From Arachnia propionica (GTDB lineage: Bacteria > Actinomycetota > Actinomycetes > Propionibacteriales > Propionibacteriaceae), in assembly GCF_003932785.1 (NCBI RefSeq), contig NZ_RQYT01000019.1, positions 1 through 48,582 of the forward strand: a stretch of DNA of 48,582 nt. The letters are read 5' to 3'. Positions 1 to 48,582 of this stretch are shown one piece after another. The notes beneath the pieces were generated by a model, which did no database searches, had not been told where the DNA came from, and saw only the letters and a list, made by a program, of their open reading frames with translations. The number at the start of each line of letters is the position of its first letter. Position 1 is the first letter of the stretch. The position numbers and the translations under genes are program-made.

Positions 1-47
1 CTGCAGGCGGGAGCCTGTGGGAGACTAGGACGCTGCCGGACTTATTT

Positions 48-88
48 ATTCGTCCCCCCAAACGTTGTTTGGGGGGACGAATGTTTTT
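48..88 (+). terminator. Strong intrinsic terminator, 16-bp perfect stem
   Basis: Positions 48-63 and 67-82 are perfectly complementary with a 3-nt loop, and a run of five T follows at 84-88. The T run lies on the right, so this ends transcription on the plus strand, from a gene left of the window. The minus-strand side has no T run, so it should not stop the minus-strand genes. Confidence 0.85.
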
Positions 89-99
89 GTGTGGGGTTT

Positions 100-150
100 G
101 TTATGGGTTGTTGGGGTTTCCGGACCGATAAACCCCTAAAATGACATAAC
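100..150. other. Nested inverted repeat downstream of the minus-strand gene
   Basis: GGGGTTT (113-119) pairs with AAACCCC (130-136), and outside it GTTATG (100-105) pairs with CATAAC (145-150). It sits just past the stop of the minus-strand secreted protein, so it may help end that transcript, although no T run follows on either strand. The remaining bases up to 216 show nothing recognisable. Confidence 0.4.
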
Positions 151-216
151 GCGGTGTCTGGGTGGGCAGGAAAGAGAAGGGGCCCGGGCTCGGGCGTGAG
201 CGGCGGGGGAGTGGCC

Positions 217-1077
217 TCATTCGTCGATGGCCGTGTTCACCATGTGGGCCTCCGCCACGACGAGCGTGGCCTGGTCGCTCGTCTCCATCGTGATGACACC
301 CCTGGCGCCGAGGCCCTCCCAGGTGATCGTCCAATGGGTTGTCGCAGTGATGGTGTACTCCCCGTCCTTCTCGTACACGTAACCGCAGTCGGGGGAGGGC
401 TCGTTGTGGACCAGGGCCGGATCCCACGGGGTGCCAGCGCCGCAGCTCACGCTGCCGCCGTCACCCATGTCCCACACCACCCGGTCCACGGTCGCCGTCG
501 CCGTCACGGTGTAGCCACCAGCGGACGCCGATCTGGAGATCGGTCCCAGACTGGCGGGATCGGAACTGTCATTCCACAACCACGTGTTCCAGCCCACATA
601 GGTCAATCCATCGGCATCCTGCTGCCTCGTCGGGGGACTCGTCGCGATCCGCACCGGCTGCAACTGCATCTGTGCCACTGCCGTCCGGGCCAGCTGCCCC
701 GGATCCGGTAGCACGACATCCGCAGCCAACCGCACCACCCGGTACAGCGCCAGCTCGTCCCCGGTGACGCACACCCGGTCATCCGGATGCGAATCCAGTG
801 CCACGGTCGGAACCACGTAGCACTCCTCCCCGTGATGCCACCACATCTGCCCCGACTGACACGGCACCACCGCGCCCTTGTGCGTGCACTCCGTCCGCTC
901 CGACACCACCTTGGAGCCACCACCGCTTCCCGGTGAACCAGGCGCTTGGACAGTAATGACTACACGGCCTTGCTCGTTTGCTGACACGGGGGGCTCGTCT
1001 TCTGCTTGTGCGGGATGCAGAGGAAGGACACTGAGGAGTAGTAGCGCCGTTGCTGTGATCCAAGCCTTAGGTTTCAT
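217..1077 (-). CDS. Secreted PKD-like hypothetical protein
   Basis: The product has a Sec signal peptide (MKPKAW, a hydrophobic stretch, then an AQA cleavage site near residue 25) and about 260 exported residues. The C-terminal half looks like a PKD/Ig-like fold: WDMGDGG, then a YVYEKDGEYTITATTHW stretch that matches the PKD pattern of a DGxYTVT strand. Four or more cysteines in the exported part could form disulfides. I chose the ATG at 1077 because it overlaps the stop of the upstream lipoprotein as ATGA (1074-1077), implying translational coupling; an in-frame ATG at 1086 is possible. No enzyme motif is visible. Its role is unknown, probably at the cell surface together with the lipoprotein. 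Confidence 0.75.
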   Translation of the reverse strand: MKPKAWITATALLLLSVLPLHPAQAEDEPPVSANEQGRVVITVQAPGSPGSGGGSKVVSERTECTHKGAVVPCQSGQMWWHHGEECYVVPTVALDSHPDDRVCVTGDELALYRVVRLAADVVLPDPGQLARTAVAQMQLQPVRIATSPPTRQQDADGLTYVGWNTWLWNDSSDPASLGPISRSASAGGYTVTATATVDRVVWDMGDGGSVSCGAGTPWDPALVHNEPSPDCGYVYEKDGEYTITATTHWTITWEGLGARGVITMETSDQATLVVAEAHMVNTAIDE

Positions 1078-1637
1078 GCGTCGCACCGTTCTGCTACGTC
1101 AGTTGTATAGTGTGCGACCTTCCAAACTTCGTCTTCCTGTGTTACCTTTAGCTGCCAAGCTCGGATCTTAGGGCGGTTGGAATCCAAAATTGATTCGCCG
1201 GTATCGAGATCGACGACATCCGTTCCCGTGACATCCGTGCATGCAGTGACTAGAACTGTTTCTGTGGTGTCCTGTTGAGATCCCTGAATTGCATACGAGA
1301 ATTTGCCGGTTTGAACGATGTTGTTCTTTCGGTCCTCCTCGATGAAAGGAATTTCTTGGTCGGCTACACTGCCAGTTACGATTGCGCGTAGTGGTTCAAT
1401 GTTTTTTGCTGGGTCCGTCTGGATCTCGTTCTTCAGGCGGAAGTAGTCGGCGACGACCGCCTCGGCCGCCTGTTGCTCGGGTGATTTCGTCGGTGTCGGT
1501 TCCTCGCTGGGCCATGCCGTCATCGTCTGTGGTACCTGGGTGACCGTGGCCGACTCCGTGGGCACCCGTGGGACCTCGGGGGTGCTCGGGGCGCACCCCA
1601 GGAGTGTGACGGCCAGCAACACCGAAACCCGCCTCAT
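1074..1637 (-). CDS. Hypothetical lipoprotein
   Basis: The 187-residue product starts MRRVSVLLAVTLLGCAPS, a lipoprotein signal with an LLGC lipobox. A Pro/Thr/Ser-rich linker to about residue 50 follows, then a mixed domain beginning EQQAAEAVVADYF that resembles the NTF2-like folds common in actinobacterial lipoproteins. The start at 1637 is supported by AAGGAG about 6 nt upstream; a longer reading to 1679 lacks a signal. It is the first gene of a two-gene unit with the PKD-like protein. Base use is odd: about 1080-1440 is clearly richer in A+T than its neighbours, which may mean recent acquisition. The 129 bp upstream of the start (1638-1766) hold no gene. Confidence 0.75.
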   Translation of the reverse strand: MRRVSVLLAVTLLGCAPSTPEVPRVPTESATVTQVPQTMTAWPSEEPTPTKSPEQQAAEAVVADYFRLKNEIQTDPAKNIEPLRAIVTGSVADQEIPFIEEDRKNNIVQTGKFSYAIQGSQQDTTETVLVTACTDVTGTDVVDLDTGESILDSNRPKIRAWQLKVTQEDEVWKVAHYTTDVAERCDA

Positions 1638-1766
1638 GACCACTCCTTCGTGATCGTGCTGGAAACACTGCACCCCCACCCCAACACGAAACCCGTGCCG
1701 ACGCCACCCATTCGGCCCAAAGGGTGACAGCTCGCGAAATTACTCGGTGATCCGCCGTGGAGGGGG

Positions 1767-2783
1767 TCAGGGTCGCGGCTGTGTGGGGCGGCTGCGGGGG
1801 AGCGTGATCTCGACGACGCACCCGCCGCCCCGGCTGTTCATGGTGACCCGGCCTGCGTGTGCGGCGACGATGGTGCGGACGATGGGCAGGCCCAGGCCAT
1901 TGCCGGAGTCCGTCCCCGGGGTGCGGGCGCGATCCCCGCGCCAGCCCGCTTGGAACACCCGCGCCAGGTCCTCGTCGCTCACGCCGCCGCACTCGTCGCT
2001 GACCTGCACGTGGACGCTGTCGCCGTCGCTGACGACCTCGACGGTCACGGTGCTGCCCGGATGGGTGTAGGAGATGGCATTGCCCACCACGTTCTGCAGC
2101 GCCCTCGCCAGCAGACCGCCGTCCCCCACCACGTCGGTCGACGGCCCGGTGACGGAGCCGGTGAGAGTGACCTCCTTGGCCAGGGCGAGCGGTTGCAGGT
2201 GCCCGACGAGATCCGAGACGAGGTCCCCGATGGTGACGGTTTCCTGCCCCATGTCGAGGGAGCCGGTGTGCAGTCCGGCCAGCGCGAGCAGGTCGTCGAC
2301 CATCCCGGCCGTCCGCTCCGCCTCGGCCACGATCTGACGGTGGTAGGAGGCGGGCTCGGGGGCGATCCCGTCCTCCAGCGCCTCGGCCATCGCCCTGATA
2401 CCGGCCAGGGGAGTCCTCAGGTCGTGGGACAGCCACGTGATGAGTTCCCGACGGCCCTGCTCGACCTCCCGTTGGCGACGCTCCCGCTCGAGTTCCCGGG
2501 CGGAATCCATGATGACTCGTTGGCTGCGCCACGACACGAGAATCCCCGCGAGCAGTGCCGCGGGCAGCGTCGCCGCCAGCAGGAGCAGGGGGACCCGCAC
2601 CGATTCGATGAGCATGAGACGCACCCCGAACAACAGGCCCACACCGATCGTGATGACGACCGCCACCGGACTGAGCAGCGCCGCCCACCGCACGGAGCGG
2701 CGCGCCACCCCGGAGGTCAGCGCCGCGCACCCAAGGCCGACCCCCAGGGTCACGGCCGCGACGGCCAGGAGCTGCTCAGTCAC
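1767..2783 (-). CDS. Sensor histidine kinase, intramembrane-sensing type
   Basis: This 338-residue kinase phosphorylates the regulator encoded just upstream. The N-terminus has about three hydrophobic helices (3-22, 33-54, 64-83) with very short loops and no extracellular domain, suggesting sensing within the membrane. The dimerisation/phosphoacceptor motif [10 protein letters not shown] places His near residue 120. N-box (NVVGNAISY), G1 (DECGG) and G2 (GNGLGLPIV) motifs follow, so the ATPase domain looks intact. The start is GTG at 2783, overlapping the regulator stop by 8 bp. It is the last gene of the thioredoxin-DipZ-regulator-kinase operon, so the signal may concern extracytoplasmic thiols, metals or envelope stress (inference). 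Confidence 0.9.
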
Positions 2784-3456
2784 GGTGCGGCTCCCACCGG
2801 TACCCCCGACCCCACACCGTCACCAGGCGCGTGGGGCACTGCGGGTCGGGTTCGATCTTGCTGCGGACCCGGCGGACGTGAACCGTCACCGTGGAGGCGT
2901 CGCCGACGTCCCACCCCCACACGGCCCGCATGAGATCGTCGCGGGAGAACACCTCGTCGGGATGGCTGACCAGATGGGCCAGCAGGTCGAACTCCCGGAA
3001 GGTGAGGTTGAGGGGACGGCCGTCGAGGGTGGCCTTCTGCGCGGTGAGGTCCAGCGTCAGCGGGCCGTCGGCGATGACCTCCCGTCCCGGCGCGGCGGGC
3101 TGCTGACGTCGCAGCACCGCCCCCACCCGCAACACCAGCTCCCGGGGGCTGAAGGGCTTGGCCAGGTAGTCGTCGGCCCCGAGCTCCAGCCCCAGCACCC
3201 GGTCGGCCTCGGAGCTCTTCGCCGTCAGCATGATGACCGGCGCGCCGACCCCGGCGGAACGCAGCCGCCGGAACACCTCGTGCCCGTCGATGCCCGGCAG
3301 CATGAGGTCGAGGATGATGAGGTCGCAGCCCTCGGCCCGGCCGAGAGCCGCCACCCCGTCCCCGACCTCGATGACCTCGTGACCGGCGGCACGCAGGTAG
3401 TCGCTGACCACGCCACGCACCGTCGGGTCGTCATCCACGAGAAGAACGGTCGCCAC
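2776..3456 (-). CDS. OmpR-family response regulator
   Basis: The product has a receiver domain (VLLVDDDP, phosphoacceptor Asp near residue 50 in [12 protein letters not shown], conserved Lys in YLAKPFSP) and a C-terminal winged-helix DNA-binding domain ending [10 protein letters not shown] placed the start at GTG 3456, giving [10 protein letters not shown], which matches the usual OmpR N-terminus and lies 16 bp after the dipZ stop. An ATG at 3492 would extend into dipZ and add 12 unconserved residues. It pairs with the adjacent kinase. The linkage to two disulfide-chemistry genes suggests it controls them, but no operator was identified. Confidence 0.9.
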
Positions 3457-3472
3457 CCGCTCAGCATAGGCG

Positions 3473-5137
3473 TCATCCGAAGGTGAAGGCATTGGCGCGC
3501 ACGCCCTCGTCGAAGGTCAGCGTGACCGTGGTGCCGCCCGTCACCTCGGGCAGTGACACCAGCCGATACATCCTTGCCCCGTCGATGACCGCGTGGTCAC
3601 CTTGGACGTGCTCCCCGCCGGGGGTGACGCCTCCCTCGACCTCGACCTTCACCCTGCTCCCGGCCGGACCGTCCATGACGAGGTACATCTCCCGTCCCGA
3701 GAACCGGTACCGCAGCTGGGCCCCGTCTCGGGTCGCGGTGATGGACTCGCCGTCGGCCTGCCACGACCCGCCGAGGGTCCAGTGTCCCGAGGCCGAGGGA
3801 TCCCCGGCGACGCCGTAGTCATGATTCCCCTCCACGAGGGTGACGTCGTTTCCTGCCGCACGCAGGGTGCCCAGGTAGGTCTCGGGGGACTGGCCGGGCG
3901 TGTGCTGCATCACCTCGTCGGACACCGTCGCCTTGTCCCCGGACTCGCCGAGCAGGTCACGGATCTGTTGCTCCGCCTCCTCGTAGTCCCCCTCCCCGAA
4001 GTGGACCCAACGGATCCGTCCCTCCTGGTCGATGAGGTACTTCGCCGGCCAGTAGCGGTTGTCGTAGGCCCGCCAGGTCGCGAAGTCGTTGTCCAGTGCG
4101 ACGGGGTACCTGATGCCGGCGTCGACGACGGCCCTCTCGACGTTCTCCTTCACCTTCTCGAAGGCGAACTCGGGCGCGTGCACGCCGACGATCTCGAACC
4201 CGGCGTCGTGATAGCGGTCGTACCAGGCGTTGAGGTAGGGCTGGGTGCGCACACAGTTGACGCAGCTGTAGGTCCAGAAGTCGACGAGCACCACCTTGCC
4301 GCGCAGTTCGGCGAGTGTGAGGGGGTCACTGTTGATCCAGGCGGAGATCCCCGTCAGCTCGGGGGCCGCCGTTGGGTTCGGGATCTCGCCCCGGTCGGTG
4401 GCGGGCATGGCCACCTCCGCCGAGGGAATGAGCCCCTCCTCGAACGCGGCGAGGGAGGGGAAGCGGTCCACGGCCCACGCCTGGAAGTCCTTGTCGAGAC
4501 CCGTGGCCACGAGCACACCCACGACGATGAACAGCCCCGCGATGACCCGCTGGAACCAGCCCCTCGGGTTCGCCGCCCAGCCGAGACGGTTGATGAGTGT
4601 GCGTCCCGCCAGGGAGATGGCCAGCAGTGCCCCCGCCATGCCGACGCAGTAGACGCCGAGGTAGAACAACCCGACGGTGGGGCTGGCGGGAAGGACCGTG
4701 GCGATCACCCAGGCGTAGGTGGGGGAGCAGCTGCTGAACACCGGACCCAGCGCGGCACCCGTGAGGACGGCCCCGAGGGTCTCGCTGCGCTGGCCGCGGG
4801 CCTTGTCCAGCAGCTGGTGGGCATTGTCCAGTTTCAACGCCGTGGACACGCGGGCCCACACCCCGGGGAACAGCATCACCAGACCCAGCAGCACCACCAG
4901 GGTGCCGGAGCCGATGGCCCAGGCCCTGGGGTCGATGTGCAGGAAGGCCGTGCTGACCTTCAGTAGCAGCGTGAACAGCAGCAACGACGCGACGAGGCTG
5001 CCCGCGATGAGGTAGGGGCGACGCCTGGAACCGTGTCCGAGGCTCCCACCCACGATGACCGGGAGGAAGGGCAGGACACAGGGCGCGAGCACCGTGAGGA
5101 CGCCTGCCAGGAGGGAGAGAAGTGCGGTGACGACCAT
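3473..5137 (-). CDS. dipZ: DipZ-type thiol-disulfide protein (CcdA-TlpA fusion)
   Basis: This 554-residue fusion carries electrons across the membrane to extracytoplasmic thiols. Residues about 1-215 form a CcdA/DsbD-like membrane domain with paired cysteines near 20 (LAPCVLPF) and 137 (FSSCSPTY). Residues about 260-400 are a TlpA-like thioredoxin domain with CVNC at 292-295 in the DipZ signature WTYSCVNC. A C-terminal beta-rich module follows, as in mycobacterial DipZ. The start at ATG 5137 lies 4 bp after the stop of the thioredoxin-like lipoprotein and begins directly at the first membrane helix; the longer reading to 5215 adds a shadow stretch. It is likely the electron donor for the upstream lipoprotein. 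Confidence 0.9.
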   Translation of the reverse strand: MVVTALLSLLAGVLTVLAPCVLPFLPVIVGGSLGHGSRRRPYLIAGSLVASLLLFTLLLKVSTAFLHIDPRAWAIGSGTLVVLLGLVMLFPGVWARVSTALKLDNAHQLLDKARGQRSETLGAVLTGAALGPVFSSCSPTYAWVIATVLPASPTVGLFYLGVYCVGMAGALLAISLAGRTLINRLGWAANPRGWFQRVIAGLFIVVGVLVATGLDKDFQAWAVDRFPSLAAFEEGLIPSAEVAMPATDRGEIPNPTAAPELTGISAWINSDPLTLAELRGKVVLVDFWTYSCVNCVRTQPYLNAWYDRYHDAGFEIVGVHAPEFAFEKVKENVERAVVDAGIRYPVALDNDFATWRAYDNRYWPAKYLIDQEGRIRWVHFGEGDYEEAEQQIRDLLGESGDKATVSDEVMQHTPGQSPETYLGTLRAAGNDVTLVEGNHDYGVAGDPSASGHWTLGGSWQADGESITATRDGAQLRYRFSGREMYLVMDGPAGSRVKVEVEGGVTPGGEHVQGDHAVIDGARMYRLVSLPEVTGGTTVTLTFDEGVRANAFTFG

Positions 5138-5141
5138 CGGA

Positions 5142-5666
5142 TCAGCCCTGGAGCTCCTTGAGGAGGGCGTCGGTGGAGGTGCTCGACCACTTGCGGATCT
5201 CCTGCTGCTTGTCATCGACGGCGACGAAGGTGTGCTGCGTCGTCACCTTGTACTGCTGGCGGAGATCGGTGTGGTCGTCGTAGTCGACGCTCACGACCGT
5301 CGTCCCCTCTGGGATCCGGTTCGGATCGGCGGTGAGGTCGCCCACGATGGCCTTGCAGGCGGGGCACCATTTCGCGTTGAAGAACAGCACGACCTTGGAG
5401 TCGGCGAAGCTGCTCCTCGAGGCCTCGTAGTCCTCCCAGGTCACGAAGCGGGCGGGGGCGGCCATCGCGTCACCCGTCATGGCGTCGGACGGGCTCATGT
5501 GATCCCCGGGGGTCATGGCACCCGAGGGGCTCATGGCATCGGAGGGGGCCATGGCGGTCGGGCTCATGCGGTCGGCGGGGGACATCGCCTCGGTCGGGGA
5601 GCCGGCGGAGCAACCCGCGAGGCAGAGCAGAGCGGCAACAGCAACAGGGGCAAGGTATTTCTTCAT
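5142..5666 (-). CDS. Thioredoxin-like lipoprotein with Met-rich linker
   Basis: The 174-residue product has a lipoprotein signal (LCLAGC, lipid Cys near 19). A linker at about 28-69 holds eight methionines spaced every 5-6 residues in repeats such as AMSP and DAMSP, plus one His. The thioredoxin fold follows with WCPAC (Cys 101 and 104). It should be an extracytoplasmic thiol reductase or oxidase held on the membrane, reduced by the DipZ protein encoded next to it. The Met repeats resemble soft-metal (Cu(I)) binding or oxidation-scavenging sequences, which is inference. It is first in the four-gene minus-strand operon. A purine-rich GAGGGGGAAG lies 10-13 nt before the ATG. Confidence 0.85.
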   Translation of the reverse strand: MKKYLAPVAVAALLCLAGCSAGSPTEAMSPADRMSPTAMAPSDAMSPSGAMTPGDHMSPSDAMTGDAMAAPARFVTWEDYEASRSSFADSKVVLFFNAKWCPACKAIVGDLTADPNRIPEGTTVVSVDYDDHTDLRQQYKVTTQHTFVAVDDKQQEIRKWSSTSTDALLKELQG

Positions 5667-5692
5667 GCAGAGCAGTCTTCCCCCTCAACCAT
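5663..5692 (-). CDS. Possible 9-codon leader peptide
   Basis: An ATG at 5692 opens a 9-residue frame, MVEGEDCSA, whose TGA overlaps the ATG of the thioredoxin lipoprotein (ATGA). It covers the lipoprotein ribosome-binding region and contains a Cys codon close to its end. No Shine-Dalgarno sequence was seen for it. It may be chance or a coupled leader peptide. Confidence 0.2.
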   Translation of the reverse strand: MVEGEDCSA

Positions 5693-5776
5693 GACATGTT
5701 CGAGGGAGGAATCCTTACGAGTTTGTGACGTCGCCCCGTCCTGCCCGAGTGATTTCCATCGTCCGTGGTGGTTTGG

Positions 5777-5782
5777 GACAAT
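5777..5782 (+). promoter_or_regulatory. -10 box for a leaderless mRNA
   Basis: GACAAT is followed by 7 nt and then the ATG at 5790. The same GGGACAATGG-type arrangement precedes the kinase gene at 40671. No ribosome-binding site is present, which fits leaderless initiation. Confidence 0.5.
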
Positions 5783-5789
5783 GGCGGAC

Positions 5790-6869
5790 ATGGTTGAACA
5801 GGGGAACTCCTCCGGCCGCGGTGGTGGCCAACGACGCGGCAGGCCAGGTACGGGGGGCCAGGGACCCAAGGGCCGGGACAACCGCAGTCACGGCAGGCCC
5901 GGGCAGCGGAAGCCCGCGCAGGCACGGGACGACCGGGATCCCCAGGGGCGAGGACGGTCCCGGGACCAGCGTCACCGCACCCGGCGTGACCAGGAGCGTC
6001 CCTCCCGGTTCGAGCCGAGGGACGAGGAACGCCGTGTCCCCAGCCCCGGCACGGCCCCAGCCCCTGACGAACCCGACACCCCCAAGGAGTTCGACGCCTC
6101 GCGGCTGCCGATCGGGGTGCGGGCCGAGCTGAAAGGGCTCTCGCAGGGTCTGGCCGACACCGTCGCCGCCCACCTCTACGCCGCGGGATCCCTCCTCGAC
6201 GAGGACCCGGACCTCGCCTACCGCCACGCGGCCGCCGCCAAGCGCCGGGCCGGCCGGATCCCCGTCGTCAGGGAGGCCGCAGCGGAGGCGGCCTACGCCT
6301 CGGGGCGCTACGAGATCGCGCTGAGGGAGTACCGGGCGCTGCGCCGCATGAACGGACGGGACGAACTGCTGCCGGTGATCGCCGACTGCGAACGTGCCGT
6401 CGGCAGACATCGTGAGGCCCTCGACCTGCTGGCGAGCCTCGACCCCCGCACCAAGAACCTGGGGCTGAGGATCGAGTGCCTCCTCGTGGAGGCCGGCATC
6501 CGCAACGACCTCGGGCAGCGGGGCGAGGCCCTGCGGCTGCTGAAGTCCGCGATCTCCCACCGGATCGGTCCTCGTCTCGGGCAGGCCAGGCTGCGGTACG
6601 CCTACGCCGACCTCCTCGTCGCCGACGGACAGTTGGGCGCCGCGCGGGAATGGTTCGACGCCGCCGCCCGGCTGGACCCCGAGGGGGAGTTGGACGCGGT
6701 GGAGCGCGTCGCCGCCCTTGACGGGGTGACGTTGCCGGAGGACTTCGAGCTCGACCCCGAGCCCGAGGAGGATCCCCAGGACGCCATCGAGACCGAGGTC
6801 ATCGAGCTGGTCAGCCCCGAGGAGGAGATCGCGGAGATCCTCGCCGAGATCGACGGGGAGGACCGGTGA
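5790..6869 (+). CDS. TPR-repeat protein with basic N-terminal tail
   Basis: The 359-residue protein has about 90 disordered residues rich in Gly, Arg, Pro and Gln, suggesting nucleic-acid or ribosome contact. Helical repeats follow (about 105-310) of TPR type, for example YASGRYEIALREYRAL. The tail is very acidic (PEPEEDPQD to the end). Homologues sit upstream of the HAD-tlyA-nadK-recN run in many actinobacteria, but I know of no assigned function. I chose ATG 5790 because a GACAAT -10 lies 7 nt upstream; ATG 5781 is the alternative. The stop overlaps the next start (GTGA), so it is translationally coupled to the HAD gene. Confidence 0.85.
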   Translation: MVEQGNSSGRGGGQRRGRPGTGGQGPKGRDNRSHGRPGQRKPAQARDDRDPQGRGRSRDQRHRTRRDQERPSRFEPRDEERRVPSPGTAPAPDEPDTPKEFDASRLPIGVRAELKGLSQGLADTVAAHLYAAGSLLDEDPDLAYRHAAAAKRRAGRIPVVREAAAEAAYASGRYEIALREYRALRRMNGRDELLPVIADCERAVGRHREALDLLASLDPRTKNLGLRIECLLVEAGIRNDLGQRGEALRLLKSAISHRIGPRLGQARLRYAYADLLVADGQLGAAREWFDAAARLDPEGELDAVERVAALDGVTLPEDFELDPEPEEDPQDAIETEVIELVSPEEEIAEILAEIDGEDR

Positions 6870-7855
6870 CCGCCCTCGTCGAGTCCTACGATGCGGCCCT
6901 GTTCGACCTGGACGGTGTCATCTACCTTGGCCCCCACGCGATCGACGGGGTCCCGGAGGCGCTGACGGAGATCCGCGCCCGGGGCGCCCGCCTCGGCTAT
7001 GTGACGAACAACGCGGCCCGCACCCCAGCCCAGGTGGCGGCCCACCTCCGGGAACTCGGGATCGACGCCGAGGCGGGGGACGTCGTGAACTCCACCCAGG
7101 CGACGGTGACGATGCTCCAGGGACGCCTGCCCGCCGGGGCGCGGGTCATCGCGGTCGGTACGGCGGCCCTCGTCGAGCAACTCGCCGAGGGCGGCTTCCA
7201 GCCGGTGTCCTCCCTCGAGGAACAGCCGGTGGCGGTGGTGCAGGGCTATCATCCCCAGCTGCCGTGGCCGCTGCTCGAGACCGGGATCATGGCCATCCAT
7301 CGTGGTGCCCAGTGGTTCGCGACGAACCCGGACCAGACCCGTCCCACCGAACGGGGCATCCTGCCCGGCTGCGGCGCCCAGGTCGATCTCATCGCCTCGT
7401 GCGTCGGGTTCCGCCCCGAGATGGCGGGCAAGCCCTACCGGCCGCTGCTGGACGAGACGGTGCGTCGGCTCGGGGCCACCTCGCCGATCTTCGTCGGGGA
7501 CCGGGTCGACACCGACATCATCGGCGCCGGCAACGTCGGGATGGACTCCCTCTTCGTCTTCACCGGCGCCCACGGCAAGCGGGATCTCCTCGAGGCCCCG
7601 CCGGTGGGGCGCCCCACCCACATCGGCCGGGACATCTCCGCCCTCCTGGCGCCCCCGCGCCCGCTCGAATCCGTCGAGGGGGGATACCGGGTCCGCGGGG
7701 CCCAGGTGCGTCTCGTCGACGGCGCGACGCGCGCCACGCCGGTGCCCCCCGACCTCGAGGGCCAGCTCGACCTGCTCTGGGCGGCGCTCCACGCGGCCTG
7801 GTTCCAGGGCGGCGACGTGTCCGGCCTGCTCGACGACCTCGACCTCGTGCCATGA
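6866..7855 (+). CDS. HAD-IIA sugar-phosphatase-like hydrolase
   Basis: The 329-residue product belongs to the NagD/phosphoglycolate-phosphatase-like HAD-IIA group. Motif I is FDLDGVIYLG, motif II contains YVTNNAA, the Lys motif is AGKPYRPL and motif IV is VGDRVDTDIIGA, so all catalytic parts are present. The C-terminal 70 residues extend beyond the core fold, with a hydrophobic/aromatic end. The start is GTG 6866, overlapping the TPR gene by 4 bp; the stop overlaps the next start by 4 bp. The substrate is not evident. The order matches the M. tuberculosis Rv1692 region (from memory). Confidence 0.9.
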   Translation: MTALVESYDAALFDLDGVIYLGPHAIDGVPEALTEIRARGARLGYVTNNAARTPAQVAAHLRELGIDAEAGDVVNSTQATVTMLQGRLPAGARVIAVGTAALVEQLAEGGFQPVSSLEEQPVAVVQGYHPQLPWPLLETGIMAIHRGAQWFATNPDQTRPTERGILPGCGAQVDLIASCVGFRPEMAGKPYRPLLDETVRRLGATSPIFVGDRVDTDIIGAGNVGMDSLFVFTGAHGKRDLLEAPPVGRPTHIGRDISALLAPPRPLESVEGGYRVRGAQVRLVDGATRATPVPPDLEGQLDLLWAALHAAWFQGGDVSGLLDDLDLVP

Positions 7856-8061
7856 CCGCCCCCACCCCCCGCTCCGCCGCACCCGCCCCGGTGCGTCGCA
7901 TCGAGGAGGTCGCTGAGGCCATGGCCGACCTCGGCGAGGTCTCGACGATGCCGGTGGCCGATGCCCTCGCCCAGCTGCAGGAGGCGCACCGACGACTGCT
8001 CGTGGCGCTCAACCCCGACGCGGTCCAGCCGAGCCTGCCCCGCCTGGACCGGGCGAGGTGA
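7852..8061 (+). CDS. Small conserved protein upstream of tlyA
   Basis: A 69-residue ORF fits exactly between the HAD gene and tlyA, with ATGA overlap at 7852-7855 and GTGA overlap at 8058-8061. The sequence is a Pro/Ala-rich N-terminus followed by two predicted amphipathic helices (VRRIEEVAEAMADLGE and VADALAQLQEAHRRLLVAL). The position and size match the small gene found before tlyA in other actinobacteria (Rv1693-like). No function is known; a partner or stability role for neighbouring products is possible. Confidence 0.8.
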   Translation: MTAPTPRSAAPAPVRRIEEVAEAMADLGEVSTMPVADALAQLQEAHRRLLVALNPDAVQPSLPRLDRAR

Positions 8062-8813
8062 GACTCGACAAGGCCCTCCAGACCCGTGGGCTCGTCCGCT
8101 CCCGCACCCGGGCCGCAGCGCTCATCGCGGAAGGTCTGGTCCAGGTCGACGGGGTGGTGGCGACCAGGCCCTCGCAGCAGGTCGGACCGGACACCGTGAT
8201 CGAGGCGACGGTGGAGCCCTGGGTGTCGCGGGCGGCCCACAAGCTGCTCGGCGCCCTCGACGACTCGGGCACCGTGGTGCGGGGCAGGGTGTTGGACGCG
8301 GGCGCCTCGACCGGGGGCTTCACCCAGGTGGCCCTGGCCAGGGGAGCGCAGCTCGTCCACGCCGTCGATGTCGGCCACGACCAGCTGGCCCCTGAACTCC
8401 GCGACGATCCGCGGGTGCGGGTCCACGAGGGGCTCAACCTGCGTGACCTCACGCTCGAGGACCTGGACGGCGAGCGGATGGATCTCGTCGTCGGCGACGT
8501 CTCCTTCATCTCCCTGCGCCTGCTCCTGCCTTCCCTGCTCTCGGTGCTCCGCCCGGACGGGGAGGCGCTGCTGCTGGTCAAACCCCAGTTCGAGGTCGGG
8601 CGTGGTCGCCTCGGTGCGGGCGGGGTCGTCCACGATCCCGAACTGAGACGACGGGCTGTCGACGACGTGATCGCCGTGGCCGCATCACTTGGCTGGGACT
8701 GCGTCTGGCAGGGGACCAGCCGACTCCCCGGGGCGGAGGGGAACGTGGAGTTCTTCATCCGGCTCGTCAGGGTGCCACAACCCCCTGACGGTGGCGCACC
8801 CTCCCGGGGCTGA
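8058..8813 (+). CDS. tlyA: TlyA rRNA 2'-O-methyltransferase
   Basis: The 251-residue product has an N-terminal S4 RNA-binding domain (residues 1-60, starting MRLDKALQTRGLVRSR) and an FtsJ/RrmJ-like SAM methyltransferase domain. VLDAGASTGGFTQV is the SAM-binding loop, and GDVSFISLR and VKPQFEVGR carry further conserved catalytic residues. TlyA methylates ribosomal RNA riboses in 16S and/or 23S rRNA and its presence makes ribosomes sensitive to capreomycin. The start is GTG at 8058, overlapping the preceding gene by 4 bp. Confidence 0.95.
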   Translation: MRLDKALQTRGLVRSRTRAAALIAEGLVQVDGVVATRPSQQVGPDTVIEATVEPWVSRAAHKLLGALDDSGTVVRGRVLDAGASTGGFTQVALARGAQLVHAVDVGHDQLAPELRDDPRVRVHEGLNLRDLTLEDLDGERMDLVVGDVSFISLRLLLPSLLSVLRPDGEALLLVKPQFEVGRGRLGAGGVVHDPELRRRAVDDVIAVAASLGWDCVWQGTSRLPGAEGNVEFFIRLVRVPQPPDGGAPSRG

Positions 8814-8828
8814 TTACCCTTGGGCAGC

Positions 8829-9725
8829 GTGGAGAGTCGTACCCTGGCAGTCCTGCTGCATCCTGAACGCCCCGAGGCCCTCGAGGCCGCGTGCGTGTTC
8901 ATGCGTCGGATGCCCGGTTTCACCTTCCTGACCTTCGCCGACGACGTGGAGCGGCTCTCCCGGCAGGTCCCGGAGGTGGACCTGCGGGCCACGGATGGTC
9001 TCACCGCGGAGCTGGCCGTCGTGTTCGGCGGGGACGGCACCATCCTGCGTGCCGCCGAATGGGCCCACCCGGCGGGTGTGCCGCTGCTCGGTGTGAACCT
9101 CGGGCACGTCGGGTTCCTCGCCGAGCTCGAGACCTCCGATCTGAGCACCCTGCCGAAGGCCGTCATGGAACGCGACTACGACATCGAGCGGCGTCTCGTG
9201 CTCGAGGTCCGCGTCGAGGAGGCCGACGGCGCCGTCGCCTGGCAGTCCTTCGCCGTCAACGAGTCGTCGTTGGAGAAGATGGCCAGGGAGAAGATGCTCA
9301 CGGTCCGCGCCCGCATCGACCGCCGACCCCTGTCGAGGTGGGGCTGCGACGGGGTGCTCGTGGCCACCCCGACCGGCTCCACCGCCTACGCCTTCTCCGG
9401 CGGCGGGCCCGTGGTCTGGCCGGAGGTGCAGGCCATGCTGGTGGTGCCCCTCTCCGCCCACGCCCTGTTCAACCGCCCCATGGTGCTGTCCCCGGACTCG
9501 ACGGTCCAGCTGGAACTCGACGGCCCCGTGGACCAGGGGGTCATCTGGTGCGACGGGCGACGCAGCTACGACATCAGCCTCGGGCAGCGGATCGAGGTGA
9601 GTGCCTGCAGGCAGCCCCTGTACATCGCGCGGCTGTCCGAGCAGCACTTCACCACCCGCCTCGTGCGCAAGTTCAAGCTCCCGGTCAACGGGTGGCGCAG
9701 CGGCCCGAAGGAGCCCAGGTGCTGA
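8829..9725 (+). CDS. nadK: NAD kinase
   Basis: The product (298 residues from GTG 8829) phosphorylates NAD to NADP with ATP or polyphosphate. The GGDGTIL motif holds the catalytic Asp, AVNESSL is the NE motif, and the glycine-rich segment near VATPTGSTAYAFSGGGP completes the fold. A TTG at 8820 is an alternative start. I prefer GTG 8829 because no Shine-Dalgarno is present and a TACCCT -10-like box ends 8 nt upstream, allowing a leaderless transcript. The stop overlaps the recN start by 7 bp. Confidence 0.93.
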   Translation: MESRTLAVLLHPERPEALEAACVFMRRMPGFTFLTFADDVERLSRQVPEVDLRATDGLTAELAVVFGGDGTILRAAEWAHPAGVPLLGVNLGHVGFLAELETSDLSTLPKAVMERDYDIERRLVLEVRVEEADGAVAWQSFAVNESSLEKMAREKMLTVRARIDRRPLSRWGCDGVLVATPTGSTAYAFSGGGPVVWPEVQAMLVVPLSAHALFNRPMVLSPDSTVQLELDGPVDQGVIWCDGRRSYDISLGQRIEVSACRQPLYIARLSEQHFTTRLVRKFKLPVNGWRSGPKEPRC

Positions 9726-11404
9726 CGGAACTGCGGCTGTCCTCCCTCGGCGTCGTCGCGGACGCGTCCCTGACGCTCGGGCCGGGGCTCACCGCGCTCA
9801 CCGGCGAGACGGGGGCCGGGAAGACGATGCTCGTGGCGGGTCTGGGGCTGCTGCTCGGTGCTCGGGCGGACGCCTCCCTCGTGCGCAACGGCGACGACAA
9901 GGCCGTCGTCCAGGGCCGCTGGGAGGTGGGTGAGGGCACCGCGGCGCTCGTCGAGGAACTCGGCGGCAGCCTCGACGACGGCATCGAACTGGTCTCGGTG
10001 CGGCAGGTCACCGCCCAGGGCAGGTCGCGTGCCGTCATCGGTGGCGCGTCGGTTCCCGTCAGCGCCGCGTCGACCCTGCTGGGGGAGATCGCCACCATCC
10101 ACGGCCAGTCGGAGCAGCTCCGGCTGTCCTCGCCGGAACGTCAGCGCGAGATCCTCGACCTGTTCGCCCAACCCGAGGCGCTGCCCCGCTACCGGGAACG
10201 CCACGCTGAGCATCAGCAGCTGGCGGCGGAACTCGACCGGCTCCGGACGGCGGCGCTGGAGCGGGCCCGCGAGGTCGACATGCTCCGCCACTCCCTGGCG
10301 GAGATCGCCGCATGCGACCCCCAACCCGGCGAGGACGAGGACCTCGCCACGGAGGCCACACGCCTGGCGGATGCCGACGACCTGAAGGCGCTGGCCGTCG
10401 AGGTCCAGACCGCCCTGAGCGGCTCCGAGGAGGACTTCGACGCCCCCAGCGCGGTGGCGCTGATCGGGATGGCGCGCAAGACCCTGCGGAGTCTGGCCGA
10501 CCGTGACCCGCGGGCAGGGGAGCTGTCCGGTCGGCTCGACGAGGTCGGCTACGTCATCGACGACCTCGCCCAGGAGGTCGCCAGCTACACCGCGGACCTG
10601 GTCTCGGACCCCGTGAGGTTGGCCGCCGTCGCCGACCGACGCGGCGAGCTCAGCCACCTGACCCGCAAGTACGGCACCACCATCGACGAGGTCCTCGCCT
10701 GGGCGGAGGAGTCCAGGCGGCGGCTGGATGAACTGGAAGGGGCCGACGAGCGGATCGAGGAGCTGCAGACGAGGGTCACGGAGCTCGATCGGCTGCTCGA
10801 CGCGGACGCGGCGGCCATCACCGCGGACCGGGTGGCGGCATCCGCCCGGCTGTCCGAGGCGGCCGCCGCCGAGTTGCGGGCCCTGGCTCTCGGATCCGCG
10901 CGGCTGGAGTTCAACGTCACCCCCGCCGCGCGCGGACCCCACGGTGCGGACCGGATCGAGCTGTTGTTCGCCGCGAATCCCGGTTCCACCCCCGGCCCTC
11001 TGGGGAAGGTCGCCTCCGGTGGTGAGCTGTCCCGGGTCCGGCTCGCCCTCGAGGTGGTGCTGGCGGGAGCCGCGCCCGGGCACACCTTCGTCTTCGACGA
11101 GGTGGACGCCGGCGTCGGCGGGGCCGTCGGCCTGGAGATCGGGCGTCGGCTCCGCCGACTCGCCGAGACGTCCCAGGTGATCGTCGTGACGCACCTCGCC
11201 CAGGTTGCCGCCTTCGCCCACCACCACTTCGTCATCAGCAAGTCCAGTGACGGAGAGGTCACGACCTCCGACGTCACCCCGCTGGGCCCGAAGGAGCGGG
11301 CCGTGGAGCTGGCCCGCATGATGAGCGGGACCACCGACTCCCAGGCCGCGGTGAAGCACGCGCGTGAACTCCTGCAGTTCGCCTCGGAGCACCCTCTAAG
11401 CTGA
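9719..11404 (+). CDS. recN: DNA repair ATPase RecN
   Basis: This 561-residue SMC-like protein acts in recombinational double-strand-break repair. The Walker A motif GETGAGKTML is near residue 30, a long coiled-coil-rich middle runs about 150-390, and the signature (ASGGELSRV) and Walker B (FVFDEVDAGVGG) are in the C-terminal third. The start is GTG 9719 with AAGGAG at about 9708-9713. It is translationally coupled to nadK. No LexA box precedes it here, since it is inside the operon. Confidence 0.95.
   Translation: MLTELRLSSLGVVADASLTLGPGLTALTGETGAGKTMLVAGLGLLLGARADASLVRNGDDKAVVQGRWEVGEGTAALVEELGGSLDDGIELVSVRQVTAQGRSRAVIGGASVPVSAASTLLGEIATIHGQSEQLRLSSPERQREILDLFAQPEALPRYRERHAEHQQLAAELDRLRTAALERAREVDMLRHSLAEIAACDPQPGEDEDLATEATRLADADDLKALAVEVQTALSGSEEDFDAPSAVALIGMARKTLRSLADRDPRAGELSGRLDEVGYVIDDLAQEVASYTADLVSDPVRLAAVADRRGELSHLTRKYGTTIDEVLAWAEESRRRLDELEGADERIEELQTRVTELDRLLDADAAAITADRVAASARLSEAAAAELRALALGSARLEFNVTPAARGPHGADRIELLFAANPGSTPGPLGKVASGGELSRVRLALEVVLAGAAPGHTFVFDEVDAGVGGAVGLEIGRRLRRLAETSQVIVVTHLAQVAAFAHHHFVISKSSDGEVTTSDVTPLGPKERAVELARMMSGTTDSQAAVKHARELLQFASEHPLS
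11389..11402 (+). promoter_or_regulatory. pncA core promoter (leaderless)
   Basis: The -10 TAAGCT (11397-11402) ends 6 nt before the ATG at 11409. The 12-mer GCACCCTCTAAG (11389-11400) is identical to the -10 region of the parA promoter at 15752-15763. It overlaps the 3' end of recN. Confidence 0.6.
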
Positions 11405-11408
11405 GGTG

Positions 11409-11975
11409 ATGACAAGAGCTCTCATCGTCGTCGACATCCAGCGGGACTTCTGTGAGGGGGGAGCCCTGGCCGTGGCCGGGGGAGCCGCCGTCGCGGCCCG
11501 GGTCAGCGAGTTGCTGGTTGGGGACCACGGCTACGACCTCGTCGTGGCCACCCGGGACCACCACATCGACCCGGGATCGCATTTCGGCCCCGACCCGGAC
11601 TACGTCGACTCCTGGCCGGTCCACTGCGTCGCTGGATCCCCGGGAGCCGAGCAACATCCCGATCTGGTCTTCGACGCCTGGGATGGCCTTTTCCTCAAGG
11701 GGCGTTTCGACGGTGCCTATTCCGGTTTCGAGGGAGTCGAGGCCCGTGATGAGAGGTCCTTGGTGGATTTTCTCCGCGACCGGGGCGTCACCGATGTGGA
11801 TGTGTGCGGGATCGCCACGGATCACTGCGTGCGGGCCACGGCCCTCGACGCCGCCCGGGAGGGATTCGCCACGACGGTGCTGGTGGACCTGACCGCGGCG
11901 GTGCACGCGGACTCCCTTCCCGACCTGGAACAGGAATGGGCGGCTGCGGGGATCGCCGTCTCCCGGGACGAGTGA
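11409..11975 (+). CDS. pncA: Nicotinamidase (isochorismatase family)
   Basis: The 188-residue product should hydrolyse nicotinamide to nicotinate for NAD salvage; PncA also activates pyrazinamide. The catalytic triad residues are Asp in IVVDIQRDF, Lys in FLKGRF and Cys in GIATDHCVRA. The metal site is visible in ATRDHHIDPGSHF. The start at ATG 11409 is supported by the -10 at 11397-11402. A GTG lies 3 nt upstream. It stands between recN and surface-protein genes, a place held by other genes in mycobacteria. Confidence 0.9.
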   Translation: MTRALIVVDIQRDFCEGGALAVAGGAAVAARVSELLVGDHGYDLVVATRDHHIDPGSHFGPDPDYVDSWPVHCVAGSPGAEQHPDLVFDAWDGLFLKGRFDGAYSGFEGVEARDERSLVDFLRDRGVTDVDVCGIATDHCVRATALDAAREGFATTVLVDLTAAVHADSLPDLEQEWAAAGIAVSRDE

Positions 11976-12000
11976 CCCCTTCGAAAAACGTCCGCTCACT

Positions 12001-12059
12001 TTTCGTGGATCATCCTTGGGAAGGACAAGGAGTTGTAACTTTCGTTAGTCATCCTTGGG
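12001..12059. repeat. Two 20-bp direct repeats upstream of the LPRTG protein gene
   Basis: Positions 12001-12020 and 12040-12059 match at 17 of 20 bases around a shared TCATCCTTGGG core, with a 39-bp period. A weaker relative (TGTCATCCGAAAGG) lies near 12095. They stand in an A+T-richer 200-bp intergenic region (11976-12177) that must hold the promoter for the secreted protein, so they may be regulator sites. A possible -10, TATTGT, is at 12083-12088. Confidence 0.5.
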
Positions 12060-12177
12060 GCAGTTCTCGTTGCTCGAACAAGTATTGTGATCGCTGTCAT
12101 CCGAAAGGTTGGAGCAAGGTTTATCGCTGCGTTAGTTTTCGGCTCGGAACCACACCTCTTCAGAATGGAGATCCCCA

Positions 12178-12969
12178 ATGTTGAAGCGCACGTTCGCCGC
12201 CCTGGCCGCTGCGTCCCTTCTCTCCGGTGCGGGCGTGAGCCTGGCCCATGCCAATGGCTCCGATGAGCCCTCCCTCAACTACACCGTCGGCGAGCAGATC
12301 GACGGCTGGGCCCCGGTCATGGTTGCCGCCCAGTGCGGTGACGGTGCCAAGCACGCCGTCGTCGCCCTCAGCCCCGCCGCATCGGTGAAGCTCGTCGGCG
12401 AGACCAAGGGCGAGGAGCGCGACGGCGCCCTGCGCGTCCAGTACCCGGCCACCAACGGTCAGGTGGAGCTCAACCTCACCGCGAGCATGACCGGCCAGGT
12501 CACGTTCTCCATCTCCTGCGTCCACGACTACAACTACTCCTCGGCCTCCCGGACGACGGAGCGGGTCATCGACGCCGCCAAGCCGGTCGCCGAGGACGGC
12601 GCCCCGCAGGTCAAGACCGCCGCGACGGGCGCGAAGGTCGTCGCCGGTGGCGAGGTCAAGCTGAGCGTCGCCGGTTTCGACTCCGAGGAGGGGCTGTCCG
12701 TGGACATGTACTCCACCCCGGTGAACCTGGCCAAGACCAAGGCCGACAAGGAGGGCAAGGCGGAGCTCACCGTCCGGATCCCGGAGAACACCACCGAGGG
12801 CGTCCACCACATCGTGGTGACGGGTGAGACGAGCGGTCTGCGCGCCATCACCGCCGTCAAGGTCGTCAAGGCCGAGGCGTCCCAGGGGAAGGGTGACGCG
12901 GCCAAGAAGGCGGCGCCGAAGTCCGGCAAGCAGGCCGGCCGTCCGGGCCTGCCCCGCACGGGTGCCTGA
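12178..12969 (+). CDS. Secreted protein ending in an LPRTG motif
   Basis: The 263-residue product has a Sec signal peptide (MLKRTF, hydrophobic run, AHA cleavage near residue 25) and an exported beta-rich body with two cysteines (AAQCGDG and ISCVHD). A Lys/Ala-rich tail ends in GLPRTGA and stop. LPRTG fits the sortase LPXTG pattern, but the hydrophobic segment and basic tail that normally follow are absent in this frame. It may be secreted freely, or the signal may be degenerate. GGAG lies about 10 nt before the ATG. The downstream LCP gene overlaps its end by 8 bp, so the two are co-transcribed. Confidence 0.85.
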   Translation: MLKRTFAALAAASLLSGAGVSLAHANGSDEPSLNYTVGEQIDGWAPVMVAAQCGDGAKHAVVALSPAASVKLVGETKGEERDGALRVQYPATNGQVELNLTASMTGQVTFSISCVHDYNYSSASRTTERVIDAAKPVAEDGAPQVKTAATGAKVVAGGEVKLSVAGFDSEEGLSVDMYSTPVNLAKTKADKEGKAELTVRIPENTTEGVHHIVVTGETSGLRAITAVKVVKAEASQGKGDAAKKAAPKSGKQAGRPGLPRTGA

Positions 12970-13951
12970 TCCCACGACACCGGGAGATCCCTCCGGGCCC
13001 GCGTGCCCGGGGGGATCTACTGTCCCCGGACGACGTCGCCGGGTGGTCCGCTGGCTGGTGTCGTCGTTGATCCTGCTCGTGGTCCTCGCCCTCGTCGTGC
13101 CCCTCGCCCTGCTCCGGGGACTCGAGGGCAGGGCCCAGCGGCTGGACGTCGTCCTGCCCCGCTCCGAGGGGAGGGAACGGACCCTCCTGCTCGTCGGCGT
13201 CGATGACCGCTCCCTCGCCCCGGAGGGAAGCGCCGACTTCGGCGAACCGGGCTCCGATCCGGGGGCCCGCGCCGACCTGGTTCTCGCGCTGAGAACCGGA
13301 CCCGACGGGGTCCGTGCGGCGTCGATCCCCCGTGACCTGCTCGTCGAGTACGAGCCCCAGCACTACGACCGGCTCGCCACCACCTGGCTTCAGGGGCCGC
13401 AGGCCCTCCTCGACGGGCTCTGCCGCACCCTGGATCTGGCCGTCGACCACGTCGTCGTGGTCAACCTGCGCGGATTCACCTCCCTCGTCGACGAGGTGGG
13501 CGGGGTCGAGGTGGACGTCCCCCGGCCGATCCGGGACCCGTGGGCACACATCGAGCTCCCGGCGGGCCAGCAGGTCCTCGACGGCCGCAGTGCGCTCGGG
13601 TACGTGCGCAGCCGACAGGGAGAGGTGCTCCAGGACGGCGGCTGGATCCCGGATCCGGAGGGGGCCGGCGGCAGGCAGCGACGCGCCGGCGAGGTGTTGC
13701 GGGCGCTGCTCCACCGACTGCCGAGGAACCCGGTGCGGCTGCACTCCATCGCCTGGGACCTCATGCCCGAGGTGAGCCTAGACCCGGGGACGGGTCTGCT
13801 GGACCTCCTCGCCTTCCGCGACGTCCCCGCCGACATCGTCACCGTCCCCACCGAGGGTGGGACGAACCCCGAGGACTGGGTGGCCTGGGACGGGCCCGCC
13901 ACCCACGAGAGCCTCCGGGAACTGGGCCTGGCGACGGGCTGCAGCGCCTGA
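12962..13951 (+). CDS. LytR-CpsA-Psr (LCP) family protein
   Basis: LCP proteins attach glycopolymers to peptidoglycan on the outer face of the membrane. This one has about 30 polar residues, one membrane helix (RWLVSSLILLVVLALVVPLA), and an extracellular LCP domain. LLVGVDDR, RADLVLAL, AASIPRDLL and the end motif GRSALGYVRSR are recognisable, including the Arg/Asp residues that bind the pyrophosphate head. The start is uncertain. GTG 12962 overlaps the previous stop by 8 bp; GTG 13043, just before the helix, is an alternative, with a TACTGT -10-like box at 13018-13023. It may act with the LPRTG protein encoded upstream or with the glycan operon at 31796. Confidence 0.85.
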   Translation: MPDPTTPGDPSGPACPGGSTVPGRRRRVVRWLVSSLILLVVLALVVPLALLRGLEGRAQRLDVVLPRSEGRERTLLLVGVDDRSLAPEGSADFGEPGSDPGARADLVLALRTGPDGVRAASIPRDLLVEYEPQHYDRLATTWLQGPQALLDGLCRTLDLAVDHVVVVNLRGFTSLVDEVGGVEVDVPRPIRDPWAHIELPAGQQVLDGRSALGYVRSRQGEVLQDGGWIPDPEGAGGRQRRAGEVLRALLHRLPRNPVRLHSIAWDLMPEVSLDPGTGLLDLLAFRDVPADIVTVPTEGGTNPEDWVAWDGPATHESLRELGLATGCSA

Positions 13952-14045
13952 GCCGGAGTGTCGGCTCCTGCAACTGTCGCGAACCCTCCGGCGGGGTGCA
14001 TCCTTGGAGGGATGACTCGTGTGGCGAGCGGAGAGGAGCCGAGTG

Positions 14046-14675
14046 ATGGAGTGGGATCGTCCCCTGGCCTGGGAGGTCACCAACCGGGCGGAGCTGGGGG
14101 TGGGGCACGTGTCCGCCTTCGTCGACGAGACGATCGTCACCCCGTCGGGTGAGACGATCACGCGGCAGTTCCTCACCCATCCGGGAGCCGTGGCCGTCGT
14201 CTGCTGGGACGAGGACACCGATCGGATCGCGGTCATCCGGCAGTACCGTCATCCCGTCCGCATGGAGCTGGTGGAGATCCCCGCTGGCCTGCTGGACCAG
14301 GACGGCGAGGATTATGTGGTCGCCGCGCAACGTGAGCTGGCGGAGGAGGCGGAACTCGCGGCCGACAGGTGGCAGGTCCTCGTCGACGTGTGCAGCACCC
14401 CCGGCGCGTGTGAGGAGTCGTTGCGGGTCTTCCTCGCGCGGAACCCCCGCCCCGCCAGCCGACCGGAGGGGTTCGTGCTGGAGGGGGAGGAGGCCCACAT
14501 GGATGCGTTCTGGGTGGAACGGGAACAGCTCGTCGCGGCGGTGCTGGCGGGACGGTGCCAGAGCCCGTCCCTCGTCTTTGGGGTGCTGGCCCTCGAGGCC
14601 GCCCGCCTCCGGGGAGCCGTCGAGGAGCTGCGTCCCGGGGATGCGCCGTGGCCCATCCGGGAGCGCCGAGCGTGA
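14046..14675 (+). CDS. Nudix hydrolase, ADP-ribose pyrophosphatase-like
   Basis: The 209-residue protein resembles ADP-ribose pyrophosphatase (EIPAGLLD and VVAAQRELAEEAEL). The Nudix box is slightly unusual: the spacing between its first Gly and Glu is six rather than five residues, and the usual Gly after EEx is Glu (EEAEL). The metal-binding REL-EE core is kept, so activity is likely. The start at ATG 14046 has AGGAG at 14034-14038. The stop overlaps the xerD start by 4 bp, the same Nudix-xerD order seen in mycobacteria. Confidence 0.88.
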   Translation: MEWDRPLAWEVTNRAELGVGHVSAFVDETIVTPSGETITRQFLTHPGAVAVVCWDEDTDRIAVIRQYRHPVRMELVEIPAGLLDQDGEDYVVAAQRELAEEAELAADRWQVLVDVCSTPGACEESLRVFLARNPRPASRPEGFVLEGEEAHMDAFWVEREQLVAAVLAGRCQSPSLVFGVLALEAARLRGAVEELRPGDAPWPIRERRA

Positions 14676-15583
14676 GTGTCGCCGACGACGCCGTGGGCCA
14701 GTACCTGGCCCACATCGGGGTGGAGCGGGGGCTTCGGGCGAACACGGTGGCCGCGTACCGGCGGGACCTCTCCCGGTACCTGCAGTTCCTCGCGGACCGG
14801 GGCATCACCGACCTCGCCGAGGTCACCCCCGTCGAGATCAGCGAGTACGTCCGCCACCTCGGCACCCAGCTGCGCACCTCCTCCGTCGCCCGGCAGGTGA
14901 CGAGCGTCCGCAACCTCCACGCCTTCGCCCTCGGCGAGGGCGTCACGACGACGAACCCGGCCCAGGACATCGCCCCTCCCGCGGTGGGCAAGCGACTGCC
15001 GAAGGCCCTCACCGTCGACGAGGTCCTCGCCGTGCTCGGGGTGCCGGACCGGGCCGATCCCATCGGTCTGCGTGACGCTGCCCTGCTGGAGCTGCTCTAC
15101 GGGACCGGGGCGCGCGTGTCCGAGATCACCGCCCTCGACGTCGACGAGGTCACCACCACACTGGCCGATCCCGAGACCGGGCTGCGGCTGGTCGGCAAGG
15201 GCGGCAAGGAGCGGATGGTGCCACTCGGCGGCTTCGCCCGGGAAGCCGTCGACGCCTACCTGGTGCGTTCCCGTCCCGGGCTCGCCACCAAGGGCGACGG
15301 TGGGGGAGCCCTGCTGTTGAACCGGCTCGGCCGACGCCTCTCCCGCAGTTCCGCCCACGCGATCGTCGCGGAGTGCGCCCGCCGTGCCGGGGTGACCAAG
15401 GAGGTGTCCCCCCACTCCCTGCGTCACTCCTACGCCACCCATCTCCTGGAGGGAGGAGCCGACGTCCGGGTGGTTCAGGAACTGCTCGGGCACGCCTCGG
15501 TGGCCACGACCCAGATCTACACCCTCGTCACCATCGACCAACTCCGCGAGGTCTACCAGGGCGCGCACCCCCGCGCCCGATGA
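14672..15583 (+). CDS. xerD: Site-specific tyrosine recombinase XerD
   Basis: The 303-residue recombinase resolves chromosome dimers at dif together with XerC. It has an N-terminal SAM-like core-binding domain (about 1-95) and a C-terminal catalytic domain. The catalytic residues are visible: Arg in GTGARVSEI, HSLRHSYATHLL, HASVATT and Tyr in QIYT. The start is GTG 14672, overlapping the Nudix stop (GTGA). Length and position next to parA-scpAB are typical. No dif-like site was recognised nearby. Confidence 0.95.
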   Translation: MSVADDAVGQYLAHIGVERGLRANTVAAYRRDLSRYLQFLADRGITDLAEVTPVEISEYVRHLGTQLRTSSVARQVTSVRNLHAFALGEGVTTTNPAQDIAPPAVGKRLPKALTVDEVLAVLGVPDRADPIGLRDAALLELLYGTGARVSEITALDVDEVTTTLADPETGLRLVGKGGKERMVPLGGFAREAVDAYLVRSRPGLATKGDGGGALLLNRLGRRLSRSSAHAIVAECARRAGVTKEVSPHSLRHSYATHLLEGGADVRVVQELLGHASVATTQIYTLVTIDQLREVYQGAHPRAR

Positions 15584-15679
15584 CCACATCCGGCGACGCC
15601 CCCTCCCGGGGTGCCGGACGACGAGGGGCGCACCGCAGGCCGGGCAGGAATCGCCGTCCTTGTTCGTCAAGACCCCGAT

Positions 15680-15691
15680 TGAAACGTTTCA
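15680..15691. promoter_or_regulatory. Perfect 12-bp palindrome TGAAACGTTTCA
   Basis: The site lies 69 bp upstream of the parA -10 box, in an otherwise GC-rich 211-bp gap. A central CG flanked by AAA/TTT half-sites resembles operators of LacI-family repressors. It is not the ParB site parS, whose half-sites are arranged the other way round. Confidence 0.4.
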
Positions 15692-15729
15692 GGTGAGGCG
15701 GGTCGGCGGTTCGTGCCCACCCCGTCCCG

Positions 15730-15765
15730 AGAGGGTGAGTCGCCTCCCCGCGCACCCTCTAAGAT
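15730..15765 (+). promoter_or_regulatory. parA promoter with inverted-repeat spacer
   Basis: The -10 is TAAGAT (15760-15765), and the SD AGGAGG at 15785-15790 precedes GTG 15795. AGAGGGTG (15730-15737) and CACCCTCT (15753-15760) form an 8-bp perfect inverted repeat around the spacer, touching the -10. The pair could be an operator for autoregulation. Confidence 0.55.
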
Positions 15766-15794
15766 GGTCTTGTCGACATATTTCAGGAGGCGAA

Positions 15795-16694
15795 GTGGCC
15801 GACGAGCTGTTCAAGGTGCCGGATGCGCCTGCGGAGTCCACCCTCGTGGAGGGGGAGATCGGCCCCACCGGACGCAGGCTCCCCGAACTCAGGGTCCCGC
15901 CCCCACCCGATCCCGGGCGCGAGATGGAGGCGACCATCATCTCGATGTGCAACCAGAAGGGTGGTGTGGGCAAGACGACCACCACCATCAACCTCGGCGC
16001 CGCCCTGGTCGAGCTGGGGTACAAGGTGCTGCTCGTGGACTTCGACCCGCAGGGATCGCTCTCGGTGGGTCTCGGGGTCAACCCGCACACGCTGGAGCAC
16101 AGCATCTACAACCTGCTGCTCAGCAAGCAGTGCACCGTCGACGAGGTGGTGCGACCCACGAGTGTGCCCGAGCTCGACATCCTGCCCTCCAACATCGACC
16201 TCTCGGCCGCCGAGGTGCAACTCGTCAGCGAGGTGGCGCGCGAGCAGACCCTGACCCGGGTTCTCGCGCCGTTGCGGAGCCGCTACGACTTCATCCTCAT
16301 CGACTGCGCCCCCAGCCTCGGGCTGCTCACCATCAACGCGCTCACCGCGAGCGACTACGTCATCATGCCGCTGGAGTGCGAGTTCTTCGCCCTGCGCGGC
16401 ATCGCCCTGCTCACCGACACGATCTCCAAGGTGGCGGACCGGCTCAACCCGAAACTGAAGATCATGGGGATCCTCGGCACCATGTACGACGGCCGAACCC
16501 TCCACTCCCGTGAGGTGCTGGAACGGGTCGTGCAGGCCTTCGGTGACGACGTCTTCCACACCGTCATCCGTCGGACGGTGAAGTTCCCCGAGACCACCGT
16601 GGCCGGTGAGCCCATCACGACCTATGCGTCGGCATCCCCCGGGGCCGACGCCTACCGGATGCTGGCCCGGGAGGTGCTGCTCAAGTGTCGCTGA
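15795..16694 (+). CDS. ParA-family chromosome partitioning ATPase
   Basis: The 299-residue product is a ParA/Soj-type deviant Walker ATPase: CNQKGGVGKTTT is the Walker A motif, LLVDFDPQGS the A' motif and IDCAPSLGLL the Walker B. About 50 N-terminal residues precede the core, poor in structure (Pro-rich). GTG 15795 has AGGAGG 4 nt upstream. It is the second, scpAB-linked ParA of actinobacteria rather than the oriC parAB pair, as no parB is adjacent. It overlaps the following ribbon-helix-helix-like gene by 10 bp, suggesting they work together. Confidence 0.92.
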   Translation: MADELFKVPDAPAESTLVEGEIGPTGRRLPELRVPPPPDPGREMEATIISMCNQKGGVGKTTTTINLGAALVELGYKVLLVDFDPQGSLSVGLGVNPHTLEHSIYNLLLSKQCTVDEVVRPTSVPELDILPSNIDLSAAEVQLVSEVAREQTLTRVLAPLRSRYDFILIDCAPSLGLLTINALTASDYVIMPLECEFFALRGIALLTDTISKVADRLNPKLKIMGILGTMYDGRTLHSREVLERVVQAFGDDVFHTVIRRTVKFPETTVAGEPITTYASASPGADAYRMLAREVLLKCR

Positions 16695-17035
16695 ACCGTC
16701 GCGCCAAACTGCCCGGTGCCAGCGAACTGTTCCGATTGACGAACCCGGAGGCTGCGCCACCAGAACCCGAACCTCCTGCGAGGAACACGGGACAGCCGCG
16801 TTCCAAGGCCCTGCCCGCCGCGACGGGTCGGGTGAAGCACGACCAGAAGATCACGGTCTACTTCTCCTCCGACGAGCTCTTCGCCCTTGAGGACGCCACC
16901 CTGCAGCTCAAACGCATCCACGGCATCAACCTGGACCGGGGACGGCTGGTGCGCACCGCCGTCGCCCTGGCGTTGCAGGACCTCGAGGCCAACGGGGTCG
17001 ACTCGGCGGTGGTGACGGAGCTGACCCGGCCGTGA
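16685..17035 (+). CDS. Ribbon-helix-helix-like protein next to ParA
   Basis: The 116-residue product has about 50 disordered Pro/Ala-rich residues. A C-terminal block follows: KITVYFSSDELFALEDA, then helices with GRLVRTAVALALQDLE. The strand-helix-helix pattern and the R-LVR-AV motif resemble RHH DNA-binding dimers. The GTG start at 16685 lies inside parA. A ParA plus RHH pair is the layout of plasmid ParF-ParG partition systems. The same gene position is occupied in streptomycetes (from memory), so it is not plasmid-derived here. DNA binding is inferred, not shown. Confidence 0.7.
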   Translation: MSLNRRAKLPGASELFRLTNPEAAPPEPEPPARNTGQPRSKALPAATGRVKHDQKITVYFSSDELFALEDATLQLKRIHGINLDRGRLVRTAVALALQDLEANGVDSAVVTELTRP

Positions 17036-17850
17036 CCCGGCGGCGTCAGGAGGAGACTCCCGAGACGACCCCCGGCTTCGCCGTCCACCTCACCAACTTC
17101 GAGGGCCCCTTCGACCTGCTGCTGCAGCTGATCTCCAAGCGGGAACTCGACGTCACCCAGGTGGCGTTGAGCCAGGTCACCGACGAGTTCATCGCCCACG
17201 TCCGGGCGCTCGGGGACACCATGGGGCTGGAGCAGACCAGTTCCTTCCTCGTCGTGGCCGCCACGCTGCTCGACCTCAAGGCGGCCAGGCTGCTGCCCGG
17301 CGGCGAGGTCACCGACCCCGAGGACCTCGCGGCCCTGGAGGCCAGGGACCTGCTGTTCGCCCGGCTGCTGCAGTACCGGGCGTTCAAACAGGTCGCCGCC
17401 CACCTGGCGGAGCGGATGACGGCGGCCGAGCGGCTCCACTGGCGACCCGGCGGGCTCGAGGAGCAGTTCCGCGACGTGCTGCCGGAGGTCGAGCTGCCGA
17501 TCGGTGCCGACGAGCTCGCCCGGCTGGCGGCCCGCGCCCTGACCCCCCGACCCGCCCCCGTGGTCCAGCTCACCCACCTGCACGGCTCGCGGGTCAGCGT
17601 CGTCGAGCAGACCGCCCTGGTGGCCGAGAGACTCAGCGACCGTGGGCAGCTGAGCTTCCGCGCCCTCGTCGCCGACTGCGACCGGCTCACGACGGTGGTG
17701 CGGTTCCTGGCGGTGCTGGAGCTGTTCCGGGCGGGCCGGATCAGCTTCGAGCAGGCCAGCCCGCTGGGGGAGCTCGGCATCCGGTGGCTGGGCGGCGACC
17801 CCCACCAGCCCCTGGTGGTGGACGAGTACGAGACCGTGGAGGAGACATGA
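17032..17850 (+). CDS. scpA: Segregation and condensation protein A
   Basis: The 272-residue kleisin bridges the SMC heads. The N-terminal motif VHLTNFEGPFDLLLQLI is diagnostic, and KRELDVTQVALSQVT follows. The C-terminal winged-helix region includes SFRALVADC and FLAVLELFRAG. The start is GTG 17032, overlapping the upstream stop by 4 bp, and the end overlaps scpB by 4 bp (ATGA). No smc gene lies in the window. Confidence 0.95.
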   Translation: MTRRRQEETPETTPGFAVHLTNFEGPFDLLLQLISKRELDVTQVALSQVTDEFIAHVRALGDTMGLEQTSSFLVVAATLLDLKAARLLPGGEVTDPEDLAALEARDLLFARLLQYRAFKQVAAHLAERMTAAERLHWRPGGLEEQFRDVLPEVELPIGADELARLAARALTPRPAPVVQLTHLHGSRVSVVEQTALVAERLSDRGQLSFRALVADCDRLTTVVRFLAVLELFRAGRISFEQASPLGELGIRWLGGDPHQPLVVDEYETVEET

Positions 17851-18410
17851 GCACCCGACGCGCCATAGAGGCCATGCTGTTGATGGCCACCGAGCCCGTG
17901 GCCCCCACCCAGCTGGCGGCCGCCCTCGACGTTCCCGAGGCGGAGGTCGTCGCCGATCTGGAGGCGCTCGCCTCCTTCTACGAGGAGACCGAGCGCGGCT
18001 TCGAGCTGCGCCGGGTCGCTGGCGGCTGGCGGCTGGCCACCTGCCCCGACCTCGCGGAGGTGCTGGAGGCCGGGGTCGTCGCGGATGCCCGGGCCCGGCT
18101 CAGCCAGGCCGCCCTCGAGACCCTCGCCGTCATCGCCTACCTCCAACCCGTGACGAGGGGACGCATCGCCGGGGTGCGTGGGGTCAACGTCGACGGGGTG
18201 GTACGCACCCTGCTGACCCGCGGCCTCATCACCGAGGCGGGCGAGGAGCCGGGCGGGGCGATGCGGTTCGCCACGACGCCGCTCTTCCTGCAGAAGCTGG
18301 GGCTGGACTCCCTCGACGAGCTGCCCGACTTGGCACCGCTGCTGCCCGACGCCGTAGCCTTGGAGGCGGAACTGCGCGCCGCGACCGGATTGGAGGAGGG
18401 CCATGGCTGA
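17847..18410 (+). CDS. scpB: Segregation and condensation protein B
   Basis: The 187-residue protein forms the dimer that binds ScpA. It has two winged-helix domains: RRAIEAMLLMATEPV at the N-terminus, and ALETLAVIAYLQPVTRGRIAGVRGVN at about 90-120, a family signature. ATG 17847 overlaps the scpA stop, and GGAGGAG lies upstream. The C-terminus overlaps rluB by 8 bp. Confidence 0.95.
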   Translation: MSTRRAIEAMLLMATEPVAPTQLAAALDVPEAEVVADLEALASFYEETERGFELRRVAGGWRLATCPDLAEVLEAGVVADARARLSQAALETLAVIAYLQPVTRGRIAGVRGVNVDGVVRTLLTRGLITEAGEEPGGAMRFATTPLFLQKLGLDSLDELPDLAPLLPDAVALEAELRAATGLEEGHG

Positions 18411-19137
18411 GCAGGAGGGCATCCGCCTCCAGAAGGTGCTGGCCGCTGCGGGGGTGGCCTCCCGTCGGGCCAGCGAGATCCTCATCGAGGAGGGGCGGGT
18501 CGAGGTCAACGGCAAGGTCGTCACGGAGCAGGGCAGACGCGTCGACCCCGAGCGCGACACCATCCGCGTCGACGGGGCCAGGATCCCCCCGCCGCGCCGC
18601 CACCAGTACCTGGTGGTGAACAAGCCCCGGGGGGTCGTCTCCACCATGGACGACCCGGAGGGCCGCCGCACCCTGGCCGATCTCCTGCCCCGGAGATCCG
18701 AACGGTTGTTCCACGTGGGCCGCCTCGACACCGACACCGAGGGACTGATCCTGCTCACCAACGACGGGGAGTTCGCCAACCGGATGACACACCCCCGCTA
18801 CGAGGTCCCGAAGACCTATCTGGCGGAGGTGGCCGGGCTGGTGGAGCCGAGGACCATCAAGCGACTGGAGAAGGGGCTGCGCCTCGACGACGGGCCGGTG
18901 AAGCCGGATCGGGTGAAACTCGTCTCCCGCAGCGAGACCCGCTCCCTGCTGTCGATCACCCTGCACGAGGGACGCAACCGCATCGTGCGACGCATGATGG
19001 ACGCCGTCGGGCACCCCGTGGACCGGCTCGCCCGGACCGCCATCGGCCCGGTCCGGCTGGGGCAGCTCACCGTCGGGACCGCCCGGGACCTCTCCCGGGA
19101 CGAACTCGGGGCGCTGCTCGACCTCGTCGATCTGTGA
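18403..19137 (+). CDS. rluB: 23S rRNA pseudouridine synthase, RluB type
   Basis: The 244-residue enzyme isomerises a uridine in the large rRNA. It has an S4 domain at the N-terminus (IRLQKVLAAAGVASRRASE) and a catalytic core with HVGRLDTDTEGLILLTNDG, in which Asp is catalytic. GRNRIVRRM near the end is a further family motif. GGAGGAGGGCC precedes the ATG. It closes the parA-scpAB operon as in many bacteria. The exact uridine cannot be told from sequence. Confidence 0.93.
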   Translation: MAEQEGIRLQKVLAAAGVASRRASEILIEEGRVEVNGKVVTEQGRRVDPERDTIRVDGARIPPPRRHQYLVVNKPRGVVSTMDDPEGRRTLADLLPRRSERLFHVGRLDTDTEGLILLTNDGEFANRMTHPRYEVPKTYLAEVAGLVEPRTIKRLEKGLRLDDGPVKPDRVKLVSRSETRSLLSITLHEGRNRIVRRMMDAVGHPVDRLARTAIGPVRLGQLTVGTARDLSRDELGALLDLVDL

Positions 19138-19155
19138 GGGTGCCGGGGTGTGGGG

Positions 19156-19161
19156 TAGCAT
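19156..19161 (+). promoter_or_regulatory. -10 box for leaderless FKBP mRNA
   Basis: TAGCAT lies 7 nt before GTG 19169. There is no Shine-Dalgarno, so this position decides the start over the upstream GTG 19148. Confidence 0.55.
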
Positions 19162-19168
19162 CTTTCGG

Positions 19169-20203
19169 GTGCGTTTGAATGACCTCCTGCCCAGTTCCCG
19201 CGCCGCCCTCGGAATCGTGGCGGCCTGTGCCGTCGCGTTGACCGCCTGCTCCTCGCCGGAGCCCGCCGCCTCGCCCGAGCCCACCGCGTCGGTGAGTTCC
19301 TCGACGGCGGAGTCCTCGGCCGCCCCCGCCACGGGGGAGTCCAGCGCCGAGGCCCTGCCCACGAGCAGCATCGAACCCGCGGCCGACCTCAGCGCCATCA
19401 CCGTCACCGACGCGGACGTTCCCGAGGTGACCGTTCCCGCGCCGTGGGGCATCGCCACCACCCAGGCGAAGGTGCTGCGCGAGAGCAGCGGCAGCCAGGT
19501 CGTCGGTGAGGAGGCCAACGTCGTGGTGAACTACGTCGGCGTCAACGGCCGCACCGGCGAGGTGTTCGACTCCAGCTTCGCCAAGGGCGCCCCCGCGCCC
19601 CTGTCCCTCGGCCACGTCGTGCCCGGGTTCAGGACGGGCCTGGCCGGGCAGAAGGTCGGGTCCAGGGTCCTCATCGGGATGACCGGCGCCGACGGTTACG
19701 CCCAGGGCAGCCCTCAGGTGGGTATCGAGGCCGGGGACTCGCTCGTCTTCGTCGTCGACATCATCTCCGCGTCCTTCACCGAGGCGATGGGTGAGGAGGT
19801 GACCCCGGCGGAGGGCCTGCCGAGCGTCACCATCACCGACGGCAAGCCGGAGGTCACGGTGCCCGAGGGGCTGGCCGCCGACACGCTGCAGGTGCAGCCG
19901 CTCATCAAGGGTCCCGGCGCCGCCGTGACCGCGGAATCCGTGGTGACCGTGAAGTACCGTGCCTGGGCCGCCAAGTCCGGAAAGTCGGTCGGCGACGGCT
20001 GGAGCCCGCAGTCCAAGCCGCTCGCCGAGCTGATCGAGGGATGGCGCACCGGGCTGATCGACCAGACCGCGGGATCGCGGGTCCTGCTCGTGGTGCCGGC
20101 CGCGCAGGCCTACCCGAACGGGCTGCCGGAGAAGGGGCTCGAGGCGGGCGAGGGGGTCGTCTACGTCATCGACATCCTCGACGTCCAGACGGCGACCCAG
20201 TAA
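19169..20203 (+). CDS. Lipoprotein with two FKBP-type PPIase domains
   Basis: The 344-residue product begins VRLNDLL, has a lipobox ending LTAC near residue 27, and a Ser/Ala/Pro-rich linker. The first FKBP domain (about 105-190) includes VVVNYVGVNGRTGEVFDSSF and a VVPGFRTGLAGQKVGSRV loop. The second (about 255-340) is more degenerate (VTVKYRAWAAKSG, EGWRTGLIDQTAGSRVLL). Such proteins help fold exported proteins. I chose GTG 19169 from the -10 box placed 7 nt upstream. Its TAA stop is the first part of a long inverted repeat shared with the intergenic region. Confidence 0.9.
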   Translation: MRLNDLLPSSRAALGIVAACAVALTACSSPEPAASPEPTASVSSSTAESSAAPATGESSAEALPTSSIEPAADLSAITVTDADVPEVTVPAPWGIATTQAKVLRESSGSQVVGEEANVVVNYVGVNGRTGEVFDSSFAKGAPAPLSLGHVVPGFRTGLAGQKVGSRVLIGMTGADGYAQGSPQVGIEAGDSLVFVVDIISASFTEAMGEEVTPAEGLPSVTITDGKPEVTVPEGLAADTLQVQPLIKGPGAAVTAESVVTVKYRAWAAKSGKSVGDGWSPQSKPLAELIEGWRTGLIDQTAGSRVLLVVPAAQAYPNGLPEKGLEAGEGVVYVIDILDVQTATQ

Positions 20204-20362
20204 GAGGGTGCGCGGATAGGGGGATCGTGACGAGGATCGTCACGGTGGCGTCATGGCAAGGCGGACGACGAGGAGCGCACTGGATCGTGCGTTCGAGGAG
20301 GACAACGCTGCCAGGGGGTCACCGGGGCGGCCGCAGTAGATGCGCCTATCCGCGCGCCCTCT
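20203..20362. repeat. 160-bp element bounded by an 18-bp inverted repeat
   Basis: Positions 20203-20220 and 20345-20362 are inverted repeats matching at 17 of 18 bases; the one difference gives a G-U pair in RNA, so an 18-bp helix could close the whole element. Inside, CGTGACG (20226-20232) and CGTCACG (20238-20244) form a 7-bp hairpin. It fills the gap between the convergent FKBP and gluQ genes, beginning inside the FKBP stop codon. A structured RNA, a two-way transcription barrier or a small terminal-repeat element are all possible. Confidence 0.55.
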
Positions 20363-20366
20363 AGCC

Positions 20367-21287
20367 TCACACGGGAACCAGATCCGTCCCCGTCCAGGTG
20401 ACGGGGGAGTGGAATGCTTCAGGCAGGGGCTCGGGCAGGGATGCCAGGGCCCCTGCCGTCGTTGCGTGACGTCCCAGCCCCAAGGAGGCGGTGAGCTCGG
20501 AAACGATGTCGGCATCGCTCCAGCCGAGGCCGTGCAGGTCCGCGCGGGTGACGGCCCCGTCGCGTTTGGCGAGCCGGATCCCGTCTCGGTTCGTGACGAG
20601 CCCGATGTGGGCGTAGCCGGGGGGCTGTCCGCCCAGCTCCGCGGCCAGCCAGGCCTGTCGGGGCGCGGAGTTCAGCAGGTCGGCGCCGCGGGTGACCTGG
20701 GTCACCCCTTGGAACAGGTCATCGACGACCACCGCGAAGTTGTAGGCGGGGGTTCCGTCGCCCCGCACCAGGACGAAGTCATCCACCTCGCCCTTGACCT
20801 CCCCGGCGAAACGATCCCGGATGGTGAAGCTCGCCCCCTCGGCCCGCACCCTGATCGCCGCCGGACGTTCCAGGCGACGCCGTGCCCGCTGCGATGCGCT
20901 GAGCCCGGCGCAGGTGCCGGGATAGGGACGGTGACCGTCGCCGTGCGGGGCGGAGGCCGCCTGCTCGATCTCCTTGCGGGTGCAGAAGCACTCGTAGGTG
21001 CGATCCCGGAGCACGGCCAGGGCGTCGCGGTACGCGTCGTGACGCTGCGACTGCGTCACCACGTCCTCGTCCCAGTCGAGCCCCAGCGCCCGGAGGTCGG
21101 CGAGCTGCCGGGTGGCGGCTCCGTCGGCTGCGCGGACCCGGGCCGCATCCAGGTCCTCGATCCGCATCAGCCACGCCCCGCCCGCGGCCCGGGTGAGCAA
21201 CCACCCGGCGAGGGCGGTGCGGAGATTGCCGAGGTGCAGGTCGGAGGTGGGGGAGGGGGCGTAGCGGTCGACGAGGGCAGCAGCCAT
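20367..21287 (-). CDS. gluQ: Glutamyl-Q tRNA(Asp) synthetase
   Basis: The 306-residue enzyme resembles the catalytic core of glutamyl-tRNA synthetase without the anticodon-binding part; GluQ charges glutamate onto queuosine of tRNA-Asp. It has RYAPSPTSDLHLGN (HIGH motif), a zinc site (CFCTRKEIE with PGTC further on) and IRLAKRDGA (KMSKS-like). The start at ATG 21287 is preceded on the minus strand by AACAAT and 6 nt, a leaderless arrangement. It is divergent from pafB. Confidence 0.9.
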   Translation of the reverse strand: MAAALVDRYAPSPTSDLHLGNLRTALAGWLLTRAAGGAWLMRIEDLDAARVRAADGAATRQLADLRALGLDWDEDVVTQSQRHDAYRDALAVLRDRTYECFCTRKEIEQAASAPHGDGHRPYPGTCAGLSASQRARRRLERPAAIRVRAEGASFTIRDRFAGEVKGEVDDFVLVRGDGTPAYNFAVVVDDLFQGVTQVTRGADLLNSAPRQAWLAAELGGQPPGYAHIGLVTNRDGIRLAKRDGAVTRADLHGLGWSDADIVSELTASLGLGRHATTAGALASLPEPLPEAFHSPVTWTGTDLVPV

Positions 21288-21317
21288 GCCCCCATTGTTG
21301 CCGGGAACGTGGCCCGG

Positions 21318-21323
21318 TAGCCT
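21318..21323 (+). promoter_or_regulatory. -10 box of the pafBC operon
   Basis: TAGCCT lies about 20 nt upstream of ATG 21343, and GAGGAGG sits between, so this mRNA would be leadered. It is divergent from the gluQ promoter 25-30 bp away. Confidence 0.5.
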
Positions 21324-21342
21324 CAAGGCACGAGGAGGAACC

Positions 21343-22248
21343 ATGTCGGTACGCAAGTCGGAGCGGCTGCTCAACCTGCTCATCATGCTGCTCGCCGCCC
21401 GGGGCTGGGTGTCCCGGGACCGGATCCGCGCCACCATCGAGGGCTACCACGACCTCGACGACGCGAACTTCGAACGCACCTTCGAGCGGGACAAGGCGGA
21501 GCTGCGATCCGTGGGTGTGCCCGTCGAGGTCGACGAGGAGGGCGACGGCTACCGCATCGACCGTGGTGCCTACGAGCTGCCCCCCATCAGCTTCACCCCG
21601 GAGGAACTGGCGGCGCTCGGCGCGGCTGCGCGGGTGTGGCAGGACAGCGTCGCCGCGGACGAGACCAGGCGGGCCCTTGCGACGCTACGGGCGGCCGGGG
21701 CCGAACCCGACCCGTCCCGGCTGGCCACCCTCGCCCCCAGACTCGAGGCGGCCTCCCACCTGAACGTGTGGAGCGAGGGAGTCAAGGAACGACGCGAGAT
21801 CCGCTTCAGCTACGCGGGTGCAGCTCGTCGGGTCCAGCCGTGGGTGCTGTTCAGCCGTCGTGGCCGCTGGTACGTCATCGGCTGGGACCCCGAGAAGGAA
21901 GGGCGACGCCGCTTCCGGCTCGACCGGGTCGCGGGCCAGCCCAGGGCCGTCGGCGCCGCCGGTGCCTTCAATCCGCCGGAGAAGGTCAGCACCGACTTCG
22001 GTGAGGAGGCCACCACGGCGCGGATCGCCGTCCGGGAGGGCCGTGGGCGGGACCTGCTGCGGGGCGCTCCCGCATCCGCCGATCAGACCGGGGCGCCACC
22101 CGGCTTCGTGGTCCACGACGTCCCACTCGGCTTCGGGCTGGCCGGGGAGGTCTGCTCCCTCGGCGCGGATGCCGTTGCCCTCGACCCGGCACCGCTCGTG
22201 GCCGAGGTCATCGCCCAGCTCCGACACGTCGCGGGAGGGACCCGATGA
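21343..22248 (+). CDS. pafB: WYL-domain transcription factor PafB
   Basis: The 301-residue product has an N-terminal winged helix (VRKSERLLNLLIMLLAARGW), a WYL domain with IRFSYAGAARRVQPWVLF and RGRWYVIGWD, and a C-terminal extension. PafBC is the LexA-independent activator of DNA damage genes in mycobacteria. ATG 21343 has GAGGAGG 6 nt upstream. It is coupled to pafC by ATGA overlap. The window also carries lexA, so both damage-response regulators are present. Confidence 0.92.
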   Translation: MSVRKSERLLNLLIMLLAARGWVSRDRIRATIEGYHDLDDANFERTFERDKAELRSVGVPVEVDEEGDGYRIDRGAYELPPISFTPEELAALGAAARVWQDSVAADETRRALATLRAAGAEPDPSRLATLAPRLEAASHLNVWSEGVKERREIRFSYAGAARRVQPWVLFSRRGRWYVIGWDPEKEGRRRFRLDRVAGQPRAVGAAGAFNPPEKVSTDFGEEATTARIAVREGRGRDLLRGAPASADQTGAPPGFVVHDVPLGFGLAGEVCSLGADAVALDPAPLVAEVIAQLRHVAGGTR

Positions 22249-23165
22249 GATCCGCCGACCAGTTGCAACGCCTCACCCAGCTCGTGCCCTTCCTCGTGGG
22301 GCACCCCGGGGTCTCCATCACGCAGACGGCGGAGACCTTCGGGACCACGCCCGCGGTCGTCATGAAGGACCTCGAGGTCATCCAGTTCTGTGGCCTTCCG
22401 GGCGGACTCCCGGATGACCTGTTCGAGGTCGACATCGACGAGGCCCGGCGTGACGGCGAGATCTGGGTGGGCAACGCCGACGTCCTGGCCCGCCCGATGA
22501 CCCTGACCTCCGCCCAGGCGACCACCCTGCTCGTCGCGTTGGAGACCCTCGTGGCCCTCGGCTCCGACGCGGCCCGCAGCGCCAGGGAGAAGCTCAGCGA
22601 CGCCTGCGGCAGGCGCACCGCCGGGATCGAGGTGGACCTGACCTCAGGGGATCCCGAGGCCAGACGCATCCTCGCCGAGGCCGCCGAACGACGGCGCGTC
22701 GTCGTGATCTCCCACCGCGGCCGCGACGGTGTGAGCGAACTCGAGGTCGAACCGGCGCGGCTCCGCGTCTGCGACGGTGCCACCTACCTCGACGCATGGT
22801 CCCGCCCCCGCCGGGCGTGGCGCAGTTTCCGGTTGGACCGGGTCGTCTCCTGCCGGGCCACCAAGGAGCCCTTCGAGCCCCGGCCCGGCCTGGCCGAGCA
22901 CACCGCAGGCTGGTTCCAGGACAGCAGCGAGGAGATCACCCTCGAGGTGGACCCGCGGGCCGCCTGGGTCATCGAGCACCATCCAACCACCTCGTCGACC
23001 CCCACGGAGCGCGGCCTGAGCATCACCCTTCCCGTCGGAACCCGACAATGGGCAGTCGAACTGCTCCTCCGTCTTGGCGCGGATGTCCTCCGGGTGGCGG
23101 ACGAGGCCCTCAGGAATGAGGCTGCGGAGGAGGCCAGGCGGGCGCTGGCTGCCTACGATGACTAG
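22245..23165 (+). CDS. pafC: WYL-domain transcription factor PafC
   Basis: The 306-residue protein is the partner of PafB. It has an N-terminal winged helix (LQRLTQLVPFLVGHPGVSI) and a WYL-type domain with VVVISHRGRDGVSELEVEPARL and TYLDAWSRPRRAWRSFRLDRV. ATG 22245 overlaps the pafB stop. The two form a dimer or, in some actinobacteria, a fusion. The pafBC-tatAC-helicase order is classical. Confidence 0.92.
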   Translation: MRSADQLQRLTQLVPFLVGHPGVSITQTAETFGTTPAVVMKDLEVIQFCGLPGGLPDDLFEVDIDEARRDGEIWVGNADVLARPMTLTSAQATTLLVALETLVALGSDAARSAREKLSDACGRRTAGIEVDLTSGDPEARRILAEAAERRRVVVISHRGRDGVSELEVEPARLRVCDGATYLDAWSRPRRAWRSFRLDRVVSCRATKEPFEPRPGLAEHTAGWFQDSSEEITLEVDPRAAWVIEHHPTTSSTPTERGLSITLPVGTRQWAVELLLRLGADVLRVADEALRNEAAEEARRALAAYDD

Positions 23166-23176
23166 GATGTCGGATC

Positions 23177-23362
23177 GTGATCGTGGTGCTGGTGCTCATC
23201 GGCGTGGCGCTCCTCGCAGTGGGGGCGCTCGTCGTCCATGCCGTGGGGCTGCGCGCCAAGGTTGAGGACCTGGCCGAGGAGTGCCGGGTGCTGCGATCCC
23301 GGGCGGACGAACTGCGTGACCTGACCGTTCGCCTCAACCTGCCCCGGGGGCGGGACAAGTAG
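23177..23362 (+). CDS. Small single-span membrane protein
   Basis: The 61-residue product has one N-terminal membrane helix (VIVVLVLIGVALLAVGALVV) and a charged amphipathic tail (KVEDLAEECRVLRSRADELRD) likely to form a short coiled coil in the cytoplasm. It starts at GTG 23177, 11 bp after pafC. AGGA lies about 9 nt upstream. The function is unknown; the position between pafC and tatA suggests a Tat or membrane role but nothing proves this. Confidence 0.7.
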   Translation: MIVVLVLIGVALLAVGALVVHAVGLRAKVEDLAEECRVLRSRADELRDLTVRLNLPRGRDK

Positions 23363-23365
23363 ACT
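23360..23365 (+). promoter_or_regulatory. Possible -10 box of tatAC
   Basis: TAGACT begins at the stop codon of the small membrane gene. It is about 46 nt before the tatA ATG, which has its own AGGAA ribosome-binding site. Confidence 0.4.
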
Positions 23366-23411
23366 TCAGCGACAGTGAGCCCGGGAAGTGCCCGGGGAGA
23401 CGAGGAATGAC

Positions 23412-23741
23412 ATGCCAAGCATTGGTCCCATGGAACTCATCATCATCCTGGCCATCGCGCTGCTCCTGTTCGGTGGCAGCCGTCTGGCCGGCCTGGGCAA
23501 GGGCGTGGGTCGATCCATCCGGGAGTTCAAGGAGGAGGTCAAGTCCGCCGACCAGGTGACCGCCAAGCCCGAGGAACCGGAGGTCGTGGAGGCGGAGATC
23601 GTCGAGACCCAGAACCTGGGCGACGATGACCTCGTCCGTCGTCAGCGTGAGCTGGCCGCCCGTGAGCAGGCCCTCAAGGAGGCCGAGCTCAAGGCCCGCG
23701 AGGATGCGCTGCGTGCCCGCGAGAACGAGCTCGGGAACTGA
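23412..23741 (+). CDS. tatA: Sec-independent translocase TatA
   Basis: The 109-residue pore-forming Tat subunit begins MPSIGPMELIIILAIALLLFGG, with the Phe-Gly hinge and amphipathic helix (RLAGLGKGVGRSIREFKEEV) typical of TatA. A long acidic, charged tail with repeats of ELAAREQALKEAELKAREDAL follows and probably forms a coiled coil. I chose ATG 23412 since GAGGAA lies about 7 nt upstream. It precedes tatC by 8 bp. Confidence 0.94.
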   Translation: MPSIGPMELIIILAIALLLFGGSRLAGLGKGVGRSIREFKEEVKSADQVTAKPEEPEVVEAEIVETQNLGDDDLVRRQRELAAREQALKEAELKAREDALRARENELGN

Positions 23742-23749
23742 CCCCTGCC

Positions 23750-24625
23750 ATGAGTTCTGAGGCTGCCGGGGCCGAACCCAAGCGGCGTCGCTTCAGCTGG
23801 CTGCGTCCTCCGAAGGCGGAGGCGCCCGACGGGAGCATGTCGCTCGGGGATCACCTGAGGGAGATCCGGTACCGGGTGACCATCTCGGTGCTCGCCCTCG
23901 TCCTGGCCGCCGTCGCCTCGGCCTTCTTCTACCGGCCACTCGTGCTGTTCATCATGCACCCGTACACGGTGGCCAAACGCGACGTGCAGGCGATGAACGA
24001 GGAGGCGATGCTCCAGCTCGCCAACACGGGCGTGACCGGCCCGTTCACGCTCGGCATCGTCGTGCTCATCATGTGTGGCCTGATCTTCACCACGCCGGTG
24101 TGGATGTACCAGATCTGGGCCTTCGTCGCGCCCGGTCTCCTCGCCAAGGAGAAGAAGTACGCCCTGGCCTTCCTCGGTGCAGGCACGCCCCTGTTCCTCC
24201 TCGGCTGCGCGTTGGGCTACTGGATCTGGCCGAAGGGCATCGCCGTCATGCTCAGCCTCACCCCGACGGGGCTCGGTGTGATGAACTACCAGGACATGGC
24301 CGAGTTCGTCATGCTCGAACTCAAGATCATCCTGGTCTTCGGGGCGTCGTTCCTGCTGCCCGTCATCGTCGTCGCCCTCAACATGTTCAATCTGGTGCGT
24401 GGCTACCAGCTGAAGAAGTGGCGCAAGGCTGTGTTCTTCGGCTCCTTCGTCTTCGCCGCCATCGCCACCCCCTCCACCGACCCGTTCTCCATGCTCGCCA
24501 TGGCGATCCCCGTCACCCTCCTCTTCTTCGTCGCGGAGGTCATCTGCCGGATCCTCGACAAGCGCAAGGGGATCTCGGAGGCCGAGGAGGCCCAGTTCAA
24601 GATCGACGTGGACGACGGCAAGTGA
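23750..24625 (+). CDS. tatC: Sec-independent translocase TatC
   Basis: The 291-residue membrane protein is the twin-arginine signal receptor. It has six membrane helices and the family motifs MSLGDHLREIRYRV (N-terminal) and FTTPVWMYQIWAFVAPGL, plus a Pro-rich loop and a conserved ATPSTDPFSM stretch near the C-terminus. The cytoplasmic ends are charged. ATG 23750 has no strong ribosome-binding site but follows tatA closely. The stop overlaps the next GTG by 4 bp. Confidence 0.95.
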   Translation: MSSEAAGAEPKRRRFSWLRPPKAEAPDGSMSLGDHLREIRYRVTISVLALVLAAVASAFFYRPLVLFIMHPYTVAKRDVQAMNEEAMLQLANTGVTGPFTLGIVVLIMCGLIFTTPVWMYQIWAFVAPGLLAKEKKYALAFLGAGTPLFLLGCALGYWIWPKGIAVMLSLTPTGLGVMNYQDMAEFVMLELKIILVFGASFLLPVIVVALNMFNLVRGYQLKKWRKAVFFGSFVFAAIATPSTDPFSMLAMAIPVTLLFFVAEVICRILDKRKGISEAEEAQFKIDVDDGK

Positions 24626-25563
24626 GCGAACTGGCGAAACCGCGCCTGTTCACCCTCGTGGTGAACGAGCGCTCTGGCGGAGGACGTGCCGGTCGGATGC
24701 TGCCGAAGGTGGCCCGACGACTCCACGAGCAGATTCCCACCGCGGAACTTCACATCATCTCCTCGAGTTCATGGGTGGAGGCCGAGAACCTCACCCGCGC
24801 CGCCGCCCTGGCGGCCCGCCCCGGGGACGGACTCCTCGTCATGGGTGGCGACGGCATGGTCCACCTCGGGCTCAACGCCGCCGCCGGGACCGAGGCGACC
24901 CTCGGCATCATCCCCGCCGGGACCGGCAACGACTTCGCCCGCGGCATCGGCCTGCCCCGGGGCGTCGACGAGGCGGTCGCCACCATCATCGACGGGCACA
25001 CCCGCACCATCGATCTCACCCGCATCAGCAACCCGGGCCGACCCGGCCGCTACGTCGGTGCGGTCGTCTCCACCGGCTACGACGCCCGGGTGAACCGGGC
25101 CACCAACGGGATCAGGCTGCGTCTGGGAGCCCTGTCCTACGGCTACATCGCGCTGCGGGAACTCGCCGGGTTCACCCCCCTGCACTACGAACTCATCATC
25201 GACGGTGAGCACGTCCAGCAGGAGGCGATGCTCGTCGCCATCGCCAATACCGGCCTCTTCGGCGGCGGCATGAAGGTGGCCCCCGACGCCGACCCCACCG
25301 ACGGCGAGCTGGACCTCACGATCATCGGGGCGGTGTCCCGCACCACCCTGCTCAGGCTGCTGCCGTCGATGTACTCGGGCGGTTTCGTTCGCCATCCCGC
25401 CGTCGAGCAGCTCCGCGCCCGCCGCGTCGAGGTCGCCGGTGAGGGACTGTTCGTCATGGGCGACGGTGAGGAACTCGGCCCGGTCCCGGTCACGGCCGAG
25501 GTGGCGCCCGGCATCCTCAACGTGTTCGTGAGTGAGGAGGCTGCTGCTACGTTGAGGACGTGA
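24622..25563 (+). CDS. Diacylglycerol/lipid kinase family protein
   Basis: The 313-residue protein belongs to the DagK/YegS lipid kinase family. FTLVVNERSGGGRAGR, LVMGGDGMVHLGLN and IPAGTGNDFARGIGLP form the nucleotide and catalytic motifs; the middle one differs slightly from the usual GGDGT. A C-terminal beta domain with DGE motifs completes it. It may phosphorylate diacylglycerol or a related lipid. It overlaps tatC (GTGA) and the helicase start (GTGA at 25560-25563). Confidence 0.88.
   Translation: MSELAKPRLFTLVVNERSGGGRAGRMLPKVARRLHEQIPTAELHIISSSSWVEAENLTRAAALAARPGDGLLVMGGDGMVHLGLNAAAGTEATLGIIPAGTGNDFARGIGLPRGVDEAVATIIDGHTRTIDLTRISNPGRPGRYVGAVVSTGYDARVNRATNGIRLRLGALSYGYIALRELAGFTPLHYELIIDGEHVQQEAMLVAIANTGLFGGGMKVAPDADPTDGELDLTIIGAVSRTTLLRLLPSMYSGGFVRHPAVEQLRARRVEVAGEGLFVMGDGEELGPVPVTAEVAPGILNVFVSEEAAATLRT
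25548..25553 (+). promoter_or_regulatory. -10 box for leaderless helicase mRNA
   Basis: TACGTT lies 6 nt before GTG 25560, inside the end of the lipid-kinase gene. This could let the helicase be transcribed on its own. Confidence 0.5.
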
Positions 25564-28304
25564 CCGAACTGGTGTCCCGCTTCGCGGAGCTGTACTCCTT
25601 CCCCCTTGACGACTACCAGGTGGCCGGGTGCCGGGCCCTGGCCGACGGGGCCGGGGTCCTCGTCGCCGCGCCCACCGGCGCAGGCAAGACCGTCGTCGGG
25701 GAGTTCGCCGTGTGGCTCGCCCTTGAGACGGGGCGCAAGTGCTTCTACACCACCCCCATCAAGGCGCTGAGCAACCAGAAGTTCCACGACCTCGTGGCCC
25801 GGCACGGCGCGGATGCCGTAGGGCTGCTCACCGGCGACGCGTCGGTCAACGGGGACGCACCGATCGTCGTCATGACCACCGAGGTGCTGCGCAACATGAT
25901 CTACGCGGGCTCCACCGGGTTGACCAACCTCGGCTTCGTCGTGATGGACGAGGTCCACTACCTCGCGGACCGGTTCCGCGGCGCCGTGTGGGAGGAGGTC
26001 ATCCTCGGTCTGGCCCCCAGCGTCCAGATCGCGGCGCTGTCGGCCACGGTGAGCAACGTCGAGGACTTCGGCGAGTGGCTCGCCACGGTGCGCGGCCGCT
26101 TCGAGGTGGTGGTCTCCGAACGGCGGCCGGTCCCGCTGTACCAGCACGTGCTGGTCGGCTCGAAGCTCGTCGACCTCTTCGACGGCGTCGCCCCCACGGC
26201 GATGGAGCGCCCCGCCGACCGCATCGCCAAGGTGAACAAGGAACTCCTCAAGGTCTCGAAGGCGGAGGCCTCCCGGGTCCGTGACGACTCGCGCCGACCC
26301 CGCGGCCGCTCCGGGCGCGGGAAGAAGGGGCGCGGCCCGGGGTCCTTCGGCGGCGACGTCCACCCCCGCTTCGCCGGGAAACCCACCTCCCGCGCCGACC
26401 TGGCGCGCCTGCTGGAACGCTCCCGGCTGCTCCCCGCGATCTGCTTCATCTTCTCCCGCGCCGGATGCGATGCCGCCGTCGCGCAGCTGCTCGCGGCGGG
26501 GGTCACCCTCACCTCCCGCGACGAGGCGGCCCTGCTGGGGGAGATCGCCGACCGCCACGTCGCGGGCCTGTCGCTCCACGACCTCGACGCGCTCGGCTAC
26601 GAGGACTTCCGCGCGGCCTTCACCGCAGGTATCGCCGCCCACCATGCCGGCCAGCTGCCCGCCTTCAAGGCCATCGTCGAGGAGGGGTTCGCGACGGGGG
26701 CCTGCAAGCTCGTCTTCGCCACCGAGACCCTGGCGCTCGGCATCAACATGCCGGCCCGGACCGTCGTGCTGGAGAAGCTCGTCAAGTACAACGGGGAGGC
26801 CGTCGTCGACATCACGCCGGGCGAGTACACCCAGCTCACCGGACGGGCCGGGCGGCGTGGCATCGACGTGGAGGGACACGCCGTCGTGCTGTGGCAGGCG
26901 GGGATGGATCCCCGCGCCGTCGCAGGCCTCGCGTCGAAACGCACCTACCCGTTGCGCTCATCCTTCGCACCCAGCTACAACATGGCCGTCAACCTCACCG
27001 CGACTCTCGGTCGGGAGCGGGCCCGGGAGGTGCTCAACCAGTCCTTCGCGCAGTTCACGGTGGACAAGAACGTGGTGAAGGCGGCCCGCTCGGGCAAGGA
27101 CCTCACCCGGGAGATCGCCCAGCTGCGGGAGGAGGCGGACTGTCACCTCGGCGACTTCATGTCCTACGCCCAGCTGCGCGACGAGGTCTCCCAGCTGGAG
27201 AGCACCTCCGCCGCCGCAAGGCGGGCGCGCCGTGCCGACGACATCGCCGAGGCCATCGCCACCCTCATGCCCGGGGACATCATCCACGTGCCCAGGCAGG
27301 GCTGGTGCGTGGTGCTCGGGATCGGCCAGAAGCGCAGCCGCGACTCGGTGCCGTGGGTCCAGGTGATCGCCGTCGACCACACGGTGCTGCGGCTGCAACC
27401 CCACGACCTGCCCGGCGCCCCGGTCCCCGTCGGGCGGATCAGGGTGCCGCGACGGTTCTCGCTGCAGGACCGCAAGTCCCGGCGGGAGCTGCTCGCCTCC
27501 CTCTCCGACAAGCTCGAGAGCCTGGACCCGGAGGTCCCGACGGTGGAGCCGACGCTCACCGACGAGGCCCACAAGGCCCGGATCGCCGAGCTGCGCAGCG
27601 AGCTGAAACGTCACCCCTGCCACCCGTGCGAGGAGCGCGAGGTGCACGCCGTCGCCGCGGCCAGGGCGATCCGTCTGGAACGGGAGCAGGCCCGGCAGGA
27701 GGCCGCCATCACGGGGCGGACCAATTCGCTGGGTGTCCAGTTCGACCGGGTCTGCGGCGTCCTCACGGAGCTGGGCTACCTCGACGGCGACGACCTCACC
27801 GACGCGGGGCGGATGCTCCGCCGCATCTACAACGAGCTGGACCTCGTGGCGGCCGAGTGCATCCGACGCGACGTGTTCGCCGGGCTGGATGCCCCACAGC
27901 TCGCCGCGGTGCTGTCCTCCCTGCTCTACGAGTCCCGCCCCAGCCGGGAGGCGCGGCGCCCCCGCATGCCCGATGCCGCCTCCGAGGCGGCCCAGTCCGC
28001 GCTGCGCGGCGTCTGGCGCGAGGTCGGGGCGCTGGAACGCAACCACCGGCTGGAACGGGGCCGGGAACCCGACATCGGTTTCGCCGAGGCTGCGTGGCGG
28101 TGGTGCAGCGGGCAGGAGTTGTCGAAGGTCCTGCTCCACTCGGGCCTTCCTGCCGGCGACTTCGTCCGATGGGTCCGCCAGGTGGTGGATCTCGCCGGGC
28201 AGCTCGCCACGGCGGTGGGGCCGGGGGATCTCAGACGCACCTGCCGGGAGATCGTTGCCGCCATGCGTCGGGGAGTGGTGGACACCGACATCGAGGAGGA
28301 CTGA
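25560..28304 (+). CDS. helY: Ski2/Mtr4-like RNA helicase HelY
   Basis: The 914-residue DExH helicase has Walker A (APTGAGKT near residue 40), [10 protein letters not shown] (about 130), SATVSN (motif III) and [12 protein letters not shown] (motif VI). An Arg/Gly-rich insert (about 240-270, [15 protein letters not shown]) and the C-terminal Ski2-type domains follow. It is related to archaeal and eukaryotic RNA exosome helicases and is normally next to tatC in actinobacteria. A role in RNA turnover is inferred. It begins with GTG. Confidence 0.92.
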
Positions 28305-28311
28305 CACCCCA

Positions 28312-28317
28312 TACATT
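28312..28317 (+). promoter_or_regulatory. -10 box for leaderless hisF mRNA
   Basis: TACATT lies 6 nt before ATG 28324, with no Shine-Dalgarno between them. Confidence 0.55.
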
Positions 28318-28323
28318 GGGGCC

Positions 28324-29091
28324 ATGTCTGTTGCGCTGCGGGTCATCCCGTGTCTGGACGTCCATGACGGCCGTGTGGTCAAGGGGGTCAACTTCCGTGA
28401 CCTCCGGGACGCGGGCGACCCGGTGGAACTGGCCGCCCGTTACGGGGCGGAGGGGGCCGACGAACTCACCTTCCTCGACATCTCCGCCTCCTCCGACGGC
28501 AGGGCGACCACGAGGGAGATGGTGCAGCGGTGCGCGGAGACCGTGCTCATCCCGCTCACGGTCGGTGGGGGAGTGCGCAGCGTCCACGACGTGGACGCCC
28601 TGCTGCGGTGCGGGGCGGACAAGGTCGGCATCAACACCGGCGCCCTGGCCCGCCCCGAGGTGATCGGCGAGATCACCTCGCGGTTCGGCAACCAGGTGCT
28701 CGTGCTCTCCCTCGACGCGCGTCGCGCCGAGTGGGCGCCGTCGGGATTCGAGGTGACCACGCACGGCGGGCGTCGCTCGGCCGGTCGTGACGCCATCGAG
28801 TGGGCGCGGGAGGCCGCCGAACGCGGGGTGGGTGAGGTGCTGCTCAACTCGATGGACGCCGACGGCACCACCGCCGGGTTCGACGTCGAGATGATCCGGG
28901 CCGTCCGCGACGCGGTGGCGGTCCCGCTGGTCGCCTCCGGCGGGGCGGGCACTGCGGCGCACTTCGTCGAGGCCGCCCGCGCGGGGGCGGATGCGGTCCT
29001 GGCGGCCAGTGTCTTCCACTACGGGACGCTGAGTATCGTTGAGGTCAAGAAGGAGCTGGCCGCAGCCGGTTTCGAGGTGCGGGAGGTGTGA
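28324..29091 (+). CDS. hisF: Imidazole glycerol phosphate synthase subunit HisF
   Basis: The 255-residue TIM barrel is the cyclase of histidine biosynthesis, working with the glutaminase HisH. Asp in [18 protein letters not shown] and Asp in [10 protein letters not shown] are the catalytic pair, and the two phosphate-binding loops VGGGVRS and SGGAGT are intact. The other his genes are not in this window, so hisF is split from them. It starts at ATG 28324. Confidence 0.95.
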
Positions 29092-29092
29092 C

Positions 29093-29491
29093 ATGGGCGA
29101 CTGCCTGTTCTGCCGGATCGTCGAGGGAGAGATCCCCTCACGACGGGTCTACGAGGACGACACGGTCATCGCCTTTCTCGACATCAACCCGTGGCAGCTC
29201 GGCCACACCCTGGTGATCCCGCGCCGCCACGTCGTCGACGCCCTCGCCGACGGGAGCGCGCTCGCGGAGGTCGCGCCCGCCGTGCACACGGTGGGCAATC
29301 TGCTCAAGGAGAGGCTGGGCGCGAGCGCCTGCAACATCCTCAGCAACGCGGGCGCGGACTCGGGGCAGGAGGTCTTCCACCTCCACGTCCATGTGTTGCC
29401 GCGCTACCCCGACAACCCGGGGATCGGGAACATGAGAGGGAGCATCGACGAGGACCTCGACAGCGTCCACGCCAGGATCCTCGGGCGATGA
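29093..29491 (+). CDS. HIT-family hydrolase
   Basis: The 132-residue product is a histidine-triad nucleotide hydrolase of the HINT type: CLFCRIVEGEIPSRRVYED at the start and the triad HLHVHVLPRY near the C-terminus. Such enzymes remove groups from adenosine 5'-phosphoramidates. ATG 29093 lies 1 bp after the hisF stop with GGGAGG upstream. It overlaps the next gene by ATGA. Confidence 0.93.
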   Translation: MGDCLFCRIVEGEIPSRRVYEDDTVIAFLDINPWQLGHTLVIPRRHVVDALADGSALAEVAPAVHTVGNLLKERLGASACNILSNAGADSGQEVFHLHVHVLPRYPDNPGIGNMRGSIDEDLDSVHARILGR

Positions 29492-31557
29492 GTGAGGAGC
29501 TGTGGCGGATCAACACCGCCACGATCCGTCGCCGTGCCGCCGTGTTCCTGCCCGGGTGGGGTGCCGGGGCGGGTGTGGCCGACCCGGCGCGGGTGAACGC
29601 TGCCCTCGCCGCACTGAGGGAACTCGGCTACCGGCTGGACGACCGGGCCAGGGAGGAACTCACCTCGGCCGACCACGCCTGGGTCCTGGTGCAGGCAGCG
29701 GCCACCCTCAAGGGGGCGGACGTCACCCATCGGCCGTTCTACCCGGACTTCCCCGAGCAGGTGCGTGAGGCCTCGGCCTTCACCCTCCACCTCAATGCCA
29801 TGCTCCACTACCTGGGGGATGTCACGGGGCGACGGTGGGTTCCCCGATTCATCCCGAGGACCCGCGAGCCCTTGACGGATGCGCCCGCGGACACGGTGCT
29901 GACCCTGATCCGGGAGCACGAACTGCGGGACCTCGTTCTTGGGATCATGACCCAGGGGCAGCCCTTCAGCCAGGCGGATCGCGCCGACATCGCGGCCCTC
30001 AGGGAGTTCGCGCCCGGCACCGCGCCGCGCGTCGAGGTGCGGGAGAACCTGGCGTGGCTCGCGGTCGCCTTCCCGGGGCTGGACTTCTCGGCCTCGATCG
30101 GGACGGCCACCGATGTGCTGCGCCTGGCGGTGGCGATGAGTGGCGGAGACGTGTCGTTGGCCACTCCGACGCGGTTTCGCACCTTCACGCGACGGGAACG
30201 ACGGCGGCTGCTGGCCCTGCTGGAGGAGCACGGCCGGGCCGAGGACCTGCATCGCTGGGAGGAGCGGTGGAAGCGCCTGACCCGGCACCTGCGTCCCGGT
30301 GACCACGCGGCTCGGTTCCCCAGGGCCGCGGCGATGCTGCACGGGTTGTCCAATGGCACCCTGCCGCGCAGCTTCGAGTCCCACCTGGAGGAGATCCTGG
30401 CCCGCGGCGACGTCCCGGCCGCCCTCAACCTGCTGTGCGACCGCCCCGGGGTCCTCGCGCGACGTCTCGCCCACCTCATCCGGCTGTGCAACGAGAACGC
30501 GGCCCTCGAGGTGCAGGTGGCGACCACCTTCTCCTGGGTCGCGGGGCAGGTGTCGACGCCGGTGTTGGCCCAGCTGTGGCAGTACTTCGCGTCCCCTGAC
30601 GCCACGGTGCTGCCGGAACGGGTGGTGACCATCAAGGCGGGCACGGATCAGCGCTCCCACATCATCCCGAATCGGCGGAACCGACGCGGGGTGGATCAAC
30701 TCCTTCTCGAGACGATCGAGGATGGATTGCGCGCTCGGGCCCGGTTGGGGAGGGTGTGGCTCAACCGCGACCTCTTCTCCCAGTACGCCGTGCCGCTGGG
30801 GCACCGCTCCGCCTCCCCGGGCCTGCGCAGCGCCGGCCGGGGGTCGCGGCTGCGATTCCCCGAGGGCAGGGTGGTGCGTTTCTTCATGCACTGGCGTGAC
30901 CTCGAGCAGGGGGCGAGGAAACGGGTGGACCTGGACCTGTCCGCCTTCTGCATCACTGCGGACTTCCGGCAGACCCAGGAGATCGCCTACTACGAGCTCA
31001 GGGCTCCCGGTGTCACCCACTCCGGCGACATCACCTCGGCCCCGCAGGGGGCCGCCGAGTTCATCGACCTCGACCCCGAGACCCTGCGGGGCAGGGGGTG
31101 GCGCTACGTCGTCATGACCGTCCACTCCTTCACGGGGCAGTCCCTGGCCGTGGTGCCGGAGGCGTGGGCGGGCGTGATGCGTCGCGACGGTCTCACCGGG
31201 GAGCTCTTCGAGCCCAGCACCGTGGATCTTCGGCTGGATCTCACCTCGACGGGACGCAACGCCACCCCCATGGTCCTCGACCTGGAGACCCGGGAGGTGA
31301 TCTGGTGGGATCACAACGCCGGGGTCACCGCGGGCTCGTTGTACAACCTCGACGCCAACGCCACCCGCACCCTCATCCATCTCCAGCACGCGGTGCTGAG
31401 CCGACCCCTCACCCTCGACCGCCTCATCACACTGCTCGCCGAGGAGGTGGTCGACGACCGGCGCAGCGCGGACCTGGTCTTCGACGACCCCGCCGTCACG
31501 CGGCGGGCGATCGCGCCGTGGGACAGCGACCGCATCCTGCAGCTGCTGACGGGATAG
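29488..31557 (+). CDS. Large TerD-like domain protein
   Basis: The 689-residue protein has a C-terminal region (about 470-640) that looks like the TerD fold: RVDLDLSAFCITADF, QEIAYYEL, GDITSAPQGAAEFIDLDPETL and YVVMTVHSFTGQSL. The acidic calcium-binding loop of classical TerD is weak. The first 470 residues are mostly helical. The layout recalls the MXAN_6230/SCO0854-type TerD fusions, but I see no Cys/His RING cluster; this comparison is from memory. No tellurite gene lies nearby. ATG 29488 overlaps the HIT stop. Function is unknown, perhaps a stress role. Confidence 0.7.
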   Translation: MSEELWRINTATIRRRAAVFLPGWGAGAGVADPARVNAALAALRELGYRLDDRAREELTSADHAWVLVQAAATLKGADVTHRPFYPDFPEQVREASAFTLHLNAMLHYLGDVTGRRWVPRFIPRTREPLTDAPADTVLTLIREHELRDLVLGIMTQGQPFSQADRADIAALREFAPGTAPRVEVRENLAWLAVAFPGLDFSASIGTATDVLRLAVAMSGGDVSLATPTRFRTFTRRERRRLLALLEEHGRAEDLHRWEERWKRLTRHLRPGDHAARFPRAAAMLHGLSNGTLPRSFESHLEEILARGDVPAALNLLCDRPGVLARRLAHLIRLCNENAALEVQVATTFSWVAGQVSTPVLAQLWQYFASPDATVLPERVVTIKAGTDQRSHIIPNRRNRRGVDQLLLETIEDGLRARARLGRVWLNRDLFSQYAVPLGHRSASPGLRSAGRGSRLRFPEGRVVRFFMHWRDLEQGARKRVDLDLSAFCITADFRQTQEIAYYELRAPGVTHSGDITSAPQGAAEFIDLDPETLRGRGWRYVVMTVHSFTGQSLAVVPEAWAGVMRRDGLTGELFEPSTVDLRLDLTSTGRNATPMVLDLETREVIWWDHNAGVTAGSLYNLDANATRTLIHLQHAVLSRPLTLDRLITLLAEEVVDDRRSADLVFDDPAVTRRAIAPWDSDRILQLLTG

Positions 31558-31566
31558 ACTTCGAGG

Positions 31567-31611
31567 ATGTCCGGCCATGTGGGTGCATCCTTCTCGACCC
31601 TGTCACGGTAG
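31567..31611 (+). CDS. Possible leaderless 14-residue ORF
   Basis: TAGACT (31555-31560) lies 6 nt before ATG 31567, which opens MSGHVGASFSTLSR and stop. The promoter spacing is exactly that of the real leaderless genes in this window. A leader peptide or simply an untranslated start are possible; coding is unproven. Confidence 0.25.
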   Translation: MSGHVGASFSTLSR

Positions 31612-31644
31612 AACCCTCGCGTCCACGCCTTCCGGGCCCATGGG

Positions 31645-31676
31645 TGGGGGTCGGCGCGCGTCGGTCCCCACCCCCA
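31645..31676. other. Hairpin without T run
   Basis: TGGGGGT (31645-31651) pairs with ACCCCCA (31670-31676), and partial pairing continues inside. Five A follow rather than T, so it is not a normal intrinsic terminator for the plus strand, though it may still stall transcription between the TerD-like gene and the glycan operon. Confidence 0.4.
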
Positions 31677-31696
31677 AAAACTGGTCCGACCTTTCA

Positions 31697-31702
31697 TAAG
31701 AT
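31697..31702 (+). promoter_or_regulatory. -10 box of the glycan operon
   Basis: TAAGAT in an A+T-rich patch is the best -10 candidate. Transcription from about 31709 would give an 87-nt leader before ATG 31796. No good -35 is visible. Confidence 0.5.
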
Positions 31703-31732
31703 TTCTCTCACGAAACGCTTAAGGCCTTCTTC

Positions 31733-31779
31733 TGGACACAGTGGATGCTGGAAGCAATGAAGTTCCAGAACCGTGTCCA
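31733..31779 (+). promoter_or_regulatory. Nested-hairpin leader before the glycan operon
   Basis: TGGACAC (31733-31739) pairs with GTGTCCA (31773-31779), and inside it CTGGAA (31748-31753) pairs with TTCCAG (31763-31768). The structure ends one base before the ribosome-binding site GAGGGGG (31781-31787). This is a candidate RNA control element or protein-binding leader for the operon. Confidence 0.45.
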
Positions 31780-31795
31780 CGAGGGGGCCGCCACC

Positions 31796-33016
31796 ATGTC
31801 GAAGACCACGCGAGTGCTGCTGTACAGCCATGACTCCCAGGGGCTCGGTCATGCCCGCCGCAACCTCGCCATCGCGCATGCGCTGGCCAAGCATCTTCCC
31901 GAGGCCACCGGCACCGAGGTGGCCGGGCTCATCGTCTCCGGCCTGCCCCGCAGCTCCGAGTTCCCCCTGCCCCCCGGGTTCGACTGGATCACCATCCCCG
32001 GCATCTCCAAGGGCAGCAGCGGCTACCAGCCCCGGTCGCTGAGCGGCGACTTCAAGTCCGTCGTGAAGCTCCGCTCCTCCCTCCTGGAGGCGGCGTTGCT
32101 CGGCTTCGAGCCCGACCTCGTGATCGTCGACCGCCACATCCTCGGCGTCGCCGAGGAACTGCGCGGCCCGCTCATGCAGCTGCGCAAGCACCACCCGAGC
32201 ACGCGCATCGTCCTCGGGCTGCGCGAGATCCTCGACGAGCCGGAGGTGGCCGCCAAGGAGTGGACCAAGCTGGGCGATCCCGAGCGGCTGCTCGAGTTCA
32301 TCGACGAGGTGTGGGTCTACGGCGACCCCGAGGTGCACAACCCCTTCGCCACCGGCGAGATCCCGGCCGCCCTGGCCGGTCGCGCCCGGTTCACCGGCTT
32401 CCTCGCCAAGGACCGCCCCGCCGCCCACGAGGACGGCGAACTCTGCAACGGCCCCTTCGTCCTCACCACAGTGGGCGGTGGCTCCGACGGCGGCGACATC
32501 CTGCGGGCAGCGGTCGGGATGACCCCGCCCCAGGGACACGAGCACATCGTCATCACCGGCCCCCAGCTGAGCGACGACGAGTTCGACGCGGTCCGCGCCC
32601 TCGCCCCCGAGGGCACCCACGTGCTGCGCAGCTGGCCGGGCCTGGCCCAGCAGATCGGCAACGCCGCCGCGGTGATCTCCATGGCGGGCTACAACACCAC
32701 CTGCGAGATCCTCGCCACGCAGACCCCGGCGCTGCTCATCCCCCGTGAGGTGCCCCGCCAGGAGCAGCTCATCCGGGCCCGCGCCCTCGGCCGCATCGAC
32801 GCCGTCGACCACCTCCGCTGGAACGACGTCACCGCCGAGGCGCTCTCCGAGTGGGCGGCCACCGCCGTCACCGGCCGCGTGGACCGCGACCGCGTCGACA
32901 TCGACGGCCTCGCCACGGTGCCGCGCTTCGCCGCCGACATCCTCGCCAGCATGGAGGAGCTGTTCGCCGCCCTCGACGCCTCCGATCTCGTCGACGATCT
33001 GGTGGGTGTGGCATGA
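31796..33016 (+). CDS. MurG-like glycosyltransferase
   Basis: The 406-residue product has a GT-B fold of the MurG/GT28 kind. LLYSHDSQGLGHARRNLAIAH holds the GxGHxRR acceptor loop, and TVGGGSDGGD and SMAGYNTTCEILA form the nucleotide-sugar site. No membrane helix is present, so it works in the cytoplasm. I chose ATG 31796 because GAGGGGG lies 8 nt upstream and the earlier ATG 31745 falls inside the leader hairpin. It is the first gene of the seven-gene overlapped operon. Donor and acceptor are unknown. Confidence 0.85.
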   Translation: MSKTTRVLLYSHDSQGLGHARRNLAIAHALAKHLPEATGTEVAGLIVSGLPRSSEFPLPPGFDWITIPGISKGSSGYQPRSLSGDFKSVVKLRSSLLEAALLGFEPDLVIVDRHILGVAEELRGPLMQLRKHHPSTRIVLGLREILDEPEVAAKEWTKLGDPERLLEFIDEVWVYGDPEVHNPFATGEIPAALAGRARFTGFLAKDRPAAHEDGELCNGPFVLTTVGGGSDGGDILRAAVGMTPPQGHEHIVITGPQLSDDEFDAVRALAPEGTHVLRSWPGLAQQIGNAAAVISMAGYNTTCEILATQTPALLIPREVPRQEQLIRARALGRIDAVDHLRWNDVTAEALSEWAATAVTGRVDRDRVDIDGLATVPRFAADILASMEELFAALDASDLVDDLVGVA

Positions 33017-34218
33017 ATCGCATCGGATACGTCCTCAAGGTCTACCCCCGCTTCTCCGAGACCTTCATCGTCACCGAGATCCTCGCCCGGGAAGCGCAGG
33101 GGGAGCAGCTGAGCATCTTCGCCCTGCGCCCGACGACCGATGCGCGGTTCCACCCGGAGATCGCCCGGGTGCAGGCCCCGGTCCGGTGGGTCCCGCGCCC
33201 CATGAAGAGCACCGAGTTCTGGGAGGCGATCGCGGGCGCGCTGACCGAGTACCCGCAGTTCCAGCAGCGGTTCGCCGCGATGGTCCCCGACATCGCCGAC
33301 CTGCCGCCCTCCGAGGTGTCCCAGGGCGTCTCCCTCGCCCGGATGGCCCTCGACGAGGGGATCACCCACCTGCACGCCCACTTCGCCTCCATGGCCGGGC
33401 GCATGGCCTGGATCGCCTCCCGGCTCACGGGAATCCCCTACACGGTGACCACCCACGCCAAGGACATCTACCACGAGTCCGTGGACCAGACCTGGCTGCG
33501 TCGGGTGTGCGGCGACGCCCAGCAGGTGATCGCGATCAGCCGCTTCAACGAGCGCTTCCTGGCCGAGGCCCTGAGCGACACCGACGCCTCCATCGTGCTG
33601 CAGTACAACGCCCTCGAGATGCGACGCTTCCCGTACCGCGACCCCGCGCCGCGGGGCGAGGTGCTGCGGGTCTCCGCCGTCGGTCGACTCGTGCCCAAGA
33701 AGGGCTTCGACGTCCTCATCGACGCCGTCTCCCGGCTCGGCAACGTCCCCGTGGACGTCACCATCGCCGGCGACGGGGAGGAACGTGCCGCGCTGGAGAC
33801 CCGGATCCAGCAGGCCGGGCTCGCCGACCGGATCCGACTCGTCGGCCCGAAGACCCAGGGCGAGGTCATCGACCTCGTGCGCGACTCCGACATCTTCGTC
33901 GCACCCTGCGTCCCGGCAGACGACGGCAACATCGACGGTCTTCCCACCGTCGTCCTCGAGGCCATGGCCCTCGGCACCCCGGTGCTCGCGACCTCGGTCA
34001 GCGGTCTTCCCGAGGTCGTCAGGCACATGGAGACCGGGCTGTTGGTGCAGCCCGGGGACGCCGATGCGTTGGCCGAGGCCCTCGCCGACGTCGCTGACAG
34101 CCGCGTGCCCCTGGCCACGCTGACCCGCAATGCCCGCAGCCTCATCGAGGAACAGTTCGACAGTCGTCGGCAGGCCGCACGTCTGTCCGGTCTCCAGAGC
34201 AAGGAGGGGGACCGTTGA
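33013..34218 (+). CDS. Glycosyltransferase family 4 (WcaL-like)
   Basis: The 401-residue product is a retaining GT-B glycosyltransferase. IGYVLKVYPRFSETFIVTEI resembles WcaL/AmsK exopolysaccharide enzymes. The middle VGRLVPKKGFDVLIDA, GDGEERAALE and the E-x7-E motif in PTVVLEAMALGTPVLATSVS are intact. Overlap with the first glycosyltransferase is ATGA (33013-33016). It probably adds a sugar to a lipid-linked or secreted glycan in the cytoplasm. Confidence 0.88.
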   Translation: MNRIGYVLKVYPRFSETFIVTEILAREAQGEQLSIFALRPTTDARFHPEIARVQAPVRWVPRPMKSTEFWEAIAGALTEYPQFQQRFAAMVPDIADLPPSEVSQGVSLARMALDEGITHLHAHFASMAGRMAWIASRLTGIPYTVTTHAKDIYHESVDQTWLRRVCGDAQQVIAISRFNERFLAEALSDTDASIVLQYNALEMRRFPYRDPAPRGEVLRVSAVGRLVPKKGFDVLIDAVSRLGNVPVDVTIAGDGEERAALETRIQQAGLADRIRLVGPKTQGEVIDLVRDSDIFVAPCVPADDGNIDGLPTVVLEAMALGTPVLATSVSGLPEVVRHMETGLLVQPGDADALAEALADVADSRVPLATLTRNARSLIEEQFDSRRQAARLSGLQSKEGDR

Positions 34219-35333
34219 TGCGCGTCGCCTATGTCAGCGTCGATCCCGGGATCCCCGTCTTCGGCACCAAGGGGGCCTCCGTCCACGTCCAGGAGGTCGT
34301 GCGTGAACTCCTCGCGCGAGGATGCACCGTCACCGTTTACACCACCCGGCGCGGCCGGGAGGTCCCGGCCGATCTCGCCGACCTGCAGGTCGTGGAGTTC
34401 CCCCTCGACGCCAAGGAACCCGCAGCCAGGGAACAGGCGCAGATCGAGGCCTCCCGCAGCATCACCGAGCGGATTCGGCAGGATGGCGCCGACCTCGTCT
34501 ACGAGCGGTACTCCCTGTTCAGCTCCGTCATCGCGGATCTGGCCGACATCCCCGGCATCCTGGAGGTCAACGCCCCCCTCATCGAGGAACAGCAGCAGCA
34601 CCGTCACCTCGTCGACGAGGAGGCGGCCGAGCGGGCCCTCACCCGCCAGGCCACCGTGGCCCGGGCCGTCATCTGCGTCTCCGACCCGGTGCGCTCCTGG
34701 GTCCTGGGCCGGGTGCCCGCCGCGAGGGCCCACACCGTTCCCAACGGGGTCAGCCTGAGTCGCATCCGGCCCCAGGCCGAGGCCGACGGGGATCCCGTGG
34801 TCACCTTCGTCGGGACCCTCAAGCCATGGCACGGGGTCGCCGACCTCGTCCGGGCCGCCGCACACGCCAGCCAGACCTGGCAGCTGCGGATCATCGGTGA
34901 CGGTCCGGAGCGAGAGGCCCTGGAGCGTCAGGCAGCAGAACTGGGTGTCAAGGTCGATTTCCGCGGTGCCATCGCACCCAGCGAGATGCCCGACCACTTG
35001 GCTGGCTCCGCCATCGGCGTTGCCCCCTACCCCGATCTCGGCGGCAGCGACTCCCAATACTTCTCGCCCTTGAAGGTCTACGAGTACCTCGCCGCCGGGC
35101 TGCCGGTGGTTGCCTCCTCCGTCGGCCAGCTGCCCGAGATCCTGCACGACTGCGGGGTCCTGGTGCCGCCGTCCGCACCCGCAGCGTTGGCTGCTGCCGT
35201 GGACGAACTGGTCGCCGACCCGGCACGTCGCAGGGAACTGCGTGCCACGGCCCGTCGAGTGGCTGAGGAACGGCACGGCTGGGAGGCCGCGGTGTCCCGA
35301 ATCCTTGACCTCGCGGGGGTGGCCTGTGGCTGA
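34218..35333 (+). CDS. Glycosyltransferase family 4
   Basis: The 371-residue product is a second GT4-type enzyme: VSVDPGIPVFGTKGASVHVQ near the N-terminus, TFVGTLKPWHGVADLV in the middle and KVYEYLAAGLPVVASSVGQL with its E-x7-E-like motif. The start is ATG 34218, overlapping the preceding stop by one base (TGATG), with AGGAGGGGG at 34202-34210. An upstream TTG is less likely. Its stop overlaps the ABC transporter start by 8 bp. Confidence 0.88.
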   Translation: MRVAYVSVDPGIPVFGTKGASVHVQEVVRELLARGCTVTVYTTRRGREVPADLADLQVVEFPLDAKEPAAREQAQIEASRSITERIRQDGADLVYERYSLFSSVIADLADIPGILEVNAPLIEEQQQHRHLVDEEAAERALTRQATVARAVICVSDPVRSWVLGRVPAARAHTVPNGVSLSRIRPQAEADGDPVVTFVGTLKPWHGVADLVRAAAHASQTWQLRIIGDGPEREALERQAAELGVKVDFRGAIAPSEMPDHLAGSAIGVAPYPDLGGSDSQYFSPLKVYEYLAAGLPVVASSVGQLPEILHDCGVLVPPSAPAALAAAVDELVADPARRRELRATARRVAEERHGWEAAVSRILDLAGVACG

Positions 35334-37131
35334 TCCCAAACCCCAGGCATCGGCGATGCGCCGGACACTCCGCCTCGTCGGCCCCGATGTCGCACCGCAC
35401 CGATGGCTCATCGTCTCCGGGACCATCGCTCTACTGCTCGACGTCATCTTCCGCGTGCTCGAACCGTGGCCGATGAAGATCGTCATCGACGCGGTGAGCA
35501 GCTCCCTCGGAGCGGACATCTCCGGAAGGCCGGCCTCCGTCGGCCTGCTCATCACGTGTGGCGTCGCCTTGATCCTCATCGTCGCGCTGCGGGCGGCGAG
35601 CAACTACCTGGCCACCCTGTGTTTCGCGCTCATCGGGGCGCGTGCCGCCACGACGCTGCGGGCTCGCGCATTCCGCCACGTCCAGACCCTCTCCCTGCAA
35701 TTCCACGCCCGCAACCGCAGCGCCGACACCGTGCAGCGCCTCGTCAGCGACGTGGCTCGGATGCAGGAGGTCGCCACCACCGCGGGGCTCCCGCTGCTGG
35801 CCAACGTCGTGACCCTGCTCGTCATGGTCGTCATCATGTTCGTGCTCGACCCGTTGCTGGCCGGGGTGGTCGTGCTCGCCATCGTGGGCTTCGCCCTGAC
35901 CTCGCGCAGGACCTCCGGCAAGATCACCTCGGCGGCCCGCCGCACCCGCAAGGGTGAGGGACAGCTCGCCAACACCGCCCAGGAGTGCCTCACGGCGATG
36001 CCGGTCGTGCAGGCCTACGGTCTGGAGAAGACCGTCGAGGGGTACTTCACCGGGGCGAACACCGTCTCCCTCAAGGAGGGCGTCCAGTCGCGACGGTTCG
36101 CCGCCCGTCTGGAACGCACGACGGATGTCATCGTCGGTGTGGCGACAGCCGTGGTGCTCATCGGCGGTGCCTTCCGGGTCGTCAGCGGCGACATCACCCC
36201 GGGTGATCTCGTCCTGTTCGTCAACTACCTGCGCACCGCCATGAAGCCCCTGCGTGACATGGCCAAGTACACCGGACGCATCGCTCGCGCCACTGCCTCC
36301 GGCGAGCGGGTCGCCGACCTCATTGAACTCGTCCCCGACGTGACGAGTCCCGCCAACCCGACCCCGTTGGGCCTGGTCAAGGGAGCGGTCGACTTTCAGC
36401 AGGTCCGGGCGCGCTACGACGGTCACGAGGTGCTCCACGGAGTCGACCTGTCCATCAGCCCCGGGGAACGGGTTGCGATCATCGGCCCGTCGGGATCCGG
36501 CAAGTCGACGCTGGTCTCGTTGCTGGTGCGTGCCATGGACCCGTCCGGCGGGGTGGTGCGGCTCGACGGCAAGGCGCTCACCGATCTTGATCTCGCCGAA
36601 CTGCGGGCGAACATCTCCCTGCTTCACCAGGAAGCCGTGCTCTTCACCGGCACCATTCGCTCCAACATCGAACTGGGACGCCCCGGTGCCAGCCAGGCTG
36701 AGATCGAGGCGGCGGCAATGGCAGCGAACGCCCACGACTTCATCACCCAGCTGCCCGACGGTTACGACACCGTCGTGGGGGAGCGCGGCGGCACCCTCTC
36801 CGGGGGTCAGCGCCAACGTATCGCCATCGCCCGGGCCCTCATGCGCGGGTCCCGGCTCGTCCTCCTGGACGAGGCCACCACCGGGCTCGACCCGGAGGGT
36901 GCGGCCCTCGTCCTGGACGCCATCGACCGTCTCGCGGCGGGGCGGACCACCCTCGCGATCACGCACGACGCCCAGGTGGTGCTGCGCGCCAGCCGTGTGG
37001 TGTGGATCGAGCGCGGAGTGATCCGCATGGACGGCTCCCCGCAGGACCTGCTCGCCACCAGTCCCGTGTTCCGGTCCTGGATCGAGGCGAGTGGTCGGGA
37101 CGCTGACTCCGTCACGATGGGGGATGCGTGA
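35326..37131 (+). CDS. ABC exporter, fused membrane and ATPase domains
   Basis: The 601-residue half-transporter has six membrane helices (about 25-310) and an ATP-binding domain with Walker A GPSGSGKSTL, Q-loop LLHQEAVLF, signature LSGGQRQRIAIARALM, Walker B LVLLDEAT and the H-loop in AITHDAQ. It probably works as a homodimer exporting a lipid or glycan precursor. The GTG start at 35326 is an inference from overlap with the previous gene. The stop overlaps the next ATG by one base. Confidence 0.9.
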   Translation: MADPKPQASAMRRTLRLVGPDVAPHRWLIVSGTIALLLDVIFRVLEPWPMKIVIDAVSSSLGADISGRPASVGLLITCGVALILIVALRAASNYLATLCFALIGARAATTLRARAFRHVQTLSLQFHARNRSADTVQRLVSDVARMQEVATTAGLPLLANVVTLLVMVVIMFVLDPLLAGVVVLAIVGFALTSRRTSGKITSAARRTRKGEGQLANTAQECLTAMPVVQAYGLEKTVEGYFTGANTVSLKEGVQSRRFAARLERTTDVIVGVATAVVLIGGAFRVVSGDITPGDLVLFVNYLRTAMKPLRDMAKYTGRIARATASGERVADLIELVPDVTSPANPTPLGLVKGAVDFQQVRARYDGHEVLHGVDLSISPGERVAIIGPSGSGKSTLVSLLVRAMDPSGGVVRLDGKALTDLDLAELRANISLLHQEAVLFTGTIRSNIELGRPGASQAEIEAAAMAANAHDFITQLPDGYDTVVGERGGTLSGGQRQRIAIARALMRGSRLVLLDEATTGLDPEGAALVLDAIDRLAAGRTTLAITHDAQVVLRASRVVWIERGVIRMDGSPQDLLATSPVFRSWIEASGRDADSVTMGDA

Positions 37132-38252
37132 TGGACCGACAGCTGAGTGACCTGCTCGAGCGGATCCTCGACCCGTCGTGGCTGAGCGAACACGCGGGAC
37201 GCGACGTCCGGGCGGCACGGGTGCGGATCAAACCGTCGACGTCGCTGGGCATCGCCCTGGCGGACGGTGCCTCGGGACGCAGCATCGGATGGATGCGTGT
37301 GTTGTGGCCCGTCAACCACGGCAAGGCCGAGGCTGCCGTCCGGGATGCGGCTCGGCACGGCCAGACGGTGGAGGTGAGGGATCTCGGGGAGGGGCTGCTC
37401 TCCGTCACCGGGCCGGTGATGGCCGATCCGAAGCTCTGGCGGCACCTGCGGGACGCCACCCGCGCCGGGCTGCTCGGTGGCTGGGCCTCGGAGGACCTGC
37501 TCCGCTACAACCCGCTGCGGCGGGTCGTCATTCGTGACGCGGACCGGGTCGTGCGTGTCGTGGCCGGGGGGTCACGCGACGACCACGAGATCCAGGACCT
37601 CGTGGCGGGGATCGTGCCCTGCCCCGAGCGACTCGATGATGGCTCCGTGCCGGGCTGCTCGGTGCACCACTTTACCGGGGAGGGGGACCTTGAAGGGTTC
37701 CCGAGTGCGATGGGTGCGGAGGCGGCCGGGGAACTCGTCGCCCGTCTCCACGCCGCGCCGCTCCCGAGCGGGCCGATGCGGGGCCTGCTGGACAGGCGGA
37801 ACTCTGATCCGGTCCGGCAGGCCCACCGCCACGCCGCACTGCTCGACCACGTGGCCCCGGAACTGGCCGTCCCGGTTCGGGAGGCCGCGGCACGGCTGAC
37901 CCTCGGCGATCCCACGACACCCGTGCTGTGCCACGGCGACCTCTCCCCGGACCAGGTGCTCACTGTCGCCGACGGGTCGAGGGTCTGGCTCACGGACTTC
38001 GATCGTGCCCAGTCGGGGGCACCGTCGCAGGACCTCGGTTCCTTCATCGCGGAGGCGAGTCCCGAGCTGGCCGAGGCCTTCATGGCCGGGTACGCGGCGG
38101 CCGGCGGCGCAGTCCCGGAGCGGGAGGAACTGGCGCTGCACGTGGCCGCGTCCCGGATGCATCGCCTGATGGACCCGCTGCGAAGGGCCTGCCCCGACTG
38201 GCGGATCCAGGTGGGGGAGCGGCTGGCCCTCCTGGAAGGGACGCTGCCGTGA
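37131..38252 (+). CDS. Aminoglycoside-phosphotransferase-fold protein 1
   Basis: The 373-residue product belongs to the APH/choline-kinase fold. LCHGDLSPDQVL (His 268, Asp 270) is the catalytic loop, with Gln where Asn is usual, and WLTDFDRAQ is the metal-binding DFD motif. The N-terminal 200 residues are variable. It may phosphorylate a sugar, amino sugar or polyol made by the cluster; antibiotic resistance is not implied. The start at ATG 37131 overlaps the transporter stop by one base (TGATG). Confidence 0.8.
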   Translation: MDRQLSDLLERILDPSWLSEHAGRDVRAARVRIKPSTSLGIALADGASGRSIGWMRVLWPVNHGKAEAAVRDAARHGQTVEVRDLGEGLLSVTGPVMADPKLWRHLRDATRAGLLGGWASEDLLRYNPLRRVVIRDADRVVRVVAGGSRDDHEIQDLVAGIVPCPERLDDGSVPGCSVHHFTGEGDLEGFPSAMGAEAAGELVARLHAAPLPSGPMRGLLDRRNSDPVRQAHRHAALLDHVAPELAVPVREAAARLTLGDPTTPVLCHGDLSPDQVLTVADGSRVWLTDFDRAQSGAPSQDLGSFIAEASPELAEAFMAGYAAAGGAVPEREELALHVAASRMHRLMDPLRRACPDWRIQVGERLALLEGTLP

Positions 38253-39265
38253 CGGATCTGCGAGAGCTGTGGGAACGCTCTGGGGTGACCCGGGTGTGGC
38301 CGGGGAAGAAGGGCACCCTCGCCTTCGAGTGGGTGGACGACCAGGGGCGGCTCCGCGCGGGGAGCGCGTCCGCCTCCGGAGTCACGATCCTCGACCATGG
38401 CACGGACCCCGCCCTGCCGGGGCTCTCCCCGGATCGACCCGGCACCATCGTCGTGCACCGTTACGGTCGGCGAGCTGTCGCCGTGACCCGCGACACCGTC
38501 ACGAAGTACACCCGTGCCGGTCAAGCGGCCCCCGTGGTCCATGGTTCCCGCCGTTTCGCGGAGCTGTGCTCCCGTGCAGGGATCGCGACCCCCGAGGTGC
38601 TGAGCCACGATGACGCGAGGATCGAGTTCGCCAAGGCCCCGGGTGCGAGCCTGCACGACCTCGGCGATGCCGGTGTCGAGGGTTGGCGACGCTTCGTCGA
38701 GGCCTGGCCGGCCATGGCCGGTGGGGAGGCGGACCTGCCCACTCACTCGGCCGATGACGAGGCTGCGACCCTCGCGCGGTGGCACGGTCTGGCCCTCGAA
38801 CACGGCGCGATCCCTCGGAATGCGGCCCTCGACCGGGCCGTCGAGGAGGTGTGTGCGGACCTGTCGGGTCATGACGATGGTCCCATCGGTGTCATCCACC
38901 GCGACCTCCACGACAAGCAACTGCTGTGGGACGGCGAGCGCCTGACGCTGCTGGACCTCGACCTGGGCTCCAGGGGCGAGATCGCCCAGGACCTCGGCAA
39001 CGCCCTTGCCCACGCGGAGGTGCGAGGTCGTCAGGGCGTGCTCTCCGTCGAGGGGGTGACTCGGATGGTGGACCTCCTCGCTGGGGCCGTCCCCGCCCTC
39101 GAGGTGAACCCGGCCCGCGTGGTGCTCCACCGCCGGGCAGCCCGTCTGCGCATCGGCTTCGTTCATGCTTTCCGGCCAGCCGATCAGAGCTGGCTCCTAC
39201 CCTGGCTGGAGGAGTGCGCTGCCAGGACTCATCATCACGACACGTTGGAAAGGACCTTGTCATGA
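38249..39265 (+). CDS. Aminoglycoside-phosphotransferase-fold protein 2
   Basis: The 338-residue product is a second APH-fold kinase: VIHRDLHDKQLLW (His 217, Asp 219, Gln in place of Asn) and LLDLDLGSRG give the catalytic and metal motifs. It is divergent from the first one, so not a recent duplicate. The start GTG 38249 overlaps the preceding stop by 4 bp. Both may act in sequence or form a heterodimer; substrates are unknown. Confidence 0.8.
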   Translation: MTDLRELWERSGVTRVWPGKKGTLAFEWVDDQGRLRAGSASASGVTILDHGTDPALPGLSPDRPGTIVVHRYGRRAVAVTRDTVTKYTRAGQAAPVVHGSRRFAELCSRAGIATPEVLSHDDARIEFAKAPGASLHDLGDAGVEGWRRFVEAWPAMAGGEADLPTHSADDEAATLARWHGLALEHGAIPRNAALDRAVEEVCADLSGHDDGPIGVIHRDLHDKQLLWDGERLTLLDLDLGSRGEIAQDLGNALAHAEVRGRQGVLSVEGVTRMVDLLAGAVPALEVNPARVVLHRRAARLRIGFVHAFRPADQSWLLPWLEECAARTHHHDTLERTLS

Positions 39266-40572
39266 GGATCTCAGTCATTGGATGCGGTTACCTCGGTGCG
39301 GTTCACGCCGCCTGCATGGCCAGCCTGGGCCACGACGTCCTCGGAGTGGACGTCGACGAGGGGCGGATCTCCGCGTTGCAGCAGCATCGTCCCCCGTTCT
39401 ACGAGCCGGGGTTCGACAGCCTGCTGACCGAGGCTGCGGCGACGGGACGGCTGCGGTTCACCACCGAGCCCGATCCGGAGGAACTCGCCGCGGTTGATGT
39501 GCACTTCATCGCTGTGGGTACCCCGCAGGGCCCCACGGGTGCCGCCGATCTCAGCTACGTGGAGTCCGCCGTCGCCTCCCTCCTGCCGGTGCTGGAACGG
39601 CGTCCCGGCGCGCTGGTGGTGGGCAAGTCCACCGTGCCCGTCGGTACGGCAGCGGCTCTGGCGGAACGCATCGAAGCCGCGGGTGGGCTCCTGCTGTGGA
39701 ATCCCGAGTTCCTGCGGGAGGGATTCGCGATCGAGGACACACTGCGCCCCGACCGGATCGTCTATGGCGTGAGCCCCGATCCTGACAAGGCGAGGGAGAG
39801 CCAGCGACTCCTCGACGAGGTCTACGCGAGTCTGCTCGCCGATGGAATCCCGCGCCTGGTCACCGACTACGCCACCGCAGAGCTCGTCAAGGTTGCTGCG
39901 AACTCGTTCCTGGCCACCAAGATCAGTTTCATCAACGCCATGGCTGAGGTCTGTGAGGTCACGGGTGGCGACGTGACGGCCCTCGCGGAGGCGATCGGCC
40001 ACGATGTACGGATCGGCAACCGATTCCTGCAGGCCGGGGTCGGATTCGGTGGCGGCTGCCTGCCGAAGGACATCCGCGCCTTCATGGCCCGGGGTGAGGA
40101 ACTCGGCGTCACCGGGTTGGCGTTCCTCAAGGAGGTCGACCGGATCAACCAGGCCCGACGTGACCGGGTCGTGGAGTTGGCCACCCACAGCCTGGGTGAC
40201 GGGATGAGTGGTGCCAACATCGCGGTGCTGGGAGCCGCCTTCAAGCCTCGAAGCGACGACATCAGGGACTCACCTGCCCTGGAGATCGCGGCGCGGTTGC
40301 AGCAGGCAGGGGCCCACGTCACCGTGACTGACCCGAAGGCTCTCGACGCGGTTCGGGCACGGCATCCTGAGCTGCACGCCGTCGATGATGTCAACGAGGC
40401 CCTCCGGGATGCCGACCTGGTGCTCGTGCTCACCGAATGGGCGGAGTTCCGGACCCTGGATCCCTCGCAGCTCAATCAGGTACGACGCAAGGTGGTCATC
40501 GACGGTCGCAACTGTCTCGACCCGGTGCTCTGGCGTGAGGCCGGGTGGGAGTACACGGGTCTCGGGCGCTGA
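39262..40572 (+). CDS. UDP-glucose 6-dehydrogenase
   Basis: The 436-residue enzyme oxidises UDP-glucose to UDP-glucuronate with NAD. The Rossmann motif is ISVIGCGYLGAVHA, the catalytic Cys 266 lies in GFGGGCLPKD, and NPEFLREG and GAAFKPRSDDIRDSP are family motifs. The related enzyme UDP-ManNAc dehydrogenase is a less likely alternative. It supplies a uronic-acid donor for the upstream glycosyltransferases. ATGA overlap joins it to kinase 2, and it is the last gene of the operon. Confidence 0.93.
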   Translation: MRISVIGCGYLGAVHAACMASLGHDVLGVDVDEGRISALQQHRPPFYEPGFDSLLTEAAATGRLRFTTEPDPEELAAVDVHFIAVGTPQGPTGAADLSYVESAVASLLPVLERRPGALVVGKSTVPVGTAAALAERIEAAGGLLLWNPEFLREGFAIEDTLRPDRIVYGVSPDPDKARESQRLLDEVYASLLADGIPRLVTDYATAELVKVAANSFLATKISFINAMAEVCEVTGGDVTALAEAIGHDVRIGNRFLQAGVGFGGGCLPKDIRAFMARGEELGVTGLAFLKEVDRINQARRDRVVELATHSLGDGMSGANIAVLGAAFKPRSDDIRDSPALEIAARLQQAGAHVTVTDPKALDAVRARHPELHAVDDVNEALRDADLVLVLTEWAEFRTLDPSQLNQVRRKVVIDGRNCLDPVLWREAGWEYTGLGR

Positions 40573-40657
40573 GCCTCGATCCACTCCGGAGCGGCCAGGT
40601 GGAGCCATCGACGGGGTCCCGGGGCGGTGGTCGTCGCCGGAAGGGGGCCGATCACGG

Positions 40658-40663
40658 GACAAT
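40658..40663 (+). promoter_or_regulatory. -10 box for a leaderless kinase mRNA
   Basis: GACAAT lies 7 nt before ATG 40671, in the same GGGACAATGG setting as at 5777. This decides the start over ATG 40662. Confidence 0.5.
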
Positions 40664-40670
40664 GGGATCC

Positions 40671-42158
40671 ATGAGACGGGTCGTGGGTTTCCTGATGGGT
40701 GCGATTCGGGTCAGGATCATGCTGGCCGTGGTCCTCGTGTCCGGATGCGCCCTCGCCCTGTCCGGGCTCATCGTCCACTCGCTCCAGCAACGGCACGCGG
40801 AGGACGACGCCACGCGGCAGTTGCAGCGGGTACGGGCACGACTTGAACTGGAGGTGACGCAGGCGGATCCCGGCACCGGAGCGCCGTTCGCCTCGGTCAA
40901 GGACGTGCTGGGCTACCACCTGAGCCGGAGTGTCCTGAGCCCGCCCGCCGGGGAGCTGGCCTTCGTGGGGGATCGCATCAACTGGATCCAGCAAGCCCCG
41001 GTCCGGGTACGACCGGAAGCGGACCCCGAACTCATGGCGGCTGTGCGCCCCCACCTCTCAGGGCGGGAGAGTCTCATCCAGACCATCACCACCAGCCTCA
41101 CCACCTATCGGACGCTGGTGGTCCCGATCCGAGTGGGGGATGAGGTGGGGGCGCTCGTCCATGTCATCGACATGAGGCGTGCAACCGCGGAGTTGAAGAG
41201 CACGATGGAGCAGTACACCGTGGTGGCCGTGGCGACGGTCCTCGCCCTCATCGTGCCAGCGTGGCTCGCCATGGGCAGGTTGCTACGGCCGATCGGGGAA
41301 CTCCGACGGGCCACGGATGCCATCGACGAGCACGACCTGACGACGAGGGTGCCGAGCCGGGGCCGCGACGACCTGTCCGCCCTCGCCCGTGCCGTGAACC
41401 GCATGCTCGATCGGGTCCAGGCCACGGTCGAGGCGCACCGGCGGCTGCTCGACGACGTCAGCCATGAGTTGCGCACCCCCATCACCATCGTGCGGGGGCA
41501 CCTGGAGTTGCTCGACGTCAACGACCCGGAGGACGTCGCGGAGACCCGGGAGGTGTCGATCGACGAGCTGGACCGGATGGGCGTCCTCGTCCAGGACCTG
41601 CTCGTGCTCGCCAAGGCGAACCAGGCTGATTTCATCAATCCCGAGTCGACGGAGCTCGCGGAGTTGACCCTTCAGGTACTGGCCAAGGCCCGTGGCCTCG
41701 GGGAGCGGGGATGGATCCTGGAGGACCTCGCCGAGGGGTCGGCGTGGCTCGACCCGGCGCGCATCACCCAGGCTTGGCTGCAGCTGGCCGCCAACGCGGT
41801 GAAGTACTCCTCGCCGGGCAGCGTCATCGGGATCGGGAGCATGATCTGCAACGGGCAGGTGCTCTTCTACGTCCGCGACGAGGGCATCGGGATGACTCCC
41901 GAGGAGATGGCCACCGTCCATGAGCGCTCGGTCCGTGGCCAGTCGGCTGCCCACTTCGCCAGCGGGCTGGGGCTCGGGCTCAGTATTGTGACGAGTATCG
42001 CCGAGGCACACGGCGGTAGGCTGGAGATCGAGTCCGAGGAGGGACAGGGCTCCCTTTTCACGCTGTGGCTACCCTTGACGCCCCAGGAGGCCTCGCGAGA
42101 GATGACGCGCTGGAAGGGGGAGGACAAGCATGAGCAGCATCCTCATCATCGAGGATGA
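40671..42158 (+). CDS. Sensor histidine kinase with extracellular domain
   Basis: The 495-residue kinase has two membrane helices (about 12-35 and 182-205), a 145-residue extracellular region, a HAMP domain (RLLRPIGELRRATDAIDEHDL), phosphoacceptor His 265 in DVSHELRTP, and an ATPase domain (N-box LAANAVKYSS, DEGIGM, GLGLGLSIV). It pairs with the regulator encoded downstream, overlapping by 29 bp. It resembles MprB/TcrY-type kinases, but the signal is not evident. The 98 bp between it and the UDP-glucose dehydrogenase gene hold its promoter. Confidence 0.9.
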   Translation: MRRVVGFLMGAIRVRIMLAVVLVSGCALALSGLIVHSLQQRHAEDDATRQLQRVRARLELEVTQADPGTGAPFASVKDVLGYHLSRSVLSPPAGELAFVGDRINWIQQAPVRVRPEADPELMAAVRPHLSGRESLIQTITTSLTTYRTLVVPIRVGDEVGALVHVIDMRRATAELKSTMEQYTVVAVATVLALIVPAWLAMGRLLRPIGELRRATDAIDEHDLTTRVPSRGRDDLSALARAVNRMLDRVQATVEAHRRLLDDVSHELRTPITIVRGHLELLDVNDPEDVAETREVSIDELDRMGVLVQDLLVLAKANQADFINPESTELAELTLQVLAKARGLGERGWILEDLAEGSAWLDPARITQAWLQLAANAVKYSSPGSVIGIGSMICNGQVLFYVRDEGIGMTPEEMATVHERSVRGQSAAHFASGLGLGLSIVTSIAEAHGGRLEIESEEGQGSLFTLWLPLTPQEASREMTRWKGEDKHEQHPHHRG

Positions 42159-42792
42159 ACCGAGGATCGCCGGATTCATCGCGAAGGGGCTGAAGTCGGC
42201 GGGCTTCACATCCGAGACAACCGGGACGGGCAGGGCCGGGGTGGAGCTGGCCTCCCAGGGCAGGTTTGCCCTCGTGATCCTCGATGTCGGTCTCCCGGAC
42301 ATGGACGGGTTCCAGGTGCTGGAGGAGATGAGGGGGCGCGGCGTCGACGTCCCGGTCATCGTCCTCACCGCCAGGTCCTCCGTCGCCGACCGGGTCACCG
42401 GGCTCGAGAGCGGGGCCGATGACTACATGGCCAAGCCGTTCGCGTTCGAGGAGTTGCTGGCCCGGGTGCGGTTGAGGCTGCGCCCCGGGGCCGAACGTTC
42501 GCAGGGCCCCAACGAGATCAGCCATCGTGGTCTCACCCTCGACTACCGCAGTCGCCGGGCACGCGTGGACGGTGTCTGGGTGGATCTGTCGGCTCGAGAG
42601 TTCACGATGGCCGAGGTGTTCCTGCGCAACCCGGGACAGGTCCTGAGCCGGGAGCAACTCCTCAGTCTCGTCTGGGGCCTGGACTTCGACCCCGGGACGA
42701 ACGTCGTCGGGGTCTACGTGTCCTACCTTCGCAACAAGCTGGGCAAGGATCGGTTCGAGACCGTCCGGGGCATGGGCTACCGCCTCGTCTGA
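42130..42792 (+). CDS. OmpR-family response regulator
   Basis: The 220-residue product has a receiver domain (SSILIIEDEPRIAG, phosphoacceptor Asp near 52 in VILDVGLPDMDG, Lys in YMAKPFAFEE) and a winged-helix output domain (LSAREFTMAEVFLRNPGQ, VSYLRNKLG, GMGYRLV). It overlaps the kinase gene, so they form one operon. GGGGGAGG precedes ATG 42130. It may regulate surface or glycan genes, which is only a guess from position. Confidence 0.92.
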   Translation: MSSILIIEDEPRIAGFIAKGLKSAGFTSETTGTGRAGVELASQGRFALVILDVGLPDMDGFQVLEEMRGRGVDVPVIVLTARSSVADRVTGLESGADDYMAKPFAFEELLARVRLRLRPGAERSQGPNEISHRGLTLDYRSRRARVDGVWVDLSAREFTMAEVFLRNPGQVLSREQLLSLVWGLDFDPGTNVVGVYVSYLRNKLGKDRFETVRGMGYRLV

Positions 42793-42820
42793 TCGCGGAC
42801 CGGGGCCAGGCCCCGATCAG
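42789..42820. terminator. Hairpin between convergent genes
   Basis: CTGAT (42789-42793) pairs with ATCAG (42816-42820), and CGGGG pairs with CCCCG inside, with a bulge. It overlaps both stop codons. It can act on both strands but has no T run. Confidence 0.4.
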
Positions 42821-43284
42821 TCCTCGCCCGGCTCCTCGGGATCATCGCGGTCGTCATCACCGTCGTCATCCCGGTCGTCGTCATTGTCCCACGCGACCGG
42901 CGGACGGGGCTTGACGGCCTGCGCCGTCGTCCGCCGCGGCGAGCTCGCGGCTGTCGGTTGTGGTGCATTGCCGTTGCCGGCACCCGCCCCCGCTGGCGTG
43001 GGCTGGGCCGTCGGCGCCGTGGTGGCCGGCGCGGTTGCCTCGGGCGCCTGGGTGGTGGTGCTCGCTTCGGGGACTGGGGTGGTGCTCGTCTCCGCGGCGG
43101 GTGCCGTGACGGCGGCCTGTACCGACGGTGAGGGTGTGGAGGTGGGGGACTCCACCACGATGCCGGGTTCCCGGATCTCAGGGCGGGGAGGGGACAGGTG
43201 TGGTAACAGCAGTGCGAACACGACCGCGCCCAATGCCGCGATGGTGACGAGCGTCACCACGAGTCGACTTGGTGTGAGGTCCAT
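42817..43284 (-). CDS. Membrane protein with low-complexity and acidic tail
   Basis: The 155-residue product has one N-terminal membrane helix (VVTLVTIAALGAVVFALLLP), then a long extracellular stretch of Pro, Thr, Ser and Ala. A run of Asp/Glu (DNDDDRDDDGDDDRDD) forms the C-terminus. It lies 35 bp downstream of lexA in the same direction with GGGAG upstream of the ATG, so it may be co-transcribed and SOS-induced. No homologous function is recognised; the acidic tail could bind cations. Confidence 0.75.
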   Translation of the reverse strand: MDLTPSRLVVTLVTIAALGAVVFALLLPHLSPPRPEIREPGIVVESPTSTPSPSVQAAVTAPAAETSTTPVPEASTTTQAPEATAPATTAPTAQPTPAGAGAGNGNAPQPTAASSPRRTTAQAVKPRPPVAWDNDDDRDDDGDDDRDDPEEPGED

Positions 43285-43319
43285 GATGGCTTCTCCCTGG
43301 AGTTTGGTGGGGCCGGGTT

Positions 43320-44117
43320 TCAGACCCGACGCATGACGGCGACCACCTTGCCCATGATGGTGGCCGACGATCCGTCGATGGGGTCGTAGTCATCATTGTG
43401 CGGGAGCAGCCAGACCTGTCCGTCCTGCCGCCTGTAGGTCTTGACCGTGGCCTCGTCGTCGAGGAGCGCGGCGACGATGTCGCCGTTGACGGCGGTGGGT
43501 TGCTGGCGGACCACCACCCAGTCACCTTCGCAGATTGCGGCGTCGATCATCGAGTCCCCCTTCACCTCGAGCAGGAAGAGGGTGCCGTCGCCGACGAGCT
43601 GTTTCGGCAGTGAGAGGACGTCCTCCACCTGTTCCTCCGCCAGGATCGGACCTCCGGCGGCGATCCGCCCGATGAGGGGCGCCGTCACGGTGGCGGGGGA
43701 GGAGTCGAAGCCCTGTTCGGAGGGGATCGAGGGGCCGGGAGCCTCGGGGGCGAGGGTCTCGGGCATGGTGACGACCATCGCGCGCGGCCGGTGCGGGTCC
43801 CGGCGGATGAAGCCGTTGCGCTCCAGGCTCTTCAGCTGGTAGGCCACCGACGAGGTGGAGGACAGCCCGGCGCGCTGGGCCAGCTCCCTCATGCTCGGCG
43901 GGTATCCGTTGGCCTGAACGGCGTCGCGGATGAGCTTGAGCAGCAGGCGTTGGCGCGGGGTGAGCCCGTCGGGCCCGGGAGGGCCGTCGGGAAGCATGGC
44001 GATGCGGGCAACCTCCGCGGCGGCGCGGGCCTTGCTGGGCCGGCCTGCCCGTGGGGTACGCCTGGGCGTCAATTCCGTGACGGGAGCCTTGCCGTCCTCC
44101 CTCATGTCCTCTGCCAT
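43320..44117 (-). CDS. lexA: SOS repressor LexA
   Basis: The 265-residue repressor has an N-terminal winged helix ([36 protein letters not shown]) and a C-terminal self-cleaving peptidase domain. The cleavage site is Ala-Gly 154-155 (RIAAGGPI), catalytic Ser 189 (GDSMID) and Lys 226 (TVKTYRR). It has about 50 extra basic residues before the helix region. ATG 44117 is supported by TATGAT 6 nt upstream, a leaderless start. A LexA box overlaps the promoter, so it represses itself. Confidence 0.95.
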
Positions 44118-44123
44118 GCCCCC

Positions 44124-44152
44124 ATCATACCTGAATCCGAACATCCGTTCGA
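44124..44152 (-). promoter_or_regulatory. lexA promoter with SOS box
   Basis: On the minus strand the -10 is TATGAT (44129 down to 44124). A LexA box (TCGAAC, 4 nt, GTTCGG; plus-strand 44137-44152) covers the -35. It matches the actinobacterial consensus at all but the last base. Confidence 0.85.
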
Positions 44153-44178
44153 GCTGGGAACGGGCCCCGTTCCCAGCT
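44152..44178. repeat. 27-bp palindrome upstream of lexA
   Basis: AGCTGGGAACGGG (44152-44164) and CCCGTTCCCAGCT (44166-44178) are perfect inverted repeats around one base. It abuts the lexA box and lies about 120 bp from the divergent SOS promoter. It could be a second operator or a hairpin; no T run follows. Confidence 0.6.
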
Positions 44179-44299
44179 TCATGTGCCGCCCTGGCGATGT
44201 CCTCCCGCGGCCCGCGGTGGAGGCTGTCGGAAAAATGTCGGACCCGACGTGTTGACTCTGGGGCATCGGGCACGGAGCCGCGGTGATTCGAATGGGTGT

Positions 44300-44345
44300 T
44301 TGAAACTCGCTCGACGATCCGGTAGCGTTTCGAACGCCCGTTCGA
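44300..44345 (+). promoter_or_regulatory. SOS promoter of the small membrane gene
   Basis: TTGAAA (44300-44305), 17 bp, TAGCGT (44323-44328) form a good promoter. A perfect LexA box, TCGAACGCCCGTTCGA (44330-44345), covers the transcription start. Confidence 0.88.
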
Positions 44346-44386
44346 TGAGCCGCGAATGGCGGCCATCGCCCGAACAGGAGGAAGTC

Positions 44387-44701
44387 ATGAGTGCACTGAG
44401 CATCGAGCCGATCGTCGCCCGTCGTCAGCCAGAGGTGGCTCGGGTCACCCGCCCCGCGTCCCGCCGGGCCCTTCCTCGTCGCGGTGGTGTGGTGGCCGGG
44501 TGCTCCCGTCGTCCCGCCGGGGTCGTGGCGCCTCGCCCCCGGGCGGTCCTGCTCGCCCGGCTGCAGACGCTGCTGTTCGTGGCGCTGGTCGTGATCGGGT
44601 GCCTGGTGGCGGCTCCCAAGCTGCTCGCCATGGCCCAGCCGGACCCCTTCGCCGACCCCGTCCCCGGAGACCCCGCCTGGGCCCATGTGGCTGAACGATG
44701 A
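44387..44701 (+). CDS. SOS-regulated small membrane protein, probable division inhibitor
   Basis: The 104-residue product has a basic cytoplasmic part (1-52), one membrane helix (about 55-77) and a short outer tail. The tail, DPVPGDPAWAHVAER, lines up with the start of a LysM motif (V-PGDTLW-IAER) but the rest of LysM is missing. The position between lexA and nrdR, behind a perfect LexA box, is that of DivS (Corynebacterium) and ChiZ (Mycobacterium), which block division during DNA damage. I infer the same job. AGGAGG lies 5 nt before ATG 44387. Confidence 0.75.
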   Translation: MSALSIEPIVARRQPEVARVTRPASRRALPRRGGVVAGCSRRPAGVVAPRPRAVLLARLQTLLFVALVVIGCLVAAPKLLAMAQPDPFADPVPGDPAWAHVAER

Positions 44702-44728
44702 CACTTTCCCGCGACACGCCCCGGGTGT

Positions 44729-44757
44729 TTGACCGAGGCGGTTGCTGGCTCTAAGGT
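44729..44757 (+). promoter_or_regulatory. nrdR-nrdJ promoter
   Basis: TTGACC (44729-44734), 17 bp, TAAGGT (44752-44757) form a good sigma-70-like promoter. The transcript would have about 120 nt before the nrdR start. Confidence 0.7.
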
Positions 44758-44759
44758 TC

Positions 44760-44801
44760 CTACATCTAGTAGTTGCACCCCTGTGTTTTATCAACAAGTT
44801 G
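44760..44801 (+). promoter_or_regulatory. Tandem NrdR-box-like sites
   Basis: CTACATCTAG (44760-44769) fits the NrdR core CWATATATWG at 8 of 10 positions, and CAACAAGTTG (44792-44801) at 7 of 10. The two start 32 bp apart, the three-turn spacing typical of NrdR box pairs. The first covers the transcription start. The second overlaps DnaA-box-like sequences (TTATCAACA and TGTGGAAAC). Confidence 0.55.
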
Positions 44802-44886
44802 TGGAAACGCTGTTGAAGGGGGCTGTTGGGGTGCAGCTGTTCATCATCGTCGCCCGACGACATCGGGCGCCTTGGGAGGAACCGCC

Positions 44887-45432
44887 GTGCACTGTCCGTT
44901 CTGTCGCCATGAGGACACGAAGGTGTCCGATTCGCGGGTGACGGACGACGGTCTGGCCATCCGACGACGTCGCAACTGTCCGACGTGCTGCAGGAAGTTC
45001 ACCACCATCGAGCAGATCCAGCTGTCGGTGGTGAAACGTTCCGGCGTCGTCGAGGCGTTCAGCCGTGACAAGATCATCAAAGGTGTGGGCAAGGCCTGCC
45101 AGGGGCGTCCAGTCACTCCGGCCCAACTGGCTGCGCTGGGACAGCGGGTCGAGGAGACCCTGCGATCCTCAGGGCATGCTGAGATCCCGTCGGAGGAGAT
45201 CGGAGTTGCCATCCTCGGTCCCCTCGCCGAACTGGACCCGGTGGCCTACCTGAGGTTCGCCTCCGTGTACAAGAACTACGACTCGGTGGATGACTTCACC
45301 GCCGAGATCGCCGCGATGAAGAACCGAGCCCCCGAGCACCTCTCCGAGTCCGGGCCCCGTCCTGGTGGCCGGGCGCGGACCCGAAGGACGAAGACGGAAC
45401 CGTCGGAGTCCCAGCAGCCACTCATCGGCTGA
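44887..45432 (+). CDS. nrdR: Transcriptional repressor NrdR
   Basis: The 181-residue product has an N-terminal zinc ribbon (Cys 3, 6, 31, 34; HCPFC and CPTC) and an ATP-cone domain ([20 protein letters not shown]). It represses ribonucleotide reductase genes according to dATP/ATP levels. The C-terminal tail of about 30 residues is basic and longer than usual. The GTG start 44887 has GGAGGA 6 nt upstream. It is coupled by position with nrdJ, 31 bp downstream. Confidence 0.95.
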
Positions 45433-45463
45433 ACCATCGTTGCCAGCATCCTGTGAGGAAAGA

Positions 45464-48310
<2,847 letters not shown>

Positions 48311-48344
48311 TGCGGCTTCGCGCCGTCGAGGAGATCATCGCTGG

Positions 48345-48376
48345 CCGTCGCCCGGGAGCGGTTCCCCGGGCGACGG
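48345..48376 (+). other. Perfect 12-bp hairpin after nrdJ
   Basis: CCGTCGCCCGGG (48345-48356) pairs with CCCGGGCGACGG (48365-48376) around an 8-nt loop. No T run follows. It may stabilise the nrdJ message or pause transcription. Confidence 0.55.
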
Positions 48377-48466
48377 TCAGCGAGTTCGTCGACCTCGTGG
48401 GAGCGGAGGCCAATGATCCTCGGGTTCGCCTGTGTTGGGTGTGGCTCGCCTGCCTTGAAGGCGGCT

Positions 48467-48492
48467 CGCCTGTCTTGTTTGGCAGGCGTTTT
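48467..48492 (+). terminator. Intrinsic terminator for nrdJ
   Basis: CGCCTGTC (48467-48474) pairs with GGCAGGCG (48481-48488), including one G-U pair, around TTGTTT. Four T follow at 48489-48492. This is the likely end of the nrdR-nrdJ message. Confidence 0.75.
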
Positions 48493-48499
48493 GATGTTA

Positions 48500-48582
48500 T
48501 GTCGCAGGACATCGGTGACAGTTCTGCCTCAGGACATCGGTGACGTTTTGGCGGGGTGTGGTGGTGACACTTCTGGCGAATC
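48500..48582. mobile_element. Probable end of an insertion sequence
   Basis: Starting TGTCGCAGGACATCGGTGAC, the 15-mer CAGGACATCGGTGAC occurs at 48505-48519 and again at 48530-48544, and GGTGACACTTCTGG (48563 on) is a third partial copy. Repeats of about 25 bp at a TGT end resemble termini of IS481-type elements (from memory). The transposase would lie beyond the window. Confidence 0.45.

Follow-up and report, generated by a model that had tools for sequence, protein, structure and literature searches.

A conserved six-gene block of predicted glycosyltransferases, an MsbA-type exporter and two APH-fold kinases in Arachnia propionica

Described systems closest to the locus

The available text of two studies presents the msbA2 operon of Sinorhizobium meliloti (SMb21188-21191) as the proposed maker and exporter of an unknown polysaccharide, and describes this set of glycosyltransferases and MsbA2 as activated by the two-component system ExoS/ChvI (PMC3687685, PMC12239276). 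Phosphorylation of a glycan within an ABC export pathway is described, in the portions available of another source, for Escherichia coli O9a, where the kinase-fold enzyme WbdD acts on a membrane-linked glycan made by transferases of the cytoplasmic membrane (PMC3482155). An alphaproteobacterial cluster with a histidine phosphatase and a polysaccharide deacetylase carries homologues of the first two genes of our locus in the same order, but it differs in its third transferase, in having no annotated kinase, in an importer next to it and, in the cases seen, in another exporter, about 1,020-1,050 aa long.

The window, i.e. the whole stretch of DNA analysed here, comprises positions 1 to 48,582 of the forward strand of contig NZ_RQYT01000019.1 from Arachnia propionica (GCF_003932785.1). 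The first-pass annotation had placed seven genes with junctions overlapping by 1-8 bp at 31796..40572; genes, positions and overlaps were all confirmed, and all seven lie on the forward strand. The first gene, g1 (31796..33016, 406 aa), encodes a GT28/MurG-like glycosyltransferase (PF04101, 33.9 bits), and a comparison of starts placed its initial Met at the same residue as in relatives. It is followed by two GT4 glycosyltransferases, g2 (33013..34218, 401 aa; PF00534, 124.8 bits) and g3 (34218..35333, 371 aa; PF13692, 94.8 bits), by an MsbA-type ABC half-exporter, g4 (35326..37131, 601 aa; PF00664, 122 bits, and PF00005, 117 bits), and by two APH-fold kinases, g5 (37131..38252, 373 aa, loop HGDLSPDQ; PF01636, 59.2 bits) and g6 (38249..39265, 338 aa, loop HRDLHDKQ). 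The seventh gene, g7 (39262..40572), belongs to the UDP-glucose dehydrogenase family (TIGR03026, 406.7 bits, above cut-off). A sensor histidine kinase with two membrane-like spans, HAMP, HisKA and HATPase domains (40671..42158, forward strand), a probable regulator, and an OmpR-type response regulator (42130..42792, forward strand; PF00072, PF00486) lie downstream; this two-component system adjoining the operon was overlooked in the earlier account. Between the upstream gene and g1, a 14-pair hairpin with three G-U pairs (31642..31673, strand unassigned) is possibly the terminator of the upstream gene; the folding energy of the stretch was ordinary for its base composition (z -0.68), and the hairpin received no call in the terminator scan. 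The promoter and terminator scan gave no signal above chance, and no Rfam families were found within 29000-45000.

The block resembles the S. meliloti operon in combining glycosyltransferases with one MsbA-type exporter and probable two-component control, but the first gene of that operon encodes, in the available text, a putative acyltransferase (PMC3687685). Membership in the msbA2 operon was rejected, as the exporter alone showed similarity (256.8 bits against the model of g4) and the 16-kb S. meliloti msbA2 region contained no match to g1, g2, g3 or the kinases. An S. medicae locus initially mistaken for msbA2 held g1 and g2 relatives and a different exporter, and was not considered further. 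In sequence, WbdD matched g6 only weakly (E 0.069); unlike g5 and g6, it also carries a methyltransferase and a coiled coil according to the available text (PMC3482155).

None of the seven proteins matched a polymerase, flippase or initiating transferase family. The locus is thus, by its own content, not of the Wzx/Wzy-dependent type, in line with the initial view that it is not a standard capsule cluster. ABC-dependent capsule and O-antigen export uses Wzm and Wzt as separate proteins, the two-protein type to which the O9a transporter belongs; g4 joins ABC_membrane and ABC_tran in a single chain, as expected of an MsbA-type half-transporter. It scored below the cut-offs of the equivalogs for the lipid A exporter MsbA (342.7 of 602 bits) and PglK (138.1 of 1000), neither of which was retained as an identity, and below that of the MsbA_rel model (373 bits, cut-off 780). 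Similarly, g2 reached 165.9 bits against EpsE, under its cut-off of 400. A teichuronic acid tua operon was rejected on the scores for TuaC (100.4 of 550), TuaD (344.8 of 700) and TuaH (52.9 of 550), and an anti-phage defence system on the PADLOC output, which consisted of three matches to the g4 ATPase region and none to the other six proteins. Among the matches listed (the best 25 for g2 and g4), none of the six core proteins exceeded an NCBIfam equivalog cut-off. Literature searches on the component set found no published description of such a module, which agrees with the earlier statement that no named pathway was known with this set.

Conservation and distribution of the core

The comparison of genomes points to a six-gene core (the GT28-like and two GT4 glycosyltransferases, the MsbA-type ABC exporter and the two APH-fold kinases) as the real unit. 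Among 32 other Propionibacteriales genomes with a g6 match, 20 regions were read, the remaining 12 scoring at most 27.8 bits. All six genes adjoined in 17 of the 20 (the exceptions, L055, L056 and L058, lacked the module), so that each of the 17 regions with g1, located via g6, held the core intact. The same was true of 67 of 80 named loci, a sample biased to close relatives because it holds the best 80 of 519 confirmed matches; 8 of its 13 exceptions end at a contig edge. Within the genus, g1 was present in 10 of 20 genomes, and all 10 hold the complete block; unlinked genes in relatives, which would have spoken against a functional unit, were not found in these genomes or in the 17 Propionibacteriales regions. 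The search for the seven-gene order therefore bore out one unit in its six-gene part, while g7 adjoined it only sometimes.

A homologue of g7 stood beside the block in 7/17 Propionibacteriales loci and 22/80 named loci (best 80 of 519), which argues against the seven genes as the unit originally proposed. The dehydrogenase is an optional neighbour outside the core. Since it accompanies the block in only these loci and the genome carries a second, 60% identical copy elsewhere, the uronic acid predicted earlier is not a general feature of the product.

In more distant bacteria, the gene order of the core was mostly kept. The module was found in taxa including Actinomyces, Rothia, Arachnia, Arthrobacter, Brevibacterium and cyanobacteria. 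Fourteen cyanobacterial regions were read, of which 12, picked by a g1 score of at least 384 bits, contained g1-g4 and at least one kinase, three of them having two; L196 and L197, with g1 near 300 bits in another cluster, were kept out of the census. A match to g1 was present in 274 plasmid records, of which seven regions were read, and two of these alphaproteobacterial plasmid loci (Paracoccus and Pseudorhodobacter) held g1-g4 and two kinase domains. The core block seems to move between orders as one piece. In a 'Phycisphaerales' MAG, g1-g3 and the start of g4 lay on one contig (L135) and g4 with two kinases on another (L171); a planctomycete occurrence is not claimed because of a possible binning error. 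A Desulfovibrio MAG (L129) carried g1 and g2 only and was rejected as a module carrier. In a further sample, 17 other genomes had g1, and regions from 15 of them were read. The identical loci L039/L059 and L051/L108 were counted once per sample and twice within the 117 loci surveyed for fusions. Set A1 excluded L043 and L044 because of fused genes; a split hit led to the exclusion of L057 from set A1 and of L041 from set A3. Sets A4 and A5 comprised 54 of 65 and 53 of 58 eligible relatives, with the window additional, all from Actinomycetota.

Four of the five core junctions occurred as gene fusions somewhere among the 117 loci: g1::g2 in 2, g2::g3 in 6, g4::g5 (exporter::kinase) in 3 and g5::g6 in 8. 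The last two connect the kinases with the exporter and with one another. The distances of the six core proteins correlated across 88 loci (r 0.72-0.89; permuted maxima at most 0.18). The neighbours of the block were unrelated in most genomes. Besides the regulator pair and the dehydrogenase, no recurring neighbour appeared in more than 11 of 92 loci, and all were housekeeping or regulatory genes or ABC ATPases; no polymerase, scaffold gene, Wzx flippase or initiating sugar-phosphate transferase recurred in these 92 loci.

Kinase residues and the linked regulator pair

In the g5 and g6 families alike, the catalytic loop has invariant His, Asp and Gln residues, and the metal-binding first Asp of DxD is likewise invariant. 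Both kinases show the HxD loop, metal ligand, DxD and fold of APH-type enzymes, and the predicted structure of g5 (pLDDT 96.6) gave Foldseek and VIA matches. The loop Gln had been considered unexpected. This no longer holds, since the glucosamine kinase SjGlcNK has the loop HGDFHVGQ, in which Q305 binds Mg, as given in the available text (PMC6520443). The actinobacterial maltokinase/glucosamine kinase type (SjGlcNK) resembles g5 and g6 in a kinase fold with an N-terminal cap and in the catalytic-loop Gln, which is a Mg ligand in SjGlcNK (PMC6520443). The glucosamine-kinase signature Q-x(2)-RE-x(2)-YA-x(3)-LP-x-W is, however, missing from both families (0/55 and 0/54, i.e. absent in 109/109 sequences), and an identity as Actinobacterial glucosamine kinases was rejected. 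Neither SjGlcNK nor maltokinase appeared among the structure matches listed, an absence that excludes nothing.

A homologous histidine kinase/regulator pair was present near the block in 5/17 Propionibacteriales and 37/80 named loci (best 80 of 519), and in 1/15 and 8/12 loci of two further samples. These counts are too low in places because some regions were cut; in genome G168 (L046), for example, a 250-bit homologue lies ~4.7 kb off, beyond the stretch read. The pair is often beside the block but not exclusive to it: 7 of 10 same-genus genomes without g1 hold a histidine kinase that scores at least 336 bits against the one in the window, and in four with g1 (G080, G033, G089, G059) the kinase homologue is unlinked.

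Proposed function and alternative explanations

We give roughly even odds to a self-contained module in which a short glycan is built, phosphorylated and exported; as the likeliest reading, it retains the glycoconjugate synthesis, phosphorylation and half-transporter export proposed at the outset. The MurG-like g1 would begin or lengthen a glycan carried by a membrane acceptor on the inner face, and g2 and g3 would attach more sugars. Phosphorylation, of either the glycan or its acceptor, would fall to g5 and g6, and g4, acting as a homodimer, would flip the resulting phosphorylated product to the outside. Where a lineage has glucuronate in its product, g7 may provide UDP-glucuronate, and the adjacent histidine kinase/regulator pair may set expression in response to an envelope signal. 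The model is supported by the shared gene order, the fusions, the correlated protein distances, the invariant kinase residues and the lack of recurring polymerase or scaffold genes set out above, by the precedent of WbdD for glycan phosphorylation in an ABC pathway, as described in the available text (PMC3482155), and by the S. meliloti operon of glycosyltransferases and MsbA2 under a two-component system, likewise as far as the text is available (PMC3687685).

The kinases might instead act on free monosaccharides, in a salvage route to sugar phosphates that feeds nucleotide-sugar supply, with the transferases and exporter making an unphosphorylated glycan or glycolipid. We regard this as unlikely, as nucleotidyltransferase and epimerase genes do not recur next to the block (clusters in at least 6 of 92 loci), the glucosamine-kinase signature is lacking, and kinase::exporter and kinase::kinase fusions better suit action on an exported product. 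Somewhat more doubtful is that the block serves an ordinary pathway, for exopolysaccharide or a teichuronic-acid-like polymer, with the initiating transferase and the polymerase encoded elsewhere in the genome. The matches of g2 to EpsE and TuaC and of g7 to TuaD, all under cut-off, would fit such a pathway, as would another contig of the same genome, C98, which encodes a match to Wzy_C (53.5 bits), a distant dehydrogenase and a sugar-phosphate transferase of the initiating type (191.7 bits). However, these parts sit together in what looks like a complete polysaccharide locus distinct from the block, whereas the neighbours of the block vary and include no recurring polymerase or flippase. To our knowledge, two kinases are not among the parts of exopolysaccharide or teichuronic-acid pathways. 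A secreted glycoside or natural product, tailored by the APH-fold proteins or rendered harmless to the producer by them, is improbable: genes for peptides, polyketides or terpenes do not recur next to the block (clusters in at least 6 of 92 loci), and gene order is kept across phyla, which is not the case for most natural-product loci.

Extending the phosphorylated-glycan export module, we tentatively suggest, as a possibility, a pathway common to Actinomycetota, Cyanobacteria and some Alphaproteobacteria, in which an oligosaccharide glycolipid, phosphorylated doubly where two kinases are present, would be flipped by a dedicated MsbA-type exporter, with kinases on or with that exporter and envelope-sensing two-component control. 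If true, this would be a functional parallel, in Gram-positives as well, to the phosphorylated lipid A/core of Gram-negatives. A core kept together across two or more phyla, fused in various ways and frequently adjacent to a sensor gene can be expected to have a useful product. If the product is a phosphorylated surface glycan, it would be an uncharted envelope component in Actinomyces, Rothia, Arachnia, Arthrobacter, Brevibacterium and cyanobacteria, and two kinase families would gain a testable function.

Extent and distribution of the module

The first-pass annotation had described a seven-gene operon that ended with a UDP-glucose dehydrogenase gene (g7, up to 40572). The operon was correctly recognised; the actual unit comprises six genes, g1-g6 (31796..39265, forward strand), with the dehydrogenase and an adjacent regulator being optional. 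The six genes encode a GT28/MurG-like glycosyltransferase (g1), two GT4 glycosyltransferases (g2, g3), an MsbA-type ABC half-exporter (g4) and two APH-fold kinases (g5, g6). A g6 match was found in 33 of 196 Propionibacteriales genomes, own genome counted. Twenty regions of this order were fetched; g1 was present in 17, all with g1-g6 as one block, and the remaining three contained only a weak g6-like gene. Among the named loci (the best 80 of 519 relatives in a g1 profile scan), g1-g6 occurred together in 67. Eight of the 13 incomplete loci had a contig end at most 300 bases away and two (L135, L137) at most 620 bases away; g5 was undetected in two Arthrobacter loci, and a Desulfovibrio MAG carried g1-g2 only. 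The genera harbouring the module include Arachnia, Actinomyces, Rothia, Schaalia, Gleimia, Kocuria, Arthrobacter, Cryobacterium, Microbacterium, Brevibacterium, Brachybacterium, Janibacter and Serinicoccus. Three Arthrobacter loci had two g6-type kinases in tandem (L094, 16796-18933; L101, 16916-19047; L123, 10573-12695). g1 was detected in 10 of 20 genomes of the own genus and in 18 of 396 genomes of a phylum-wide sample, the latter indicating that the distribution of the module is patchy. All six genes were found in seven of the 15 g1-bearing regions read from this sample, and the g6-type kinase was placed ahead of g4 in two regions (L165, L166).

Outside the phylum, a g1 match was present in 26 of 145 cyanobacterial genomes, reaching at least 384 bits in 13. 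Fourteen cyanobacterial regions were read. The 12 with strong g1 matches showed the order g1-g2-g3-g4, followed by one kinase (nine regions) or two (three regions), and the two with weaker matches contained a different cluster. In the thirteenth strong case (L137), g1-g4 were followed by the contig end 619 bases on. All nine single kinases had the HRDFY form of the catalytic loop; we take them as g6 type from this motif, despite which the g5 model scored higher on four of the nine. A second cyanobacterial cluster contained two to three tandem g1 paralogues (L196, 2675-7929; L197, 7053-14361; L187, 1129-5440), with a UDP-glucose dehydrogenase nearby in L196 and an exporter in L187 and L197. Seven of 274 matching plasmid records were read. 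Plasmids of Paracoccus aestuarii and Pseudorhodobacter turbinis carried g1-g4 plus two kinase domains, in P. aestuarii both within one 740-aa protein, and the other five loci had g1-g2 only, inside another kind of cluster. An alphaproteobacterial plasmid cluster (L198, 9947-16144; L201, 8649-19160; L204, 9953-16016; L205, 9947-16364) comprised g1-like and GT4 transferases, a histidine phosphatase, another transferase and a polysaccharide deacetylase, and lay close to an ABC importer.

Neighbouring genes

The dehydrogenase adjoined the block, sometimes on the opposite strand, in 7/17 Propionibacteriales, 22/80 named, 2/15 phylum-sample and 0/12 cyanobacterial loci. The own genome has three dehydrogenase matches, one of which, outside the block, is 60% identical. 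Of nine relatives lacking g7 in the block, six had a close and apparently intact homologue at another site (59-62% identity), one (G168) had a close homologue in two pieces away from the block, and two (G089, G014) had only distant family members (34% identity or less).

A histidine kinase and response regulator (40671-42792) lie beside the operon, and their family recurs next to the module in Actinomycetota, cyanobacteria and, by annotation, at the Paracoccus plasmid locus. A similar pair was located within 6 kb, on either flank, in 5/17 Propionibacteriales, 37/80 named, 1/15 phylum-sample and 8/12 cyanobacterial loci. The background was 19 such kinases above 150 bits over 20 same-genus genomes and one to three per genome in eight cyanobacterial genomes (picked for showing linkage); we estimate chance linkage at about 1% or less per genome. 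The pair is not an exclusive partner of the module, as seven of the ten same-genus genomes lacking g1 had a close homologue, and in four with g1 the homologue was located elsewhere.

Other neighbours recurred in 6 to 11 of 92 loci (ABC ATPases, aldo/keto reductase, VTT-domain protein, glutamine synthetase, IclR and GntR regulators, shikimate dehydrogenase), and none of these was a polymerase or natural-product scaffold gene. Directly upstream lies a gene for a 689-aa protein (29488-31557; no Pfam match at E 0.001), with a 14-pair hairpin (31642-31673) between it and g1; of the 20 regions, L039, the nearest relative, was alone in having this gene ahead of the module. Another contig of the own genome, C98, probably carries a separate polysaccharide locus of the ordinary kind; its region at about 7.7-22.6 kb encodes an initiating sugar-phosphate transferase and a distant NDP-sugar dehydrogenase and gives Wzy_C-type polymerase matches.

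Inheritance of the block

The pairwise protein distances of g1-g6 correlated at 0.72-0.89 across 88 loci (200 permutations each, at most 0.18). This correlation is compatible with shared host history and joint transfer alike and separates neither. In a midpoint-rooted FastTree phylogeny of g1-g4 from 112 loci, in which the cyanobacterial rows did not group as a single clade, the orders were intermixed, which points to the block having moved between lineages as a unit. The window's block grouped with those of Arachnia, Actinomyces, Rothia, Schaalia and Gleimia in a 27-locus clade (support 1.0), and Tessaracoccus rhinocerotis (L108), surrounded by Brevibacterium and Brachybacterium, was placed beside Sediminivirga (support 0.77).

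Kinase residues and proposed mechanism

The catalytic-loop His, Asp and Gln and the first Asp of the DxD motif were invariant in 54/54 g5 and 55/55 g6 sequences. The Gln replacing Asn, initially regarded as unexpected, has a precedent in SjGlcNK, whose loop is HGDFHVGQ and whose Q305 coordinates magnesium (PMC6520443). At the position that we take, as our own structural reading, for the third-strand lysine, Lys was found in 54 of 55 g6 sequences; among 54 g5 sequences there was Arg in 36, including the window, and Lys in 17. Judged by these residues, g6 looks active as a kinase and g5 is probably active, with the reservation that Arg mostly replaces the third-strand Lys.

Among 117 loci, single open frames joined g1+g2 in two, g2+g3 in six, g4+g5 in three and g5+g6 in eight, with two loci counted twice and draft-genome frame errors possible; no g3+g4 fusion was seen in this set. 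Several of these cases shared a genus (Kocuria, Serinicoccus, Brachybacterium). The existence of exporter-kinase fusions suggests a coupling of phosphorylation to export. The three transferases have no membrane spans, and together with the two kinases and the exporter they would form a minimal assembly line, in which a glycan would be built on a membrane acceptor, phosphorylated and flipped. We give this scheme as a whole about an even chance. WbdD, which adds phosphate to the terminus of a polyprenol-linked glycan as part of an ABC pathway (PMC3482155), is a precedent for the proposed chemistry, although it is not a strict relative (E 0.069). The precedent for a two-component-regulated transferase/exporter operon is that of S. 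meliloti MsbA2, described with an unknown product (PMC3687685, PMC12239276); its region shares the exporter alone with the module and is likewise no strict relative. No published description of the six-gene module was found in the literature searched, which covers few subscription papers. The significance of the locus is larger than was visible from the window: it is a conserved module of six genes, to which a dehydrogenase and a regulator are optionally added.
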